A stretch of DNA of 62,922 nucleotides from an uncultured beta proteobacterium (GTDB lineage Bacteria; Pseudomonadota; Gammaproteobacteria; Burkholderiales; Burkholderiaceae_B), in assembly GCA_903894155.1 (NCBI GenBank), contig CAITPF010000202.1, forward strand, positions 1 to 62,922. Direction: 5' to 3'. Made by a program: the position numbers and the translations under genes. Shown piece by piece: positions 1 to 62,922 of this stretch (its first letter is position 1; each line of letters starts with the position of its first letter). The notes under the pieces were generated by a model, which was not told where the DNA came from, ran no database searches, and saw only the letters and a list, made by a program, of their open reading frames with translations.

Positions 1-1322
1 ATGCGCTCACTTAGCCCAAGAAAATTCTCCGATGCGTCTAAATCGTTCATATTCATCGACAACAGTTCTTGTACCGAATAACCGTGCATTCGTGCAAAGG
101 CCTCATTGACGGCGAGTATCTGGCCCTCTGCCGATGAAACCACGATCCCGTCCGTTGCTCTTTCGAACAGAGAGCGGAATCGATGGCTACTCTCCTTCAG
201 CCTCTCTTCCCGGTTCGCCAAAGCCGTCAAGAGGCGATTGAAGCTCACAAGGAGCTTTCCGACCTCCCCCGGACTATTGACGGGCAGCAACCTGGGCGTC
301 TCGTCGGTTTGCGCATATTTTTCGATTGCGACAGCGGCAGCCAGCATGGGTGCAAGCTGCTGCCTCAGTTGACGCGACATAAACCACCACAGCAGACCAC
401 CGACGACGATCGTGAAAAAAATCGTTGCGAGTACCAATTGCCTCTGCGTCGCACCGATCGGTGCAAAGGCCTCTTGCGTGGGTAGCGATACAACCAGAAT
501 CCAGTTTGCGAAAGGGATACGGGCCGATGAGGTGAGTACTTCAATGCCAAGTGAGCTCACGTTGACGGCGCTGCCGTCGAACCCTTCAAGGCGTCTCGCC
601 AGTACCGGGTTAATTTCGGGTGAAGGAAGGGGCTGCATCACCAGCTTTTCGTAGTTGGCGTTCGATGTCGTGGTCACGAACAGTTTGTGTGCCGGATCGA
701 TGAGGAGGTATCCGCCAGTGATTCCATAACGGCTCGCGACAAAGCTGTCCAGGAAGTTCGGGAGGCTCAAGTCGGTTGCGCCCGCCAAGGCACCGATCAC
801 CCGGCCCTGTTCGTCCCGAATGGGTGTCGTCATGGCAAAACTCGGGGCAACCACCTTTTTGCCAACGACAGCCTTGCCGACCGAAGCCCTGTTTTCGTTG
901 AGTGCCGTGGCGATGTGGTCTCGATCGAGGTAATTCAAGCCAACCCGCCCGATACGAGGCACTTCGGCGACTGCAACACCGTCAAGACGCGTGACGAAAG
1001 CACCGGCATTAAAAAGAATTTGAAGAATCGGACGCTGTTCAAGGTATGCCTGCAACTTCGCAGGCTGATCAAGCATCGGCAGGTCGATGTCACCCGCAAT
1101 GACTTCCAGCGCCCTGATCCGCTCATCCAGATTGCCGTTGATTTCCGCTGCGATGACTGAAACCGTGGCAACCTGCTGTTTGCCGAGCAATTCCTCCATG
1201 TCGTGGCGCAACAACTGACCGGAATAGAACGACATCGACCAGACACCGATCACAAACAGGGTGATCGTCAGGGCAATGACCCGAAATTTGAACGAGTACC
1301 AAAAGGCGCTGCGCAATTTCAT
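1..1322 (-). CDS. Cache-HAMP-PAS membrane sensor, partial (C-terminus outside window)
   Basis: An uninterrupted minus-strand frame starts at an ATG at 1322 (MKLRSAFWYSFKFRVIALT) and runs off the left edge after 440 codons. A first membrane segment lies near residues 12-32. A periplasmic region of about 250 residues follows that reads like a double Cache domain (for example GYLLIDPAHKLFVTTT and FANWILVVSLPTQEAF). A second membrane helix lies near 294-318, then a HAMP-like linker with SFNRLLTAL. A PAS domain begins near 384 (LFERATDGIVVSSAEGQ; VNEAFARMHGYS). The Cache/HAMP/PAS order is typical of membrane histidine kinases and diguanylate cyclases. The output domain is missing, so kinase, GGDEF/EAL or another output cannot be told apart. 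It is divergent from the DUF1254 gene. Confidence 0.85.
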   Translation of the reverse strand, partial: MKLRSAFWYSFKFRVIALTITLFVIGVWSMSFYSGQLLRHDMEELLGKQQVATVSVIAAEINGNLDERIRALEVIAGDIDLPMLDQPAKLQAYLEQRPILQILFNAGAFVTRLDGVAVAEVPRIGRVGLNYLDRDHIATALNENRASVGKAVVGKKVVAPSFAMTTPIRDEQGRVIGALAGATDLSLPNFLDSFVASRYGITGGYLLIDPAHKLFVTTTSNANYEKLVMQPLPSPEINPVLARRLEGFDGSAVNVSSLGIEVLTSSARIPFANWILVVSLPTQEAFAPIGATQRQLVLATIFFTIVVGGLLWWFMSRQLRQQLAPMLAAAVAIEKYAQTDETPRLLPVNSPGEVGKLLVSFNRLLTALANREERLKESSHRFRSLFERATDGIVVSSAEGQILAVNEAFARMHGYSVQELLSMNMNDLDASENFLGLSER

Positions 1323-1410
1323 GACGTTGGTTCCGAAGGCGTCGATTTAAATCCGATCGCTTCGTGGATTATCCTCCCGCTCGCCGCATCCTGTACCGAC
1401 GATAGTCATT

Positions 1411-1438
1411 TTGACAATGGTTGGAAGGGTTTACAAAT
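1411..1438 (+). promoter_or_regulatory. possible sigma-70 promoter for the DUF1254 gene
   Basis: TTGACA at 1411-1416 is followed after 16 bp by ACAAAT at 1433-1438. The -35 is perfect and the -10 is poor. It lies in the 228-bp divergent gap, about 110 bp before the DUF1254 start. No other gene-like signal was seen in this gap. Confidence 0.3.
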
Positions 1439-1550
1439 CCTTGACGCGCTTGCGCGCCCAACAACACCGTCGCGGCCTGCGGGAACTCTATTTCCAAAGT
1501 ATTTTGTTGCCGATACAATGCGAACCGATTTCCCTGAAGGAGACCGGATC

Positions 1551-3047
1551 ATGATAAGGCACGTACTGCTTGGGGCGATGATTGCCGTCGCGCTGACCAC
1601 GACCGTTTGCGCGCAGGATTACAAGATGACAACGCCTTTCGCGCCGGGTGTCGCCGTGCCCGACAAGGTCGAATCCTCGATCGGAACGCTGAACCTGGAT
1701 TACGGCTATCCGTCGCCCGATACCGTTGACAAGATCTACGACAACCTTGACCGCTCACGGGCGTTGCAAGCCTACTTGCTGGCGATCCCGATCGTTAACC
1801 AGGCGGGCATGCGCGATTCAATCCGCAAGTTCGGGCCCGATAACCAGACCGACGTGATCTGGGAAAACCTGGTCGACCCGAGGACTGTCGAGCTAACGGC
1901 CAACGACAACACGATCTATAACTTTGTCTGGGTGGACACCAGCAAGGGGCCATTGGTGGCAGAGATCCCGCCCAAGGTGCTGGGGCTGGTCAATGACTTC
2001 TGGTACAAGTGGGTAGCAGACGTAGGCCTCACTGGCGTCGACAAAGGCGCGGGCGGCAAGTACCTCATCCTGCCGCCCGGATTCAAGGGCGACGTCCCGC
2101 CCGGCTATCACGTCGTGCGGCCGAATACGTTCGGCAACTGGCTCGTGTTTCGTGCCTTCGTTGTGGATGGTTCAACCCAACCCGGCGTTGACTCGGTCAA
2201 GAATAACTTGCGGGTCTATCGCCTGGACGAGGCCGCAAACCCGCCACCCATGAAATTTGTCAATGGCTCGGGGATTCCAGCGAACTTCGTCGCACCGGGT
2301 GACTATTCGTTCTGGGGGCTGTTGAACCAGGTCATTCAGGAGGAGCCTGCGGAGGGTTCTGATCCGACCACGTTGGGCCTGTTCGCCTCGATCGGTATTG
2401 TCAAGGGCCAGCCATTCAACCCCGATGCGCGGATGAAGAAAATCCTGACCGATGCCGCGAATATCGGCGCCGTGACGGCGCGGACGATCGCCTTCAGGAT
2501 TCGTTCAAAGGATGCGTATTTCTACCCGGAAAGTGCATGGCGCCTGCCGTTCTTCGGCGGCTACAAGTTCGAGGCTGCGCCCGGCGTCAGTAACCTGGAC
2601 GGTGCCGCCTTCTACTATTACTTTGCCACCGGTGTTACGCCGGCGATGGAGGAAAAGATGGTGGGCCTGGGATCGCAATATCCCTGGTCGGTGCAGGATG
2701 CGAAGGGCAATCCCTTTGATGGCGGCAAGACCTACAAGCTGCGGTTGCCGCCAAACATCCCGGTCAAGGATTTCTGGTCGGTCATCGTCTACGACAATCA
2801 GACTCGCTCAATGGTGCAGACCGATCAAAAGGCCCCGAGTGTCAGCAGCCAGAACAAGGGGGTCAAGACCAATGCGGACGGCTCGGTGGATGTCTACTTC
2901 GGACCCAAAGCACCCGCGGGCATGGAGAACAACTGGGTGCAGACGATTCCAGGAAAGGGCTGGTTCATGATCCTTCGCCTCTATGGTCCGCTGGAGCCGT
3001 GGTTTAACAAGACTTGGCGGCCAGGCGAAATCGAACTGCAGTCCTGA
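1551..3047 (+). CDS. secreted DUF1254/DUF1214 domain protein
   Basis: This encodes 498 residues from an ATG at 1551 that has AAGGAG a few bases upstream. The open frame extends further 5', but that extension lacks a ribosome site and would bury the signal peptide (MIRHVLLGAMIAVALTTTVCAQ). The mature protein has the two-part DUF1254 layout. The N-terminal part holds LDYGYPSPDTVDKIYDNLD and the QAYLLAIPIVN stretch. The C-terminal DUF1214 part holds DFWSVIVYDNQTRSMVQTDQ and ends with GWFMILRLYGPLEPWFNKTW. The family is secreted and widespread in proteobacteria, with no settled biochemical role. The gene is followed by a cell-wall hydrolase gene 85 bp downstream, with no obvious functional link. 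Confidence 0.85.
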   Translation: MIRHVLLGAMIAVALTTTVCAQDYKMTTPFAPGVAVPDKVESSIGTLNLDYGYPSPDTVDKIYDNLDRSRALQAYLLAIPIVNQAGMRDSIRKFGPDNQTDVIWENLVDPRTVELTANDNTIYNFVWVDTSKGPLVAEIPPKVLGLVNDFWYKWVADVGLTGVDKGAGGKYLILPPGFKGDVPPGYHVVRPNTFGNWLVFRAFVVDGSTQPGVDSVKNNLRVYRLDEAANPPPMKFVNGSGIPANFVAPGDYSFWGLLNQVIQEEPAEGSDPTTLGLFASIGIVKGQPFNPDARMKKILTDAANIGAVTARTIAFRIRSKDAYFYPESAWRLPFFGGYKFEAAPGVSNLDGAAFYYYFATGVTPAMEEKMVGLGSQYPWSVQDAKGNPFDGGKTYKLRLPPNIPVKDFWSVIVYDNQTRSMVQTDQKAPSVSSQNKGVKTNADGSVDVYFGPKAPAGMENNWVQTIPGKGWFMILRLYGPLEPWFNKTWRPGEIELQS

Positions 3048-3132
3048 TCCGCAGATTCTGACCACCTTCGACGGGCGCCTCTTACACTAGTGGTAGCGCT
3101 CGTGTCACGGGCGCGCGCTCGTATCGAATCCA

Positions 3133-4425
3133 ATGGTCCACAGAATGAACGTTCGTTTGTTAATGATCTTTCGCCGCCATCGTGCCTTCCCGTATGCGCT
3201 GATGATGGCTGCGCTCGCCGCCTTTGCGGGATTTTGCGCGCCTGTCGCAAACGCAGCGTCGTTCGATGCCTGCATCACGGGCCTGCGCAAGACCGCGCTT
3301 TCCCAGGGAATCGATGCCACCACGTTCGACAAGGCGCTGAAGGGCATCGAACCCGACCCCGATGTCATCAAATCCTTCGAGTACCAGCCCGAGTTCCGAA
3401 CCCCGATCTGGGACTACGTGGCCGGCCTGGTGGACGATGAGCGCGTTGCCGATGGCCGGGAGCAGATGGCGCGCTGGGACGCGGTGCTGGGCAACGCCGA
3501 GCGCGAATATGGGGTGGATCGCCATGTGATCGTGGCCGTCTGGGGGGTCGAGTCAAACTTTGGGCGCATCCAGGGCACGCGCGACCTGGTCCGATCGTTG
3601 ACGACGCTGGTCTGTGCGAACAAGCGCGAGTCTTTTTTCCGGGGCGAGTTGATGGCGACCCTGCGCATTTTGCAGTCCGGGGATATTGCAGCCGATGGGC
3701 TGACCGGATCGTGGGCGGGCGCCTTCGGGCAAACGCAATTCATGCCGACCACATACCAGCGGCTTGCGGTCGACTTCGATGGCGACGGAAAGCGCGACGT
3801 GGTGAATTCTGTCCCCGATGCGCTTGGATCGACGGCAAACTACCTGGCGCGCGCAGGCTGGGTCGCGGGTGAGCCCTGGGGTTACGAGGTGCGTATCCCG
3901 GAGAATTACGCCGGGCCGTCCGGTCGGCGCACACGCCAATCCCTGGCAAAGTGGGCGGCGCTTGGCGTAAGGCGCATTGAGCCGGTTCAGTCTGGCGGCA
4001 AGCCGCAGCCTGCCGACACCACGCAGGCGGGACTGCTATTGCCCGCCGGCCCACAGGGGCCAGCGTTTCTGGTGTTCCGGAATTTCGACGCGATCTACAG
4101 CTACAACGCGGCCGAGTCCTATGCGCTGTCGATCGCGCATCTGTCGGATCGCCTGCAAGGTGCCCCGGGGTTCAGCACGCCGTGGCCGACAGACGATCCC
4201 GGCCTGAGCCGGGCCGATCGGCGCGAAGTGCAGCAGCGGCTCATCGATCGTGGCTACGATATCGGCACGGTGGATGGAATGATTGGTGCCAAGTCGCGTG
4301 GCGCGATCAGCGATTTTCAGTCCGCACAAGGGTTGAAGGCGGACGGCCGGGCCGGCCTGCGGGTACTGAAGGCACTGCGTGAGGCGCCTGTCACTGCGCC
4401 GACCGTGCCTGCGGTCACCCAATAG
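3133..4425 (+). CDS. lytic murein transglycosylase, MltB family with peptidoglycan-binding domain
   Basis: This 430-residue periplasmic protein has a signal peptide (hydrophobic AFPYALMMAALAAFAGF, cleavage near VANAA). The SLT_2/MltB catalytic region spans roughly residues 40-340. WGVESNFGR places the likely catalytic Glu at 140, and AGAFGQTQFMPTTYQ is the usual substrate-cleft motif. A C-terminal PG_binding_1 domain lies near 355-415 (RREVQQRLIDRGYDIGTVDG; GAISDFQSAQGL). It should cleave the MurNAc-GlcNAc bond to 1,6-anhydroMurNAc during wall turnover. Starts at 3133, 3145 and 3160 are all in frame and none has a good ribosome site, so the first is kept provisionally. No lipobox is seen, unlike E. 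coli MltB. Confidence 0.9.
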   Translation: MVHRMNVRLLMIFRRHRAFPYALMMAALAAFAGFCAPVANAASFDACITGLRKTALSQGIDATTFDKALKGIEPDPDVIKSFEYQPEFRTPIWDYVAGLVDDERVADGREQMARWDAVLGNAEREYGVDRHVIVAVWGVESNFGRIQGTRDLVRSLTTLVCANKRESFFRGELMATLRILQSGDIAADGLTGSWAGAFGQTQFMPTTYQRLAVDFDGDGKRDVVNSVPDALGSTANYLARAGWVAGEPWGYEVRIPENYAGPSGRRTRQSLAKWAALGVRRIEPVQSGGKPQPADTTQAGLLLPAGPQGPAFLVFRNFDAIYSYNAAESYALSIAHLSDRLQGAPGFSTPWPTDDPGLSRADRREVQQRLIDRGYDIGTVDGMIGAKSRGAISDFQSAQGLKADGRAGLRVLKALREAPVTAPTVPAVTQ

Positions 4426-4498
4426 GCCACTTGTTCAACACCTTCGCGAGAAAGGCACCGAACGTCGTGCGCCTGGATCCGGTGCGCGGGCGTCGCGC

Positions 4499-5872
4499 CT
4501 AGTCGCTTGAAATCGCGGCGAATTGGGCTGCGATGAACTGAAGATCTTCCGCGGCGTTGAGCCCTGACAGTCGCCTGAAAAAATCGAGGGCTGCGGCCGG
4601 CGCGAGTGCGCCTTCCGAGCAGTCGGCGAACTTCGACGCAAGTGCATCATCGCCAAGCGGGTCACGCGGGTGGCCCTTGGGGAAGTAGGCAATTTCCTCC
4701 ATGAACGTCCCGTCCTGCAGTGTGGCCACCACGCGGGCCTGCTCGGGCATGGGCGCAATGACGTCCTTGCCGGGAAGCCTGGGGTCGAGTTGCATATGGA
4801 CCAGCGGCCAGAGTTTGCGCAGATCGTGGCGCGCCAGGCGATCCGGGTAAAAGTCGCGCACGCGAATGCGGTCCTCCACCAGGGCCAGTGCAACACAGTG
4901 GTTCATGCTGAAGCGCGCCTGCATTTCGTCCGCAGGCTCAGGGTACATCAGGTTGCCGACCACGATCCCCGAGACATGTGTGGTGAGGTTCGCCAGGTTG
5001 TGCGCGGTGAGACCCCGCGCGCGCAAGGCGCGCACGGCGTCGATCGTGCGGTGGGTGCTGGCGCAGCAGGGGTAGGCTTTGTGGATGATGCCGAGCCGTG
5101 TGATCGCGGGCTCGCCTGACAGTAGTTCGCGCGCTGCATCGAAGCCCGCAGCAGATTCCCCGCCGAACAACGAGCGGAACGACCAGTTGCCCTCGAAGAT
5201 TTCATCGGCGGCCGTGATGCCTTGCTCGGCCATGCACGCAGCGATGATGCCGGACTGCGCCGCCAGGCCCGCATGGATCGGTTTCATGTTCGTGCCGAAC
5301 TGTCGCTTCGATCCGCTGGAGAAACTGGTGGCCGCGGCAACCGCCGCGCTCGCGGCGGGCGCATCCAGCCCGAGCAGCCGCGCGCAGGCGCCTGCCACCG
5401 CGACCGCACCGAAGGTCAGCGTCGTGTGCCAGCCGCGCCCGTAGTGTGCATCGTTCATCGCGGCGCCGAGCGCCGCCTGGATTTCGAAGCCAATGATGTA
5501 GGCGTCAATGACCCGCGCCCCCGATTGGCCTCTGCTGAGCGCCAGCGCGAGGAGCGCGGGCACGAGCGCCGCACTGGGATGGGTGAGCGCAGGCTCCGAT
5601 ACGTCGTCGTAGTCCAGGGCGTGTGCGGCGGCGCCGTTGACCAGGGCCGCCCAGGGTGCGGGAAGCAGCCCGCCATTGATGCACTGAACCCCTGTGTGCG
5701 GATCGACCCACTGCTCAAAGGTACGGCGCGCGCGTTGCGCCGCCAGGTCTGCTCGCCCGCCGATCATGCATCCGATCGTGTCGGCAAATGCGCGCTCGGC
5801 GGCATGGATTGCCGCCGCATCCCAATCGGCTGGCCGACCTGCAATGAACTGGCCGAATTCGCGTGTCATCAT
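4499..5872 (-). CDS. MmgE/PrpD family protein
   Basis: This encodes 457 residues, the normal length of the MmgE/PrpD family, which includes 2-methylcitrate dehydratase and cis-aconitate decarboxylase. Family features are DTIGCMIGG near residue 35, NGAAAHALDYDDV near 105, GWHTTLTFGAVAVAGACARLLGL near 180 and HKAYPCCASTHRTIDAV near 275. It is the last gene of a leftward group with a Bug receptor, an M19-like dipeptidase and an alpha/beta hydrolase. No citrate synthase or prpB is nearby, so propionate metabolism is unlikely. Its substrate is probably another tricarboxylic or dicarboxylic acid. That last statement is inference. Confidence 0.88.
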   Translation of the reverse strand: MMTREFGQFIAGRPADWDAAAIHAAERAFADTIGCMIGGRADLAAQRARRTFEQWVDPHTGVQCINGGLLPAPWAALVNGAAAHALDYDDVSEPALTHPSAALVPALLALALSRGQSGARVIDAYIIGFEIQAALGAAMNDAHYGRGWHTTLTFGAVAVAGACARLLGLDAPAASAAVAAATSFSSGSKRQFGTNMKPIHAGLAAQSGIIAACMAEQGITAADEIFEGNWSFRSLFGGESAAGFDAARELLSGEPAITRLGIIHKAYPCCASTHRTIDAVRALRARGLTAHNLANLTTHVSGIVVGNLMYPEPADEMQARFSMNHCVALALVEDRIRVRDFYPDRLARHDLRKLWPLVHMQLDPRLPGKDVIAPMPEQARVVATLQDGTFMEEIAYFPKGHPRDPLGDDALASKFADCSEGALAPAAALDFFRRLSGLNAAEDLQFIAAQFAAISSD

Positions 5873-5908
5873 TCCTGTGCCCCTGATGGCTGTTCGCTGG
5901 CCTGGTGG

Positions 5909-6946
5909 CTATTGCGGCTCGATGCCGGCATCCTGGATCAGCTTCTTCGATTTTGCGAGCTCGGCCAGGATATACGCCTGCAGGTCAGCTCCGCCGACGC
6001 CAAGCCGCTCGAAGCCGTTGGGCTCGAGCGCCCTGAGAAACTCGGCAGAGGAGGTCACGGCGAGAATGTTCTTCGTGAGCAGCTCGACGATTTCTGCCGG
6101 CGTCCCCTTGGGCGCGACGACAGCCACCCACGAGCGCATGGCGGGGAACCCGGGCAGGTATTCGGTGATGGCGGGAACATCCGGCAACTGGGGCGTCCGG
6201 GTTTCCGTGGTGACCGCGACGGCGCGCACCTGGCCGCTGCGGATTGCGCCGATGGAGCTATTCAGATCGGTGCACAGAAGCAGGATTTGTCCGCCGATGA
6301 GTTCGGTAATGGCCTGTGGGCTGGATTTGTAGGGGACCTGATTGATGTCGATTCCAGTCGCCTTCTTGATGTTTTCCGAGCAGACCGTCGACAGACCGAA
6401 CGGGGTTCCGTAGGAATACTTGCCCGGGGTGGCCTTGATATAGGCGATGAGCTCCGGGAACGTTTTCGCCGGCAGATCCTTGCTGACCAGAAGGATCAGG
6501 GGCGGCCCGCCGATGCCCGCGACCGGCTCAAAATCCGCGATGGGGTCATAGCCGAGGTTTTTGTAAAGCCAGGGGTTTTGAGCATGCGTGGTTCCCGTGG
6601 CCACCAGCAGCGTGTGCCCGTCGGGCCTGGCCTTGGCGACGATGCCCGAACCCACCATCCCGTTTGCGCCAGGCTTATCCTCGACGATGAATGAGGTGGT
6701 GTTGAGGCGATCATTCAGCCCCTTGACCATGAGGCGGGTCATGATGTCGGTCGAACTGCCGACTGCGAATGGCACGATGAACGAAACCGGCCGGCTCGGA
6801 TAGGGATCGGCCGCCTGGGCGCCGCAGGGCAGCAGCAAGGTCGCCACGAGCGAAAGGGCAAGCGAGCGCGCCCACCGCAAGCGTTGCGTTTCCCGGGCTT
6901 TCAGCCCGCAGACAACGGTCGTCAGAGCATGGTCAAAGGAATGCAT
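5909..6946 (-). CDS. Bug/TctC-family periplasmic solute receptor
   Basis: This encodes 345 residues from the ATG at 6946, which has GGAGAG upstream. The longer open frame to 7072 would run into the dipeptidase gene and has no ribosome site. The signal peptide is ARSLALSLVATLLLPCGAQAA. The mature protein begins with the family hallmark YPSRPVSFIVPFAVGSSTD, followed by VEDKPGANGMVGSGIVAKA and ADFEPVAGIG. Bug proteins bind small carboxylates and usually serve TctAB permeases, but no tctA or tctB lies in the window. It sits 36 bp upstream of the MmgE/PrpD gene and likely delivers the substrate of that operon. Confidence 0.92.
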   Translation of the reverse strand: MHSFDHALTTVVCGLKARETQRLRWARSLALSLVATLLLPCGAQAADPYPSRPVSFIVPFAVGSSTDIMTRLMVKGLNDRLNTTSFIVEDKPGANGMVGSGIVAKARPDGHTLLVATGTTHAQNPWLYKNLGYDPIADFEPVAGIGGPPLILLVSKDLPAKTFPELIAYIKATPGKYSYGTPFGLSTVCSENIKKATGIDINQVPYKSSPQAITELIGGQILLLCTDLNSSIGAIRSGQVRAVAVTTETRTPQLPDVPAITEYLPGFPAMRSWVAVVAPKGTPAEIVELLTKNILAVTSSAEFLRALEPNGFERLGVGGADLQAYILAELAKSKKLIQDAGIEPQ

Positions 6947-6999
6947 CAGGATCGCTCTCCATTGGAAATGCCGGGGCCGGGATTGGCCCTCGAGCTGGC

Positions 7000-7980
7000 C
7001 TAGCCAATACTTTCGCCCAGGAACCGCAGCCAGTTTTCCCCGAGCACTGCGCGGATTCTGGATTCCGGCCATCCGCGGCGGATCATCGCCTCGGTCAGGC
7101 GAGGATAATCGGCCAGCGTTTCCATGCCCTTGACGAACGGTGCGCGCCCGCGCCCCGGGTTGGCCCGCCGCGCGTATCCCTTATCCTGGCGAAGCCAGTC
7201 GAAGAAGTCGTCGCCGTGGCCCTGCGTCGAGTCGGTGCCAATGCCCACGTTGGCTTCGCCACACACGTTGATCATATATTCGAACAGTTCGACGCAGTCG
7301 TCGAGCGTCGTATTGGCGCCGGTCTTCATGAAGGGCGGGTAAGTGGCCACGCCGACGAAACCGCCGCGATCGATGATCTCGCGCAATTGCTCGTCTGTCT
7401 TGTTGCGTGCGTTGTCAAAGGCGCCGCGGGGCGCGACATGGGTGTAGGCGCAGGGGCGCTTCGAATAGGCGATCGCCTCGGATGAAGTTCTGGGGCCCAC
7501 GTGCGAAAGATCGATCAGCATGCCGAGGCGATTCATCTCGTCGATGACTTCGCGCCCGAACCCCGAGAGCCCGCTGTCGCGATCCTCCCAGCAGCCGGAC
7601 CCGACCAGATTCTGGGTGTTGTAGGTCAGCTGGATGACGCTCACGCCCGCATCCTTGTAGATCTCGAGCAGGTCGAGCCGATCCTCGATGCCGGAGGTAT
7701 TTTGCCACCCGAGGATGATGCCGACTTTGCCAAGCGCCTTGGCCCGGCGAATATCGGCGGCGCTCCTGACCTGCATGATCAGGTCGGCGTGTTCAACGAA
7801 TGCGCGCTTCCAGCGGCCGATGTTGATCATGGTGTCGCGCAGGCCTTCCCACACGGAGCACGTGCAGTTGGCCGCGGTCAGGCCGCCGCGGTGCATGTCC
7901 TCGAAAACCTCGCGACTCCAGCGCGATACGATCAACCCGTCGATGACGATGGCGGATTTGTGCAGTTCATCAGTTGGCAT
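7000..7980 (-). CDS. M19 renal-dipeptidase-like protein with altered metal ligands
   Basis: This encodes 326 residues with the M19 (membrane dipeptidase) fold. MLIDLSHVGPRTSSEAI carries the conserved DLSH histidine, THVAPRGAFDN aligns with the second histidine block and VGIGTDSTQGHG with the catalytic Asp region. The N-terminal zinc motif, normally H-x-D in DGHND, reads IDGLIVSRW here. The bridging Glu of the GxEG block appears as GWQNTSGIED. There is no signal peptide, so it is probably cytoplasmic. It lies between the hydrolase and the Bug receptor in one leftward operon. Either this is a diverged subfamily with a different metal site, or it is a non-peptidase amidohydrolase. The alignment was made by eye. 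Confidence 0.85.
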   Translation of the reverse strand: MPTDELHKSAIVIDGLIVSRWSREVFEDMHRGGLTAANCTCSVWEGLRDTMINIGRWKRAFVEHADLIMQVRSAADIRRAKALGKVGIILGWQNTSGIEDRLDLLEIYKDAGVSVIQLTYNTQNLVGSGCWEDRDSGLSGFGREVIDEMNRLGMLIDLSHVGPRTSSEAIAYSKRPCAYTHVAPRGAFDNARNKTDEQLREIIDRGGFVGVATYPPFMKTGANTTLDDCVELFEYMINVCGEANVGIGTDSTQGHGDDFFDWLRQDKGYARRANPGRGRAPFVKGMETLADYPRLTEAMIRRGWPESRIRAVLGENWLRFLGESIG

Positions 7981-8027
7981 GTTGTTTTCTCTGCGGGGAT
8001 CTTGTCGGGGAACCGGAATCCACCCGG

Positions 8028-8813
8028 TTATTTGAGGAACGGGAGTGCTTGCGCGAGAAACTCGGCCGTCCTGGTTTCGCAGAAGAGGTGGCCGCCGCTG
8101 TCAAGCAACGCCAGCTTGCATTGGGGAATCGCCGCCGCCGCTTCCTCGGCATACCAGGGCGGCATGATCAGATCGTCGCGTGCGCCCATCACGAGCGTCG
8201 GGCAGGCAATCCGGGAATAGAAGGGGCGTGCGTCAAAGGCAAGAATCGCGTTCAGTCGCGCGGCGATTCCCGGGGCATCCTGCGGATGCGCAAGCGCGTC
8301 CTGCGCAAGCTGCGTAAAGCGTGCGAAGTTCGCCCGCCGAAAATCCGTCGAGTAGCACAGCAGGGTGTTCAGATGGACGTAGTGATCGGGGGGAAGGGTC
8401 TGTGCGGCCGCGATGCGCAAATTCTGGATGCGTTGCAAATCCGGGTCTGCATGCGTCCATAGTGCGGCCAGCACGAGCCGCGTCACACGGCTCGGGTGCA
8501 GGGCAGCCAATGCGGTCGCTTTGCCGGTTCCGGTGGAAATCCCGATGACATGTGCCCGATCGAAGCCCGCAGCATCCATGAGCGCGACGATGTCCCCCGC
8601 GAGCTCCTGCATACTTTGGCCCTGATGGCCGCGTGTGCTGCGGCCTGTTCCGCGCTGGTCGTAGGAGAGCACCGTGTGCTGTCGCGCAAGCCCGGCGAGG
8701 AGCTCCGCACGCGCCTCCGGGCCGGAGCCCTGACCGGCCGTCACCACGACGGGCGAGCCTTGTCCGGTGACGTCATAAAAAATTTCCGCTTCTCCAACCT
8801 TGGCCATCGGCAT
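8028..8813 (-). CDS. alpha/beta hydrolase
   Basis: This encodes 261 residues from the ATG at 8813, chosen because AGGAGA lies 8 bases upstream; the frame is open back to 8930. The alpha/beta fold shows the nucleophile elbow GISTGTG (Ser in G-x-S-x-G), an oxyanion region near VVVTAGQGSGPEA, SYDQRGTGRS after strand 4, a possible acid at GARDDLIMPP and the histidine in DSGGHLF. It most resembles 3-oxoadipate enol-lactonase or haloperoxidase-type hydrolases. It is the first gene of the leftward catabolic operon ending at the MmgE/PrpD gene, so an ester or lactone intermediate is plausible. The exact substrate is unknown. Confidence 0.88.
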   Translation of the reverse strand: MPMAKVGEAEIFYDVTGQGSPVVVTAGQGSGPEARAELLAGLARQHTVLSYDQRGTGRSTRGHQGQSMQELAGDIVALMDAAGFDRAHVIGISTGTGKATALAALHPSRVTRLVLAALWTHADPDLQRIQNLRIAAAQTLPPDHYVHLNTLLCYSTDFRRANFARFTQLAQDALAHPQDAPGIAARLNAILAFDARPFYSRIACPTLVMGARDDLIMPPWYAEEAAAAIPQCKLALLDSGGHLFCETRTAEFLAQALPFLK

Positions 8814-8945
8814 AGCCCGATCTCCTGAAAAGTCTGGTGCAACATCGACGCAGGGCGCGTTGCGCGGAAGTTTAATGCAGCGCAAGGTGCCAGTGTAGGC
8901 ATTCTCACAACCAAAGTATGATTGAGGCAACCCCTGGGTGTTTCA

Positions 8946-10484
8946 ATGAACAGAGGCTTGTCCGATTTTCTGGCAGTCGCGATCGTTGCGGCCGCGTGCG
9001 CGGCCTACGCGATCCTGTTCGGCTTCATCAACACCGATTCCTGGTACTACGTGCAACTCGCGCGGTCGCTTCGGGTGGGTGAGGGCTGTAGCCTTGGCGG
9101 TCATTATTTCGCCGTGTTCCCGTGCGGCTATCCGGCCATGCTGGCTCTGGTTGCGCCCTCGGCGGATTTTTCCGCGATCATGATGGCCAGCAAGCTGGTC
9201 AATTTCTGCTTGTTGCTTGCGAGCTTCGCGTGCCTGCGCGCATTTGTCGGCGTGAGCTGGGTCGCTGGGTTCATCGCGATCGCACCGGCCACCCTGTTGA
9301 TTGCGACCTACACCTGGTCCGAGAACCTGTTTCTCCTGTCGACAAGCCTGGTGCTGCTGCTTCTCAAGCGGCTGGATCGCTCGGCTGGCGTCGGCGGTGT
9401 CGTGCTGCTCGCGATCGCCCTCCTGATCGGTGTTTCCGCCCGCTATTTCTTTGCACCCTATGCGTTCGCCCTCTGGCTCGGCACGCTCGTTCTGTACGGA
9501 CGCCGGACAGCGCTGTGGTCGCTACCTGCCTTTTTCGTGGTCGCCCTTGGCTACGTGGCCTACTCCCTGCTGAACCAGCACCTGACCGGGTATGCGACGG
9601 GCATCGAGCGCCGGCCTTCTACCGAGACGCTGACGTTCCTGGTTTCACATTTCCTCTGGAAGGTCGGAACGCTTGATCTCGCCTGGACCCTGGCGGTGCT
9701 TGCGACGCTGCTTGCGCTGGCGGGGCGCTCGTTGCGGTGGCAGTCGCCCCGGGAAGCATTGCGCGGCGCGTCACGCGAGATGCTCTTCATCGTATGGGCC
9801 GGCGGCGCTTTTCTGTTGCTGGCGCTCATGCTCCGGATCCGGGCCCAGTACGATCTTTTCAGCACGCGAACGATTGGCCCGGGCCTGGTTTTCCTGCTCG
9901 CAGGCCTGGCAGGGTTACTGATGCGACCGGTACCCGGCAAGAAGATCCCCGCGTTTGCAACGGTGGTTGCCGGGCTGCTGTCGCTGGTGATCGTGCAGTG
10001 GCCGACGATCCCTGAGGCGTTGCGCACGGTGACGCAGGGTCACTACCGCAGTGTGTCGTGGCTACTCGATGATTACGCCGGGCGTTTCAAGGATAAACAC
10101 TACGACGCCATCCTGGCTTTCAGCATCCCGGGTCCATCGCCGTTCATCATGTTCAATGCCGATCTGTATTACGGCACCAGGGCAAGGATCATCGCACCAG
10201 ACACCAATCCCGAGTCGACTCCCGATACGGTCGATACCTTGGCGGCAAAGGTGGCAAAGTACGCCGAAGGCCAGTGCGCGGTCGATTTCACGCCCTATGC
10301 GACGCGTGCGCAGCTTGAATATCACCTGGATGCGATGTACGACGTCGACTATACGGTGAGCCTGGAAAAGGGGAAACCGGTGCGCAAGAAGCTGCGCGTG
10401 TATGACCCCGGCCTCGCGCAATATGTGCTGGATCGGTTCGTGCCCGGCGCGGTGGTCGATTGTCGCGCCATGTTTTCGAAATAG
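8946..10484 (+). CDS. polytopic membrane protein, possible GT-C type glycosyltransferase
   Basis: This encodes 512 residues from the ATG at 8946; a TTG at 8922 in the same frame is an alternative. Neither has a convincing ribosome site. There are about ten hydrophobic segments between residues 8 and 360, followed by a soluble C-terminal domain of about 150 residues. The first loop holds INTDSWYYVQLARSLRVGEGCS and then FPCGYPAMLAL. This resembles the acidic first-loop motif and YP block of GT-C (PMT/ArnT-like) glycosyltransferases that use lipid-linked sugars. The similarity is by eye and no close family is recognised. The gene is isolated: a divergent operon lies on one side and a 76-aa gene on the other. 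Confidence 0.75.
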   Translation: MNRGLSDFLAVAIVAAACAAYAILFGFINTDSWYYVQLARSLRVGEGCSLGGHYFAVFPCGYPAMLALVAPSADFSAIMMASKLVNFCLLLASFACLRAFVGVSWVAGFIAIAPATLLIATYTWSENLFLLSTSLVLLLLKRLDRSAGVGGVVLLAIALLIGVSARYFFAPYAFALWLGTLVLYGRRTALWSLPAFFVVALGYVAYSLLNQHLTGYATGIERRPSTETLTFLVSHFLWKVGTLDLAWTLAVLATLLALAGRSLRWQSPREALRGASREMLFIVWAGGAFLLLALMLRIRAQYDLFSTRTIGPGLVFLLAGLAGLLMRPVPGKKIPAFATVVAGLLSLVIVQWPTIPEALRTVTQGHYRSVSWLLDDYAGRFKDKHYDAILAFSIPGPSPFIMFNADLYYGTRARIIAPDTNPESTPDTVDTLAAKVAKYAEGQCAVDFTPYATRAQLEYHLDAMYDVDYTVSLEKGKPVRKKLRVYDPGLAQYVLDRFVPGAVVDCRAMFSK

Positions 10485-10602
10485 GCGGTACGGCCTTGTA
10501 AAACCTGAGGCGCTGTTCGATCGCGGCTCTGGCGATTTGAGCGTCGATATCGAAGGGCGTATCCTGAACGCTGCAACCTTTTGTTGTCGATGGAGATAGG
10601 TC

Positions 10603-10833
10603 ATGGAACAGAAACGCCAGCAATTCGAAGATATTTCCGCGGCCGTCGATCATCTTGAATCATCCGTTTCAGCGGGCAGCATTGCCGCTGGTGCCGCCAA
10701 GGGCATCCTCTATGGGTTGTTTGAAGCGGTTGGAACGATCATCGGGGATCCCGACTTGCCGGAACATATCCGGTCGGGTTACGACGGGCTCCAGGAAACG
10801 TTGCGGGAATTGGGCGCGAAGCTCGGCTCGTAG
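10603..10833 (+). CDS. small conserved-looking protein of unknown function
   Basis: This encodes 76 residues, starting at an ATG with GGAGAT 6 bases upstream. The sequence is hydrophilic at both ends (MEQKRQQFEDISAAVDHLE; GLQETLRELGAKLGS) with a small Gly/Ala-rich middle (AAGAAKGILYGLFEAVGTIIG) that could form an amphipathic or weak membrane helix. No family was recognised. It ends 5 bp before a large palindromic element. The frame after the stop stays open and reads QGAAAAGRG and AAVKAAEEIAKGGA, so the stop may be recent or the element may have inserted into the 3' end. That suggestion is speculative. Confidence 0.6.
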   Translation: MEQKRQQFEDISAAVDHLESSVSAGSIAAGAAKGILYGLFEAVGTIIGDPDLPEHIRSGYDGLQETLRELGAKLGS

Positions 10834-10837
10834 CGCC

Positions 10838-11077
10838 AGCACCTCCAGGGGGCGGCGGCGGCGGGGCGCGGTGTCTTCCGTGCGGCCGTAAAGGCGGCCG
10901 AGGAAATCGCCAAAGGCGGCGCAGTGGTCTGTGCAACCTGTCTGAGGCCCTTCAGGGCCGAGTTGTTGCACAGACGCGCCGACTGGCGATTTCGGAGGGT
11001 AGTGGGCGAAGCCCACCCGCCGACCCCGGCCGCGCGGGAGACACCGCGCCCCGCCGCCGCCGCCCCCTGGAGGTGCT
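10838..11077. repeat. 240-bp palindromic element with perfect 39-bp terminal inverted repeats
   Basis: Positions 10838-10876 and 11039-11077 are exact reverse complements over 39 bp. Both begin AGCACCTCCAGGGGG when read inward. The interior continues the symmetry imperfectly. TCTGTGCAAC near 10930 pairs with GTTGCACAGA near 10966, GAAATCGCC with GGCGATTTC, and the centre is GGCCCTTCAGGGCC. The right half carries an extra small hairpin (GTGGGC-GAA-GCCCAC). No coding gene or obvious target-site duplication was found. It fills most of the 424-bp gap before ompW. A MITE-like or structured-RNA element is the best description. Confidence 0.85.
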
Positions 11078-11157
11078 CCCCCGAATGCCAACAAATCGCG
11101 AAAATCTGCCGCATGTTGCAAAATATTCACTAGGGATTACGCTCGATTGCCGTCTTT

Positions 11158-11180
11158 TTAGCACGAACGTTCGTTTTTTA
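11158..11180. promoter_or_regulatory. palindromic operator upstream of ompW, same as at 18422
   Basis: The core is a perfect 12-bp palindrome, ACGAACGTTCGT (11163-11174). The 23-bp block is identical to the one at 18422-18444 between the TetR gene and the acyl-CoA ligase gene. Binding by the TetR protein encoded at 17714-18349 is inferred. The rest of the gap to the ompW start shows only a strong ribosome site (AGAGGAG). Confidence 0.75.
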
Positions 11181-11257
11181 GGGCATCATTCAATTTCCAA
11201 ATCAATTCCTGAGGCATATGCTGCCTGCATAAAGATTCCATAAAGAGGAGATGACAA

Positions 11258-12022
11258 ATGAGCCTGAAGAAAAATCTAGCGCTTGCTGCAGTTAGCCTTG
11301 CAGCGGCGTCCGTTTCATCCGCAGCATTTGCACAAAAGGCCGGCGACGTCACGATCTATGTGGGCGGCGCGTACATCATGCCGAGCGGCTCGAACGTGTC
11401 GGGTTTGAGCACCGATGGGCCGGCGACCAACCCTTATCAGGCCAGCGTGCTGAGCCAGTACAACTCGCAGGTTTCCAAGGTTGGCGCGTCGGTCGATAAT
11501 TCAGCCGCGTTCATCGTATCGGCGTTCTATATGTTCACCGACCACATCGGCGCCGAACTGACGCTCGGTGCGCCGGTGCTGATGAAAGTCACCACCACCG
11601 ATCCGGCAGGGTCGTATACCAATGCCGCAAACGCGCGCGCCGCGTTCCCGTCGCTGGTTGCCAAGTGGGTCTTCAACGATCCGGGCGATGCGTGGCGTCC
11701 GTACCTGGGCGTCGGCGTTAACTACACGTACTTCAACGACGTCACGGCCAATCTGGATTACCCCAACGTCAGATCGCTGGCCAATGCCGGCGCGGCGTTG
11801 TCGAGCTCCTGGAACCCGGTTCTCAACGGTGGCGTGATCTACAACTTCAACGATAACTGGTCGCTCAACGCGGGCGTAAGCTGGGTTCCACTGACGAGCA
11901 CGGCGACGTTCTCGAGCAGTGTGCCGTCCTTCGGTCCTTTCCCAGGCGGCACGTACACCACGACGGGCAAGCTCACCATCAATCCGTTCGACGTCACGCT
12001 CAAGATCGGTTATCGGTTCTGA
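11258..12022 (+). CDS. ompW: OmpW-family outer membrane protein
   Basis: This encodes 254 residues with a clear signal peptide (SLKKNLALAAVSLAAASVSSAAFAQ). Eight alternating beta strands are expected for the OmpW barrel. Family motifs are FMFT-like AFYMFTDHIGAELTLGAP, WRPYLGVGVNYTYF, NDNWSLNAGVSWVPL and the C-terminal DVTLKIGYRF ending in Phe, the usual BAM signal. OmpW barrels have a hydrophobic channel that opens sideways and are linked to uptake of small hydrophobic compounds. The start has AGAGGAG upstream. An operator shared with the fatty-acid degradation locus lies about 80 bp upstream, which suggests induction with beta-oxidation genes. It is convergent with the thiolase gene. Confidence 0.93.
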   Translation: MSLKKNLALAAVSLAAASVSSAAFAQKAGDVTIYVGGAYIMPSGSNVSGLSTDGPATNPYQASVLSQYNSQVSKVGASVDNSAAFIVSAFYMFTDHIGAELTLGAPVLMKVTTTDPAGSYTNAANARAAFPSLVAKWVFNDPGDAWRPYLGVGVNYTYFNDVTANLDYPNVRSLANAGAALSSSWNPVLNGGVIYNFNDNWSLNAGVSWVPLTSTATFSSSVPSFGPFPGGTYTTTGKLTINPFDVTLKIGYRF

Positions 12023-12060
12023 CCTGATGCAGCGAATGCAGAGGCAGTAGAGGAGGCAGC

Positions 12061-12090
12061 AACAAAAACCGGCCTAGGCCGGTTTTTGTT
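12061..12090. terminator. bidirectional intrinsic terminator
   Basis: A perfect 30-bp palindrome has a GC-rich core (ACCGGCC/GGCCGGT), with an A-run on the left and a T-run on the right. It serves as a terminator on both strands between the convergent ompW and thiolase genes. Confidence 0.9.
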
Positions 12091-12137
12091 GTCCGCGCTC
12101 CAGGTCACCTTGCGGCAACCGGGAATTCGCGGGGCAA

Positions 12138-13334
12138 TCAGCAACGCTCGAAAATACCGGCCGCGCCCATGCCGGTGCCCACGCACATCGTGACCATGCC
12201 GTACTGAAGCTGACGACGCTGCAGCGCGTGCACCACCGTTGCGCTGCGGATTGCGCCCGTTGCGCCAAGCGGGTGGCCCAGGGCGATTGCGCCGCCCAGC
12301 GGGTTCACACGCGAAGGATCAAGCTGCAGTTCGTTCATCACGGCGATCGACTGCGCGGCGAAGGCTTCATTCAGCTCGATCCAGCCGATATCTTCAAGAC
12401 GCAGCCCCGCCGCCTTGAGCGCAGCGGGAATTGCTTCCTTCGGCCCAATGCCCATGATCTCCGGCGGAACGCCGCGCACCGCAAAGCTCACGAACCGTGC
12501 GAGCGGTGTGAGACCAAAACGCTTGACCGCAGACTCGCTGGCCAGGACCAGCGCGGCGCAGCCGTCAGAGGTTTGCGAGCTGTTCCCGGCAGTCACAGTG
12601 CCCTTGTTGGCAAATACCGGCCTTAACCGGGCGAGCCCCTCAAGCGAGGTGTCGGCGCGCGGACCCTCGTCGCGCTTGAATGCGCGGGTCGTGATGTCGA
12701 CTTCACCGCGTTCGGGATTCACCGCCCGTGATTCGACCTCCACGGAAAAGATCTCCTGGTCGAATTCCCCGGCCGCCTGCGCGGCGAGCGCTTTCTGGTG
12801 GGAGGCAAGCGCGAAGGCATCCTGCGCCTCGCGCGAAATCTTCCATTGGCGAGCGACCATCTCCGCGGTCAGCCCCATGCCATAGGCGATGCCAAAATTT
12901 TCGTCGTGCGCGAAAATTTCGGGCGACAGGGACGGCGTGTTGCCCATCATGGGGACCATGCTCATGGATTCGATGCCGCCTGCGATCATCACGTCGGCCT
13001 CGCCGACGCGGATGCGGTCCGCGGCGATCGCCACGGCGTTCAGCCCGGAGGAGCAGAACCGGTTGACCGTCAGCCCGCCTACGGAACTCGGCAAGCCCGA
13101 GAGCAGCGCGGCGATACGGGCAACGTTGAGCCCCTGCTGGGCCTCGGGGATGGCGCATCCCACGATGACGTCTTCGATGGCCTGCGGATCGAGCGATGGC
13201 ACCAGCGTCAGCACGTGCCGCAGCGTGCGTGCCAGCAGATCATCGGGGCGGGTGTTTCGCAATGCGCCGCGACCGGACTTGGCGACCGGCGCGCGCGTGG
13301 CGGCGACGATGTAGGCGTCTTGGATCTGTTTCAT
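12138..13334 (-). CDS. fadA: acetyl-CoA acyltransferase (thiolase) of beta-oxidation
   Basis: This encodes 398 residues, full thiolase length. The acyl-accepting cysteine is Cys94 in NRFCSSGLNAVAIA. GHPLGATGAIRSATVVHAL carries the catalytic His and MVTMCVGTGMGAAGIFE the second catalytic Cys near the C-terminus. It performs thiolytic cleavage of 3-ketoacyl-CoA, or the reverse condensation. It is the last gene of the leftward TetR, acyl-CoA dehydrogenase, bifunctional enzyme, thiolase set and lies 45 bp after the bifunctional gene. Together these supply a complete beta-oxidation spiral, so FadA function is more likely than PHB-type PhaA. Confidence 0.93.
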   Translation of the reverse strand: MKQIQDAYIVAATRAPVAKSGRGALRNTRPDDLLARTLRHVLTLVPSLDPQAIEDVIVGCAIPEAQQGLNVARIAALLSGLPSSVGGLTVNRFCSSGLNAVAIAADRIRVGEADVMIAGGIESMSMVPMMGNTPSLSPEIFAHDENFGIAYGMGLTAEMVARQWKISREAQDAFALASHQKALAAQAAGEFDQEIFSVEVESRAVNPERGEVDITTRAFKRDEGPRADTSLEGLARLRPVFANKGTVTAGNSSQTSDGCAALVLASESAVKRFGLTPLARFVSFAVRGVPPEIMGIGPKEAIPAALKAAGLRLEDIGWIELNEAFAAQSIAVMNELQLDPSRVNPLGGAIALGHPLGATGAIRSATVVHALQRRQLQYGMVTMCVGTGMGAAGIFERC

Positions 13335-13379
13335 GTCGTTCTCGGTGTATGTGATGGATGAGGGTTTATGCCGCTGCGC

Positions 13380-15839
13380 TCAGTTGCGCACCGGCTTTCC
13401 GGTCTGCAGGAGCCCCATGACGCGCTCCATCGTCTTGGGATGACCCAGGAGCTCGCAGAACGCCTGCCGCTCGAGCTTGAGCAGCCACTCCTCCGAGACC
13501 AGCGTCCCGCTGTCGACGTCCCCACCCGTCATGATGTCGATGATCTTTTTCGCAATGAAGGCGTCGTGTTCGGAGATGAAGCCGCCATCACGCAGGTTGA
13601 CGATCTGGCCCATCACGGTGGAGGCGACCGAGCGCCCGCCCACTGCAATCGGCGCGGGCAGCGCCGGCCGCCAACCCGCGTAATGCATCGCCAGGACCTG
13701 ATGGCGCCCCTGGGCGAGCAGCTCATGGACATTCGGCACGATGATGTCGTCGGGCGTGAGGTAGCCCATGGCGAGTGCCTCGTGCGCCGAAGCCGAGACC
13801 TTGGCCATCGCGGCGCATTCGAATGCCCCCTTGATGGCGTCGAGGTAATTGGGCGAGCCCGCTGCAGCCATCGCGCGTTGCGCGCGCACTGCGGCTTCCT
13901 TCAGGCCGCCGCCCGCCGGAAGCAATCCCACGCCGATCTCGACCAGGCCGAGGTAGCTTTCGATCGCCACGACGCGCCGCGCGCTTTGCAGCACCAGCTC
14001 GCAGCCGCCGCCAAGCGCAATGCCCGCTACGGCGCAGACGACCGGCACCTGGGCATACTTGACCCGCATCATCGTGTCCTGGAACAGCTTGACGAAGGGT
14101 TCAACTCCCTTGGGGCCGCCCTGCATCACCATGGGCATGGCAGCTTCGAGATTGGCACCGGCCGAGAAGGCACCGCCCGGCGTGCCGAGCTTCAGTGAAG
14201 TCGGCTGCCAGATCACGAGGCCCGCATAGGACTGTTCGGCGATATCCACCGCGCGCGCAATCCCGTTGAGCACATCCTGGCTGAACGTGTTCATCTTGGA
14301 CTTGAATGAAACGATGAGCACATCTTCGTGCCCGATCGCGGCAGGCTCCGGATCGATCCATGCGCGGATTTCGGCGGTTTCGAAGATGGTCTGGCCGGCA
14401 GTCCGGGGATCCGGGGATCCGTCGCCAACGAGCGATGCCCGGAAGACCTGCTTCTCGTAGACGGGCAGCGCCGAGCGGGGGATGAAGGCTCCCTTGTCCG
14501 CCGACCACGAGCCGTCAGGCGAGTGCACAGCCTGGCGCTCGGCAACGAGCCCGCCGGTGACCCAGGCTGGCAGCGGTGCGCGGCACAGGGCACGGCCGGC
14601 GTCGATATCCTCCTGCACCCACTTGGCGACTTGCGTCCAGCCCGCCGCCTGCCAATCCTCGAAGGGGCCGCGATCCCAGCCGAAGCCCCAGCGCATCGCG
14701 AAATCAATCTCGCGGGCGCAGTCGGCGATCGATTCCAGGTGGATCGCGATGTAGTGGAAAACGTCCCGGAAAATCGCCCACAGGAACTGGGCCTGCGGAT
14801 CTTCGGTCTCGCGCAGCAGTTCGAAGCGCTCGGCGATCGGCTTCTTGAGGATGCGCTCGACGATGGGTTCGATCGCGCCGGCCGACGCGACGTAGGTGTC
14901 CGTGGCGGCGTCAAGCACCATCACGTCGCGCCCCACCTTCTTGTAGAAGCCGGCGCCGGATTTCTGGCCCATCCGCCCGGAGGCGATCAGCTTCTCGACG
15001 ACAGGCGGCACGGTATAAAGCGCGGCGAACGGATCGTCCCTGAGCCCGTTTTCCATCGTGCGGATCACGTGCGCGAGGGTATCGAGCCCGACGACATCGC
15101 CGGTGCGGAAGGTCGCGGATTTCGCGCGCCCGAGCTTGCTGCCGGTGAGCGCATCGACGGTGTCGTAGCCCAGGCCGAACTTCTGCGCCTCAGCAAATAC
15201 CGCCAGGATCGAGAACACGCCGACACGGTTCGCGACGAAGTTCGGCGTATCCCTGGCACGCACGACCCCCTTGCCCATCGTGGAGGTCATGAAGGTCTCG
15301 AGCCGATCGACGATGGCCGCATCGGTGGCAACCGTTGGAATCAGCTCAAGCAGGTGCATGTAGCGCGGCGGATTAAAGAAGTGCACGCCGCAGAATCGCC
15401 GCTTCAGGTCATCGGCAAAGCCTTCCGACAAGGCCGTGATCGACAGGCCCGACGTATTGGTCGCAAAAATCGCGTTCGGCGCGATATGGGGGGCGACCCT
15501 GGCGTACAGCGCGTGCTTCCAGTCCAGGCGCTCGGCGATGGCCTCGATGACCAGGTCACACTCGGCGAGCCGTGCGAGATCGTCGTCGTAGTTGGCGCAT
15601 TCGATCAGGTCCGCTGCGGCGGCAACGCCCAGCGGTGTCGGCTTGAGCTTACGAAGCGTGTCGATCGCCTTCATGGCAATGGCGTTCTTGTTGACCTGCT
15701 TGCCTTCCTGCGGGGCAGAGGGAAGGTCGAACAGGATGACCGGTACACGGGTGTTGATGCAGTGGGCTGCGATCTGGGCGCCCATGACGCCAGCGCCCAG
15801 CACGGCCACTTTACGGATAGGTTGATTGGGTAGCATCAT
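13380..15839 (-). CDS. 3-hydroxyacyl-CoA dehydrogenase/enoyl-CoA hydratase, FadN-type order
   Basis: This encodes 819 residues with AGGA upstream of the ATG at 15839. The N-terminal part is the NAD-binding 3-hydroxyacyl-CoA dehydrogenase (VAVLGAGVMGAQIAAHC near residues 11-28; FCGVHFFNPPRYMHLLELIP). A dehydrogenase C-terminal region follows around 200-300 (FVANRVGVFSILAVFAE). The crotonase domain is C-terminal (FSAGANLEAA; GIALGGGCELVLQSARRV; LGLVEIGVGLLPAGGG). This dehydrogenase-first order is that of Bacillus FadN and common beta-proteobacterial homologues. It is the reverse of E. coli FadB. The enzyme hydrates enoyl-CoA and oxidises the product. It lies between the acyl-CoA dehydrogenase and thiolase genes. 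Confidence 0.93.
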   Translation of the reverse strand: MMLPNQPIRKVAVLGAGVMGAQIAAHCINTRVPVILFDLPSAPQEGKQVNKNAIAMKAIDTLRKLKPTPLGVAAAADLIECANYDDDLARLAECDLVIEAIAERLDWKHALYARVAPHIAPNAIFATNTSGLSITALSEGFADDLKRRFCGVHFFNPPRYMHLLELIPTVATDAAIVDRLETFMTSTMGKGVVRARDTPNFVANRVGVFSILAVFAEAQKFGLGYDTVDALTGSKLGRAKSATFRTGDVVGLDTLAHVIRTMENGLRDDPFAALYTVPPVVEKLIASGRMGQKSGAGFYKKVGRDVMVLDAATDTYVASAGAIEPIVERILKKPIAERFELLRETEDPQAQFLWAIFRDVFHYIAIHLESIADCAREIDFAMRWGFGWDRGPFEDWQAAGWTQVAKWVQEDIDAGRALCRAPLPAWVTGGLVAERQAVHSPDGSWSADKGAFIPRSALPVYEKQVFRASLVGDGSPDPRTAGQTIFETAEIRAWIDPEPAAIGHEDVLIVSFKSKMNTFSQDVLNGIARAVDIAEQSYAGLVIWQPTSLKLGTPGGAFSAGANLEAAMPMVMQGGPKGVEPFVKLFQDTMMRVKYAQVPVVCAVAGIALGGGCELVLQSARRVVAIESYLGLVEIGVGLLPAGGGLKEAAVRAQRAMAAAGSPNYLDAIKGAFECAAMAKVSASAHEALAMGYLTPDDIIVPNVHELLAQGRHQVLAMHYAGWRPALPAPIAVGGRSVASTVMGQIVNLRDGGFISEHDAFIAKKIIDIMTGGDVDSGTLVSEEWLLKLERQAFCELLGHPKTMERVMGLLQTGKPVRN

Positions 15840-15879
15840 GGTTCCTGAGTCAGCGTGAGGTCGATTGGTTGAATGCGCG

Positions 15880-17667
15880 TCAGAACAGTGCGGCGTCCAG
15901 GGACATCAGGGAGGATCCGCCCGCCCTGACCGCAGCGATCTGGCTTGCGGTTTCGGGGAGCAACTTGGCGAAATAGAACCGCGCGGTCGCGAGCTTGGCC
16001 TCGTAGAACGTATCGCCAGAGCCCTTGCGGGCCAACGCGATCTTGGCCATGCGCGCAAACAGGTAGGCATACACGAGGTGCCCGGCAATGCGCAGGTAGG
16101 GCACCGCGGCGGCGCCGACCTCATCCCGGTTGGTCATGGCCTTCATGCCGATTTCCATTGTGAGCTTTTCAAAGGTTTTCGCAAGCTCGGCGAGCGGGTC
16201 GATGAACTCCGCCATTGGCTTGCGCACGCCTTCTTCCTCGATGAATTCCTTGATGATCTTGCCGAGCTTGCGCAGGCGCGCGCCCATGTCCGACAGTACC
16301 TTGCGACCCAGCAGATCGAGCGACTGTATCGTGTTCGTTCCCTCGTAGATCATGTTGATCCGGGCGTCGCGCACGAACTGCTCCATGCCCCACTCGGCAA
16401 TATAGCCGTGTCCGCCGAAGACCTGCATCCCTTCGTTGGTCGATGCAAAGGCGTTATCGGTGATAAAGGCCTTGACGATCGGCGTCAGCAGCTCGACCAT
16501 GGCGCCCGACTCTTTTCGCACGGCCGGGTCCGGATGGTGCAGTTCGGTATCGATCAGCTGGGCAACCCAGTAGGCGAAAGCGCGCGCACCCTCAGACCAG
16601 GCCTTTTGGGTCAGCAGCATGCGTCGCACATCGGGATGCACGATGATCGGATCGGCTGCGAGCTCCGGGGCTTTCGGGCCTTTGAGGCTGCGCATCTGCA
16701 GGCGATCGCGGGCGTAGCGGATCGAGTTCTGGCAGGCGATTTCGGTGAGACCCACGCCCTGCATGCCCACGCCCAGGCGCGCCGAGTTCATCATGATGAA
16801 CATGGCGGCCAGGCCGTTGTTGGGCTCGCCCACCAGCGTGCCGATCGCGCTGTCAAAGTTCATGACGCAGGTCGAGTTGCCATGGATCCCCATCTTGTGC
16901 TCGATGGAGCCGCAAGTGACGGCGTTGCGCGCGCCGGGCTCTCCCAGGGCGTCGGGCAGAAATTTCGGCACCACGAAAAGCGAAATCCCTTTTGTGCCTT
17001 TCGGCGCGTCGGGCAACCGGGCGAGCACGAGGTGGACAATGTTTTCGCCCAGATCGTGCTCCCCGCTGGAGATGAAGATTTTGGTTCCCGAGATGGTGTA
17101 GGTGCCGTCGGCCATCGCCTGGGCCTTGGTGCGGATGAGGCCGAGGTCCGTGCCGCAGTGGGGCTCGGTCAGGCACATCGTTCCGAGCCACGCGCCGCTG
17201 ACGAGCTTCGCGAGGTAGATGCGCTGCTGGTCGGGGGTGCCGTGCTCGTGCAGGCATTCGTAGGCGCCGTGCGAAAGCCCCGGGTACATCGCCCAGGCCT
17301 GGTTGGCCGAGTTCAGCATTTCGTACAACGCCGTGTTGAGCGTCAGGGGCAGGCCTTGCCCGCCATGCGCCGGATCGCACGCGAGCGACGGCCAGCCGGC
17401 TTCGGCGTACTGCCGATATGCCGCGGCGAATCCCGTGGGTGTCCTGACCGAGCCGTCGTCGTTGCGGGTGCACCCTTCCCGATCACCCCCCTGGTTCAGC
17501 GGGGCGACGACCTCCGAGGCGAATCGCCCCGCCTCCTCGAGTACCTGGTTGATCGTCTCGGCATCAACGTCTTTATAGGGGGGCAGCGCCTGGAAGGCCT
17601 TTTCGACTTCCAGCAGCTCGTGCAGCACAAAGTGCATGTCGCGCAGGGGGGCGATGTAGTTTGGCAT
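15880..17667 (-). CDS. long-form acyl-CoA dehydrogenase
   Basis: This encodes 595 residues, the long form with an extra C-terminal domain and an N-terminal arm (YIAPLRDMHFVLHELLEVE). FAD/substrate motifs are MCLTEPHCGTDLG and YTISGTKIFISSGEHD. The catalytic base is probably Glu442 in IYEGTNTIQSLDLLGRK. VFGGHGYIAEWGMEQFVRDARI is the usual flavin-binding helix. It catalyses the first oxidation of acyl-CoA and passes electrons to ETF, which is not encoded here. A GAGAGAT ribosome site precedes the ATG. It is the first enzyme gene after the TetR gene, 46 bp downstream of it. Confidence 0.93.
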   Translation of the reverse strand: MPNYIAPLRDMHFVLHELLEVEKAFQALPPYKDVDAETINQVLEEAGRFASEVVAPLNQGGDREGCTRNDDGSVRTPTGFAAAYRQYAEAGWPSLACDPAHGGQGLPLTLNTALYEMLNSANQAWAMYPGLSHGAYECLHEHGTPDQQRIYLAKLVSGAWLGTMCLTEPHCGTDLGLIRTKAQAMADGTYTISGTKIFISSGEHDLGENIVHLVLARLPDAPKGTKGISLFVVPKFLPDALGEPGARNAVTCGSIEHKMGIHGNSTCVMNFDSAIGTLVGEPNNGLAAMFIMMNSARLGVGMQGVGLTEIACQNSIRYARDRLQMRSLKGPKAPELAADPIIVHPDVRRMLLTQKAWSEGARAFAYWVAQLIDTELHHPDPAVRKESGAMVELLTPIVKAFITDNAFASTNEGMQVFGGHGYIAEWGMEQFVRDARINMIYEGTNTIQSLDLLGRKVLSDMGARLRKLGKIIKEFIEEEGVRKPMAEFIDPLAELAKTFEKLTMEIGMKAMTNRDEVGAAAVPYLRIAGHLVYAYLFARMAKIALARKGSGDTFYEAKLATARFYFAKLLPETASQIAAVRAGGSSLMSLDAALF

Positions 17668-17713
17668 CTTGATCTCTCGGTTTCGGTGATGATGTGTTTG
17701 GTGAGTCGCGGCG

Positions 17714-18349
17714 CTAGGGCTGCGAACGGTTTTCGTCGATGACTTTCTGGATCGATTGCTGGGCGAGCTTGATGCTCGCGGGCTGTTTCAGGAATCGCAC
17801 GTCGTGGTGCAAGCCCAGCACGAAGCTGTAGATCTGGAACAGCATCAGATCGGGCTTGCATTGTTTTCTGAGGTCTCCGACCTTGATGGCCTGCTCGATG
17901 GCACGCGATAGCGCGGTGCGCCAGATCTGGACGCTGTTGGCCAGCTCATCCCGGACTGCGCCGGGGCAGTCGTCGAACTCGACCGCGCCGGCAATGAAAA
18001 TACAGCCAGAGTTCAGTTCGCGGATGCGCGATTGCATCCAGAGATCGAGCATGCGCTGAAGCCGGGGCAGGCCCCGGGGTTCCAGCAAAGCCGGCTGGAA
18101 GACGCTGGCCTCGAAGCGACGGAAATACTCCCGCACCACCTCGACCTGGAGCTCCTCGCGGGATCCGAAATGGGCAAAGATGCCGCTTTTGCTCATGCGC
18201 ATGCGTTCGGCGATCGTGCCGATCGTCAGGCCCTCGAGCCCCTTGCTCGCCGCGAGCTCAAGCGAAACATTGAGGATGGCCGCACGGGTGAGCGCCCCCT
18301 TGGTTTGCGCGCCGGTATCCTGTGCTGGCCGGGCAGTAATAATTTTCAT
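17714..18349 (-). CDS. TetR/AcrR-family regulator of the fatty-acid degradation locus
   Basis: This encodes 211 residues. The N-terminal helix-turn-helix (about residues 20-65) reads GALTRAAILNVSLELAASKG, then TIGTIAERMRMSKSGIFAHFGSREEL. The C-terminal ligand domain contains LGLHHDVRFLKQP. It leads the leftward beta-oxidation genes and is divergent from the acyl-CoA ligase. A perfect ACGAACGTTCGT palindrome lies in the gap. By position it is a repressor released by acyl-CoA, like the FadP-type TetR regulators described in beta-proteobacteria. The FadP assignment is inferred from context, not from a sequence match. Confidence 0.88.
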   Translation of the reverse strand: MKIITARPAQDTGAQTKGALTRAAILNVSLELAASKGLEGLTIGTIAERMRMSKSGIFAHFGSREELQVEVVREYFRRFEASVFQPALLEPRGLPRLQRMLDLWMQSRIRELNSGCIFIAGAVEFDDCPGAVRDELANSVQIWRTALSRAIEQAIKVGDLRKQCKPDLMLFQIYSFVLGLHHDVRFLKQPASIKLAQQSIQKVIDENRSQP

Positions 18350-18421
18350 CGATGCCTGATCAGTGTTTATGATGGATGCAGAGAGCGTCGACAGTGGGCG
18401 CCATGCAAATTTCTAAAAATA

Positions 18422-18444
18422 TTAGCACGAACGTTCGTTTTTTA
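18422..18444. promoter_or_regulatory. palindromic operator between TetR gene and acyl-CoA ligase gene
   Basis: The perfect palindrome ACGAACGTTCGT (18427-18438) sits inside a 23-bp block identical to 11158-11180. It lies about 50 bp before the acyl-CoA ligase start and 70 bp before the TetR start. TATTAT at 18458-18463 may be the rightward -10, so the operator would cover the -35 region. Confidence 0.78.
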
Positions 18445-18493
18445 AGCGGTTTTTGTGTATTATCCAAAAAAACAATCGTGAGAGGCGACATCC

Positions 18494-20173
18494 ATGGCTG
18501 AAGCCAACCATCCGTGGTTTAAGAACTATCCGCCCGGCGTCCCGCACGACGTCGATATTTCGGCCTATGGTTCTCTGGTGGATCTTTTCGAAGAGTCCTT
18601 TAGCCGATTCGCCACGCGGGACGCTTATCTTTACCTCGGCAAGACGATGACCTACGCCGAACTCGACCGGCAGTCCGCCGAGTTCGCGAGTTATCTGCAG
18701 TCGCTCGGATTGCAGCGGGGGGCTCGGGTTGCCATCATGCTGCCCAACATGCCGCAGTTTCCGATCGCGATGGTCGGCGTGTTGCGCGCCGGCATGGTGG
18801 TCGTCAACGTGAATCCGCTCTACACCCCACGCGAGCTCGAGCACCAGCTGCGTGATAGCGGCGCAGAGGCCCTCATCATCCTGGAAAACGTCGCGCACGT
18901 ATTCGAGAAGATCATGGCGTCGACCGCCGTTCGCCACGTCGTCGTGACCAGCATCGGCGAGTACATCGGGATCAAGGGCAAGCTGGTCGACTTTGTGCTG
19001 CGGCATGTCAAAAAGGTGGTGCCGGCATGGCGTATTCACGGCAGCATCAAATTCGAGGCGGCATTGCGCCGGGGTCGGGCAAATCCCGCTGGCATCGTGC
19101 ATCCTGCGCGCGATGACATCGCCTTTCTTCAGTACACGGGCGGGACGACCGGCGTATCGAAAGGGGCCGTGCTGCTGCACCGGAACATCTTGTCCAATGT
19201 CATGCAGGTCGATGAGTGGCTCGAGCCTGCGCTGACACGCCACCCGATCGATCAGCTTGTCTTCCTGTGCGCGTTGCCGCTCTACCATATCTTCGCGCTG
19301 ACGGCGTGCGGGCTGGTCGGATTGCGCAAGGGCGGATTGAATATTCTGGTGCCCAATCCGAAGGATCTCGCCGCGTTCATCAAGCTGATAGGGCAGAATC
19401 CGGGCATCCACATCTTCCCGGGCGTCAATACCTTATTCAACGCGCTGATCCATCGCCCCGATTTCGCCGGGATCCGCCTGCCGAATCTGCTGGTGACGAT
19501 CGGCGGCGGCATGGCCGTACAGCAGACGGTTGCCGACAAGTGGCAGGAGCTCACCGGAGTCCCGATCGCCGAGGGCTATGGCCTGTCGGAAACGTCACCC
19601 GTTGCCTGCGTCAATTCACCGCTCATCGCGCGCTACACGGGATCGGCCGGATTGCCCGTGCCCGGCACCGAGATTTCAATTCGGGGCGACGATGACGTCG
19701 TCATGGGGCCTGGTGAGTCGGGGGAGATCTGCATCCGTGGGCCGCAAGTGATGGCGGGCTACTGGCAGCGCCCGGAGGACACTGCGAATGTCATGACGCC
19801 AGACGGATTCTTCAAGTCGGGCGATATCGGCACCATGGACGATGGGGGCTATGTCAAGATCATCGACCGCAAGAAGGACATGATTGTCGTCTCGGGCTTC
19901 AAGGTCTTTCCGTTCGAACTCGAGGATGTGCTGTCCCGTTTGCCGGGGGTGCTGGAATCTGCCGTGGTCGGCGTGCCGGATGACGATACGGGCGAGTCGG
20001 TCAAGGCCTACATCGTCAAGAACGACCCATCGCTCACGGAGGAACAGGTGCTGGCGTATTGCAAGGAGCAACTCACAAACTACAAGCGCCCCCGCCAGAT
20101 CGTGTTCAAGACTGAATTGCCGAAGTCCAATGTCGGGAAGATCTTGCGCAGGGAGCTGCGCGATCTCCACTAA
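18494..20173 (+). CDS. fadD: long-chain fatty-acid-CoA ligase
   Basis: This encodes 559 residues of the AMP-forming ANL superfamily. The P-loop-like motif is FLQYTGGTTGVSKGAVLLH near residue 215. The adenylate motif is EGYGLSETSPV near 360, the hinge is GYVKIIDRKKDMIVVSGFKV near 455, and the C-terminal catalytic lysine is in LPKSNVGKILRRELRDL. It activates fatty acids to acyl-CoA using ATP, feeding the divergent beta-oxidation operon. GAGAGGCG precedes the start. The shared operator upstream indicates co-regulation with the TetR operon and ompW. Confidence 0.93.
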   Translation: MAEANHPWFKNYPPGVPHDVDISAYGSLVDLFEESFSRFATRDAYLYLGKTMTYAELDRQSAEFASYLQSLGLQRGARVAIMLPNMPQFPIAMVGVLRAGMVVVNVNPLYTPRELEHQLRDSGAEALIILENVAHVFEKIMASTAVRHVVVTSIGEYIGIKGKLVDFVLRHVKKVVPAWRIHGSIKFEAALRRGRANPAGIVHPARDDIAFLQYTGGTTGVSKGAVLLHRNILSNVMQVDEWLEPALTRHPIDQLVFLCALPLYHIFALTACGLVGLRKGGLNILVPNPKDLAAFIKLIGQNPGIHIFPGVNTLFNALIHRPDFAGIRLPNLLVTIGGGMAVQQTVADKWQELTGVPIAEGYGLSETSPVACVNSPLIARYTGSAGLPVPGTEISIRGDDDVVMGPGESGEICIRGPQVMAGYWQRPEDTANVMTPDGFFKSGDIGTMDDGGYVKIIDRKKDMIVVSGFKVFPFELEDVLSRLPGVLESAVVGVPDDDTGESVKAYIVKNDPSLTEEQVLAYCKEQLTNYKRPRQIVFKTELPKSNVGKILRRELRDLH

Positions 20174-20254
20174 CGCGTCGCGCATGACCCTGACGTCGCA
20201 CGCCGGCCTGTCGGGTTAAGACCTGGCTTTTCGGAAAATCGCGCTATTGAACAT

Positions 20255-20677
20255 TCACCAGTGAATGGAGACCCTACGGGATTCTCCCTTCACGACCTGG
20301 ATTTTCTGGACCTTGATGGATGCCTTGTGCTGGGCGGCAATCGTATAGGCTCCCGGGGGAAGATTGATCAGCAGCAGCGGGCCATCACACACCTGGTCGA
20401 ATACGGTTTGCTCTGCGGCGTTCACGATCCGCACGCGCGCATCCGAAATCCAGACATCGCCATCCGCAGTATGTTCGGAAAAATCGATCGTCAGCGGCCA
20501 CCACTTTCCTTCGGACAGGATGGCCTGCGATTCGTCGGTGCCGATGCCTCCCATGACGAAATCGACGCCATTGGCGGACTGCGTGGGCGGCACTTGTGCA
20601 AGCGAAATGCCCGCCGCAAGCGACAGCAGTACGCACGCAATGATGCGGCCCCAAGCAGAAAAATGATGCATGTTCAT
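20255..20677 (-). CDS. small periplasmic protein with carboxypeptidase-regulatory-like fold
   Basis: This encodes 140 residues from the ATG at 20677, which directly precedes a signal peptide (HHFSAWGRIIACVLLSLAAGISLAQ). The frame stays open upstream to 20848, but that stretch lacks a ribosome site and would overlap the start of the intergenic region. The mature part has NGVDFVMGGIGTDESQAI and a beta-rich end (LLLINLPPGAYTIAAQH; KVQKIQVVKGESRRVSIHW). This is the pattern of carboxypeptidase regulatory-like or transthyretin-like domains. Its role is unknown. It is 167 bp downstream of ybiB on the same strand and convergent with fadD. Confidence 0.75.
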   Translation of the reverse strand: MNMHHFSAWGRIIACVLLSLAAGISLAQVPPTQSANGVDFVMGGIGTDESQAILSEGKWWPLTIDFSEHTADGDVWISDARVRIVNAAEQTVFDQVCDGPLLLINLPPGAYTIAAQHKASIKVQKIQVVKGESRRVSIHW

Positions 20678-20844
20678 CCCCGAAGTCAACGAACCGGTCG
20701 CCAGGCGCCGTGGTTTCGGCGCTAGCCACGCGCAACGCCCGGCCGTTTGTTGACCAGGCGCGCGGCAAGCCCCGTCGCACAGGGCGTGGTGGACAAAATA
20801 TATCAGACAGGCAAATTGACGGGCGACGCGGCAAGCCGCCGCGA

Positions 20845-21765
20845 TCACCGCAGGGAGACGGTTGCCGGAAAGACTCGTTCGATCGTCTGGACCATCGCAG
20901 TCAGTTCAGGCGGCATTGCATCGGATTCTGACAGGGCGCGTCGATAGAGCGCGGCGGTCGCCTGCACGCTGATATCGGCATCGCCGATCGCTGGCGTCGT
21001 GTCGAAAAAACGCGGCTCAGTGCTTATCGGGAGTCCGTTGATGTTCCCGGCGAGTTCAGGCAAGCGGCGCGGCCCCGGAACCGGCTCGCCCTCGTGTCCC
21101 CGCATGAAGACCGCGTTGGCGGGATGCAGGCCGAAGAAGGCCTCCAGCACGGCCGGATACTCAGGGTGTGTGTAGTTGACGATTTGCAGCGCGCGCGACT
21201 GCATGGGGTTGACCAGCTTGGCGAGGACATGCCCGGAATTGCGCAAGCCGATGGTCCGGCGTATGCGCAAGAGCGCGGCCAGGTCGGGGCAGAGCACCTC
21301 CAGCGAACAGTACACGAGGCCGTCGCCCTCCAGGTGCTGTTCGATCGATTGCTGATCGGTTGCGACCGGCCATTGCATCGCGGCGAAGACGTCTTCCGAC
21401 CCTGTGCGCCGCGCTTCCTCGTGCAACCCATGCACCAGAACCGCATAGCCACGGCTCGCCAGCAACCGGGCCAGCAGTGGGGTCATCAGTGTCGTCTTGC
21501 GCGCGCCGTTGTACGAAGGCAGCAGGATCACGGGGCGCGATGCGCGCAGCGCGGGCAAGCGCGTCTTCACCTCGTCATGGAACCCGGCGAGCTCCCCGGG
21601 GCTTTCCCCCTTGATGCGCATCGCGACGCAGAAGGCGCCGATTTCCAGGTCACTGGCCTGGCGGTCCAGCACCTGAGCAAACAGGTCGCGCGCAGCAATG
21701 CGCTCGAGATCGCGTGCGCCTCGGGCACCACGCGCGATCTGCTTCAGGTATGTGTCAATGGCCAT
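20845..21765 (-). CDS. ybiB: YbiB/TrpD2-family nucleic-acid-binding protein
   Basis: This encodes 306 residues with the anthranilate phosphoribosyltransferase-like fold. The N-terminal helical domain is DRQASDLEIGAFCVAMRIKGES. LPSYNGARKTTLMTPLLARLLASRGYAVLVHG replaces the PRPP-binding loop, and IGLRNSGHVLAKLVNPM follows. E. coli YbiB (TrpD2) lost transferase activity and binds nucleic acids. The start overlaps the nasA stop by 11 bp, so it is translationally coupled to nitrate assimilation. What it does for nitrate reduction is not known. Confidence 0.88.
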   Translation of the reverse strand: MAIDTYLKQIARGARGARDLERIAARDLFAQVLDRQASDLEIGAFCVAMRIKGESPGELAGFHDEVKTRLPALRASRPVILLPSYNGARKTTLMTPLLARLLASRGYAVLVHGLHEEARRTGSEDVFAAMQWPVATDQQSIEQHLEGDGLVYCSLEVLCPDLAALLRIRRTIGLRNSGHVLAKLVNPMQSRALQIVNYTHPEYPAVLEAFFGLHPANAVFMRGHEGEPVPGPRRLPELAGNINGLPISTEPRFFDTTPAIGDADISVQATAALYRRALSESDAMPPELTAMVQTIERVFPATVSLR

Positions 21766-24580
21766 GGGTTTTGATGAGTTGACGCACCTCCGGCAGGCAC
21801 GAACCGCAGTTTGTACCGCATTGCAGAGACTTCTGCATCAGGGCGAGCGTCGTGTCCAGGGGTGCGTCGCTCGCCTGTACGAGAAATTCATTGATGCTCG
21901 CCGACGTGACGCCAAAGCAATTGCAGACGACATTGCCACGTGGCGCAAGCGGCAGCGGCGCCTGCTTCGCGGGCGTCAGGATGCGCCTTCCGAGCGGGGC
22001 GATATCGGTGCCCCGCTCAAGCATCTCGCGCAGCCAGTCGCTGGCCTGGACATCGGCCGGCCCGCCGGCCAGAAGTACGGCGGCGAGGGTGCTGCGGCCG
22101 CCGGCGGTTTCAATGGCGACATGCCGCTCGGTCGAGCGGCGTTTGTCGTTGAACGACAGCACGCGGCCGGCTTCGCGCCACGCGGTCAGCCCCATCTCGT
22201 CCCAGGCGGTCGCCAGGATGCCGGCCGCGAACGGCTCCGTGTTCGCCAGCCTCAGGTGCAAGCCGGTGCGCCCAGGCGGCGCATCGAGGCCAAATAGTGT
22301 CGCGGCGGCGTAGGTCGCCTCGCCGAACAGGGCCCGCAGGCGAAGCTGTGCGGCGAGCGCACGCGTCGAGTCCACCCAGGCGAAGGCGTGCAAGTGCCAG
22401 GGGAGATTCGCACGCGTGATCTTGACCGCGGTGAATTTCAGTTCCGGCTGGCGCGATACCGGATCGGTCGCGGACTGGGTGAGTGAGTTGATCCCGTGGG
22501 AGAGATGTTTTCCGGGTTTGCCCGCGACGAATTCACTGCCCCAGTGCATGGCGACGAATGCCTGCGCATCGCGCACGCGCTCTGACAGTTGCGCGGGGAG
22601 CACCTGCACCCCGCGGCGCGATGTGACGTAGGCGAGTTCGCCGGCCTGCAGCCCCAGCCGGTCGAGATCGCGGGGTGAAACCTCCACGCATGGCAGCGGC
22701 GCATGTGCGAAGAGCCTTGAAACGGAACCCGTGCGGCTCATGCCGTGCCACTGGTCACGCAGTCGTCCCGTCGTCAGGCCGAAGGGGTAGCGCGCGTCGG
22801 TGCGCTCGGCCGTCTCCTGATAGGGATTTGACTGGAATTTCGCGCGACCACTCGCCGTCGGATAGACACCGTCTTCGTAAAGCCTTTGCCGGCCTTGGGT
22901 CGCGCCCTCCGGGTAAGGCCACTGCTGGGGGCCCTCGCGCTCGAGGATGTCATAACTCAGCCCGGTGATGTCCAGGTCGCGCCCTTGGGTGAGCGCACGG
23001 TGCTCCTCCCAGATCGAGCGCGCGTCAAAAAATGCGAAGAGCGAGCGTGTGGGCGACGTCGTGCGTCGCGGCAGTCGCGCTTCCAGTTTTCGAGCGATAT
23101 CCAGTGCGATTTCCCAGTCATGGCGCGATTGCGCATAGGGCGGCAGGGCGGCACGCACACGCGAGATCCGCCGCTCCGAGTTGGTGACCGTCCCCTCCTT
23201 TTCGGCCCAGGTCGTCGCGGGCAGCAGCACGTCGGCATAACCCACCGTGGCCGTACTGTGATAAGCGTCCTGGACCACCACGAATTCGGCGTTCTCGAGC
23301 GCCTCGCGCACCAGTCGCTGGTCGGGCAGCGACTGGGCAGGGTTGGTGCAGACGATCCACACGGCGCGCAGCTTGCCGGCGCGCAGCGCTTCGAACATCG
23401 GCACCGCGGTCAACCCCGGTTCGGCAGGAACATCCGTGACGCCCCAGAAGTCGGCGACTTCGCGGCGATGCGCAGGGTTCGCGAGATCGCGGTGCGCCGA
23501 AAGCAGGTTCGCCAGCCCGCCGACTTCGCGTCCGCCCATGGCATTGGGTTGCCCGGTGAGCGAGAAGGGGCCGGCGCCCGGCTTGCCGATCTGGCCGGTG
23601 GCCAGGTGCAGGTTGATGAGCGCAGCGTTCTTGGCCGTGCCGCTTGATGATTGGTTCAGGCCCTGGCAGTAGAGTGACAGGGTGGCGGGCGACCCGGCAA
23701 ACAGCCGGGCCGCCTCGGCAAGGTCATCTTCCAGGATGCCGCAGATTTCCGCGACCGCCTTCGGGGTGTAATCCCGCACCAGCGTCTTGAGTTCGGCAAA
23801 TCCCTCGGTATGCGCATCGATGTAGGCCTGATCGATCCAGCCTTCCCACAGCATCAGGTGCAGCATGCCGTGAAACAGGGCGACGTCCGTGCCGGGAAGG
23901 ATCTGCAGGAACAGGTCGGCGCTATCGGCCGTATCGGTGCGTCTGGGATCGACCACGATGATCCGCAGAGCCGGGTTGGCCTCGCGCGCCGCTTCGATCC
24001 GGCGAAACAGCACCGGATGCGCGTACGCAGCGTTCGAACCGACGATGAACAGCGTCGTAGCGTGGTCGATATCCTCATAGGAGCAGGGCGGTGCGTCGGC
24101 ACCGAGCGTCTGCTTGTAGCCCGCGACCGCGCTCGACATGCACAGCCGTGAATTGGTGTCGATGTTGTTGGTGCCGATCAGGCCCTTGGCGAGTTTGTTG
24201 AAGACGTAGTAGTCCTCCGTCAGCAACTGACCCGAGACGTAGAGACCGACCGAGTCGGGGCCATGCGCCTCGATGATGCGCGCGAACTGCTCGGCGACAT
24301 GCGTGGTGGCCTCGGCCCAGCTGACACGATGCCGTTCGGCATCCCGGGATGTGCGCATCTCGGGCGCGCGGGCGCGCAACTGGTCGTAGACCAGCGGCTG
24401 GGCGGTCAGGTCGAGTGTGCTGCCCTTTGAGCAGAGGCGGCCGCGGTTCGCCGGATGATCCGGATCACCGCGCACGCCCGTCACGACGACCTCGGCGCCA
24501 CGCTGTTCGGTGTCGACGATGACCCCGCATCCCACGCCGCAATAGCAGCAGGTCGTTTTTGTGGAGCGCGCAACCGACAT
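21755..24580 (-). CDS. nasA: assimilatory nitrate reductase catalytic subunit
   Basis: This encodes 941 residues. The N-terminal [4Fe-4S] motif is CCYCGVGCGVIV near residues 11-22, completed by GRLCSKG. The molybdopterin domains follow (CMSSAVAGYKQTLGADAPPCS; TGQPNAMGGREVGG; LPATTWAEKEGTVTNSERR). The MGD-binding C-terminal domain has TGRLRDQWHGMSRTG. The last 60 residues are a BFD-like [2Fe-2S] domain (CNCFGVTSASINEFL; CGTNCGSCLPEVRQ), as in Klebsiella NasA. The enzyme is cytoplasmic and makes nitrite for NirBD. A separate NasB-like electron donor is not encoded here. Confidence 0.95.
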   Translation of the reverse strand: MSVARSTKTTCCYCGVGCGVIVDTEQRGAEVVVTGVRGDPDHPANRGRLCSKGSTLDLTAQPLVYDQLRARAPEMRTSRDAERHRVSWAEATTHVAEQFARIIEAHGPDSVGLYVSGQLLTEDYYVFNKLAKGLIGTNNIDTNSRLCMSSAVAGYKQTLGADAPPCSYEDIDHATTLFIVGSNAAYAHPVLFRRIEAAREANPALRIIVVDPRRTDTADSADLFLQILPGTDVALFHGMLHLMLWEGWIDQAYIDAHTEGFAELKTLVRDYTPKAVAEICGILEDDLAEAARLFAGSPATLSLYCQGLNQSSSGTAKNAALINLHLATGQIGKPGAGPFSLTGQPNAMGGREVGGLANLLSAHRDLANPAHRREVADFWGVTDVPAEPGLTAVPMFEALRAGKLRAVWIVCTNPAQSLPDQRLVREALENAEFVVVQDAYHSTATVGYADVLLPATTWAEKEGTVTNSERRISRVRAALPPYAQSRHDWEIALDIARKLEARLPRRTTSPTRSLFAFFDARSIWEEHRALTQGRDLDITGLSYDILEREGPQQWPYPEGATQGRQRLYEDGVYPTASGRAKFQSNPYQETAERTDARYPFGLTTGRLRDQWHGMSRTGSVSRLFAHAPLPCVEVSPRDLDRLGLQAGELAYVTSRRGVQVLPAQLSERVRDAQAFVAMHWGSEFVAGKPGKHLSHGINSLTQSATDPVSRQPELKFTAVKITRANLPWHLHAFAWVDSTRALAAQLRLRALFGEATYAAATLFGLDAPPGRTGLHLRLANTEPFAAGILATAWDEMGLTAWREAGRVLSFNDKRRSTERHVAIETAGGRSTLAAVLLAGGPADVQASDWLREMLERGTDIAPLGRRILTPAKQAPLPLAPRGNVVCNCFGVTSASINEFLVQASDAPLDTTLALMQKSLQCGTNCGSCLPEVRQLIKTHGH

Positions 24581-24591
24581 CGATGATCCCG

Positions 24592-24951
24592 TCAGGCGAG
24601 CGCGAGCTCTGCGCGGGCGAGAAAGACCTCGTCTCCTTCACAGCGCACGGAATAGCGACGGGCGCAGCCTTCGTCAGGCGCGTGGGCGCGTCCGTCTTCG
24701 AGCCCGATCGTCCAGGCGTGCAACGGGCAGGTGACTGCGTGCCCCGCGACGATTCCCTGCGAAAGCGGCCCTCCCTTGTGGGGGCAGCGGTCGAGGACCG
24801 CGAAGACTTCATCGTCGCTCGTGCGAAAGAGCGCGATCGGGCCTGCGGTCGCGCCGTGCACGACGCGTGCCCCGAGCATGGGTATTTCGCTCTTGCGTGC
24901 GACAGGGACCCAGTCGATCGTAGATTGCAGCATTTTCGATTCCTTGATCAC
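24592..24951 (-). CDS. nirD: nitrite reductase small subunit
   Basis: This encodes 119 residues. The Rieske-like fold keeps both ligand motifs, CPHKGGPLSQGI (C-x-H) and CPLHAWTIGLEDG (C-x2-H), so it probably binds a [2Fe-2S] cluster. Many NirD proteins have lost these ligands. It partners NirB in NADH-dependent reduction of nitrite to ammonium in the cytoplasm. The start is 1 bp after the nirB stop and its end is 11 bp from the nasA start. Confidence 0.92.
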   Translation of the reverse strand: MIKESKMLQSTIDWVPVARKSEIPMLGARVVHGATAGPIALFRTSDDEVFAVLDRCPHKGGPLSQGIVAGHAVTCPLHAWTIGLEDGRAHAPDEGCARRYSVRCEGDEVFLARAELALA

Positions 24952-24952
24952 T

Positions 24953-27400
24953 TCAGGCCACGACGGGTTCGACCGCGATGGGCTGGAACTGGCGCAGGTC
25001 GACGCCGGCGCGCGCGAAATCCTTCCATGGATCTGGCGCGTCCTTCAGCGCGAAGAGCAGCCGGTCAAAGAGTGCCTGGCGCCCGGCGGCATCCTCGAGA
25101 ATGCGCCGCCGCACGTAATCCATGCCGACCCGGTTGACGTAGTGCACGGTCCGCTCCAGGTACCAGCCTTCCTCCCGATACAACTGGATGAAGGCGCCGG
25201 AATATTCGCGCACCTCGTCGTCGGTCTTGACCTTGCAAAGAAACTGCGCGACTTCGGTCTTGATGCCCCCGTTGCCCGCCACGTGGATTTCCCAGCCCGA
25301 ATCCACGCCGATGACCCCGACATCCTTGATACCGGACTCGGCGCAATTGCGCGGGCAGCCCGACACTGCAAGCTTGACCTTGTGGGGCGAGTACATTCCG
25401 AAGAGCATTTTTTCCAGCGATACGCCCATGTTCATCGACAACTGGGTGCCGAAGCGGCAGTGCTCGGAGCCCACGCAGGTCTTGACCGTGCGGATCGACT
25501 TTCCATACGCGTGGCCAGAGGGCATGCCCAGGTCATGCCAGACGGCGGGCAGATCCTCTTTCTTGATCCCGAGCAGATCGATGCGCTGGCCGCCGGTGAC
25601 TTTCACCGTGGGCACCTTGAATTTTTCCGCCACGTCGGCAATGCGGCGCAATTCGCTTGCGTTGGTCAGGCCGCCCCACATCCTGGGCACGACCGAGTAG
25701 GTGCCGTCCTTCTGGATATTGGCGTGCGCGCGCTCGTTGATGAAACGGGATTGCGGGTCGTCGGCGGCTTCGCCTGGCCACGTCGAGATCAGGTAGTAAT
25801 TCAGCGCCGGGCGGCAGCTGGCGCAGCCGTTGGGCGTACGCCAGCCCATCGCCTCGCGGATCTGCGGCTGCGAGAGGTACTTGTGCTCGCGAATCGCGAC
25901 GCGCACGTCTTCGTGCGAATGCTCGGTGCAGCCGCACATGGCCTTCTTGAGCGGCGTCTCCGAATAGTTTGTCCCGAGGCAGTTCATCAGGATTTGTTCG
26001 ACCAGGCCCGTGCACGATCCACATGAACTGCTCGCCTTGGTGCACTTGCGCACTTCGTCGAGCGTGAAGATGCCGTCTTCCTTGATGGCGCGCACGATCC
26101 GTCCTTTGGACACGCCGTTGCAGCCGCACACCTCGTCGGTGTCCGCCATCGCGGCGGCCTTGTTGTGGCCCTCGTGTCCGGCGTCGCCGATATTGGTCTC
26201 GCCAAAGATCAGCGTATCGCGAATGTCCGCGATGCTCTTTTGCTCGCGCAGAAGCTTGAAGTACCAGGTGCCGTCGGCGGTGTCGCCATAGATGCAGGCA
26301 CCCACCAGTTTGTCGTCGCGCACCACGAGCTTGCGATAGACGCCGCCCAGCGGATCGGAGAGCGTGATCTCCTCGCTGGCGTCGCCGCCCATGAAATCGC
26401 CGGCCGAAAAGAGATCGACGCCGGTGACCTTGAGTTTGGTGGACGTGACCGATCCCGAGTAGCGCCCGATGCCGTATTCGGCCAGGTGATTGGCGCAGAC
26501 CTTGGCCTGCTCGAAGAGCGGCGCCACGAGCCCATACACCGTACCCCGGTGGTTGACGCATTCGCCGACCGCGTAGACGAGCGGATCAAACGTCTGCATG
26601 GTGTCGTTCACGACGATGCCGCGCGCGCAGTGGATGCGGGCCGATTCAGCAAGCGCCGTATTGGGTTTGATCCCAGCTGCCATCACCACCAGGTCGGCAT
26701 CGATTTCCTGGCCGTCCTTGAACCGGACGCGCGCCACGCGGCTGCCGTCGGCGTTGGGCAGGAGCGCTTCGGTCGCGGTACTGAGCATGAAGGTCAGGCC
26801 GCGATCCTCGAGATTCTTTTGCAGCAGGCCGGCGGCAACCGGGTCAAGCTGGCGCTCCATCAGCCAGCCCGCAAGATGCACGACCGTGACGTTCATGCCG
26901 CGCACCTTCAGGCCATTGGCGGCTTCCAGGCCGAGGAGCCCGCCGCCGATGACCACGGCGTTGCGGTAGACGCTTGCCGCGTCGATCATTTCGTTGGTGT
27001 CCTTGATATCCCGGTACGAAATGACACCGGGCAGGTCTTTGCCCGGGATCGGAAGGATGAAGGGCACGGACCCCGTCGCAAGCAGGAGTCGGTCATAGGG
27101 TTCGACGATGCCGCAGGCTGTCTGCACGGTGCGCGCCTTGCGATCGATGCGGGTGACGCTCTTGCCCAGGTGCAGCCGGATATTGTTGGAGGCATACCAG
27201 TCCAGATCGTTGAGGATGATCTGCTCCAGCGCCTGTTCGCCCGCCAGAACCGGCGACAACAGGATGCGGTTGTAGTTGGGATGCGGCTCGGCGCCGAACA
27301 CCGTGATGTCGTAGAGATCCGGCGCGAGCTTGAGCAACTCCTCCAGGGTGCGCACGCCCGCCATACCGTTGCCGACCAGGACCAGTTTCTGTTTTTTCAT
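24953..27400 (-). CDS. nirB: NADH-dependent nitrite reductase large subunit
   Basis: This encodes 815 residues from the ATG at 27400, which has AAGGAG upstream; the open frame extends into the ABC ATPase gene but is not used. Residues 1-290 form the NADH/FAD module (LVLVGNGMAGVRTLEELL; NAVVIGGGLLGLEAANGL). Two BFD-type [2Fe-2S] modules follow (CGCNGVSKGRIVRAIK with SSCGSC; CGCTEHSHEDVRVAI with GCASC). The siroheme/[4Fe-4S] domain is C-terminal, with its ligands in CVGSEHCRFG and GCPRNCAESG. It reduces nitrite to ammonium with six electrons. Siroheme synthesis genes are not in this window. Confidence 0.95.
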   Translation of the reverse strand: MKKQKLVLVGNGMAGVRTLEELLKLAPDLYDITVFGAEPHPNYNRILLSPVLAGEQALEQIILNDLDWYASNNIRLHLGKSVTRIDRKARTVQTACGIVEPYDRLLLATGSVPFILPIPGKDLPGVISYRDIKDTNEMIDAASVYRNAVVIGGGLLGLEAANGLKVRGMNVTVVHLAGWLMERQLDPVAAGLLQKNLEDRGLTFMLSTATEALLPNADGSRVARVRFKDGQEIDADLVVMAAGIKPNTALAESARIHCARGIVVNDTMQTFDPLVYAVGECVNHRGTVYGLVAPLFEQAKVCANHLAEYGIGRYSGSVTSTKLKVTGVDLFSAGDFMGGDASEEITLSDPLGGVYRKLVVRDDKLVGACIYGDTADGTWYFKLLREQKSIADIRDTLIFGETNIGDAGHEGHNKAAAMADTDEVCGCNGVSKGRIVRAIKEDGIFTLDEVRKCTKASSSCGSCTGLVEQILMNCLGTNYSETPLKKAMCGCTEHSHEDVRVAIREHKYLSQPQIREAMGWRTPNGCASCRPALNYYLISTWPGEAADDPQSRFINERAHANIQKDGTYSVVPRMWGGLTNASELRRIADVAEKFKVPTVKVTGGQRIDLLGIKKEDLPAVWHDLGMPSGHAYGKSIRTVKTCVGSEHCRFGTQLSMNMGVSLEKMLFGMYSPHKVKLAVSGCPRNCAESGIKDVGVIGVDSGWEIHVAGNGGIKTEVAQFLCKVKTDDEVREYSGAFIQLYREEGWYLERTVHYVNRVGMDYVRRRILEDAAGRQALFDRLLFALKDAPDPWKDFARAGVDLRQFQPIAVEPVVA

Positions 27401-27410
27401 GACGTGCTCC

Positions 27411-28226
27411 TTACGCGGCAGCCAGCGCGGGGTTGCCTTGCTTGCGGTAGAGGAAGTCGAGCACGGCCGTGCGGTATCCCTGATAGACCGGATCGTTGGC
27501 AAGCGCCACCCGATCGCGCGGCCGCTCCAGGGTCACTTCCAGAATTTCGCCGATGCGCGCGGCGGGCCCGTTGGTCATCATGACGATTCGGTCGGACAGC
27601 AGCACGGCCTCATCGACGTCGTGCGTCACCATGATCGCGGTGCTGTGCTTGGCGGCCATGATCTTCATCAGTTCGTCCTGCAGGTTCGCCCGCGTCAGCG
27701 CATCGAGCGCGCCAAAGGGTTCGTCGAGTAGCAGGACCTGGGGCTCCATGGCGAGCGCACGCGCGATGCCGACGCGCTGCTTCATCCCACCCGAAACTTC
27801 GTGTGGCATTTTGTGTTGCGCGTGGCTTAAGCCCACAAGCTCCATCGCAGCGTTGGTGCGCTCGACCAGTTGCTGGCGATTTTCGGTCGACGCAAAGACG
27901 CGCTCCACGCCCAGGTAGACGTTGTCAAAGCAAGAGAGCCACGGCAGCAGCGAGTGATTCTGGAAGACAACCGCGCGTGACGGGCCGGGGCCGGCGATTT
28001 CGCGGCCGGCGCAAATCAGTTGCCCTTCGGTCGGCATGGTCAGGCCGGCGATGAGGTTGAGCAGGGTGGATTTGCCGCAGCCCGAGTGACCGATCAGCGT
28101 GACGAACTCGCCCTTGCCCACGACAAGGTCGATGTTGCGCAGGGCGACAAAGGGGCCGGCCTTGGTCTTGAAGGTCTGGCTGACGTTTTCGATGAGCAGG
28201 TAGCGGCTTTGGGCAAGGGAGTTCAT
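27411..28226 (-). CDS. nrtD: nitrate/nitrite ABC transporter ATP-binding protein
   Basis: This encodes 271 residues. Walker A is GHSGCGKSTLLN, the signature is VSGGMKQRVGIARAL, and Walker B is VLLLDEPFGALDALTRANLQ. MVTHDVDEAVLLSDRI is the switch region. It energises uptake of nitrate through the permease encoded just upstream. It lacks the extra C-terminal receptor domain of cyanobacterial NrtC and so corresponds to NrtD, as in Klebsiella NasD. It is followed 10 bp later by nirB in the same operon. Confidence 0.93.
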   Translation of the reverse strand: MNSLAQSRYLLIENVSQTFKTKAGPFVALRNIDLVVGKGEFVTLIGHSGCGKSTLLNLIAGLTMPTEGQLICAGREIAGPGPSRAVVFQNHSLLPWLSCFDNVYLGVERVFASTENRQQLVERTNAAMELVGLSHAQHKMPHEVSGGMKQRVGIARALAMEPQVLLLDEPFGALDALTRANLQDELMKIMAAKHSTAIMVTHDVDEAVLLSDRIVMMTNGPAARIGEILEVTLERPRDRVALANDPVYQGYRTAVLDFLYRKQGNPALAAA

Positions 28227-28244
28227 GATGGCTGCCTTCTCTTG

Positions 28245-29126
28245 TCAGGCGTAGGTGAAGCGGCGGGCGATGGCCAGCATCAGGTGCTCGAGCACCAGGC
28301 CGACGATGCCGATGACGAAAATCGCGATGATGATGTTCTGGACGTTGAGGTTGTTCCATTCATCCCAGAGCCAGAAACCAATCCCGACGCCGCCGGTGAG
28401 CATTTCGGCCGCGACGATCACCAGCCATGCGGTCCCGATCGACAGGCGCACGCCGGTCATCATGTAGGGCAGGGTCGCCGGCAGCAGGATCTTGGTGAAG
28501 ACCTTCCATTCGGACAGGTTCAGCACCCGCGCGATATTGAGGTAATCCTGGGGGATCTTGCTCACGCCCACGGCGGTGTTGATCACCATGGGCCAGATCG
28601 AGCAGATGAAGATGCACCAGATCGCCGCGGGGTTGGCCGCCTTGAACAGCAGCAGGCCGATCGGCAGCCAGGCGAGCGGGGAGACCGGACGCAGCAGACT
28701 GATGATCGGCGAGGTCATTGCGTTGACGAGCCGGAAACGCCCGATCAGGAATCCTGCCGGGATCCCCACGATCGCGGCCAGGCCGAATCCGAGCGCGACG
28801 CGACGCAACGACGAAAGGATGTTCCAGCCGATCCCCTGGTCGTTCGGGCCTTTCGAGTAAAACGGATCCGAGAAGAGTTCGATCGCGGCGTGCAGGGTGA
28901 AGGCCGGCGACGGTATTTCGGCAATCGCCAGGTGGATGGCCTGCCAGACCAACACGAACACGGCAAATCCGGTGAGCCCGAGCAACACGGGAAGCACCGG
29001 ATCCATGAGCCGCACAATCGCGTCGCGCAGGGCCAGTCGCCGCCGCTCACGCTCGCGCAGCGCCTCGGCTTCGTCGGGGCCTTCCGACAGAAGCGTGGAA
29101 ATGACGGCAGTGTTGGCTTGGCTCAT
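28245..29126 (-). CDS. nrtB: nitrate ABC transporter permease
   Basis: This encodes 293 residues from the ATG at 29126, just after the nrtA stop; an upstream in-frame extension would lie inside nrtA. It has about six membrane helices, beginning with VLPVLLGLTGFAVFVLVWQAI. The BPD_transp_1 domain has the EAA-type loop near LNLSEWKVFTKILLPATLPYMMTG. It belongs to the NrtB/SsuC/TauC permeases and forms a homodimer in the inner membrane with NrtD. Confidence 0.92.
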   Translation of the reverse strand: MSQANTAVISTLLSEGPDEAEALRERERRRLALRDAIVRLMDPVLPVLLGLTGFAVFVLVWQAIHLAIAEIPSPAFTLHAAIELFSDPFYSKGPNDQGIGWNILSSLRRVALGFGLAAIVGIPAGFLIGRFRLVNAMTSPIISLLRPVSPLAWLPIGLLLFKAANPAAIWCIFICSIWPMVINTAVGVSKIPQDYLNIARVLNLSEWKVFTKILLPATLPYMMTGVRLSIGTAWLVIVAAEMLTGGVGIGFWLWDEWNNLNVQNIIIAIFVIGIVGLVLEHLMLAIARRFTYA

Positions 29127-29130
29127 CGTC

Positions 29131-30405
29131 TTATCCCCGGATCGCGAAGCTGTCAGCGTATTTGGCAGGGTCCTTGCCATCCCAGACCACGCCGTCCATG
29201 AAGGTCGCACTGCGCATGTCGGAGGCCGGGAGCTTGACCCCGGCCGCCTGGGCCGCCTGCGTATAAATGTCGATGCGGTTGACCTTCTTCGCTACGGCGA
29301 GGTAATCGGGGTGCTCTTTCAGCAGGCCCCAGCGCTTGTGCTGGGTCATGAACCACATGCCGTCGCTCAGGTACGGGTAGGTGGCCTCGCCATCCCTGAA
29401 GAACGCCATCGAGTTCGGATCCTTCCAGGATTTGCCCAGGCCGTCGGAATACTGCCCCAGCATGCGGCCGAGGATGACATCGACTTCGGTGTTCACGTAG
29501 GACTTGGCGGCGATCGTTTCGGCCGTCTTCTTGCGGTTCTCGTCCGAGGCGTCGATCCATTTCGAGGCGTCCAGGATCGCGGCTGTCATTGCACGGGAAG
29601 CATTCGGGTACTTGGCCACGAAGTCCGCAGTGGTGCCCAGCACTTTCTCGGGATGATCCTTCCAGATGGCCTGGGTGGTCGTCGCCGTGAAGCCGATCTT
29701 GTCGGCAATGGCCCGGGCGTTCCAGGGCTCGCCCACGCAGTAGCCGTCCATGTTGCCCACGCGCATGTTGGCGACCATCTGTGGCGGGGGGACGGTGATG
29801 ACCTTGGCGTCTTTCATCGGGTTGATGCCGTTGGCGGCCAGCCAGTAGTAAATCCACATGGCGTGCGTGCCGGTCGGAAAGGTTTGCGCAAAGGTGTATT
29901 CGCGCTTTTCGCGGTCCATCAGCGCCTTGAGCGTGGCGCCGTCCCTGACGCCCTTTTCCGCCAATTTCTGGGATAGGGTGATTGCCTGGCCGTTGTTGTT
30001 CAGCGTCATCAGGATTGACATATCCTTGCGCGAGCCGCCGATGCCGAGTTGCACGCCGTAGATCAGGCCGTAGAGGACGTGCGCGGCGTCCAGCTCGCCG
30101 TTGATCAGCTTGTCGCGCACGCCAGGCCAGGAGGCCTCCTTGGAGGGCGTGATCGTGATCCCGTATTTTTTGTCAAAGCCCATGACCGACGCCATCACGA
30201 CGGACGCGCAATCGGTCAGCGGGATGAAGCCGATCTTCAACTCGGTTTTCTCGGGGGCGTCGCTGCCGGCCGCCCAGGCGCCGGCGCGCACCAGGGGATC
30301 GACCAGCGACATGAGGCTGACGGCACCAGCGGCTTGCGCGCCGCGCACGATAGCGGCCCGTCGTGAAGCGTTGAAGGTGGTGGACTTCGATGCGTTGCGC
30401 GTCAT
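29131..30405 (-). CDS. nrtA: nitrate ABC transporter substrate-binding protein
   Basis: This encodes 424 residues from the ATG at 30405, with CAGGAG upstream. The N-terminus has a twin-arginine-like signal (NASRRAAIVRGAQAAGAVSLM). The mature protein matches NrtA/CmpA: ELKIGFIPLTDCASVVMASVMG, WPGVRDKLINGELDAAHVLYG, FAQTFPTGTHAMWIYYWLAANGI and NMDGYCVGEPWNARAI. It is the first gene of the operon nrtA-nrtB-nrtD-nirB-nirD-nasA-ybiB. Its leader carries an attenuator-like hairpin pair and a sigma-54 promoter. Confidence 0.93.
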   Translation of the reverse strand: MTRNASKSTTFNASRRAAIVRGAQAAGAVSLMSLVDPLVRAGAWAAGSDAPEKTELKIGFIPLTDCASVVMASVMGFDKKYGITITPSKEASWPGVRDKLINGELDAAHVLYGLIYGVQLGIGGSRKDMSILMTLNNNGQAITLSQKLAEKGVRDGATLKALMDREKREYTFAQTFPTGTHAMWIYYWLAANGINPMKDAKVITVPPPQMVANMRVGNMDGYCVGEPWNARAIADKIGFTATTTQAIWKDHPEKVLGTTADFVAKYPNASRAMTAAILDASKWIDASDENRKKTAETIAAKSYVNTEVDVILGRMLGQYSDGLGKSWKDPNSMAFFRDGEATYPYLSDGMWFMTQHKRWGLLKEHPDYLAVAKKVNRIDIYTQAAQAAGVKLPASDMRSATFMDGVVWDGKDPAKYADSFAIRG

Positions 30406-30420
30406 AGCGGCTCCTGAAGG

Positions 30421-30477
30421 CAAAAACAAAAAGGCGTCGACCGCTGCCGGGTTGAGCCCAGAGCGGAAGACGCCTTT
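30421..30477 (-). terminator. leader terminator before nrtA (attenuator)
   Basis: On the minus strand AAAGGCGTC (30477-30469) pairs with GACGCCTTT (30438-30430), enclosing a second stem CCGCT/AGCGG. The second arm runs straight into a U-rich tract (TTTTTGTTTTTG, 30432-30421). It ends 16 bp before the nrtA start, so it would stop transcription of the whole nitrate operon unless antitermination occurs. Confidence 0.88.
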
Positions 30478-30484
30478 GTCTGTT

Positions 30485-30509
30485 GGAAACCCGGAATGTC
30501 CGGACTTCC
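30485..30509 (-). promoter_or_regulatory. leader hairpin, probable NasR (ANTAR) binding site
   Basis: The RNA on the minus strand forms a 10-bp stem with two G-U pairs: GGAAGTCCGG pairs with CCGGGTTTCC around a 5-base loop, ACATT. It begins about 4 nt after the predicted sigma-54 start site and lies 7 bp before the terminator stem. This is the position of the 1:2 hairpin bound by NasR in the Klebsiella nasF leader. The loop is one base short of the hexaloop typical of ANTAR targets, as counted by eye. Confidence 0.65.
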
Positions 30510-30523
30510 CATGTCCTTCTTCA

Positions 30524-30539
30524 AGCAAATGTCGTGCCA
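30524..30539 (-). promoter_or_regulatory. sigma-54 promoter of the nitrate operon
   Basis: The minus strand reads TGGCACG-N4-TTGCT, a complete -24/-12 element. The predicted start of transcription is near 30513, about 108 nt before the nrtA ATG, so the transcript contains both leader hairpins. Confidence 0.88.
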
Positions 30540-30598
30540 GCCGTGGGCACGGCCAAAATCAGGGAAATATCCGCCGCCAGGGGTCGATGCGGGCCAAA

Positions 30599-30650
30599 GG
30601 TGCACTCTGCCTGTGCGCAGCGCACGCCCCAATCCCAAAAATGGTGCACC
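30599..30650. promoter_or_regulatory. possible NtrC enhancer half-sites
   Basis: TGCACC, the NtrC half-site core, occurs on the minus strand at 30604-30599 and again within GGTGCACC at 30643-30650. They lie about 90 and 135 bp upstream of the predicted start, a normal enhancer distance. Neither is a full dyad, so they may be weak. Confidence 0.45.
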
Positions 30651-30653
30651 GCA

Positions 30654-31847
30654 CTAGGGCGCGGTATCCAGGCGGGAAACGACTTGCCGGGCGACTGCGG
30701 TGATCTTTTGGCTGGTTTCCATCGAAACGCGTTGCAGGTGCCGGTAGGCCTGAGGGTCGGTCATTTGCTCCCGGTTCATCAGCAGCGCCTTGGCGCGATC
30801 GATCAGGTGCCGCTCGCCCAGGATCTGGTGCAGGGCGCGCAGCTCGGCTTCCACGGCGACGAGGCGGCACGACTGCGATGCCACCAGTTCAAGGGAGGGT
30901 TGCGCGGCATCGCCGGCGCGCGCAGCCTGGTCCGGGGCCGCCCCGGGCTCCCGGCAGGCCGCTGTCAGGGCTTCGCCCAGCCGGGTTTCCAGTGTATGCA
31001 AGTGGTCGATATAGGCCGTGGCCTGGTCGAACCAGAGCAGGACAGGCGGGTTCGCCAGCGGTGAGCCATCGGTCGGAGCGTGCTGGGCCAGCGCGCGCAA
31101 GCGATCAAGCTCGGGGGCGACCGGGCCCGCGAGAAAACGCTCGTGCAGCGCGACGAGATCGGCAGGCGCCTGCCGGGCGAAGAGCTCCAGGCAGTGCGCC
31201 TGCCCATTGCGGCGATGATCCAGGGCGGCTTTCAGCGGCTCCGGGATGACGCCCGAGGCAAAGCCTGCGCACAGCAGCGCGCGCTCCTGGCCCGCGAGCT
31301 CCTTGCCCTGCATGACCAGGACCAGGGTCACGAGCACCTTCAGGATATGCGGATGATTTTCCAGTTGCGCCAGTTCGAAGACGACGAGCAACTGCGCTTC
31401 GATGATCTGCGAGAACGACACGATGGCCTGATCGCGCGTGATGCGAGCGCCGTCGACGTCGTCGCGCAGCGCATCCAGCATCTCCAGTGCCTGAAGGGCC
31501 AGCGCAACCTTGTTCAGGAAGCCGTAGCCCATGGCGTTGACGTGTGGCTGGGGCAGCAGTTGATTCAGCGACGCGAGCATGGCCGAGCGGGCCCGGTCCG
31601 ACTCCTGGCGAAATTCGGTCATCAGCTCGACGTAAAGGTGATGCTGGGCAGACAGCCGCAGGTTGGTCGAGCCGCGTTCGCGCTGGAGCGCATGAATCAG
31701 CGCCTGCTGATCCCGTACGACGGCAGTCACCGCAAGCAGCGCCAGGTTGCGCTGCTCGAGCGTGGACTTCAGCTTTGCGGACAGGTGGGACTGTATCTCG
31801 CGAAGCGCGTCGGCGTCCGTCAAAGAGGGCTGGGTGGTTTCGGGCAT
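30654..31847 (-). CDS. nasR: NIT-ANTAR nitrate/nitrite-responsive antiterminator
   Basis: This encodes 397 residues. The N-terminal NIT sensor spans about residues 45-300. ALIHALQRERGSTNLRLSAQ carries the QRERG-type motif, and NHPHILKVLVTLVLVMQGKELAGQERA matches the second half. The C-terminal ANTAR domain (about 335-392) reads GERHLIDRAKALLMNREQMTDPQAYRHLQRVS. In Klebsiella NasR, nitrate binding to NIT exposes ANTAR, which binds leader RNA and prevents termination. The gene lies directly upstream of an nrtA leader with hairpin and terminator, so the target is almost certainly that leader. It is 37 bp downstream of a GntR gene on the same strand. Confidence 0.93.
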   Translation of the reverse strand: MPETTQPSLTDADALREIQSHLSAKLKSTLEQRNLALLAVTAVVRDQQALIHALQRERGSTNLRLSAQHHLYVELMTEFRQESDRARSAMLASLNQLLPQPHVNAMGYGFLNKVALALQALEMLDALRDDVDGARITRDQAIVSFSQIIEAQLLVVFELAQLENHPHILKVLVTLVLVMQGKELAGQERALLCAGFASGVIPEPLKAALDHRRNGQAHCLELFARQAPADLVALHERFLAGPVAPELDRLRALAQHAPTDGSPLANPPVLLWFDQATAYIDHLHTLETRLGEALTAACREPGAAPDQAARAGDAAQPSLELVASQSCRLVAVEAELRALHQILGERHLIDRAKALLMNREQMTDPQAYRHLQRVSMETSQKITAVARQVVSRLDTAP

Positions 31848-31884
31848 GACTTGCCTGTCGCAAGTTTCGTGCCCACCCCGGATT

Positions 31885-32646
31885 TCAGGCCTCCACGCCT
31901 AGTCTGCGCATCGCACTCTCACGCCTGTCAGCTGCACGCGCGGTCTCGACCATGCTTTCACGAACGAAATCGATGTGTGCCCTCGCAGCCCGCGCCGCGG
32001 CGTCGCCATCGCGCGCGTGGATCGCCTCCCAGATCGCGCGGTGCTGCGCCATGATCTGCCGCCACTGGGCGGGCCTCGCATGCAGGTATTCGAGATTGCC
32101 CGACACGTGTCCGTGGATGACGCGCAGCAGGCTGGCTGTCAGGTGGCCGATCAGAACGTTGTGCGTGGCCTCGGCGATCGCCTGGTGAAACTCCACATCG
32201 CGGTCGATGTTGGCGATGAGCTCGTCGCTTTCATAAGTGTCGGTGAGCGCCGCGTATGCGGCGTCCAGGCGCTGCAGATCCGCATCGGTGGCGCGCTGAG
32301 CGGCCAACCGCGCGGCCTGGCCTTCAAGCATGTGCCGGAATTCGAGAATGTCAGCCTGCAGCGTCGGGTGTCCCTGCAGCATGTCTTCCCAGGGATCCAC
32401 GAATGTTGCTTCAAGGCGGTCGGTGACGATCGTGCCCACGCCATGGCGGGTCACCACGAGCCCCTTGAGGGCTAGTTTCTGGATCGCCTCGCGCAGGGGA
32501 GGACGCGATACGCCAAGCTCGGCTGCGAGCTCGCGCTCGGGTGGCAGACGGTCGCCCGGCTTGAGCGACCCTTCCAGGATGCGTGTTTCGAGGTTGGTCG
32601 CGATGGTGTCGGCGATGTGTTGCGCGGCGGAGCGGAATCGGGTCAT
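31885..32646 (-). CDS. FadR-subfamily GntR regulator of lactate genes (LldR-like)
   Basis: This encodes 253 residues from the ATG at 32646; the frame is open further upstream but without a ribosome site. The winged helix is at about residues 10-75 (RLPPERELAAELGVSRPPLREAIQKLALKGLV). The FCD ligand domain is at 95-220 (DILEFRHMLEGQAARLAAQ; DVEFHQAIAEATHN; HRAIWEAIHARDGDAAARAARAH) with its metal-binding Asp/His residues. It diverges from the lactate dehydrogenase and permease genes, and inverted GGTA/TACC repeats lie in the gap. A repressor relieved by lactate is the expected role. nasR follows on the same strand. Confidence 0.88.
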   Translation of the reverse strand: MTRFRSAAQHIADTIATNLETRILEGSLKPGDRLPPERELAAELGVSRPPLREAIQKLALKGLVVTRHGVGTIVTDRLEATFVDPWEDMLQGHPTLQADILEFRHMLEGQAARLAAQRATDADLQRLDAAYAALTDTYESDELIANIDRDVEFHQAIAEATHNVLIGHLTASLLRVIHGHVSGNLEYLHARPAQWRQIMAQHRAIWEAIHARDGDAAARAARAHIDFVRESMVETARAADRRESAMRRLGVEA

Positions 32647-32659
32647 CTTTGCTGCTAGA

Positions 32660-32668
32660 GGTATTACC
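32660..32668. promoter_or_regulatory. GntR-type operator half, near the regulator start
   Basis: GGTATTACC is palindromic around its central base and lies about 14 bp upstream of the GntR start. It repeats the core of the operator at 32756-32776, which suggests autoregulation. Confidence 0.5.
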
Positions 32669-32714
32669 ACCTGAGCATTATGCGATAAATTTTCAGTAAT
32701 GTGGAAATTATTTG

Positions 32715-32744
32715 TTGACATTAGTTCGCTTGGAGATCTACATT
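32715..32744 (+). promoter_or_regulatory. possible sigma-70 promoter of the lactate operon
   Basis: TTGACA at 32715-32720 and TACATT at 32739-32744 are separated by 18 bp. The predicted start near 32751 lies just before the operator at 32756. Confidence 0.5.
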
Positions 32745-32755
32745 GCGGAAAACGA

Positions 32756-32776
32756 GTGGTAATAACACCTTACCAC
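32756..32776. promoter_or_regulatory. GntR/LldR-like operator of the lactate operon
   Basis: The inverted repeat GTGGTAA-N7-TTACCAC sits immediately downstream of the predicted promoter and 23 bp before the lactate dehydrogenase start. It fits the GT...AC pattern of FadR-subfamily operators. Confidence 0.7.
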
Positions 32777-32799
32777 CATGACGACGGAGGAGACTGGAC

Positions 32800-35634
32800 A
32801 TGGGATCGCTGACCGACGCATTGTCTGGCGCGCTTGCGCCCCGGCAGGTGATTTCGGACGAGTTGCGGCGATTTGCCTACGCGACAGATGCGAGCTTTTA
32901 TCGCCTGATGCCCGAAGTCGTGGCGGTGGTCGAAAGCGAATCCGACGTGCGTGCAGTCCTGGACATCGCGCGCGCCCACGGCCGACCCGTTACGTTTCGC
33001 GCAGCCGGCACGAGCCTTTCCGGGCAGGCCGTGACCGATGGCGTGCTGGCGCTGATCGGCGAGGGGTTCTCCACGTGCGAGATCGCTGCGGATGCAGAAC
33101 ACGTCAGGCTCGGCCCCGGCGCCATCGGTGGCGAGGTGAACGCGCGCCTGGCCCCGAGCGGGCGCAAGATCGGCCCCGACCCGGCATCGATCAACGCGTG
33201 CAAAATCGGCGGCATTGCCGCCAACAATGCCTCGGGCATGTGTTGCGGCACGGCGCACAACAGCTATCACACGCTCAGGGGACTGCGCGTCATGCTCGCC
33301 GACGGGGCGATCCTGGATACCGAAGACACATCGAGCGTGTCGGATTTCCGCACGAGCCACGCCGCGCTGCTTGACGCGCTCGGCGAGATGGGCCGCGAAA
33401 CCCGCGCCGATGCGACGCTGGCCGCGCGGATCCGGCGCAAATACAAAATCAAGAACACCACGGGATACAGTCTGAACGCACTGGTCGACTTCGAAGACCC
33501 CGTGGATATCCTCGCACACCTGATGATCGGATCCGAGGGCACGCTGGGCTTTATCTCACGCATCACTTACCGCACGGTGCCCGAAGAGCGCTTCAAGGCG
33601 AGCGCTCTGGTGTTTTTCCCTGCCATCGCGCAGGCGTGCGAGGCCGCGATCCGGTTGCGGACGATCTCGGTGGCCGCGGTCGAATTGCTCGACCGCAAGG
33701 CGCTGCGCTCGGTGCAGGATCAGCCGGGACTGCCGGACTTCATCCGCACGCTCGATGAGAATGCGTCGGCGCTGCTCATCGAAGTGCGCGCGGACGACCG
33801 GGGCCAGTTAGACACCCGGATCCGCGCGGCGCTGGAGGCGCTTGCCGACATCGCCACGGTGATCGAACCCGAATTTTCCACCGATCCCAAGACGTGTGAC
33901 ATGTACTGGAAGGTGCGCAAGGGCACCTTCCCGTCGGTGGGAGCCATGCGGCGCGCCGGCACGACTGTCATCATCGAGGATGTTGCCTTTCCGATCGAGT
34001 CGCTTGCCGCCGCGACGCTCGACCTGCAGGCGCTGTTCACCACGCACGGATACGACGAGGCGATCATTTTCGGCCACGCGCTCGAAGGCAATCTCCATTT
34101 CGTCTTCACGCAGGATTTCGCCTCGCAGGCTGAAATCGAGCGCTACGCGCGGTTCATGGACGACGTCTGCCAGTTGGTTGTGCAGAAGTACGATGGATCG
34201 CTCAAGGCCGAACACGGCACCGGGCGCAACATGGCGCCCTTCGTCGAGATGGAATGGGGGCGCCAGGCGGTCGACCTGATGCGCCGGATCAAGCGGCTTT
34301 TCGATCCGGGCAATCTGCTGAATCCGGGCGTCATCCTCAACGACGATCCGCAAGCCCACCTGAAGTGCCTCAAGCCCATGCCCGCGGCGAACGAACTGAT
34401 CGACCGCTGCATCGAGTGCGGATTTTGCGAGCCGTTGTGTCCTTCCCATCTGCTGACGTTGTCGCCGCGCCAGCGCATCGCGAGCGTGCGTGAGCTGACC
34501 AGGCGCGAAGCTGCCGGGCAACCCTCGGGTTCGATGGCCGCCGATTTTGCCTATCAGGGGCTGGATACCTGCGCCGGGTGCGGCATGTGTTCGACGGCCT
34601 GCCCGGTCGGCATCAACACAGGCGATCTCACGCGCCTGCTGCGCGGTCGCGCGGCAGGCAGCGTCGAACGTGCGACAGGGCGCCTGACCGCAGCCCATTT
34701 CGGCAAGGTCGCAGCGCTCACGCGCCTGGGCGTGTCGGCGGGGCACGTGGCCGCACGGGTCGTCGGTTCTCCACTGCTGGTGAAGGCCACGCGCGGTGCC
34801 TGGAAGGCATCGATGCCGCAGGCCGGGCGGCCTCCGGTTCAGGGGCAGGCCAAGGGCGGCGATCCGGTTGTCTATTTTCCCGCGTGCGGCGGTCGAATCT
34901 TCGGCGCGAATGCCCCGGGCGAGCCTGTACTGTCGGAGGTGGTGGTCGAGTTGCTCGGGCGCGCCAGCTACGCGGCGCGGATGCCCGAGGGCGCCGACAA
35001 ACTCTGCTGCGGCCTGATGCTCGAAAGCAAGGGCCTGCAACAGGACGCGGACCGGATGGCCGCCACGCTGACCGAGGCGTTACTCGCGGCCGCCGACGAT
35101 GGCCACGGCGGCACCGTCCCTGTCATCATCGACGCGAGCTCCTGCGCATCGCGCATGAAGAAATATCTGGAGGCGCACGCGAGCGGCCTGCAAATTCTCG
35201 ACTTCCACGAGTTCGCCCACGACGCGCTGCTGCCGCGCCTGCACATCGATCGCAAGGCCAGCCCGGTCGCGCTGCATGTGAACTGCAGCGTGCGCCGCGA
35301 CGGCCTGGACGAAAAGCTGCGCGCGCTGGTTCAGTCGTGCACCGAGCACATGGTCGAGCCGGCCGGCGTGTCGTGCTGCGGGTTCGCCGGAGACCGCGGG
35401 TTCGCGGTTCCCGAACTCAACGCCCACGCGCTGCGCAAGGTGCGTGGCGCCTTGCCGCCCGACTGCCGTGAAGGCGTGTCGACCAACCGAACCTGTGAAA
35501 TCGGTCTGACAGAACAGACCGGACGACCCTATCGATCAGTGGCCTACCTGCTGGAGGAATGCAGCAGGGGATCTATCACGGACGCAGATGCAGCGCGCCC
35601 GCAGGCCAAGGCAGTGCTGCACCCACTGAAGTAA
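32800..35634 (+). CDS. FAD- and Fe-S-containing D-lactate dehydrogenase
   Basis: This encodes 944 residues with GGAGGAGA before the ATG. The N-terminal PCMH-type FAD domain (RPVTFRAAGTSLSGQAV near 60-80; KIGGIAANNASGM near 135) is followed by the FAD-linked oxidase C-terminal domain ending in KAEHGTGRNMAPFVEMEWG. Two [4Fe-4S] ferredoxin motifs follow (CIECGFCEPLCPSH; CAGCGMCSTACPVGI). The last part has two CCG domains (DKLCCGLMLESKG; VSCCGFAGDRGF). This large fusion oxidises D-lactate, or a similar 2-hydroxy acid, into the quinone pool. The adjacent LldP and LldR-like genes support lactate over glycolate. Confidence 0.9.
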   Translation: MGSLTDALSGALAPRQVISDELRRFAYATDASFYRLMPEVVAVVESESDVRAVLDIARAHGRPVTFRAAGTSLSGQAVTDGVLALIGEGFSTCEIAADAEHVRLGPGAIGGEVNARLAPSGRKIGPDPASINACKIGGIAANNASGMCCGTAHNSYHTLRGLRVMLADGAILDTEDTSSVSDFRTSHAALLDALGEMGRETRADATLAARIRRKYKIKNTTGYSLNALVDFEDPVDILAHLMIGSEGTLGFISRITYRTVPEERFKASALVFFPAIAQACEAAIRLRTISVAAVELLDRKALRSVQDQPGLPDFIRTLDENASALLIEVRADDRGQLDTRIRAALEALADIATVIEPEFSTDPKTCDMYWKVRKGTFPSVGAMRRAGTTVIIEDVAFPIESLAAATLDLQALFTTHGYDEAIIFGHALEGNLHFVFTQDFASQAEIERYARFMDDVCQLVVQKYDGSLKAEHGTGRNMAPFVEMEWGRQAVDLMRRIKRLFDPGNLLNPGVILNDDPQAHLKCLKPMPAANELIDRCIECGFCEPLCPSHLLTLSPRQRIASVRELTRREAAGQPSGSMAADFAYQGLDTCAGCGMCSTACPVGINTGDLTRLLRGRAAGSVERATGRLTAAHFGKVAALTRLGVSAGHVAARVVGSPLLVKATRGAWKASMPQAGRPPVQGQAKGGDPVVYFPACGGRIFGANAPGEPVLSEVVVELLGRASYAARMPEGADKLCCGLMLESKGLQQDADRMAATLTEALLAAADDGHGGTVPVIIDASSCASRMKKYLEAHASGLQILDFHEFAHDALLPRLHIDRKASPVALHVNCSVRRDGLDEKLRALVQSCTEHMVEPAGVSCCGFAGDRGFAVPELNAHALRKVRGALPPDCREGVSTNRTCEIGLTEQTGRPYRSVAYLLEECSRGSITDADAARPQAKAVLHPLK

Positions 35635-35664
35635 TTTTATTCACCTATGCCTCAGGAGGCTTCC

Positions 35665-37326
35665 ATGGTTTGGCAACAGATCTACGATCCGTTTAACAAC
35701 ATGGCCATATCAACGCTGGCGGCTGCCGTTCCGGTCGCCGTCATGTTGATCGGGCTTGGCTTTATGCATCTCAAGGCCCACGTCGCGGCGGGGGCGGGCC
35801 TCGCGGCCGCGATCGCCATCGCGATCATCGGCTTTGGCATGCCCACCGAAATGGCGGCCAAGGCTGCGATTCTCGGCGGGTTGACCGGGTTGATGCCGAT
35901 CGGCTGGATCGTGCTCAACATCATTTTCCTGCACCAGCTGACCGAGAAAAACGGTTCGTTCAAGGTGCTGCAGGATTCCATCGCCGGCATCACCGAAGAC
36001 CGGCGCCTGCAACTGCTGCTGATCTCCTTTGCGTTTGGCGCCTTCTTTGAAGGGGCCGCTGGCTTCGGTACGCCGGTCGCGGTGACCGCAGCGATTCTCA
36101 TCGGGCTGGGCTTCTCTCCCCTGGCCGCGTCGGGGCTGTCGCTGATCGCCAATACCGCGCCTGTCGCCTATGGCGCCCTGGGCACACCGGTGATCACGCT
36201 GGCCAAGGTGCACGGCTACGACCTGATGTCGATCTCGGCCATGATCGGACGGCAATTGCCGTTCTTTTCGTTGCTCGTGCCGTTCTGGCTGATCTGGGCG
36301 TTCGCCGGACGCCGCGGCATGATGCAGATCTGGCCCGCGATCCTCGTCACCGGGGTGTCGTTCGCGGTGCCGCAGTTCCTCGTGTCGAATTTCATCGGGC
36401 CGGAACTCGTGGACGTCATCGCCGCGATGTCGTCGATGATTTGCCTGGTGCTTTTCCTGCGCGTCTGGAAGCCCAAGCAGATCTGGCGCTCGGTGTCGCT
36501 CAAGGGGCACGAGGCCGAAAGCGGCGTGGCGCATGCGCCCGTCGTGGTGCAGCAGCATCCCCGCGCCGATGTCATCCGGGCCTGGACGCCGTGGGTCATT
36601 CTGACCGTGTTCGTGTTCATCTGGGGCTTGCCGGTCGTCAAGGGCTTCTTCAACGACATCTTTGCCCCGGCATTCCCGATGACCGGCCTTCACATGATGA
36701 TCGAAAAGGTCGCGCCTGTCGTGTCCAAACCGACCAAGGAAGGCGCGGTCTACGTCTTCAGCCTGCTGTCGGCAACCGGCACGGGCATCCTGTTCGCAGC
36801 GATCGTGGGGGGCTTCACGATGAAATACAGCGTGGGGCGCCTGGTCACCGAGTATGGGCGCACGATCTGGCTGGTGCGCTACTCGCTGCTGACCATCACG
36901 CTGATGCTCGGCCTGGGAACGCTCACGCGCTATTCGGGGCTGGACACGACGCTCGGACTGGCGTTCGCGACTTCCGGGATGTTCTACCCGTTCTTCGGAA
37001 CGCTGATGGGCTGGCTCGGCGTTGCGCTGACCGGATCGGATACAGCGTCCAACGTGCTGTTCGGGGGTATGCAGAAGGTGGCAGCCGAGCAGCTTGGCCT
37101 GAGCCCGAACCTGATGGGCGCGGCCAACAGTTCGGGTGGCGTGATGGGCAAGATGATCGATGCGCAGTCCATTGTGGTCGCATCGACCGCGACGCGCTGG
37201 TTCAATCACGAGGGTGATATCCTGCGCTACGTGTTTTTCCACTCCGTCGCACTGGCGTGCCTGGTCGGCATCTTCGTGACCTTGCAAGCCTACGTGTTCC
37301 CGTTTACTTTGATGGTCATCCACTAG
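35665..37326 (+). CDS. lldP: L-lactate permease family transporter
   Basis: This encodes 553 residues from the ATG at 35665, with CAGGAGG upstream; an ATG at 35647 has none. It has twelve or more hydrophobic segments. Family motifs include FGAFFEGAAGFGTPVAVTAAIL, NTAPVAYGALGTPVITLAKVHG and the C-terminal LTGSDTASNVLFGGMQKVAAEQLGL with NSSGGVMGKMIDAQSIVVA. It is a lactate/glycolate:proton symporter of the inner membrane. It lies 30 bp after the lactate dehydrogenase gene and 8 bp before the CidA/LrgA-like gene. Confidence 0.94.
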   Translation: MVWQQIYDPFNNMAISTLAAAVPVAVMLIGLGFMHLKAHVAAGAGLAAAIAIAIIGFGMPTEMAAKAAILGGLTGLMPIGWIVLNIIFLHQLTEKNGSFKVLQDSIAGITEDRRLQLLLISFAFGAFFEGAAGFGTPVAVTAAILIGLGFSPLAASGLSLIANTAPVAYGALGTPVITLAKVHGYDLMSISAMIGRQLPFFSLLVPFWLIWAFAGRRGMMQIWPAILVTGVSFAVPQFLVSNFIGPELVDVIAAMSSMICLVLFLRVWKPKQIWRSVSLKGHEAESGVAHAPVVVQQHPRADVIRAWTPWVILTVFVFIWGLPVVKGFFNDIFAPAFPMTGLHMMIEKVAPVVSKPTKEGAVYVFSLLSATGTGILFAAIVGGFTMKYSVGRLVTEYGRTIWLVRYSLLTITLMLGLGTLTRYSGLDTTLGLAFATSGMFYPFFGTLMGWLGVALTGSDTASNVLFGGMQKVAAEQLGLSPNLMGAANSSGGVMGKMIDAQSIVVASTATRWFNHEGDILRYVFFHSVALACLVGIFVTLQAYVFPFTLMVIH

Positions 37327-37334
37327 GGGGCACC

Positions 37335-37685
37335 ATGATCGCAGGGCTCGTCCAGATTCTATTTTTTCAGGGGCTGGGCGAGCTGGCTTCAAAGTTTTTG
37401 CTGCCCTCGCTTCCGGGGCCGGTGATTGGTCTCATGCTGCTGCTGGGATGGCTGCTGATCGGGCGCCGGCCAGTCAACGCAGCGCTGGCGCTGGTCGCGG
37501 ATTCCTTCGCGCGTTACCTCGGGGTGCTGTTCGTGCCGGCGGCCGTGGGGGTCGTGCTGTTCCTGCCGCAGTTACGCACGCACGCCGTCGCGCTGGCGTG
37601 TGCTCTGGTCGCAAGCGTCATCCTGACCATCGGCTGCAGCGCCCTGGTGCTCAAGGTGATGACGCGGGATGACGGCGATGAATAA
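37335..37685 (+). CDS. CidA/LrgA-family membrane protein
   Basis: This encodes 116 residues from the ATG at 37335, with AGGGGG upstream; the open frame begins inside lldP. Four membrane helices are visible. The family motif is LPSLPGPVIGLMLLLGWLL near residue 25, followed by FVPAAVGVVLFLPQL. Originally described as holin-like, LrgA/CidA with LrgB also acts in pyruvate transport in some Firmicutes. Its place right after lldP supports a carboxylate transport role here. It overlaps the lrgB start. Confidence 0.9.
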   Translation: MIAGLVQILFFQGLGELASKFLLPSLPGPVIGLMLLLGWLLIGRRPVNAALALVADSFARYLGVLFVPAAVGVVLFLPQLRTHAVALACALVASVILTIGCSALVLKVMTRDDGDE

Positions 37686-38403
37686 CTCCTACTCGATCGC
37701 CGAGATATGGGTCTACCTGTCGGGCAGTCCCCTGCTGGCGCTCTTCATCACACTCGCGGGGTATCAGGTCGGGCTCACGATCTACGAGAAGTCAGGCCAG
37801 AACCCGTTCGCCAATCCGGTCGCGATCGCCGTGCTGATCGTCGTAAGCTTTATTTCCGCGATCGATATGCCCTACGCCACCTATTTTCAGGGTGCGCAGT
37901 TTGTGCATTTTTTGCTGGGATCCGCCATCGTGTCGCTGGCTATCCCCATTTACCGCGGGTACGCCAAGCTGAAAATGCGTGCGCTGCCGCTCGTGCTTGC
38001 CGTCATGACGGGCGGGCTGGTGTCGATCGTCAGCGCGGTCGGCATCGCCACCTGGCTGGGTGCCGACCAGGCGATGGTCGCTGCGCTATTTGCGAAGTCG
38101 GTGACCGCGCCGATCGCCATGGGGATCGCCGAACGCATCGGCGCCTCGCCCACCTTAACCGCGATCTTCGCGGTCATGACCGGGATTCTGGGCGCGATCC
38201 TCGCGCGCTATATCCTGGATTTGCTGCGGATACGCGCATGGTGGCAACGCGGCTTCGCGCTAGGCGTCGCCTCGCACGGAATCGGCGTTTCGCGCGCCTT
38301 CAGCCTCAATGTCGAGGCGGGTGCCTACGCGAGCCTGGCCATGGGACTGCACGGCATCATCGGTGCCGTGTTCATCCCGTGGATTTACCGGTTGTGGGTG
38401 TAA
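37669..38403 (+). CDS. LrgB-family membrane protein
   Basis: This encodes 244 residues from the ATG at 37669, with 37678 as an alternative; both lie inside the end of the CidA/LrgA-like gene, so translation is coupled. There are seven or eight membrane helices. Family motifs are LFAKSVTAPIAMGIAERIG near residue 145, AVMTGILGAILARYIL and GVASHGIGVSRAFSLNVEAGAYASLAMG. It forms a pair with the preceding gene. The pair ends the lactate operon and may move pyruvate or lactate. Confidence 0.9.
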   Translation: MTAMNNSYSIAEIWVYLSGSPLLALFITLAGYQVGLTIYEKSGQNPFANPVAIAVLIVVSFISAIDMPYATYFQGAQFVHFLLGSAIVSLAIPIYRGYAKLKMRALPLVLAVMTGGLVSIVSAVGIATWLGADQAMVAALFAKSVTAPIAMGIAERIGASPTLTAIFAVMTGILGAILARYILDLLRIRAWWQRGFALGVASHGIGVSRAFSLNVEAGAYASLAMGLHGIIGAVFIPWIYRLWV

Positions 38404-38433
38404 TGCTGACAGGGCACTGGCGTTTCGCTTCCA

Positions 38434-38453
38434 CCCCGCCCTGAACGGCGGGG
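38434..38453. terminator. GC-rich hairpin after lrgB
   Basis: CCCCGCC-N6-GGCGGGG lies 30 bp after the lrgB stop, followed by CTTGTTG. The U-tract is weak, so termination is possible but not certain. The stretch up to 38507 holds nothing else recognised. Confidence 0.5.
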
Positions 38454-38507
38454 CTTGTTGCGCACCTGGTCTATGCCGCGCCGCGCCCTACAGGACGCGG
38501 CACAACC

Positions 38508-38852
38508 TTAACGAACGCCGTGCAGCTCGACGTCGAACACCAGCGTTGCGTTCGGCGGAATGGCGCCGCCTGCACCGCGCGCGCCGTAGCCCATTTCCGA
38601 CGGAATGATCAGCGTGCGCTTGCCGCCGACCTTCATGCCGGCGACACCCTCGTCCCAGCCGCGGATCACATGCCCTGCGCCAAGCGGGAAGTCAAAGAGC
38701 TGTCCGCGATCGACGGAACTGTCGAATTTCTGACCCTTGAGGTCTGCGGCCGCAGGGTTGTGCAGCCAGCCGGTGTAGTGCACCGAAACGTGTGTGCCGG
38801 GCGTGGCCTCGGCGCCGGTGCCTTCGACTGTGTCAATTTTTTGCAAGCTCAT
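38508..38852 (-). CDS. FKBP-type peptidyl-prolyl cis-trans isomerase
   Basis: This encodes 114 residues, a single small FKBP domain without signal peptide. Motifs are [79 protein letters not shown]. The residues that form the FK506 pocket are present. It is a cytoplasmic folding catalyst. The ATG at 38852 is chosen over a TTG at 38873. It is convergent with lrgB. Confidence 0.93.
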
Positions 38853-39024
38853 GCCGGAATGCTCCGCGATCAATGGTTTGGGAAAGGGCAGCCAGTATAT
38901 TCCAGCCCTGATAATTCGGTCCCGCTGATCCAGTCCCGACAGGTTGGCTCGTGCGTGTCGGCCTCAAGCGCGACGGTGCCCGGTTTTATGACCGGGTGCA
39001 GTGGTCGGCGGCACCGTGGCAGCT

Positions 39025-39990
39025 TCACTCGTTTTTGAGCTTGCCCGCCGCCGCCAGCCGGGCCGCGATCACGTCTTCCTTGCGCAGCAGTGCCGTGAAC
39101 GCATCGGCCGGGCCGGGCCGCGCGACGCTGCCGATATTGAGCAGCTCCTTTCTGACGTTTTCCTCTGCGAGCGCTTTGTTCAGCGCCGTATTGATCGCTG
39201 CGATCACAGGGGCTGGCGTGCCCGCCGGTGCGAGGATCCCGGCGATGGTGCTGACATCCAGCGCGGGCAGGCCCAGATCTGCGGATCCTGGCACGTCGGG
39301 CAGCAGGGGATCGCGCTGGTTGGACATGACTGCGAGGGCGCGCAGGCGGCCGGCCTTCACATGGGTGTACGAGCTCGACAGCTGGTCGACCATCGCTTCG
39401 ATTTGCCCGCCCAACAGGTCGATCGTGGCCGGGCCCGAGCCTTTGTAGGTGATGATGTTGAAGTCGAGTCCCGCGACGTCCTGCAACACCAGGATCGCCA
39501 CGTGGTTGGTGGTTCCGATGCTGGAGTTGCCCATCGTGACCTTGCCGGGGTTGGCTTTGGCGTAGGCCAACAGGTCGGCGAAAGTGCCGAAGCGCTTGTT
39601 GTCCGACCGAACAACGAGTGCCAGTGAGGTCGAGGAGATGATGCCCGCGCTCACGAAGCTGTCGAGCGAATAGCTGGTCGTCATCATGCGGGGCGTGACC
39701 ACAATGGCGTTGGGCGTCGAGACAAGCAGTGTGGAGCCGTCGGGCTCGGCGCGCGCCACCTCGGTCGTGCCGATCACCCCGCCCGCGCCGACCTTGTTCT
39801 GGACGACGACGGTGCGGCCCAGGTGCTGCATCATGGCGGGCGCGATGATGCGGGCGATGAGATCCAGGTTGCCGCCGGCGGCGAAGGGCACGATCAGCAC
39901 CACGGGTTTGGCGGCTAGCTGTGCCGGTGCCACCGATGGGATCAGAAGGGCGGCAAGCGCCGCGACAAAAGCGGATAGAACCTTGAGCAT
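39025..39990 (-). CDS. Bug/TctC-family periplasmic solute receptor
   Basis: This encodes 321 residues from the ATG at 39990, with GGGGGA upstream. The signal peptide is LKVLSAFVAALAALLIPSVAPAQ. The family start is KPVVLIVPFAAGGNLDLIARIIAP, with QNKVGAGGVIGTTEVARAEPDG and ITYKGSGPATIDLLGGQIEAMVD. It is the second of two receptors read away from the MarR gene, so it probably belongs with the catabolic operon on the other side. No TctAB permease is present. Confidence 0.92.
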   Translation of the reverse strand: MLKVLSAFVAALAALLIPSVAPAQLAAKPVVLIVPFAAGGNLDLIARIIAPAMMQHLGRTVVVQNKVGAGGVIGTTEVARAEPDGSTLLVSTPNAIVVTPRMMTTSYSLDSFVSAGIISSTSLALVVRSDNKRFGTFADLLAYAKANPGKVTMGNSSIGTTNHVAILVLQDVAGLDFNIITYKGSGPATIDLLGGQIEAMVDQLSSSYTHVKAGRLRALAVMSNQRDPLLPDVPGSADLGLPALDVSTIAGILAPAGTPAPVIAAINTALNKALAEENVRKELLNIGSVARPGPADAFTALLRKEDVIAARLAAAGKLKNE

Positions 39991-40040
39991 GATGTCCCCC
40001 AACCTGTCGCCTTGGGCGACGATTTTTCTGTAAGCCTAGA

Positions 40041-41003
40041 CTACTGAATCGAAAGGCCTTTGGCAATTCGACCGAACTTTTCGCGTTCGGATCGCACGAA
40101 CGCCTCGAACTCGGCCGTGGGCATGCCGCTTGGGACCGCCCCCTGGTCTTCAAGCGCGCGGCGCACTTCCGGAATGCTGAGCACTTTGGCAACATCCAGT
40201 TGCAATTCTTTTACGATCGGCTCCGGCGTCGCGGCCGGCACGAAGATGCCGAACCATTGCGTGAGGTCGAACCCCGCAAGGCCGGGCGTGCGCCCAAGCG
40301 GCGGGATTTCGGGCGCGGCAGGCGACTCGCCCGGCGACGAAAGCCCGAGCGCGCGCACGTTGCCAGCCCGGACATGCGGCAGCCCGGCGGGTAAGCCGGC
40401 GAAACCAATATCGACTTCGCCCGCGATCAATGCAGTGATTGAAGGTGCGACGCCTTTGTAGGGAACATGCGTCATGCGCACGCCCGCGAGTTGCTCGAAA
40501 AGGACTGCGGCCAGGTGCTGCGGCGTGCCCTGGCCCGACGAGGCATAGGTCACCTTGTCCGGATTCTGACGCGCGAAGGCGACAAGCTCGGCCGCCGTGG
40601 TGTAGGGCTGCTTCGGATTGGCGAGCAGCACGAATGGCAGGCGCACGGCCAGCGTCACCGGCCGCAGGTCCTTATCCGGGTCGTACTGCATGTTGACCAT
40701 GATGAACTGGTTGATGACGACTTCGGCAGTCGCCGACATCATCACCGTGAGCCCGTCGGGATTCGATCGCGCGACGAATGCCGCGCCGATCGAACCGCTG
40801 CCGCCCGCCTTGTTCGACACGACGACGGGCTGGCCCCAGAGCTCGGAAAGGTGTTTGCCGACAAGCCGTGCGACGGGATCGACCCCGGCGCCCGCAGGGT
40901 AGGGAACCACGAGCGTCACGGGTTTGTCAGGCCAGGCAGCCGTTTGGGCTTCTGTGCAGGCTGCGAAGGCGAGCAGGACGAGGGTCAGGATGGTCTTGAG
41001 CAT
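40041..41003 (-). CDS. Bug/TctC-family periplasmic solute receptor
   Basis: This encodes 320 residues from the ATG at 41003, which has GGAGAT upstream; a longer frame to 41141 lacks a ribosome site. The signal peptide is MLKTILTLVLLAFAACTEAQ. Family motifs are DKPVTLVVPYPAGAGVDPVARLVG, VSNKAGGSGSIGAAFVA, THVPYKGVAPSITALIAGEVDIGFAG. The Cys in FAACTEAQ is a possible lipobox but lies in a normal cleavage context. It is divergent from the MarR gene, with 234 bp between, and 50 bp ahead of the next Bug gene. Confidence 0.92.
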   Translation of the reverse strand: MLKTILTLVLLAFAACTEAQTAAWPDKPVTLVVPYPAGAGVDPVARLVGKHLSELWGQPVVVSNKAGGSGSIGAAFVARSNPDGLTVMMSATAEVVINQFIMVNMQYDPDKDLRPVTLAVRLPFVLLANPKQPYTTAAELVAFARQNPDKVTYASSGQGTPQHLAAVLFEQLAGVRMTHVPYKGVAPSITALIAGEVDIGFAGLPAGLPHVRAGNVRALGLSSPGESPAAPEIPPLGRTPGLAGFDLTQWFGIFVPAATPEPIVKELQLDVAKVLSIPEVRRALEDQGAVPSGMPTAEFEAFVRSEREKFGRIAKGLSIQ

Positions 41004-41160
41004 GGTCGGGATCTCCATGTCGCGCAGTCGCAAGGCGAGTTGCGCGAAAGTGCGGCGGCGCGAATCGGCCGGTCGGCGCTTGTTCGAGAAGTTGAGTGTA
41101 AGGCGTGATCGCTGACGCGAGGGTTTTCCCGCCACGATCACAGGAGTGTGGGGAATTCAC

Positions 41161-41190
41161 TTGACACCGCACGAACGGCAATGTGAGAAT
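41161..41190 (+). promoter_or_regulatory. probable promoter of the marR-led operon
   Basis: TTGACA at 41161-41166 and GAGAAT at 41185-41190 are separated by 18 bp. The operator-like inverted repeat begins 2 bp downstream, over the expected start of transcription. Confidence 0.55.
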
Positions 41191-41191
41191 C

Positions 41192-41213
41192 AATCGTCAG
41201 TACACGAACGATT
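41192..41213. promoter_or_regulatory. operator-like inverted repeat upstream of marR
   Basis: AATCGT-N10-ACGATT is a perfect 6-bp inverted repeat with 16 bp between centres, the spacing expected for a MarR dimer. The direct repeat CACGAACG occurs at 41170 and 41203, one copy inside the inverted repeat. The region could control both divergent transcription units. Confidence 0.6.
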
Positions 41214-41237
41214 AACGTAAACCCGCGGGAGAACCGC

Positions 41238-41780
41238 TTGGCCCAACGCAGCGCCCTACGAACACCCTCGCGCACCGGCGTCGTCGCCAGTCCGTTGCCG
41301 CGCGGGCCGGGCTACACGATCTGGGATCGCCCCGGGTACCTGGTGCGCCGCCTGCACCAGATCCACGTGGGCCTGTTCCTGCGCCATGTGGCGCATGGGC
41401 AGGTGACGCCCGTGCAATACGGACTGCTCAGCATCCTGGTCAACCGGCCGGGCATCGACCAGTCGATGATTTGCGAAGAGCTCGGCCTGGATCGCGCGAA
41501 CGTGGCCGACATTCTCAAGCGGCTCGAGTCGCGCAACCTGGTTTCACGCGTGATCGATCCCGAAAATCGCCGGCGCAAACTCTGCCTGGCGACGCCGCTC
41601 GGCCAGGATTTCGTCACACGCTACCGCGCCGATATGCAGCGATCCCAGAAGCAACTGCTCAGCCCGCTCTCGACCGATGAGCAGGCCGTCTTCATGGAAC
41701 TGCTCGCACGGCTGGTCCAGGGCAACAACGAGGGTAGCCGCACCGCGCTCAGGCCCGGTGGCGAGCAACTCGACATCTAG
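41238..41780 (+). CDS. MarR-family transcriptional regulator
   Basis: This encodes 180 residues starting at a TTG at 41238 with GGGAGA upstream. The winged helix-turn-helix is at about residues 60-130: TPVQYGLLSILVNRPGIDQSMICEELGLDRANVADILKRLESRNLVSRVIDPENRRRKLCLATPLG, read here in pieces of the usual MarR pattern. The C-terminal helix forms the dimer. It heads a rightward operon of ring-reducing, ring-opening and molybdenum hydroxylase genes and diverges from two Bug receptors. Its ligand is probably the pathway substrate or a product. Confidence 0.9.
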   Translation: MAQRSALRTPSRTGVVASPLPRGPGYTIWDRPGYLVRRLHQIHVGLFLRHVAHGQVTPVQYGLLSILVNRPGIDQSMICEELGLDRANVADILKRLESRNLVSRVIDPENRRRKLCLATPLGQDFVTRYRADMQRSQKQLLSPLSTDEQAVFMELLARLVQGNNEGSRTALRPGGEQLDI

Positions 41781-41818
41781 AAGTTTTTGCGCGGGATTCC
41801 CGCATCCGGAGGCAAGGC

Positions 41819-43135
41819 ATGGCTGATCTATCCCTCGACTTCTGTGGCGTGAAGTTCAAGCACCCGATCGTGATCGCGTCGCTTGAAACGACCAACAGCC
41901 CCGAGGTCATCCGCGAATGTGTCGATGCGGGCGCCGCCGGCATGATCATCAAGACGCTGACCGACATCGAGGATATGGCGCGTCTCACCCAGAACTCGAA
42001 GTACGCGATCCTCAATGAAAAGAACGAGCTGATCCGCGGCAAGGTCAACAAGAATTTCGTCTTTTACAGCCGCTCGGGCTACTCCAGCACGCCGCTCAAG
42101 GAGTGGATCCCGCACCTGACCGAGCTGAACAAGTATGCGCAGGGGCACGGTTCGCACCTGATCGGTAGCGCCGGCGGCAAGACGGTGCAGAGCTGGGTCG
42201 ATATCTGCCGCACGATCGAGGATTGCGGCCTGCCGATGGTCGAGCTCAACTTCGGCTGCCCGCACCCGGCGATGATGCCCGGCGTGCATGGCGGCTCGAT
42301 GATCGGGCAGGATCCGGAGGTCGCAGCCGAAGTGACGGCGCGCGTGTGCGAGGCGGTGGGCATCCCGGTCATCATCAAGCTCACGCCGGATCAGTCCCGC
42401 GTGGTTGAGGTGGCGCGTGCCGTCAGGGATGCGGGCGCGGCTGGCGTGACGGCAACCAACCGCTATACCGGGTTCTCGGTCGACATCGAGACCGGGATGC
42501 CGCGCCTGGGTGGCCCGGCCGGGATCGGCGGGGTGTGGGCCAAGGCGCTTTCGTTGCGCTGGGTCCACCGCATCTATAACGAGCTTGGCATGCCGATCAC
42601 GGGCTCCAACGGCATCTACGATCACCGTGACATCGTCGAATTCATCATGACAGGCGCGCCGCTGGTCCAGGTGGGTTCGGTGCTGATGCTCAAGGGAATC
42701 AAGTACCTGCCCCACATGATCACGGGCCTGAACGAGTTCATGGACACGCACGGTTACCCGGATGTCGCATCCATGACGGGAATCGCTTCGCGAAACGCCG
42801 TCAAAGATTACGGCGAGCAGTTCCGCAAGCCGCGCATGCACAGCGAAATTGCGGCCGACGCCTGCAAGAACCCGAGCTGCACGATTTGCATCCAGACCTG
42901 TTTCTACGATGCCCTGGCGCAGGGCGACGGCAGCGTGGAATCGATCCACGCGAACTGCATCGGCTGCGAAATGTGCACCCAGACCTGTCCGTTCGACGCG
43001 ACCAGCATGCATACGACGACCGAGGCGCAGCGTGCGCAGAAGACGTTTTTCCAGATTACCGACGGCGTCTTCGAGCACGGCAAATTCGACAAGGACTTCG
43101 ACCGCGGGATCAAACTGTCGAAGGTGAAGGGCTAA
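41819..43135 (+). CDS. PreA-like dihydropyrimidine dehydrogenase/dihydroorotate dehydrogenase-fold reductase with Fe-S domain
   Basis: This encodes 438 residues. Residues 1-330 form the FMN-binding DHOD barrel: LDFCGVKFKHPIVIAS, MVELNFGCPHPAMMPGVHGGSMIGQ with the catalytic Cys region, PVIIKLTPDQSRVVEVA, TGSNGIYDHRDIVEFIMTGAPLVQVGS. The C-terminal ferredoxin domain has one canonical motif (CIGCEMCTQTCPF) and one unusual one (CKNPSCTICIQTCFY). PreA normally works with the NADH-oxidising PreT subunit, but no preT is present. It probably reduces a C=C bond in a ring lactam or pyrimidine. It is 38 bp after marR and 4 bp before hyuA. Confidence 0.88.
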   Translation: MADLSLDFCGVKFKHPIVIASLETTNSPEVIRECVDAGAAGMIIKTLTDIEDMARLTQNSKYAILNEKNELIRGKVNKNFVFYSRSGYSSTPLKEWIPHLTELNKYAQGHGSHLIGSAGGKTVQSWVDICRTIEDCGLPMVELNFGCPHPAMMPGVHGGSMIGQDPEVAAEVTARVCEAVGIPVIIKLTPDQSRVVEVARAVRDAGAAGVTATNRYTGFSVDIETGMPRLGGPAGIGGVWAKALSLRWVHRIYNELGMPITGSNGIYDHRDIVEFIMTGAPLVQVGSVLMLKGIKYLPHMITGLNEFMDTHGYPDVASMTGIASRNAVKDYGEQFRKPRMHSEIAADACKNPSCTICIQTCFYDALAQGDGSVESIHANCIGCEMCTQTCPFDATSMHTTTEAQRAQKTFFQITDGVFEHGKFDKDFDRGIKLSKVKG

Positions 43136-43139
43136 CCCC

Positions 43140-45260
43140 ATGGCGAGCCATCCCTCTGCAACGACCTATCGCTTCGCGTTCGACATCGGCGGTACGTTTA
43201 CCGACCTCGTGCTGATTGGCAGCGACGGGCGGGTACTCACGGCCAAGGTGCTCACCGGCGTGGGCGATGTCATCACGCCCATACGCGCATCCCTTGAGAC
43301 CATGCTCTCGACGCACGGCATCGCGATCGGCCAGATTGCCGATGTCGTGGTCGGCGCCACCACGGCGGTGACCAACCTGATCATCGAGCGCAAGGGCGCG
43401 GTGACGGGCCTGATCACCACGGCGGGCTTTCGGGACGTCATCGAAATCGCCCGCGAGCTGCGCTTCGACCTGTACAACCTGTTGGCACCCGGCCCCGATC
43501 CGGTGGTGCCGCGCGCCTTGCGCCGCGAAATCGACGAGCGGGTCGACGCGGCGGGCCAGGTGGTGCGCCCCGCGCGTGATGCGCAAATCGAAGAAGTCCT
43601 GCGCGCCCTGGTTGCTGATGGCGTCCAGGCCGTGGCGGTCTGCCTGCTGCACAGTTTCAGTAACCCGGCGCATGAGCAGCGCGTCAAGGAAATCGCGCGG
43701 CGCGTGGCGCCCGGGCTTGCCATTTCGCTTTCCTGCGAAGTGTCGGGCGAAATCCGCGAATACGAGCGCACCGTCGCCACGGTGCTCAATGCATGCGCCA
43801 TGCCCATGGTCGGCCCGTACCTGGGCGCGATCGAGGATGGCCTGCGCGCGATGGGGCTGAACGCGACGCTGCACATCATGCAGTCAAACGGCGGGGTCAT
43901 TTCGCGCGACCTGGGCGAGCGCATGCCCATTCGCATGCTGGAATCGGGTCCGGCCGCAGGCGCGCTGGGCGCGGCCTTCGCGGCGCGCCAGGCCGACACG
44001 CCCAACGTCATGGCCTTCGACATGGGCGGCACGACCGCCAAGGCGTGCCTGGTGACCGGTGGCAGGCCCAATATCACGACCGAGTTCGAGGCGGCGCGCC
44101 AGCAGCGCTTCAAGAAGGGCAGCGGGCTGCCGGTGCGGCTTCCCACGATCGATCTGATCGAGATCGGGGCGGGCGGGGGCAGCATTGCGCGCGTGGACGA
44201 GACCGGCCTGCTCAAGGTCGGGCCCACTAGCGCCGGTTCAAGCCCCGGCCCCGCTTGCTACGGGCTCGGGGGGCAGTACCCGACGGTGACGGATGCGGCG
44301 CTGCTGCTGGGCTACCTGGAAGCAGGCGGCACGCTCAGCGGCGCCGTGCGGTTGCGCGCGGATCTGGCGGAGCAGGCCATCGCCGAACATATCGCACGCC
44401 CGCTTGGCATGACTGTGATCGAGGCCGCCAACGGGATCCACCGCATCGTGTGCGAGCACATGGCGGTAGCGGCGAAGATCCACGCCGTCGAGAACGGACG
44501 CGACATCCGGCGTTACACGCTGCTGGCCTTTGGCGGCGCGGGCCCCATCCATGCACGCGAGGTTGCCCGGCGCAGCGGTTGTGCCGAGATCCTCGTGCCG
44601 GACAATGCCGGCGTGTTTTCGGCGTTCGGATTGCTGGTCGCCCCGATGAAGATGGATCTGGTGCGCACACGATTCACGCGGCTCGCGACGATTGACTGGG
44701 CGGGCATCGAGGCGCTGTTTGGCGATATGGAGCAGGTGCTGACGCGTGAGCTCGCGAGCGCCGGGGTTCCCGCCGGGCGCGTGGAGTTCCGTCGATCCGG
44801 GGATATGCGCTTTGTCGGGCAGGGCTTCGAGGTCGAGACCGAGCTTGCGGGCCGGTTGCATGACGGCATGCTCGAGGATGTCGAACGGCGCTTTCTCGAG
44901 GCCTATCGTGCGCGATTCGGCAATACGCTGACGGGCCAGCGCATCGAAATCGTCAACTGGCGCGTCGAGGCCAGCGTTCCCTCCGCCATCTCCGGTACCG
45001 CAGGTGCAACGCGCGACGCGGCGCAGGGCGAGAGCGCGGCGCGGCGCGAGCGCCAGGCGTTCTTCCCGGATATCAACGCCTTCGTCGCAACGCCGGTGAT
45101 CGGCATCGGCGATCTGCGGTCTGGCGAGGCCGCGCATGGGCCTGCCCTGATCGAGCAGGCCGGGTCGACCATCGTGATCGGCCCGGGCGACACCTACATG
45201 CTGGATGCGTTTGGCAACGTGCGCATCTCGGTCGGGGCCCGCAGCGGCCAATCCGCCTGA
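43140..45260 (+). CDS. hyuA: hydantoinase/oxoprolinase subunit A
   Basis: This encodes 706 residues, full HyuA length. The ASKHA-type ATPase start is FAFDIGGTFTDLVLIGSDG, followed by VVGATTAVTNLIIERKGA and TTAGFRDVIEIARELR. The second phosphate loop is MAFDMGGTTAKACLV near residue 290. IDLIEIGAGGGSIARVDETG and AFGGAGPIHAREVARR complete the family pattern. With HyuB it hydrolyses cyclic imides or lactams such as hydantoins or 5-oxoproline at the cost of ATP. It is 4 bp after the PreA-like gene and 20 bp before hyuB. Confidence 0.93.
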   Translation: MASHPSATTYRFAFDIGGTFTDLVLIGSDGRVLTAKVLTGVGDVITPIRASLETMLSTHGIAIGQIADVVVGATTAVTNLIIERKGAVTGLITTAGFRDVIEIARELRFDLYNLLAPGPDPVVPRALRREIDERVDAAGQVVRPARDAQIEEVLRALVADGVQAVAVCLLHSFSNPAHEQRVKEIARRVAPGLAISLSCEVSGEIREYERTVATVLNACAMPMVGPYLGAIEDGLRAMGLNATLHIMQSNGGVISRDLGERMPIRMLESGPAAGALGAAFAARQADTPNVMAFDMGGTTAKACLVTGGRPNITTEFEAARQQRFKKGSGLPVRLPTIDLIEIGAGGGSIARVDETGLLKVGPTSAGSSPGPACYGLGGQYPTVTDAALLLGYLEAGGTLSGAVRLRADLAEQAIAEHIARPLGMTVIEAANGIHRIVCEHMAVAAKIHAVENGRDIRRYTLLAFGGAGPIHAREVARRSGCAEILVPDNAGVFSAFGLLVAPMKMDLVRTRFTRLATIDWAGIEALFGDMEQVLTRELASAGVPAGRVEFRRSGDMRFVGQGFEVETELAGRLHDGMLEDVERRFLEAYRARFGNTLTGQRIEIVNWRVEASVPSAISGTAGATRDAAQGESAARRERQAFFPDINAFVATPVIGIGDLRSGEAAHGPALIEQAGSTIVIGPGDTYMLDAFGNVRISVGARSGQSA

Positions 45261-45280
45261 ATGACTGGAATCCACCCGAC

Positions 45281-46822
45281 ATGAATCCCATCGATCTCGA
45301 AATCTACTGGAACCGCCTGATCTCGATCACGGACGAGGCAGGCGCGGCGCTCAAGCGCACATCGTTTTCGACCATCGTGCGCGAGTCCAACGACTTCGCC
45401 TGCGTATTGCTCGACACCGAGGCCCGGCTGGTCGCGCAGTCATCGCTGAGCATCCCCGGTTTCATCGGCACGGCGCCGCTGTCGCTGGCCGAAATCCTGA
45501 AAGTGTTCCCCAGGGAAACACTGCGCCCGGGTGACATTCTGTTTACCAACGATCCCTGGATCGGGACGGGCCATCTGCCGGATGCGACGATGGTGGCGCC
45601 CGTGTTCAAGGGTGACAGGCTGATCGCTTTCGCCATGGCGATCGCACACCTGTCGGACATCGGCGGGCGGCAGTGGTCAGCCGACGCCAGCGAGCTGTTC
45701 GAGGAGGGGATCCGGTTCCCGGTGGTGAAGCTTGCCGAGCAGGGCGAGCTCAACCCGCTGCTGATTCAGATCATCCAGGCCAACGTGCGCTCGCCCATGC
45801 AGGTGCTCGGCGATATCGAGGCGCAGGCGGGCGCGCTGCGGCTCGCGCAGAGGCGCCTGGTCGAAATGCTGGAAGAGTATGGCCTTGAGCAGATCGACGA
45901 CATCGCCGCGGCGATCTTCGCCGCCTCGCATGAGGCGGCGCTGCGCGAGTTGCGCAAGATTCCGCCCGGCGTCTACCGCGGCTCGGTCGATTCCGACGGA
46001 TGGGATGAGCCGATCCATATCGAGGCGACGATCACCGTCACGCCCGACGGCGTCACGGTCGATTACACGGGCAGCTCCGACCAGGTCCGGTTCGGCGTCA
46101 ACGAAACTGTGCACCACACCTACGCCTACACCATCTATCCGTTCAAATGCCTGCTGTCGCCCGGCATCCCGAACAACGACGGATTCACGCGCCTGTTCAG
46201 GATGATCGCACCGGAAGGCACGATCGTGAACGCGCGCCACCCCGCGGCGGTTGGCGCGCGGCACCTGATCGGGCACCAGTTGCAGGCCGCAGTTTTCGAG
46301 GCGCTTGCGCCCGTATTCCCGGATCGCGTCCAGGCCGATAGCGGCGCGCCGTTGTGGTCGGTGCTGCTGCGTGGCGTCAACCCCGCGCAGGGCACCTCGT
46401 TTTCGACCATTCTGTTCTTCAACGGGGGCATGGGCGCGATGCGTGATCGCGATGGACCGCCCGCGGCAGGGTTCCCGGCCAATATTTCGAATACCCCCGT
46501 CGAGGTCGCTGAAATGCTCGCGCCGGTGCTGTTTCATGAAAAGAGCCTGCGGGATGGTTCGGGAGGCGCTGGTGCCCACGTGGGCGGCATGGGGCAGACC
46601 GTGTCGTTCGAGTCTCGCTGGGAGGGAAGTATGCGGGTGTCCTTGCTGACCGATCGGACGCGGGTGCCCGCCAAGGGAATCATGGGGGGCGCGCCAGGCG
46701 CGACCGGCCACGTCTGGCTCAATGGGCAGCCGGTGACCCATCCCAAGGGGATCGTCGACCTGAAGGTCGGCGATTTGCTGGAGCTTGCGCTGCCGGGCGG
46801 CGGAGGGTATGGCGCACGCTGA
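45281..46822 (+). CDS. hyuB: hydantoinase/oxoprolinase subunit B
   Basis: This encodes 513 residues of the HyuB family. Motifs are TSFSTIVRESNDFACVLLD, PGDILFTNDPWIGTGHLPD, AIAHLSDIGGRQWSADASE and, at the end, VSLLTDRTRVPAKGIMGGAPGATG followed by LELALPGGGGYGAR. It is the catalytic partner of HyuA. The metal-binding region around NDPW and HLPD/HLSD is intact. The next gene starts 141 bp later, a gap in which nothing convincing was seen. Confidence 0.93.
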   Translation: MNPIDLEIYWNRLISITDEAGAALKRTSFSTIVRESNDFACVLLDTEARLVAQSSLSIPGFIGTAPLSLAEILKVFPRETLRPGDILFTNDPWIGTGHLPDATMVAPVFKGDRLIAFAMAIAHLSDIGGRQWSADASELFEEGIRFPVVKLAEQGELNPLLIQIIQANVRSPMQVLGDIEAQAGALRLAQRRLVEMLEEYGLEQIDDIAAAIFAASHEAALRELRKIPPGVYRGSVDSDGWDEPIHIEATITVTPDGVTVDYTGSSDQVRFGVNETVHHTYAYTIYPFKCLLSPGIPNNDGFTRLFRMIAPEGTIVNARHPAAVGARHLIGHQLQAAVFEALAPVFPDRVQADSGAPLWSVLLRGVNPAQGTSFSTILFFNGGMGAMRDRDGPPAAGFPANISNTPVEVAEMLAPVLFHEKSLRDGSGGAGAHVGGMGQTVSFESRWEGSMRVSLLTDRTRVPAKGIMGGAPGATGHVWLNGQPVTHPKGIVDLKVGDLLELALPGGGGYGAR

Positions 46823-46963
46823 AAATCGTGTTGTCGGGTTTCTCGTTGGCTTTGTTGCTCTTTGCTTGCCCTGTCAGTAACCTTACGCGTATGCGGGCCT
46901 TCGCTCGCAGGTAGGGTTGCCATGCCAGGTTTGTCGGTCTTTTCCTCGATCCAGGAGATCTGA

Positions 46964-48058
46964 ATGCAACGTCGTCGTTTTCTCGCTCGTACCGCATCTG
47001 CCGCAGGCGCTGGCCTGGCCGTGCTGGGCACCCCTGCGCTGGCGCAGGGCAACGCCCAGGTCACCTGGCGCATGTCCACCAGTTGGCCCAAAAGCCTGGA
47101 CACGATCTACGGCTCGGCCGAAGAGTTGTGCAAGCGGGTAAGCCAGATCACCGATGGAAAGTTCGAAATCCGCTGCCACGCGGGGGGCGAGATCGTTCCG
47201 GCGCCGCAAAGCATGGATGCGGTCAGCGGGGGCACGGTCGAATGCAACCATACGCTCTCCACGTACTTCCTGGGCAAGAACAGCGCTGTCGCCTTTGATA
47301 CGGGCCTTTCCTACGGCATGAACTCGCGCCAGCACAATGCCTGGCTCTATTACGGCGGCGGCATGCAGATGCTGCGCGATCTCTACAAGAAGTACAGCAT
47401 CGTCAACTTCACGTGCGGCAACGTGGGCGTGCAGATGGGCGGCTGGTACCGCAAGCAGATCAGGTCGGTCGAAGACCTCAAGGGCCTGAAGATGCGCATC
47501 GGCGGGATCGGCGGCATGGTGTTGTCCAAGCTCGGCGCGGTTCCCCAGCAGATTCCCGCCAGCGACATCTATTCCGCGCTCGAAAAGGGCACCATTGACG
47601 CGGCCGAATGGATCGGCCCCTACGACGATGAAAAACTCGGCCTGAACAAAGTGGCGCCGTTCTACTATGCGCCAGGCTGGTTCGAGGGCAGTGCCTCGAT
47701 CACCACGATGGTCAACGACAAAGCGTGGGCTGCATTGCCGCCGGCCTTTCAGGCAGCGTTCGAGGCGGCCTGCTCCGAGCAGAACGTCAAGATGCTGGCG
47801 CACTACGATGCGCTCAACCCCGATGCACTGCGCAAACTCGTCTCGGGCGGTGCCAAGCTCGGCTATTTCCCGAAGGACGTGATGGATGCGACCTTCAAGG
47901 CCTCGCAGGAACTCTGGAAGGATCTTTCCGCCAATAACCCTGACTTCGCCGCGATCTTCCCGGGCTGGCAAAAATTCCAGCAGTCCCAGGCCAGCTGGTT
48001 CCGGGTCTCGGAGCAGTCGCTCGACAACTACACGTTCGCCGCTGTCGGTCGCACGTAA
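46964..48058 (+). CDS. TRAP-type (DctP family) solute-binding protein with Tat-like signal
   Basis: This encodes 364 residues. The N-terminus is a twin-arginine signal (MQRRRFLARTASAAGAGLAVL), with cleavage near PALAQG. The mature protein has the DctP pattern: WRMSTSWPKSLDTIYGSAEELC, FEIRCHAGGEIVPAPQSMDAV, WYRKQIRSVEDLKGLKMRIGG and QQIPASDIYSALEKGTIDAAEWIGPY. The last segment resembles receptors for alpha-keto acids or lactate with a bound metal. No DctQ/DctM membrane genes are nearby. It is inside the operon between hyuB and the molybdenum hydroxylase, so it may bind the pathway substrate or be a periplasmic chaperone for it. Confidence 0.9.
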   Translation: MQRRRFLARTASAAGAGLAVLGTPALAQGNAQVTWRMSTSWPKSLDTIYGSAEELCKRVSQITDGKFEIRCHAGGEIVPAPQSMDAVSGGTVECNHTLSTYFLGKNSAVAFDTGLSYGMNSRQHNAWLYYGGGMQMLRDLYKKYSIVNFTCGNVGVQMGGWYRKQIRSVEDLKGLKMRIGGIGGMVLSKLGAVPQQIPASDIYSALEKGTIDAAEWIGPYDDEKLGLNKVAPFYYAPGWFEGSASITTMVNDKAWAALPPAFQAAFEAACSEQNVKMLAHYDALNPDALRKLVSGGAKLGYFPKDVMDATFKASQELWKDLSANNPDFAAIFPGWQKFQQSQASWFRVSEQSLDNYTFAAVGRT

Positions 48059-48081
48059 CTCTCAGGACGGATATCGCGGGC

Positions 48082-50529
48082 ATGGCACAACACGGGGATC
48101 GCAGCGGGGTGAAGGCACAGGGCATTGGCGCGCGCGTCCTGCGCAAGGAAGATGCACGTCACCTGCACGGCAAGGGCAACTTCGTCGCCGACATGTCGAT
48201 GCCCGGGTTGTGCGAGGTTGCCTTTGCACGCAGTCCGCTCGCGCATGCGCGCATCACCGGGATCGAGATCCCCGCCTCGCTCGAGGGCAGCGTGTTTACC
48301 CGCGAGCACATGGACGCGCGCGACATCGTCGCGGATTCGACGCTGCCGACTTACCAGTCGTCTGCGCAGCCGCCGCTTGCGCATGGCAAGGTTCGTTTCG
48401 TCGGCGAACCGGTCGTGATGGCGGTCGCCCCGACCCGCGCGCTGGCCGAGGATATGCTTGAATCCATCTCGGTCGACTACCAGGATTTGCCGGTCTATCA
48501 CGGGATTGCGTCCGCCCTGGCGCCGGCCGGGCCGCTCGTGCATGAGCACTGGAAGGACAATACCTTCCTGACGCTGAGCATCGACAAGGGCTTTGATGCG
48601 CTGGCGGCGAAGGCCGATGTCATCGTGACGCGCACGATTGACCTGGCCCGGCATTGCATGGTGCCCATGGAAGGCAAGGCGATCCTCGCCTACTGGGATT
48701 TCCAGGCTGACCAGCTGGTCGTGGTCAGCGCCACGCAGGTGCCCCACCTGATCCGCACGGCGCTGGCCGAATTGCTCGACATGCCTCAGGATCAGGTGCG
48801 GGTCATTGCGCCTGATGTCGGCGGCGCGTTCGGCTACAAGTGCGTGCTGCAGCAGGAAGAGCTCTGCGTGGCGTGGCTTGCGAAGACGCGGCGCAAGCCG
48901 TTCCGTTATATCGAGGATCGGCGCGAGCACCTGATCGCGGGCGCCAATACCCGCGAGCATCACTATGAAATCACGGCGTATGCCGATCGCCGCGGCAGGC
49001 TGCTCGCGCTGGACGCGAAAATCACGATCGACGGCGGCGCTTACTCCGTTTGGCCCTTCACGATCGGGATTGAGCCTGGCCAGGCAATGGGCAATTTGCC
49101 GGGCCCCTACGCATTCGAGGGGTACCGCTGCGTCGCGCGCTGCATCGCGACGAACAAACCCGGCTTCGTGCCCTATCGCGGCGTCGCCCGCACGGGCGTG
49201 TGCTTCGCGATCGAGCTCACGCTCAATGCCGTCGCGCGCGAGGTCGGACGCGAACCCTGGGAGGTTCGTCTGGAAAACCTTGTGCAGGCGGACCAGATGC
49301 CCTATGTCAACGTCACCAACAAGCACTTTGACAGCGGCGACTACCCCGCGAGCTTGCGGCGTGCGCTTGAGATGATCGATGTCGAGGCAGTGCGTGCGCG
49401 CCAGCGCAAGGGCGAGCCCGACGGGCGGCTGATCGGCGTGGGCGTGGCCACTTATACGGAGCAGTCCGCGCACGGCACTTCGGTGTTCGCCGCCTGGGGC
49501 ATGCCCGTGGTGCCAGGATTCGACCAGGCGTTTGTGCGCATCACACCAGACGGCGGCCTTGAAATGCGCGTTGGCGTGCATTCGCATGGCCAGGGCATGG
49601 AAACCACCTTCGCGCAGGTCGCGCACGAAGTGCTCGGCATCGACATCGCCAGGATGAAGCTCGTGCACGGCGACACGGGCCAGACGCCCTATTCGAGCGG
49701 CACCTATGCGTCGCGCTCGATGGTGATGTCCGGCGGGGCGGTTTCGCAGGCCTGCAAGATGCTCGTGCCCCGTATCCTGCACATCGGCGCGCATCTTCTG
49801 CAGGTGCCCCAGGAGCAGGCGACGCTCTCCGATGGCCACGTGCATGGCGGCGGCAAGTCGGTGTCGATCCGGCAGATCGCCCAGGCCTGGTATCTCAGCC
49901 CGCAGCTGCTTCCCGCAAACGTCGATGCCGCAGGCCTCGAGGCCACGGTGGGCTACAAGGCCCGGGTCGACACGGGCGCCTTTACCTACGCATCGCACGC
50001 GGCGGTGGTCGCGGTTGACCCGGACTTCGGTTCGGTCGAGATCCTCGACTACGTGGCCGTCGAGGATTGCGGCGTCATGGTCAATCCGATGGTGGTGGAA
50101 GGCCAGGCGATCGGTGGCATCGCCCAGGGCATCGGCACCGCGCTCTACGAAGAAATGCCCTACGACGCGTTTGGCCAGCCCCTGGCCTCGACACTGGCCG
50201 ATTACGTGATGCCAGGCGCCACCGAGGTGCCGAACGTACGGATCGAGCACTTCGAAACGCCCTCGCCGCATACCGAGTTCGGTGCCAAGGGCATGGGCGA
50301 GGGTGGCGCCATTGCGCCGCCGGCGGTCATCTTTGGGGCTGTCAACGATGCACTGGCCCGCCTGGGTGTGCCAGAGTTGTCCAGCACGCCACTGACACCG
50401 CGCCGCCTGCTCGAGGCTCTGGCGGGCTATGGCGCCCCGCAAGCGGATGCGCCCGTCAAGGCCGCAAGCCCCAAGCGCGCCAGCAAGACGCCCAGGAAGG
50501 CCAAGGTACCGAAGGGGGACCAGGCATGA
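48082..50529 (+). CDS. xanthine dehydrogenase-family molybdenum-binding subunit (CoxL-like)
   Basis: This encodes 815 residues. The N-terminal a/b hammerhead is at about 15-130 (IGARVLRKEDARHLHGKGNFVADMSMPGLCEVAF). Molybdopterin cytosine dinucleotide regions are APDVGGAFGYK near 250, PYRGVARTGVCFAIE near 365 and GVHSHGQGMETTFAQVAHEVLG near 500. The catalytic Glu is Glu740 in AKGMGEGGAIAPPA. The CO dehydrogenase signature (AYxCSFR) is absent, so this is not a CO oxidiser but a hydroxylase of an organic substrate. The last 30 residues are a basic Lys/Ala/Pro tail, unusual for the family. Its stop overlaps the next start by 4 bp. Confidence 0.92.
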   Translation: MAQHGDRSGVKAQGIGARVLRKEDARHLHGKGNFVADMSMPGLCEVAFARSPLAHARITGIEIPASLEGSVFTREHMDARDIVADSTLPTYQSSAQPPLAHGKVRFVGEPVVMAVAPTRALAEDMLESISVDYQDLPVYHGIASALAPAGPLVHEHWKDNTFLTLSIDKGFDALAAKADVIVTRTIDLARHCMVPMEGKAILAYWDFQADQLVVVSATQVPHLIRTALAELLDMPQDQVRVIAPDVGGAFGYKCVLQQEELCVAWLAKTRRKPFRYIEDRREHLIAGANTREHHYEITAYADRRGRLLALDAKITIDGGAYSVWPFTIGIEPGQAMGNLPGPYAFEGYRCVARCIATNKPGFVPYRGVARTGVCFAIELTLNAVAREVGREPWEVRLENLVQADQMPYVNVTNKHFDSGDYPASLRRALEMIDVEAVRARQRKGEPDGRLIGVGVATYTEQSAHGTSVFAAWGMPVVPGFDQAFVRITPDGGLEMRVGVHSHGQGMETTFAQVAHEVLGIDIARMKLVHGDTGQTPYSSGTYASRSMVMSGGAVSQACKMLVPRILHIGAHLLQVPQEQATLSDGHVHGGGKSVSIRQIAQAWYLSPQLLPANVDAAGLEATVGYKARVDTGAFTYASHAAVVAVDPDFGSVEILDYVAVEDCGVMVNPMVVEGQAIGGIAQGIGTALYEEMPYDAFGQPLASTLADYVMPGATEVPNVRIEHFETPSPHTEFGAKGMGEGGAIAPPAVIFGAVNDALARLGVPELSSTPLTPRRLLEALAGYGAPQADAPVKAASPKRASKTPRKAKVPKGDQA

Positions 50530-51368
50530 AAGCCGCTGCATTCGCCTATCGGCGCGTGAATTCGCTTCACTCAGGGCTCGTGCAGGTCGCAAGCGCCGGC
50601 GATACCGTCAAGATCATGGCGGGTAGCCAGTCGCTCGGGCCGATGCTCAATTTGCGCCTGGCACGCCCGGGCACGCTGATCGACATCTCCGGCATGGAAG
50701 AATTGCGCGTTGCCGCGCTCGAGGGCGACACTCTGCGTCTGGGCTCAGGGCTCACGCACGCCGAAATCGAGGATGGTGAGTTCGAGGCGATTGCAAACCA
50801 TCCCTGGCGCCGCATCGCTGCGCAGATCGCCTACCGGGGCATTCGCAACCGCGGAACGCTGGGCGGCAGCCTGGCACATGCGGATCCGGCTGCCGACTGG
50901 GTGCTGGCGGCCTGGGCCTTCGGCGCGCAGGTCGAGATCGCATCGCGGCAAGCCACACGGCGCGTCGCGATCCAGGATTTCATGACGGGAGCCTATGCGA
51001 CAGTCCTCAAGTCCGACGAAATCCTCGTGGCGGTGTTGCTCCCGCGATTCGATGCGGGCGTGCGCTGGGGCTATTACAAATTCTGTCGCAAGCCGGGCGA
51101 ATTCGCGTTGGCCAGTTGTGCCGCTGTATTCGGCCCCGCGCCTTCGTCCGCGCGCGTAGTAATCGGCGCGCAGGATGGCACGCCACGCAATCTTGAGGCG
51201 CTGGCCGGCCAGGTCGCGCGCGGCGGTATCGCTGCCGCTACCCCGGCGGCGATTGACGAAGCCCTTGGCGAGGCGATGCCTGGCAAGGATGCAATTGATC
51301 GAAAATTTTTCGCCAGCGTCGTTCGACGCTGTCTGGAGCAGGCGCACGGCCTGCGGGAGGTCGCGTGA
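50526..51368 (+). CDS. molybdenum hydroxylase FAD-binding subunit (CoxM-like)
   Basis: This encodes 280 residues from the ATG at 50526 (ATGA overlap with the previous gene). The FAD_binding_5 domain shows VKIMAGSQSLGPMLNLRLARPGTLIDI near residue 35 and AYRGIRNRGTLGGSLAHADPAADW near 105. The CO_deh_flav_C domain is at the end (FAS-like EFALASCAAVFGP). It passes electrons from the iron-sulfur subunit to the acceptor. It overlaps the next gene by 4 bp (GTGA), so all three subunits are translationally coupled. Confidence 0.93.
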   Translation: MKAAAFAYRRVNSLHSGLVQVASAGDTVKIMAGSQSLGPMLNLRLARPGTLIDISGMEELRVAALEGDTLRLGSGLTHAEIEDGEFEAIANHPWRRIAAQIAYRGIRNRGTLGGSLAHADPAADWVLAAWAFGAQVEIASRQATRRVAIQDFMTGAYATVLKSDEILVAVLLPRFDAGVRWGYYKFCRKPGEFALASCAAVFGPAPSSARVVIGAQDGTPRNLEALAGQVARGGIAAATPAAIDEALGEAMPGKDAIDRKFFASVVRRCLEQAHGLREVA

Positions 51369-52987
51369 CCCGAGTCAGCCTGAACGTCAACGGCATTCCA
51401 ACCAGCGCCGAGGTTGAGCCGCGCGTCCACCTGGGCGATTTCCTGCGTTCGCAGGCGGGCCTGACGGGCACGCACCTGGGGTGCGAGCACGGTGTGTGCG
51501 GCGCCTGCACGGTGCTGCTTGACGGCAAGCCGGTGCGGTCCTGCATTACGTTTGCGGTTGCGTGCGAAGGCCGCAACGTCACCACCATTGAAGGTTATGA
51601 CGATGATCCGGTAATGGGCCGACTGCGTGCGGGCTTTACCGCGCATCATGCGCTGCAGTGCGGCTATTGCACCCCCGGCATGCTCGCCACGGCGCGCGAC
51701 ATCGTCCTGCGCCTGCCTGAGGCGGACGAGGCGACGGTACGACTCGAGCTGTCGGGCAACCTGTGCCGTTGCACCGGCTACGTCGGCATCGTGGGCGCCA
51801 TCATGTCGGTGCTCGCCGATTTGCGGCAGAAGCCCGACCAGGCGATCGACGCGCTCAGGCCCAAGACTGCGCAAGGCAGTGGGGCGACCGCTGCGCGCGC
51901 CGTGCCGGCCCGGCCAACCAGCGTATCGACATCACCGCTTTTTGCTTCGGCAGTCAACGTACCGGCGCCCGCGCCGCAGGCCGCTCCAGAGGCCGCGACT
52001 TACGCCGAACCGACGCCAGCCGGCGCGGTACCCGCGCCTTCCCCGGTAGCGGCACCTGCTCCTGCGCCCGCTCTTGCACCGGCTCCCGCTCCCGCGGCGA
52101 CAGTCGCACACGCACACGTACACGCACACGTACACGTACCCGTACCCGTACCGGCACCGGCACCGGCACCGGCACCCGCACCCGCACCCGCACCCGCGTT
52201 TGAGGCGTCACCTCGTCCAGCACCAGCCTCAATGTCGACGCCGCCCCCGGTGACTCGGGTTCAGCCCTTGGTTGCTCCCTCGGGCGGGCCGGTGGCGGCC
52301 GACCCGGCTTTCGAGGGCGAGCCCATCACGGCAATCGCGGCGTTCATGGCGGCAACCGGTGGCGTCCCCGCAGCGAAGGTGCAGGAGCCCTTAGCCGCGC
52401 GCACGGCGCCTGCACCGGCACCGCCGCCAAAGGGTACACAGATTGAAGCCATGTTCGAGGTCCTGGCGGATATCAAGACGGTTTGGAAGTTCATGGTCGA
52501 TTTGCCGGCGGTGGCGTCATGCCTGCCGGGAGCAAGCGTCGAGGAATTGAATGGAGACCAGGTCAAGGGAAGGATTTCCATCAAATTCGGGCCGATGAAC
52601 GCAGCGTTCGTCGGGTCCGCGCGGCTTGATCGCGACGATGAAACAAAAGCTGCCGTGCTGCGCGGCGCCGGTCTGGATTCGCTCAGCCAGTCACGCGCGA
52701 CGGGCGACGTGCATTACCGGCTCGAGCCTGCGTCGCCCGGCACCACGACCGTGCATGTTGCGCTCATCTATACGCTGCAGGGGCCGCTCGCGCAGTTTTC
52801 GCGTTCCGGCCTGGTTCAGGATTTCGTGCGCCGCATGGTTGTTGATTTTGGCGCCAACGTCAACGCGCGCCTTCAGCACGCGTCGGACGACAAGCCACCC
52901 CCGCCGCAGCAGTCGTCGATCAATCCTGTTTCGATCATGTTCAGCGTCATCTGGCGTCGATTCATGCGCCTCTTCGGGCGCGGCTAG
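51365..52987 (+). CDS. molybdenum hydroxylase [2Fe-2S] subunit fused to a CoxG (SRPBCC) domain
   Basis: This encodes 540 residues starting at a GTG. Residues 1-160 are a complete CoxS-type subunit. The plant-type cluster is GCEHGVCGACTVLLDGKPVRSC and the second cluster is CGYCTPGMLATA with LCRCTGYVGIV. About residues 175-358 form an Ala/Pro/Val linker with alternating AP and HV/PV steps. Residues 360-505 are a CoxG/SRPBCC domain (IEAMFEVLADIKTVWKFMVDLPAVASCLPGAS; GRISIKFGPMNAAF). The end is an amphipathic tail (NPVSIMFSVIWRRFMRLFG). CoxG proteins anchor CO dehydrogenase to the membrane, so the fusion may tether this hydroxylase and hand electrons to quinone. The last step is inference. Confidence 0.92.
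   Translation: MTRVSLNVNGIPTSAEVEPRVHLGDFLRSQAGLTGTHLGCEHGVCGACTVLLDGKPVRSCITFAVACEGRNVTTIEGYDDDPVMGRLRAGFTAHHALQCGYCTPGMLATARDIVLRLPEADEATVRLELSGNLCRCTGYVGIVGAIMSVLADLRQKPDQAIDALRPKTAQGSGATAARAVPARPTSVSTSPLFASAVNVPAPAPQAAPEAATYAEPTPAGAVPAPSPVAAPAPAPALAPAPAPAATVAHAHVHAHVHVPVPVPAPAPAPAPAPAPAPAFEASPRPAPASMSTPPPVTRVQPLVAPSGGPVAADPAFEGEPITAIAAFMAATGGVPAAKVQEPLAARTAPAPAPPPKGTQIEAMFEVLADIKTVWKFMVDLPAVASCLPGASVEELNGDQVKGRISIKFGPMNAAFVGSARLDRDDETKAAVLRGAGLDSLSQSRATGDVHYRLEPASPGTTTVHVALIYTLQGPLAQFSRSGLVQDFVRRMVVDFGANVNARLQHASDDKPPPPQQSSINPVSIMFSVIWRRFMRLFGRG
52105..52198 (+). repeat. hexanucleotide tandem repeat inside the CoxS-CoxG linker
   Basis: About 15 tandem six-base units run in blocks: CACGCA/CACGTA, then CCCGTA, CCGGCA and CCCGCA. 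They encode the alternating HV, PV and AP part of the linker. The unit is a multiple of three, so slippage would change linker length without shifting frame. Confidence 0.85.
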
Positions 52988-53916
52988 AGCGCGCTGGCAT
53001 CGGCCCAGGCGCCGCGTGCGCAGAGGTCGTGCGCGACGCGTTGCACCAGCGATCCGACCGATCGCGCAGCCGCCGAGAGCGGAATTTGCCGCGAGCGACA
53101 GAGCGCAACCATGCGGGTGACCCCCGGGGGGCGAATCGGCAGTGCCACAAGTTGGCCGCCATCGATCTCCGGCTTCAGGGGCATGGTTGGCAGGATCGTG
53201 CATCCCATCCCCGCAAGCAGCGATGTGCGCAGGATACTGATCGAGCTGATGTCGGCGATCACGTTGGCGGGCGGCAACCCTGCGCGGGCTGCGGCCATTT
53301 CGATGATCGGACGAACGCCGTGCGGCGGGGCCGGGAGGATGAGCGGACTGCGCAGCGCATCGCCAAAGCTCACGCTGCGGCGCGTCGGCTTGCCCAGCAG
53401 ATCTGCCCTGCCGATCAGGGACATGCGTTCGGACACCATCGGCTCGACCACGAAATCATCGAGTTGCCCGTCGTCGAACAGGATCGCCAGATGCAGCGAC
53501 CCGCTCAGCAACTGGCGGGTGAGGTTGCCGGTGAGTTCTTCGGTGAGTTCAAGTTCCACGCGTGGCAATTCGGCCCGAACGGCCGTGAGGATCGGCAACG
53601 CCAGTGCGTTCGATGCGCTGTGCGGGATGCCCAGCACGACCTTTCCCGCCGGAGTGTCGCCGATACTTGCGACGCTTGCGCGAGCGTCGTCCACCTGACG
53701 CAGGATGGATACCGCGTGGGCATGAAAGATTTCACCTGCTTCGGTGAGCGCGACGCCGCGCCGCGAGCGGTGGAACAGCGCGGCACCCAGTTCGTTCTCG
53801 AGTTGGGCGAGCTGGTGGCTGAGGGCGGATTGCGCCACAAAGACCTTCCCGGCGGCCTTGGAAAACGTGCCGTGCTCGCAAATTGCCACGAAGTAACGCA
53901 GTTGTCGCAGTTCCAT
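52984..53916 (-). CDS. LysR-family transcriptional regulator
   Basis: This encodes 310 residues. The N-terminal winged HTH is MELRQLRYFVAICEHGTFSKAAGKVFVAQSALSHQLAQLENELGAALFHRSRRGVALTEAG, read here in the usual LysR pattern. The effector domain follows (KVVLGIPHSASNALALPIL; LHLAILFDDGQLDDFVVEPM). It resembles NAC/Cbl-like LysR proteins by eye. Its stop overlaps the CoxS-CoxG stop by 4 bp on the opposite strand, so it is convergent with the molybdenum hydroxylase operon. Its T-N11-A box faces a gene-free region. Confidence 0.92.
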   Translation of the reverse strand: MELRQLRYFVAICEHGTFSKAAGKVFVAQSALSHQLAQLENELGAALFHRSRRGVALTEAGEIFHAHAVSILRQVDDARASVASIGDTPAGKVVLGIPHSASNALALPILTAVRAELPRVELELTEELTGNLTRQLLSGSLHLAILFDDGQLDDFVVEPMVSERMSLIGRADLLGKPTRRSVSFGDALRSPLILPAPPHGVRPIIEMAAARAGLPPANVIADISSISILRTSLLAGMGCTILPTMPLKPEIDGGQLVALPIRPPGVTRMVALCRSRQIPLSAAARSVGSLVQRVAHDLCARGAWADASAL

Positions 53917-53936
53917 CGCATTGATCCATCTGGAAA

Positions 53937-53961
53937 ACAGATTGATTCATATCGAATCTGT
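53937..53961. promoter_or_regulatory. LysR-type T-N11-A box
   Basis: ACAGATT-N11-AATCTGT is a perfect 7-bp inverted repeat around an 11-bp spacer, the classical LysR binding site. It begins 21 bp upstream of the LysR start, and a rightward sigma-70 promoter lies directly beside it. Confidence 0.82.
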
Positions 53962-53963
53962 AT

Positions 53964-53992
53964 TTTACAGATGATTGGCGTCAAGGTGTAAT
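53964..53992 (+). promoter_or_regulatory. sigma-70 promoter reading right from the LysR box
   Basis: TTTACA at 53964-53969 and TGTAAT at 53987-53992 are 17 bp apart (five of six matches in each hexamer). The predicted start is near 54000. No protein gene lies downstream on this strand. Confidence 0.6.
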
Positions 53993-53999
53993 GGCGTCA

Positions 54000-54153
54000 C
54001 AAGTTAACGACGAACAGCCACTGATTACCGTCAGTGGTGGCACGGTGGCAAGGTTCCACCCGTTCTTCAACGCTGAGTCTTCTTATCGGAAGATGGCAAA
54101 TAGGCGGCCATGCGAGACCCGGATCCGGGGTCGGCAGGCTGCCTGTTTTTTTT
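54000..54153 (+). ncRNA. candidate LysR-controlled small RNA
   Basis: This gene-free stretch begins at a predicted promoter start and ends in eight T at 54146-54153. It holds several stem-loops: CCACTGA-N6-TCAGTGG (54018-54037), TCTTC-N6-GAAGA (54078-54093), a near-palindrome around CCGGATCCGG (54116-54132) and a short CAGG-CTG-CCTG stem next to the T-run. The only open frame (53991-54272) starts before the transcription start and has no ribosome site or recognisable sequence. A leader of a lost gene is the main alternative. The rest of the gap to 54230 holds nothing recognised. Confidence 0.4.
54133..54153 (+). terminator. short intrinsic terminator on the plus strand
   Basis: CAGG-CTG-CCTG, extendable by two G-U pairs, is followed by eight T. 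The stem is short but the T-run is perfect. No plus-strand protein gene precedes it; it would end the candidate small RNA. Confidence 0.5.
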
Positions 54154-54230
54154 GGGTCCTGCGCCCAAAATTCCGGGCGATTTGCCCAAGGCGCGTATTC
54201 GGATCCTCCGGGCCTCGTCGCGTGGCCCGT

Positions 54231-55448
54231 CTAGTCGTCTCGCGTCTCCAGCTTGCGAAATGCGCGCCATAGGGCAAGATCGTAGGCGATCTTGAGCGCG
54301 CCGCACGCCACCAGCGGCACGGCAAACATTCCTGCGGCAAAAAATGCGCCGCCCAGCGTGGGGCCGATCGCCGAGGCGAGGCTGCGAGGCACGTTGGTCA
54401 CGCCGGCCGCAGCCACGCGCTCCGGGGGCGTCACCACCGCCATCACGAACGCGGCGCGTGCCGGAACATCCATCTGCGACAGCAGCGCGCGCAGAATCAG
54501 CAGCGCAAGCGCCAGGCCGAGGCTGGGCACGAACGCTGCGGCGACAAGGCACAGGTTTGCGGGAATATGGGTGAACACCATCGTGTTGAGCAACCCGATG
54601 CGGCGCGACAGCGGCGGCGCGGCGAGCTGGGATGCCGCCGTGCAGAGGCCTGACCAGAAGAAGAAGGCACCGGCGGCGGCAAGCGACATGTCGAAGCGCT
54701 CGAAGAGCCACAACGCCATGAGGGAGTTGACGACCAATCCCCCAGCGAACGAATCCAATGAAAAAAGCGCCGCAAGCCGGTACACGATGGCACGCGAGGG
54801 GCCAAGCGGCGTCGGCGCGCGCGGCTCTTCCTCGTGCGGCGCAGGCAGTTGTCGGTAAAGCAGCCAGATCACGCAACCGATCAGCCCGTAGAGCACAAAC
54901 ATGACGCGAAGCGAAGCAAGTGGCGATAGCCCGGCAAATTGGCTGAGCTCCCCGGGGATGACGGTCGCAAGCGCGCCAACCGCGCCTAGCAATGAACCCA
55001 CCAGGCTGTAGCGCGCGAACAGCGACGTGCGGGCGGCGCCCCGCGCCGCTTCAGAAAGCCGGGCGTGCTCCAGCGGCAGGAAAAGGCTCACATCGCCAGA
55101 GCTCGGATTCAGCGTGCCGACAAATGCCACGACGATAAGCGGCCAGAAGGAAGACACTGCCGCGAACGCGAAGCCGGTGGCCGCCATGAGCAACGCCACG
55201 GCCGACAGCAGCCAGCGATGGTGAAACCGGTGCCCCCACTTGCCCAGCGCCAGCGTGGCGACCGCGGATCCCAGCAGCGTTGCGGTCGACAGCAGGCCGA
55301 CTTCGAGCGTGCCGAACCCGAGCGCGAGCAGGTAGGCGGGCAGCAGCACCGCAACATAACCATCGGCGAAGGCGCGCAGGGCGCGGCCGACCAGCATGGG
55401 CAATGCGCGCGGATCCGCGCCCTCGGGAAGCAACAGCCTGCCGATCAC
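54231..55448 (-). CDS. MFS transporter
   Basis: This encodes 405 residues with about twelve hydrophobic segments. The start region is LPMLVGRALRAFADGYVAVLLPAYLLALGF. The loop 2-3 signature is degenerate (LGKWGHRFHHRW). The second half opens with FSLDSFAGGLVVNSLMALWLFERF. It belongs to a group of MFS proteins of unknown substrate found in beta-proteobacteria; a role in export or uptake cannot be decided. It lies 76 bp downstream of ppk2 on the same strand and may share its transcript. Confidence 0.88.
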   Translation of the reverse strand: MIGRLLLPEGADPRALPMLVGRALRAFADGYVAVLLPAYLLALGFGTLEVGLLSTATLLGSAVATLALGKWGHRFHHRWLLSAVALLMAATGFAFAAVSSFWPLIVVAFVGTLNPSSGDVSLFLPLEHARLSEAARGAARTSLFARYSLVGSLLGAVGALATVIPGELSQFAGLSPLASLRVMFVLYGLIGCVIWLLYRQLPAPHEEEPRAPTPLGPSRAIVYRLAALFSLDSFAGGLVVNSLMALWLFERFDMSLAAAGAFFFWSGLCTAASQLAAPPLSRRIGLLNTMVFTHIPANLCLVAAAFVPSLGLALALLILRALLSQMDVPARAAFVMAVVTPPERVAAAGVTNVPRSLASAIGPTLGGAFFAAGMFAVPLVACGALKIAYDLALWRAFRKLETRDD

Positions 55449-55524
55449 GAACGCCGAGTCCTGCGTTTGTCGTGCATGGGCCCGTGCGGGCGGCTGTTGC
55501 GTTCAGGTGACCGCGCGGCGAGCA

Positions 55525-56343
55525 TCAGTACTTCTCGGGAACGTACTTGTAGGAGTAGTCGGGATCCTTGTAGTTGCCCGGGCTCTGTCGCTTGGGCAGC
55601 ACCACCTTCTCACGCTTTAATTGCTCGTACTTGATGCGGCCGAGCAGGTGGGTGATGAGATTGAGCCGCACCCGCTGCTTGTCGTTCGAGTTGGCCACAT
55701 ACCAGGGCGCCCAGGGCGTGTCTGTCGCTTCAAACATCTCATCGCGCGCGCGGGAGTAGTCGTACCAGCGTCCGTAGGATTTCAGGTCCATCGGCGAGAG
55801 CTTCCAGATCTTGCGCCCGTCGTGGATCCGCTGCATCAGGCGTTTGGTTTGCTCTTCTTCGCTGACTTCCAGCCAGTATTTGATCAGGATGATGCCCGAC
55901 TCGACGATGATTTTTTCCATGATGGGAACCAGCTCGAGAAAGCGCCTGACGGTGGTTTCCGGCGTGAAGCCCATGACGCGCTCGATCCCCACCCGGTTGT
56001 AGTAGCTGCGGTCGAAAATGATGACCTCGCCGGCGGCGGGGAAATGCGGGAAATAGCGCTGGAAGTACATCTGCGATTTCTCGCGATCGTTCGGCGCCGG
56101 GAGCGCCACAGTGCGAAATACCCGGGGGCTCACCCGCTCGGTCAGCGCCTTGATGACGCCGCCCTTGCCCGCGCCATCCCGGCCTTCGAAGATGACGACG
56201 ACCTTCAGCCCCTTGGCAACGACCCATTGCTGAAGCTTGACGAGCTCGACATGAAGATCCTTGAGTGCGTCCTCGTACTCCTTCTTGCCGAGTTTCCCCA
56301 GGGTCTCTGGCGCATGATCGTGAGATTTCTTCTTGTTGCCCAT
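55525..56343 (-). CDS. ppk2: polyphosphate kinase 2
   Basis: This encodes 272 residues, a single PPK2 domain. Walker A is VIFEGRDGAGKGGVIKALTE near residue 50, Walker B is VIIFDRSYYNRVGIERVMGF, and the lid is YWLEVSEEEQTKRLMQRIHDGRKIWKLSPMD. The C-terminal block is SRARDEMFEATDTPWAPWYVANSNDKQRVRLN. Single-domain PPK2 enzymes transfer phosphate between polyphosphate and nucleoside diphosphates, usually making GTP or ATP. It is downstream of an exporter operon on the same strand, 81 bp away. That neighbourhood does not say what it serves. Confidence 0.94.
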   Translation of the reverse strand: MGNKKKSHDHAPETLGKLGKKEYEDALKDLHVELVKLQQWVVAKGLKVVVIFEGRDGAGKGGVIKALTERVSPRVFRTVALPAPNDREKSQMYFQRYFPHFPAAGEVIIFDRSYYNRVGIERVMGFTPETTVRRFLELVPIMEKIIVESGIILIKYWLEVSEEEQTKRLMQRIHDGRKIWKLSPMDLKSYGRWYDYSRARDEMFEATDTPWAPWYVANSNDKQRVRLNLITHLLGRIKYEQLKREKVVLPKRQSPGNYKDPDYSYKYVPEKY

Positions 56344-56424
56344 AGTGCTCTCCGTGTCTCGGCTTCGCGATGAATCTTTGCCTGAATGTGCAGTGTCAAG
56401 CTTACACCCGTGATGCCGGTAAGC

Positions 56425-57948
56425 CTACGGTTCGCGATCCCACCAGCCGCCGCCAAGTGCGATGAAGAGCGCGGTCGTATCCTGGAAATACTGCGCGCGG
56501 GCCTGGATCAGATTGACGTTCGCCTGCGCAAGCGAAATTTGCGCGGTCAGTACGGTCAGGTAGTTGGCGGTGCCGCCCGAGAAGTTGGCCTGCGCCAGCA
56601 TCAGCGTCTGCCCGGCCGCGGCTTGCGCCTGTGTCTGTGCGCCGACGGCGAGCGCATCGTGCTCGATCGCCTTGACGCAATCCGCGACCTGGGCGATGGC
56701 CATGATGACCGTCTGCCGGTAGGTGAGGCCGCTTGCCTCAAACGCGTCGATCGCCGCTTGCCGTTGCGCCGTGAGGGTTCCGCCATTGAACACCGGCGCG
56801 AGGATGCTCCCGCCAAAACCCCAGATGCCGCCGCTGCCCCCGAACACATTGCTCATCGACGTGGAGATATCGCCCATATTTGCCGTGATATTGAAGCTTG
56901 GCAGCAGGGCCGCGGTCGCCACGCCAACCGTTGCGCTCGCGCTGTGCAGGTTGGCCTCGGCCAGAAGGATATCCGGGCGTTGATTCACCAGTTGGGACGG
57001 CAGCGAGAGCGGAACGGATTGCGGCATCGCCAGCGACGACAAGTGCACGGCCGGCGCAGACCAAGTTCCGGTTTCCTTGCCCTCGAGCGTGGCGAGCAGG
57101 TGCTCAGCCTGCGTCCGCTGCTGGCGCAAGGGTTGCAGCGAGGCCTCGAGCGTCGCGAGCGCGTTGCGCGTTGCCAGCACCGCAGAGTAGTTGACCAGGC
57201 CGGCACGGTAGCGCTTCTCGTCGATCGCAAGCTGTTCGCGAAGAAGCGCGACGAGAGCCCGGATCTCGTCGATCAGGTCGCTGTAGGCGCCGATTGCCAC
57301 GATCGTGTTGGTGATGTTTCCCGTCAGGATCAGATAGGCTGCCCGCACGTTTGCGCGCTGGGCGTCCACCTGGGCGCCCAGGCTCTCGACGGCGCGCCGG
57401 TTCGCGCCAAACACGTCAAGCACATAGCTCACGTTGGCGGAGAGCGTCGTGAGGTTGAACACACCCGCCCCCGACGGGGCACCGACGATCGCCGGGTTGT
57501 AATTCTGTCGTGTCTGATTCAGCGAACCGCTGACCTGGGGATAAAAGACGCCCTTGCCCGCCTGCAATGCGTCCTTGCTCTGGCGCAACCGTGCCTCGGC
57601 AATCTGCAGGGTCAGGTTGCCCGTCACTGCGGCGGCGACTGCGGTGTCGAGTTCAGGTGATTGATACAAGCGCCACCACTGCGCGTCGGGCGCCTTGCCC
57701 GCCTCGATCCACTGCGTGCCGGATCCTGCGCCGACCGCAGCCGCGGGGTCTCCGTTGACGTTGTAGCGGTCGGTTTCAGGCGCAGCGGGCTGCGTGAAAT
57801 CCGGGCCGAGCGTGCAACTGGACAATGCGACGGCCGCCAGCGTCAGGAGCGCCAGCGTGCGCGAACACCGCCCGCCTGGCGAGCGACGAATGCCACGGCG
57901 CAGTCTATCGGGACGCGGCGCCACTGCGGTCTTCCTCGATATAGACAT
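56425..57948 (-). CDS. outer-membrane efflux factor, NodT family lipoprotein
   Basis: This encodes 507 residues. The lipobox is ALSSC near residue 44 after a basic N-terminus and hydrophobic stretch. Two OEP repeats follow (WWRLYQSPELDTAVAAAVTGNLTLQIAEARLRQ; RPDILLAEANLHSASATVGVATAALLPSFNITANMG). The TolC-like trimeric channel completes the tripartite exporter. The start lies 44 bp inside the preceding HlyD gene, so the two are translationally coupled. The stretch to ppk2 (56344-56424) shows nothing notable. Confidence 0.93.
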   Translation of the reverse strand: MSISRKTAVAPRPDRLRRGIRRSPGGRCSRTLALLTLAAVALSSCTLGPDFTQPAAPETDRYNVNGDPAAAVGAGSGTQWIEAGKAPDAQWWRLYQSPELDTAVAAAVTGNLTLQIAEARLRQSKDALQAGKGVFYPQVSGSLNQTRQNYNPAIVGAPSGAGVFNLTTLSANVSYVLDVFGANRRAVESLGAQVDAQRANVRAAYLILTGNITNTIVAIGAYSDLIDEIRALVALLREQLAIDEKRYRAGLVNYSAVLATRNALATLEASLQPLRQQRTQAEHLLATLEGKETGTWSAPAVHLSSLAMPQSVPLSLPSQLVNQRPDILLAEANLHSASATVGVATAALLPSFNITANMGDISTSMSNVFGGSGGIWGFGGSILAPVFNGGTLTAQRQAAIDAFEASGLTYRQTVIMAIAQVADCVKAIEHDALAVGAQTQAQAAAGQTLMLAQANFSGGTANYLTVLTAQISLAQANVNLIQARAQYFQDTTALFIALGGGWWDREP

Positions 57949-58897
57949 CCACGAGCTGGCCGGCGTAGATCGCCATCGCCGGTGGCACGTCGAAGTTAAA
58001 GATCACCGGCAGCACGCGCAGGTCAACGCGTTCGGTCCGCTCGTTGGAAAGCTGGATCTTTGGGACGACGTTGGGCTGCAGGCGAACAAATTTCAGGGTG
58101 ATGGGCGTGGTCGAGCCGTGGATGAACATCGTGGCGTGGATGTCGGAGGTTCGGGGCAGCCGCTCGATCAGGATTTCATCCAGGTAGCACCGCACCTGCA
58201 GGCCATTCTGTATTTTGCCCATGCGCACGACCGGGCCGAACGCCGAGGTATAGGTGCCGTAGATCCCCTGTGGCGACGCATAGCTTCCGACGGCGGTGTT
58301 GATCGCCAGGACCGTGCCGTCGGTCATCGCGCGCACAAGATACTTGTCCAGCAGTGTGCGCGCCGCCTCAAACGCCTTGGTCGCGGCGATGAATTGTTTA
58401 TCCGCAGCTTCGAGGTTCGCCTGGGCGATCGCAGCGGAATTACGGGCGCTGTCGAGCACGTCCTTGCTGACCGAGCGCGGATCCAGGCGCGCCGAAGCGG
58501 CCTGCTTGTCGTATTGTTCGCGCAGATTCTTCAGGGTTGCCTGCGCGACCTTGATCTGCGCCTGCGCAAGATTGGCCTGCGCAAGTTGTTGGTCGACGAT
58601 GCCCCGCTGGACCGAATCTTCGATCTGGAAGAGGCGGTCACCGGTCGAGACACGCTGCCCATCCGCGACGAAAATCGCGCTGACCGTGCCGGAGACATCC
58701 GGGTAGACGTTGATGTTCTCGCCGCTGTCCTGCACGGATTCGACGATGCCGTTGGCGTAGATCCCATGTTTGTAGGGATTGGAGGCCGGCGTGAACGCCG
58801 GGGGCTGTGGCGGCTTCTGGACGCCGAGCATGTAGGCGGTGGCGATGCCAAACAACACGCCGAGCACAGCCAGCACGATGATAAGTCGGGTTTTCAT
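57905..58897 (-). CDS. HlyD/DevB-family membrane fusion protein
   Basis: This encodes 330 residues from the ATG at 58897, four bases overlapping the ATPase stop (ATGA). One N-terminal membrane anchor is present (RLIIVLAVLGVLFGIATAYML). The biotinyl-lipoyl-like half motif is NVYPDVSGTVSAIFVADGQRVSTGDRLFQIED. A coiled-coil hairpin rich in Gln/Ala follows (QQLAQANLAQAQIKVAQATLKNL; AQANLEAADKQFIAATKAFEAA). It bridges the inner-membrane ABC permease and the outer-membrane factor encoded next. Confidence 0.92.
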   Translation of the reverse strand: MKTRLIIVLAVLGVLFGIATAYMLGVQKPPQPPAFTPASNPYKHGIYANGIVESVQDSGENINVYPDVSGTVSAIFVADGQRVSTGDRLFQIEDSVQRGIVDQQLAQANLAQAQIKVAQATLKNLREQYDKQAASARLDPRSVSKDVLDSARNSAAIAQANLEAADKQFIAATKAFEAARTLLDKYLVRAMTDGTVLAINTAVGSYASPQGIYGTYTSAFGPVVRMGKIQNGLQVRCYLDEILIERLPRTSDIHATMFIHGSTTPITLKFVRLQPNVVPKIQLSNERTERVDLRVLPVIFNFDVPPAMAIYAGQLVDVYIEEDRSGAASR

Positions 58898-59592
58898 TCG
58901 GTTTTCGTTCTCTTGATGCCCGTGATTTTGCCGTCTTCCATCGTCATGATCGCATCGGCGTATTCGAAGATCCGGCTGTCGTGGGTGACGATGATGATGC
59001 AACTTTTGGGCGTGAGGATCTCCTGCTTGACGAACTCCACGATTCGCCGGCCCGTGTCGCCGTCAAGCGATGCCGTCGGCTCGTCGAGGATGAGAATATC
59101 CGGATGCGGCGCGATCGCGCGGGCGATCGCCACGCGCTGTTGCTCGCCCCCGCTGAGCTTGACCGGTGGCAAGGCCCCCTTGTCCGGCAACCCGACGATC
59201 TCCAGGAATTTCTCCGCCACGCCGATGGCTTCGTTCCAGGGCATGCGCTGCAGGATCAGCGGAATCGCGACGTTTTCCGCCGTCGTCAGCCGCGGGAAGA
59301 GGTGAAAATCCTGAAACACAAAACCGAGCTTGTGCAGGCGAAAATCCGCCAGGTCGTTGGCGGACATCTTCCAGATATCCTTGCCTTCAAGCATCACGTT
59401 GCCAGCGCTTGGGGTGAGAATTCCGGAAATCATGCTGAGCAGCGTCGTCTTGCCGCTACCCGACGGCCCGACGAGGTAAAGCAGCTCGCCGTAATTGGCC
59501 TCAAAGCTGGCTTCCCGGACGGCAAAAGATTTTGTCTCTCCGTCGCCAAACCACTTCGTGAGGCCGCGCGCGACCACTGCCGGTGATGCCAC
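58894..59592 (-). CDS. ABC transporter ATP-binding protein (DevA/MacB-like)
   Basis: This encodes 232 residues from a GTG at 59592, chosen because AGGGG lies upstream and the permease stop is 1 bp before it. Walker A is GPSGSGKTTLLSMISG, the Q-loop is LGFVFQDFHLFPRLTTAENV, the signature is KLSGGEQQRVAIARAIA, and Walker B is ILILDEPTASLDG. It is closest to LolD/MacB/DevA ATPases, which drive mechanotransmission rather than classical transport through the membrane. Confidence 0.92.
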   Translation of the reverse strand: MASPAVVARGLTKWFGDGETKSFAVREASFEANYGELLYLVGPSGSGKTTLLSMISGILTPSAGNVMLEGKDIWKMSANDLADFRLHKLGFVFQDFHLFPRLTTAENVAIPLILQRMPWNEAIGVAEKFLEIVGLPDKGALPPVKLSGGEQQRVAIARAIAPHPDILILDEPTASLDGDTGRRIVEFVKQEILTPKSCIIIVTHDSRIFEYADAIMTMEDGKITGIKRTKTE

Positions 59593-59593
59593 G

Positions 59594-60730
59594 TCATCCC
59601 CTGAAAATGTCGAAAGGTTGAATCTGAAGGACCTTTCGCACGCCGATATAACTTGAGAACGCCGCCATGACAAGGACCGCCCCGAAGGCAAGCACAATAT
59701 TGCCGTACGTGATCTGCGAGGCGTAATCGGGCAGTCGCAGCCGCGCCGTGACCATCATGGTGGTCGCCAGGCCAACGCCGAGCCCAAATCCGATGAGCCC
59801 GGTGAACAAGGCCTGAAACATGATCATCGCAACGAGGTCACGTCCGCGCGCGCCGATGGCCTTGAGCGCGCCGAATTTCTCGATGTTTTCGAGTACGAAG
59901 GTGTAGAACGTCTGCCCCGAGATCGACAGCCCCACGAGAAAGCTGATCGCCGTCATGAGCAGGATATTCATCCCCAGGCCAGTCTGGTATTTGTAGAAAT
60001 TCTTGATCTTTTCAATGAACCCGTCTCTGGTCAGCGCCTGATACCCGAGTTTGCCGATCTCTTGCTGGATGTGCGGGATATCCTCGGGCGACTTTGGCTC
60101 GATCAGGATGTACGAGATCGTGAAGCGCCCCGTGGGGATGTAGCTGATCGCGCGGCGGTAGGTCGTGTAGACAGTCGGCATCCCGAAAAGACCGGGCGTC
60201 GTGACCGAGGCGAGCCCTACCACCACGGCGCGGTGATCGTTGATTTCGAACACGGTGCCCAGTTTCGGACTTTCAAGCTTGACGTACTCGGAGTCCTTGA
60301 CGACCAGAAAGGCGTTCTCCGCGAAAATGTCGTCAAGATTGCCCTCGATGAGATCTGGCCTTCCGAAGAGCGTGAAATCGTCCAGGCCAATGACCGATAC
60401 CGCCTGAAATGTGCCGTCCTGGAGTTTGACCAGCGCGGCCGAGGAATAAAGCGGAACGGCGAACTCGACCCCGTCGATGCTGCGGGCCGAATTCAGGACA
60501 AAGTCGGGCATGGGAATGTTGCTCGCGACATTGTTGACCGCCGGATCCATGACCCAGACCTTGGCGCCGACGTTGAGCACGGTTCCGGAGGCGCGCACCA
60601 GAATGCCCGAAAACATCGACGTCATAATGATCATGAGGAATACGGCGAACGTGATGCCCATGAGCAGCGCAACAAACTTGCCCTTGTCGTTCACAAGCAA
60701 CTTGAGGGCAATCCTCAATACTCCAAACAT
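59594..60730 (-). CDS. FtsX-like ABC permease (DevC-like)
   Basis: This encodes 378 residues. One N-terminal membrane helix (FVALLMGITFAVFLMIIMTS) precedes a periplasmic MacB_PCD-like domain of about 220 residues. Three C-terminal helices form the FtsX domain (MNILLMTAISFLVGLSISGQTFYTFVLENIEKFGALKAIGA; IVLAFGAVLVMAAFSSYIGV). This topology matches DevC of cyanobacterial DevBCA exporters and MacB permeases without the fused ATPase. It is the first gene of permease, ATPase, fusion protein, outer-membrane factor. Confidence 0.92.
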   Translation of the reverse strand: MFGVLRIALKLLVNDKGKFVALLMGITFAVFLMIIMTSMFSGILVRASGTVLNVGAKVWVMDPAVNNVASNIPMPDFVLNSARSIDGVEFAVPLYSSAALVKLQDGTFQAVSVIGLDDFTLFGRPDLIEGNLDDIFAENAFLVVKDSEYVKLESPKLGTVFEINDHRAVVVGLASVTTPGLFGMPTVYTTYRRAISYIPTGRFTISYILIEPKSPEDIPHIQQEIGKLGYQALTRDGFIEKIKNFYKYQTGLGMNILLMTAISFLVGLSISGQTFYTFVLENIEKFGALKAIGARGRDLVAMIMFQALFTGLIGFGLGVGLATTMMVTARLRLPDYASQITYGNIVLAFGAVLVMAAFSSYIGVRKVLQIQPFDIFRG

Positions 60731-60955
60731 ACTTGCACTCCGATCGCTCCCTTCATTCTATGCCTTCGTTGCCTGGCAGGTCTGTTTCCTGATATCTTCG
60801 ATGCTATTCTCAGGTTTCAAACGATTGCAGTCCGTTCGCTAACGCACGCGACTGGATGGCAAAAACAAAAATATTTCATCGAGACAGCGCGTCAATGCGG
60901 TTGTCGGGCGCGGCATGCCGCCGCCAGGACCGCGCGCGCATTTGGGGAGATCGCG

Positions 60956-61945
60956 ATGCCCGCGTTCGGTCAGGTCATGGTCCGGGTTCGCCGTTTGGCG
61001 CTGGTTGCCTTTGCGGCATGGTCGTTGTGCGGGGCGGCGCAGGCCTACCCGGACGGGCCGGTTCATATCGTCGTGCCGTTCGCGCCCGGCGGCGCCACCG
61101 ACCAGCTGGCCCGCCTGCTCGCCGAAAAGTTGTCGCCGATCATGCGCGAGCAATTCGTCGTGGAAAACAAGCCGGGCGCCAACACCATCCTGGCGGCGAC
61201 CCAGATTGCCCGCGGCAAGCCGGACGGACAGACACTCTTCATTGCGGCAGGCTCAACGGTCATCCTGAGCCCGCTGCTCTACAAGAGTCTTCCCTTTGAC
61301 CCGGCGCGTGACTTCAACATGCTGGCGGTGCTGGGCGAAATGCCGCTCGTTCTCGTGGTCTCGGTCAAGAATCCCATCAAGACGTTGCCCGAGTTCCTTG
61401 ATCATGCCAGGAACAACGCCGGAAAACTGAACTTCGGATCCCCGGGCACGGGAAGCACGCTTCACATGGCGGGCGAGTTGCTTAAGCAGGAGGCGGGCAT
61501 CAGCGCCACCCACGCACCCTACAAGATCAGCTCGCAGGCGATGATGGACCTGATGGGCGGATCGCTCGACTTCATGATGGCCGATTACCCCATGGCCAAG
61601 CCTGAACTTGCGGCCGACAAAATCCGGCCCCTGGCAGTCACCTCGCATGAAAGGCTCAAGCCATTGCCGGATATTCCCGCCCTGAACGAGATCTACCCAG
61701 GCTTTCTTGCCATCGTCTGGTATGGGCTGGTGGTGCAAAAGGCGACCCCCGAGCCCATCGTGCGACAGATCAAGGCGGCCGTCGACCAGGTGCTGGCCGA
61801 CCCGTCCTTTGTCGAGGGCATGACCCGGATCGGGTTCGTCTCGGGCAGACCCATGACGCTGGATGCGGTACAACAATACATGGCGGACGAAACGAAGCGC
61901 TGGTCTGAGGTCATCACTTCGCGAAATATCAAGATTGATCCCTGA
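60956..61945 (+). CDS. Bug/TctC-family periplasmic solute receptor
   Basis: This encodes 329 residues from the ATG at 60956, with GGGGAGA upstream; the frame is open much further 5' but that part is antisense to the exporter. The signal peptide is RRLALVAFAAWSLCGAAQA. Family motifs are YPDGPVHIVVPFAPGGATDQLARLLAEKL, VENKPGANTILAATQIARGKPDG, THAPYKISSQAMMDLMGGSLDFMMADY. It is followed 70 bp later by an HpcH/HpaI aldolase, which suggests an operon for uptake and cleavage of a 2-oxo acid. The 225-bp divergent gap upstream holds no recognised gene. Confidence 0.92.
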   Translation: MPAFGQVMVRVRRLALVAFAAWSLCGAAQAYPDGPVHIVVPFAPGGATDQLARLLAEKLSPIMREQFVVENKPGANTILAATQIARGKPDGQTLFIAAGSTVILSPLLYKSLPFDPARDFNMLAVLGEMPLVLVVSVKNPIKTLPEFLDHARNNAGKLNFGSPGTGSTLHMAGELLKQEAGISATHAPYKISSQAMMDLMGGSLDFMMADYPMAKPELAADKIRPLAVTSHERLKPLPDIPALNEIYPGFLAIVWYGLVVQKATPEPIVRQIKAAVDQVLADPSFVEGMTRIGFVSGRPMTLDAVQQYMADETKRWSEVITSRNIKIDP

Positions 61946-62015
61946 GGATTCACCTGTCGAATGGTGCGCCATTTGGCCTATTCCCGATACACCCCTAGCC
62001 CGGAGACTTGCAAGC

Positions 62016-62807
62016 GTGAGAGAAAATCTTGTCCTGAAAAAACTGGCGGCCGGCCAGACTATCGTCAATGCCTGGCTATCCATCCCCTCGTCCTACAGCG
62101 CCGAAGTGCTCGGGCATCAGGGCTTTGACTGCGTCACGATTGATCTGCAGCACGGACTGATCGGGATTGACGCCGCGCTGCCGATGTTCCAGGCGCTGAG
62201 TTCGACACCGGCGGTGCCGCTTGCGCGCGTGCCGGCGAATAACCCGGCCCAGATCATGCAGGTGCTGGATTACGGCGCCTATGGCGTCATTTGCCCGATG
62301 ATTTCAACGGTCGACCAGGCGGCGAGCTTCATTCAGTCGTGCCTCTATCCGCCCGTGGGATTGCGCTCGTTCGGCCCCGCGCGCGCGCCCCTCTACGCCG
62401 GTGCCGACTACTACCCCGGCATCGACGGCCAGATTCTGAAGTTTGCCATGATCGAGACGCAGGCAGGGCTCGACAATCTCGAGCAGATCCTGCAGCTTGA
62501 GCACCTGGATGGCGTGTATATCGGCCCGAACGATCTGGCCCTGGCGCTGGGTTGCCAGCCGAAAGCCGAATCGGACGAGCAAAAAGTGATCGAAGCGGTT
62601 CGCCAGATTTGCGCGATGGCGACCAGGTACGGCAAGGTCGCCGGCATGCACACCTCCGGGGGCGAGGCCGCCGCCCGGCGCGTCAGTGAAGGGTTCCGGT
62701 TCGTCACCCCGGGCAATGACGTCGCGCTGCTGTCGGGGGCGGCCAAGGCGGCCGTGGCCACGGTCCGTGGCGCCAAGCCAGGCGCGCCATCCGCCACAGG
62801 GTACTGA
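62016..62807 (+). CDS. HpcH/HpaI-family class II aldolase
   Basis: This encodes 263 residues from a GTG at 62016, with GGAG upstream; the longer frame from 61863 overlaps the Bug gene and adds no homologous residues. The TIM barrel shows GFDCVTIDLQHGLIGIDAALPMFQAL (with the His of DLQHG), RVPANNPAQIMQVLDYGAYGVICPMIS, IETQAGLDNLEQI (metal Glu) and DGVYIGPNDLALALG (metal Asp). Such enzymes cleave 4-hydroxy-2-oxo acids to pyruvate and an aldehyde using a divalent metal. Confidence 0.9.
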   Translation: MRENLVLKKLAAGQTIVNAWLSIPSSYSAEVLGHQGFDCVTIDLQHGLIGIDAALPMFQALSSTPAVPLARVPANNPAQIMQVLDYGAYGVICPMISTVDQAASFIQSCLYPPVGLRSFGPARAPLYAGADYYPGIDGQILKFAMIETQAGLDNLEQILQLEHLDGVYIGPNDLALALGCQPKAESDEQKVIEAVRQICAMATRYGKVAGMHTSGGEAAARRVSEGFRFVTPGNDVALLSGAAKAAVATVRGAKPGAPSATGY

Positions 62808-62811
62808 CCGC

Positions 62812-62922
62812 ATGAAGACAGACCTCGCATCGTCTGACGAGCACTCCCGCAAGGTGGAGCGGCTTGTCCAGGGCGTCCAGACGTCGGACGGCGCGGGCGT
62901 GCGGCTCACCCGCGTGCTGACG
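62812..62922 (+). CDS. pirin-family protein, partial (start only)
   Basis: Only 37 codons are in the window (MKTDLASSDEHSRKVERLVQ to the edge). The pattern VERLVQGVQTSDGAGVRLTRVL is that of the N-terminus of bacterial pirins (cupin fold). It starts 4 bp after the aldolase stop. Full function cannot be judged from this fragment. Confidence 0.7.
   Translation, partial: MKTDLASSDEHSRKVERLVQGVQTSDGAGVRLTRVLT

Follow-up and report, generated by a model that had tools for sequence, protein, structure and literature searches.

A candidate operon for reductive, hydrolytic ring opening of picolinate in a relative of freshwater Zwartia bacteria

The window, by which we mean the whole 62,922-nucleotide stretch of DNA that was analyzed, comes from a relative of freshwater Zwartia bacteria and carries an eight-gene operon that, on the evidence of its sequence, is probably a picolinate-inducible catabolic operon with reductive, hydrolytic ring opening. 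We also consider it fairly likely that the operon represents a reductive pathway for picolinate that has not been described before. A new family of DHOD/PreA-fold 6-hydroxypicolinate reductases (motifs FYSRSG and NRYTGF) would replace the oxygenase PicB, and interchangeable openers (HyuAB, or an amidase plus the FAH-fold protein DUF2848) would replace PicC-G, such that the ring would be opened without O2. Gene content, conservation, homology, co-occurrence, tree placement, and residue substitutions were computed, and from these we infer the reactions, substrate, electron donors, and products. The PreA-like system ranges over Betaproteobacteria, Alphaproteobacteria, and one MAG labelled Planctomycetota.

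The operon was delineated from an ORF list and Pfam matches and occupies positions 41238–52987, with all eight genes (marR, preA-like, hyuA, hyuB, dctP, moL, moM, and moS) on the plus strand in the order given by the preliminary description. That description had the genes mostly spaced by 4–40 bp or overlapping by 4 bp, which is correct for six of the junctions but not for hyuB-dctP, the successive spacings being 38, 4, 20, 141, 23, −4, and −4 nt. The operon ends against a convergent lysR gene (52984–53916, minus strand).

As judged by sequence, dctP-moL-moM-moS is the PicA (picolinate dehydrogenase) module of known pic clusters. The Mo-cofactor large subunit encoded by moL (48082–50529) is classed as PicA-type (picolinate 6-dehydrogenase) from its identity to pic-cluster MoL and from trees, and moM (50526–51368; Pfam FAD_binding_5) encodes the FAD subunit of the hydroxylase. 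The last gene, moS (51365–52987; Pfam Fer2, Fer2_2, and COXG), is a fusion in which a linker rich in Pro and Ala joins the [2Fe-2S] subunit to a CoxG domain. Upstream of these lies dctP (46964–48058; Pfam DctP), which encodes a TRAP-type solute receptor that has a Tat-like signal and stands alone: reading the neighboring ORFs revealed no recognizable DctQ or DctM.

Compared with pic clusters assigned by gene content (L160 included), in a set that contains no assayed PicA sequence, the window MoL is 75% identical to that of L160, 71% to L135, 67% to L179 and to L176, 65% to L175, and 58% to L138. The corresponding values for MoM are 49–53% for the first five of these clusters and 43% for L138, and the two domains of MoS are 75% and 55% identical to those of L160. 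Against the pic cluster of G036, a genome of the same family, identities are 72% for DctP, 75% for MoL, 53% for MoM, and 75/55% for MoS, and against that of G032 they are 72%, 67%, 52%, and 68/54%. The moL and dctP counterparts of G036 adjoin a complete picB-G set, and the pic clusters of two same-family genomes resemble the operon in having the identical type of TRAP receptor gene directly upstream of the PicA-type hydroxylase. The G036 locus also agrees with the Bordetella layout in the available part of PMC10142695, where picG lies between picC and picE and a second picGEDF copy is present; here the second copy spans 3252 bp at 99.97%. Because the hydroxylase half corresponds to the PicA module, a pyridine-2-carboxylate, most simply picolinate, is favored as the substrate.

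The best PDB match of MoL is quinoline 2-oxidoreductase (1t3q). Two other identities for the hydroxylase, its best NCBIfam names, were rejected. The CO dehydrogenase model gives 454 bits against an equivalog cut-off of 991, and the loop reads PYRGVAR; the loop of aerobic CO dehydrogenase is AYxCSFR. For glyceraldehyde dehydrogenase, too, the score is far under the cut-off and the loop differs, and the PDB comparison places quinoline 2-oxidoreductase first.

The operon shares with the pic clusters of Alcaligenes faecalis JQ135 and Bordetella bronchiseptica RB50, as given in the available part of PMC10142695, a PicA-type three-subunit Mo hydroxylase and a MarR regulator, but has the PreA-like protein and HyuAB in place of PicB and PicD. 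No match to the PicB oxygenase subunit was found in the window's genome at E 1e-100, nor to the PicD 2,5-dihydroxypyridine dioxygenase at E 1e-80, and the ORF and gene lists at the locus contain no recognizable PicC, PicE, PicF, or PicG beside the operon. Orthologues of both PicB and PicD (79% or more) were found only in G032 and G036 among 61 genomes, and in none of the 25 PreA-like-carrying genomes (the window's genome and 24 relatives). Two genomes are counter-cases: G341 holds PreA-like genes plus a PicB-type Rieske set adjoining a MoL, and G369 has a 50% Rieske homologue.

The preA-like gene (41819–43135; Pfam DHO_dh) encodes a reductase of the FMN DHOD/PreA fold with two C-terminal [4Fe-4S] motifs, which is proposed to act upon 6-hydroxypicolinate. 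Its PDB matches are DHOD-B and pig dihydropyrimidine dehydrogenase (DPD), and it resembles PreTA and the mammalian enzyme in its FMN barrel, active-site Cys, and C-terminal cluster motifs. It differs from them in its low identity (28–32% to the listed PreA copies; 223 bits against a PreA equivalog cut-off of 335), in its pocket, and in lacking a PreT partner in the operon. The equivalents of pig DPD Cys671 and Asn668/736 are kept, and the active-site Cys motif GCPHP is found in the window and in 67 of 69 loci, the exceptions being L121 and L122. DPD residues Asn609, Glu611, Ser670, and Thr737, which we take to be pyrimidine-binding, are Ser, Ser, Gly, and Arg in the window. Across the 69 distinct loci that include the pocket region, Arg-Ser-Gly occupies the pig 610 site in every case (F[YF][SA]RSG in 68 of 69), and an Arg directly follows the Asn736 site in 67 and comes one residue later in 2; canonical PreA and DPD read NIEL and NT at these two sites. 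The preA-like gene is flanked by marR and hyuA, and PreT and dihydropyrimidinase are absent from the operon. By contrast, preA in L133 has both genes adjacent; in L132 an oxidoreductase lies beside preA, with no dihydropyrimidinase. The changed pocket residues and the absence of PreT and dihydropyrimidinase from the operon together disfavor a pyrimidine role for the protein. Of the 25 amidase-type loci, 13 carry genes for FdxA and Fpr, whereas an Fpr gene is present in 4 of the 30 loci of the Hyu type. Fpr was rejected as an operon marker, a 52–62% copy being present in 22 of 22 genomes searched, with or without the operon (in two pieces in G001).

The remaining enzyme genes are hyuA (43140–45260; Pfam Hydantoinase_A and Hydant_A_N/C), which encodes the alpha subunit of an ATP-dependent hydantoinase/oxoprolinase and is proposed to activate a lactam, and hyuB (45281–46822; Pfam Hydantoinase_B, 504 bits), which encodes the metal-dependent hydrolase subunit. 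The proteins carry the Hydantoinase_A and Hydantoinase_B domains and the sequences DIGGTFTD, GHLPD, and AHLSD, the first of which is presumably of the N-terminal type that constitutes the ATPase signature of the HyuA family. The nearest NCBIfam model for HyuA is caprolactamase CapA and the nearest PDB entry N-methylhydantoinase (7hk5), but the caprolactamase equivalog scores are 475 and 192 bits against cut-offs of 1000 each. The metal-site residues of CapB, as named in the available part of PMC8453981, are matched in HyuB by an HxxD motif and by a His further along the sequence. The pair is like CapAB, N-methylhydantoinase, and 5-oxoprolinase in being built as an ATP-dependent lactamase of two subunits and in its residues at the metal site, and unlike them in falling far under the CapA/CapB cut-offs and in its proposed substrate, a six-ring lactam acid. 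Plasmid matches were below 60% identity in all 1003 of 1003 records, and at most 44.5% among the 20 listed.

Across the 70 loci carrying a PreA-like gene, HyuAB of the window type is present in 30, amidase/DUF2848 in 25, both in none, and neither in 15. All loci in which window-type HyuAB was found are Betaproteobacterial, from Zwartia/Sheuella and from some other Burkholderiales, and outside the HyuAB-bearing groups the PreA-like gene is mostly accompanied by amidase and DUF2848, which from this distribution seem to stand in for HyuAB in Rhodobacterales and Ramlibacter-type loci. A distant HyuAB (36%) occurs in L093 and L124, the former also having amidase/DUF2848. The predicted structure of DUF2848 (pLDDT 87) shows an FAH fold, members of which act on 2-oxo acids, and 2-oxoacid TPP or ferredoxin enzymes are encoded near preA in L084, L086, L087, L111, and L123. 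No published work on DUF2848 was found among the open-licence literature.

By its own criterion, the preliminary description would have been contradicted if no other genome combined this hydroxylase with the reductase or HyuAB; such combinations were found, and beyond what chance would give. Within the GTDB genus of the window, 23 of 24 genomes with the PreA-like gene and 0 of 8 genomes lacking it have a MoL that is 71% or more identical (Fisher p 8.6e-7, shared ancestry ignored). The one PreA-positive genome outside this pattern is G025, and the PreA-negative G003 has a MoL homologue of 54%. Among loci covering at least half of the protein in question, identities to the window are 58–93% for MarR, 83–95% for PreA, 66–91% for HyuA, and 76–97% for HyuB. 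In the 30 Hyu-type loci, moL shares the strand of preA in 15, lies on the other strand in 8, where the genes form a divergent pair of units, and is missing from the fetched piece in 7. PreA is also tied to PicA-type MoL in Rhodobacterales, where the locus has no window-type HyuAB. Window-type MoL was not found near 5 of 24 PreA-like loci having over 9 kb on both sides, nor, at E 1e-180, in 14 of 37 genomes of the other PreA-like loci; two of these 14 (those of L083 and L111) have part of moL at the edge of a contig. One of five order-level genomes (G274) has HyuA orthologues but neither PreA nor MoL. UbiD adjoins a second Mo hydroxylase in L088 and L089 (L089 by clustering), an observation compatible with several readings.

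A tree of MoL was built from 40 hydroxylase rows, 31 with PreA or pic context and 9 with neither. A 100/100 branch separates all 31 from the other 9, and among the 31 the two contexts are intermixed: pic rows are found among the 18 Betaproteobacterial rows that include the window (100/100) and also as sister of the seven Rhodobacterales-type rows (100/100). PreA context requires 4 changes on this tree, and none of 200 bootstrap trees recovers it as a single group. A quick 63-row tree rooted by two distant rows places the neither-context clade inside the PreA/pic rows; the root position is therefore unsure, and the PreA/pic rows are set apart by a branch without necessarily being a clade. The MoL proteins of one PreA+HyuAB sub-group (L067, L068, L073, L075, and two more loci) belong to a separate clade, at 54–58% identity.

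The MarR-family regulator encoded by marR (41238–41780; Pfam MarR/MarR_2; called with a TTG start that is uncertain) is 38–45% identical to the MarR proteins of six pic clusters (L175, L176, L181, L179, L138, and L135). Upstream of the gene, at 41192–41213, with no strand given, lies an inverted repeat with perfect 6-bp arms (AATCGT-N10-ACGATT), a putative MarR operator. Repeats of the GTATACGAAC type are found upstream of marR in some orthologous loci (L057, L066, and L070), and none by the same rule in L056, L069, and L078. A search of 20 loci for a MarR operator common to both operon halves gave inverted repeats upstream of several marR genes and, among the matches listed, no evident shared motif upstream of dctP. 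MarR would repress the operon until substrate arrives, as expected from PicR, which is reportedly called a repressor in the title of a study.

In the route that we propose, the TRAP receptor would bind picolinate, and MoL-MoM-MoS would hydroxylate C6 to yield 6-hydroxypicolinate (6-oxo-1,6-dihydropyridine-2-carboxylate). This compound may be likened to orotate, a DHOD/PreA-type substrate, in having a lactam N beside the COOH-bearing carbon and a C=C bond. The PreA-like flavo/iron-sulfur protein would reduce one ring C=C with electrons delivered by ferredoxin and ferredoxin-NADP reductase, its two family-specific Arg residues holding the substrate carboxylate, and HyuAB would activate the lactam with ATP and then hydrolyze it. 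Were the 4,5 bond reduced, the enamine product would decay to 2-oxoadipate and ammonia; were the ring fully reduced, the product would be 2-aminoadipate. No genes for use of either compound were recognized within the operon. Because an enamide lactam could open without ATP, the requirement for HyuAB is left unexplained. The order of events proposed in the preliminary description (hydroxylation of an N-heterocyclic acid, C=C reduction, and ATP-dependent lactam hydrolysis) finds support in conservation, gene context, and active-site residues. That description did not settle on a substrate and drew on analogies with nicotinate and pyrimidines; a pyrimidine role is disfavored, and the substrate probably falls in the picolinate class.

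The same reductive logic could serve another pyridine carboxylate (nicotinate, dipicolinate, or quinolinate) or a substituted picolinate, the specificity of the PicA-type enzyme having shifted with its new downstream genes. This is possible although unlikely: MoM is much more diverged than MoL from the G036 pic copy (53% against 75%), one PreA+HyuAB sub-group has its own MoL clade, and pic assignments were made by gene content, but the intermixing of PreA- and pic-context MoL in two parts of the tree means that such a shift would have to recur, and the DctP receptor is common to two pic clusters. Doubtful as well, and more so, is the idea of two independent modules, one for PicA-type transport and hydroxylation and the other, marR-preA-hyuAB, acting on some other cyclic imide or lactam. 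The 141-nt gap, the opposite strands of the halves in 8 of 30 Hyu-type loci, and the presence of HyuAB alone of these genes in G274 are what such modules would predict; set against this are the co-occurrence within the genus, the linkage of PreA to PicA-type MoL in Rhodobacterales even where window-type HyuAB is missing, and the lack of PicB and PicD orthologues in PreA-carrying relatives, which would leave 6-hydroxypicolinate with no other outlet among those tested.

It is very improbable that the operon serves ordinary uracil or hydantoin catabolism, with PreA acting as a dihydropyrimidine dehydrogenase and HyuAB acting as a hydantoinase. This reading draws upon family-level similarity, but is contradicted by the sub-threshold PreA score and the Ser/Ser/Arg replacements of DPD Asn609/Glu611/Thr737, by an operon that, unlike L133, has no PreT, dihydropyrimidinase, or HyuC, and by its failure to explain the PicA-type hydroxylase. 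We also set aside conversion of pyrrole-2-carboxylate via pyroglutamate to glutamate, a conversion whose three steps would suit a Mo hydroxylase, a reductase, and a HyuAB of the 5-oxoprolinase type but for which no useful literature support was found; the pic-cluster evidence points to a pyridine ring.

The proposed picolinate route has parallels in two anaerobic pathways. That for nicotinate, which employs nicotinate dehydrogenase, 6-hydroxynicotinate reductase, and enamidase, likewise proceeds by hydroxylation, ring reduction, and hydrolytic opening of a six-membered lactam, but with other reductase and ring-opening families and upon a 3- rather than a 2-carboxylate. The anaerobic indoleacetate pathway, reportedly described by Ebenau-Jehle in 2012, also combines the action of a Mo hydroxylase with lactam opening by an ATP-dependent hydantoinase of the HyuAB type, but it acts upon an indole ring and is not known to include a PreA-type reduction. 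Picolinate itself is a tryptophan breakdown product and metal chelator. Among the open-licence literature, whose silence is weak evidence of absence, we found no published description of a reductive picolinate route or of PreA paired with PicA; the only genetically described bacterial route found, in the available part of PMC10142695, uses oxygenases. The reductive reading is directly testable because named strains carry such a system: Zwartia hollandica LF4-65, Z. panacis KCTC42751, and Sheuella amnicola NBD-18 with HyuAB, and Defluviimonas denitrificans DSM 18921 with amidase/DUF2848. If true, it would provide roles for three groups that are misnamed or unnamed in current models (a PreA-like family, a clade of HyuAB, and DUF2848), would explain how picolinate could be used at lower oxygen demand by Zwartia/Sheuella and many Rhodobacterales, and would mean that a single first step feeds exchangeable ring-opening modules.

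The operon runs on the forward strand of the window from 41238 to 52987 and contains, in order, marR, a preA-like gene, hyuA, hyuB, dctP and the molybdenum hydroxylase genes moL (large subunit), moM (FAD subunit) and moS ([2Fe-2S] subunit), with gaps of 38, 4, 20, 141, 23, -4 and -4 nt. Pfam analysis identified MarR, DHO_dh (plus two 4Fe-4S motifs), Hydantoinase_A, Hydantoinase_B and DctP in the first five products, the last also passing the general TRAP_S1 model; moL encodes Mo-cofactor domains, moM FAD_binding_5, and moS Fer2/Fer2_2 fused to COXG. The PreA-like, HyuA, HyuB and three hydroxylase proteins scored below the curated NCBIfam cut-offs of their nearest enzymes, and automatic names are therefore unsafe for these six. 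The operon's borders are a convergent lysR and, on the upstream side, two genes of the opposite strand, tctC (Pfam) and a second, tctC-like one. Within moS, a CGCACC hexanucleotide array of 15.5 copies (52076–52197) encodes a Pro/Ala linker joining the [2Fe-2S] and CoxG domains; in Azospirillum (locus L136) these domains are separate genes. Elsewhere in the window (21755–31847), molybdopterin oxidoreductase and NIR_SIR-domain genes resemble assimilatory nitrate/nitrite reductases and are accompanied by a NIT-ANTAR regulator.

Among solved structures, the best match to the hydroxylase was quinoline 2-oxidoreductase. Its nearest plasmid copies came from ten records (64–71%) in Variovorax, Caballeronia and Burkholderia, and we read five of these regions (three, one and one, respectively). 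All five carry oxygenase genes (ferredoxin, FAD reductase, Rieske oxygenase and NTF2-like subunit) together with an amidohydrolase, 2,5-dihydroxypyridine 5,6-dioxygenase, alpha/beta hydrolase, isochorismatase-type amidase and MarR gene. This set matches that of the picolinate (pic) cluster, the assignments being made by gene content. According to PMC10142695, PicA dehydrogenase forms 6-hydroxypicolinate, PicB 3,6-dihydroxypicolinate and PicC 2,5-dihydroxypyridine, with PicD-G leading to fumarate. Two genomes of the same family without PreA, G036 and G032, carry the pic set with dctP immediately preceding moL; their dctP matches that of the window at 72% and their moL at 75% and 67%, respectively. 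In G036, picG lies between picC and picE and there is a second picGEDF copy (3252 bp, 99.97% identical), a layout like that of B. bronchiseptica RB50, for which the same picG placement and second copy are reported in PMC10142695. In the stretch read from G032, picG was not observed.

A careful tree built from 40 MoL proteins separated the 31 with PreA or pic context from the nine with neither (100/100). The window-type Betaproteobacterial group (18 rows, 100/100) contains six pic rows; another, from Paracoccus (L138), is sister to the Rhodobacterales-type rows (7 rows, 100/100). Across 200 bootstrap trees, PreA-context MoL was never a single group (0%). In a quick tree of 63 rows, the window again fell with pic rows (23 rows, SH-aLRT 99), as did L138 with the Rhodobacterales type (13 rows, 100). 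When two distant rows served as root, the 63-row tree nested the neither-context clade inside the PreA/pic rows, so that the root position is tentative and the pic trait may be either ancestral or acquired. By these comparisons the hydroxylase is PicA-like.

Orthologues of PicB and PicD (at least 79%) occurred in only G032 and G036 among 61 relatives, and our search found none in the 25 relatives having the PreA-like protein. Four other genomes, including the PreA-positive G038, hold Rieske homologues at 39–48%. Beyond the 61 relatives, exclusivity of PreA and Rieske genes was incomplete in 2 of 37 genomes, one (G341) having PreA-like genes and a PicB-type set adjoining a MoL, and the other (G369) a Rieske homologue at 50%.

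In the PreA-like protein, Asn668/Asn736 and the active-site Cys of DPD/DHOD are retained, but Ser, Ser and Arg occupy the uracil-contact positions Asn609, Glu611 and Thr737; a second Arg stands at position 610. Across 69 distinct loci, Arg-Ser-Gly was found at the 610 site in all, F[YF][SA]RSG in 68 and NR[YH]TGF in 65. Arg immediately follows the Asn736 site in 67 and stands one residue later in L121 and L122, the two loci from which GCPHP (67/69) is absent. At the Arg sites, the canonical PreA proteins from S. meliloti and Mycetohabitans have NIEL and NT, and the gene of each adjoins one for an NAD(P)-dependent oxidoreductase and, in Mycetohabitans, also hydA. Membership in PreA was rejected on score, pocket residues and neighbour genes. 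The two extra positive charges predicted for the pocket would fit a carboxylated ring, and by chemical reasoning 6-hydroxypicolinate may be likened to orotate, having a lactam N beside a carboxyl-bearing C=C. Thirteen of the 25 amidase-type loci carry genes for the candidate electron donors FdxA and ferredoxin-NADP reductase (Fpr), and four of the 30 Hyu-type loci carry Fpr; Fpr was found in 22 of 22 genomes checked and is thus not specific. The PreA-like relatives in L121 (5944–11218) and L122 (3032–8305) are of Desulfuromonadales type (52–54%) and lack the active-site Cys motif; in L121, and by clustering in L122, the gene lies beside an aldehyde:ferredoxin oxidoreductase-family gene, a YjgF/RidA-type protein and a BCCT transporter.

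HyuAB has the metal-site residues described for CapAB, and an actin-type ATPase signature. An amidase-signature enzyme with DUF2848 replaces HyuAB in Ramlibacter-type, Rhodobacterales and some Rhodospirillales loci, the two forming a single 686-aa frame in L093. Over 70 PreA-like loci, 30 had Hyu, 25 amidase/DUF2848, none both and 15 neither, so the two openers are mutually exclusive at the thresholds used (HyuA 60%, amidase/DUF2848 35%). A distant HyuAB (HyuA 36%) accompanies amidase/DUF2848 in L093; another (also 36%) immediately precedes the PreA-like gene of an alphaproteobacterial MAG (L124, 6104–11332), apparently a second, separate HyuAB-PreA pairing. In L088 (11390–19813) and L089 (4113–11979), PreA-cupin-amidase genes occur with a UbiD-family decarboxylase, a tctC-like gene and a second Mo hydroxylase; the substrate there may be a dicarboxylated heterocycle.

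The DUF2848 model (L097, 13150–13845, and relatives; pLDDT 87) had a fumarylacetoacetate-hydrolase (FAH) fold, its top structural match being Cg1458, followed by FAHD1 and others. Enzymes of the FAH fold act on 2-oxo acids; in the open-licence literature we found no mention of DUF2848. Among the neighbours of preA, models identified TPP-dependent enzymes in L087 and L111 and KorAB-type 2-oxoacid:ferredoxin oxidoreductases in L084; clustering added L086 to the former and L123 to the latter, and sequence reading revealed an FAH-type gene in L109, L111 and L124. The fold and these neighbours together point to a 2-oxo acid as the product of opening, the least certain step; opening of the tetrahydro lactam of 6-hydroxypicolinate would yield 2-oxoadipate and ammonia.

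The PreA-like gene (83–100%) was present in 24 of 32 genomes of the window's GTDB genus, its own counted, and MoL (at least 71%) in 23 of these 24 versus 0 of the 8 PreA-like-negative genomes, counts that are not independent owing to shared kinship. Using the PreA-like protein as query, we found 76 loci, many from MAGs and short contigs, of which 70 hold it at 45% or more. Window-type moL or moS was on the fetched stretch in 43 of these 70, and in 19 of the 24 whose two flanks each exceed 9 kb; the remaining five were L107, L113, L119, L120 and L123, although L123 has a Mo hydroxylase that is more distant. Searching whole genomes at a threshold of E 1e-180 recovered MoL in 23 of the 37 from which L083-L125 derive (38 loci, leaving out L090-L092, L114 and L118). 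When 300 genomes of the order were evenly sampled, PreA-like and HyuA (at least 71%) each occurred in five, four common to both. Of the exceptions, G088 has HyuA cut at a contig end (L183), and G274 has HyuAB (72/81%) followed by Fpr (L182, 9254–13775), with no PreA-like or MoL match found; possible readings of L182 are decay, MAG error or another use of window-type HyuAB. Zwartia/Sheuella-type loci L060, L062, L071, L079 and L090 come from MAGs titled Bordetella parapertussis, which appear misnamed. In Zwartia relatives (L066, 4630–9276, and similar), a second Mo-cofactor enzyme (MoCoBD domains) lies upstream of marR. Sequence reading only also placed there a small [2Fe-2S] gene, SoxYZ-like genes and a cytochrome-like gene, possibly a sulfur link.

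The anaerobic nicotinate route hydroxylates, reduces and hydrolyses. The operon shares this working logic, but its reductase and opener are from other families; it shares the first step of the pic route, but its genome lacked PicB and PicD orthologues when searched. On its gene complement, we thus regard the operon as belonging to neither route. Because PicB and PicD are missing, the reductase and opener are of other families and PreA membership fails, we call it a new variant, and its predicted function is probably a reductive picolinate pathway. Under either history of the pic trait, the first enzyme is shared, as is the receptor in the window's family, and the steps after the PicA-type hydroxylase have been exchanged more than once.
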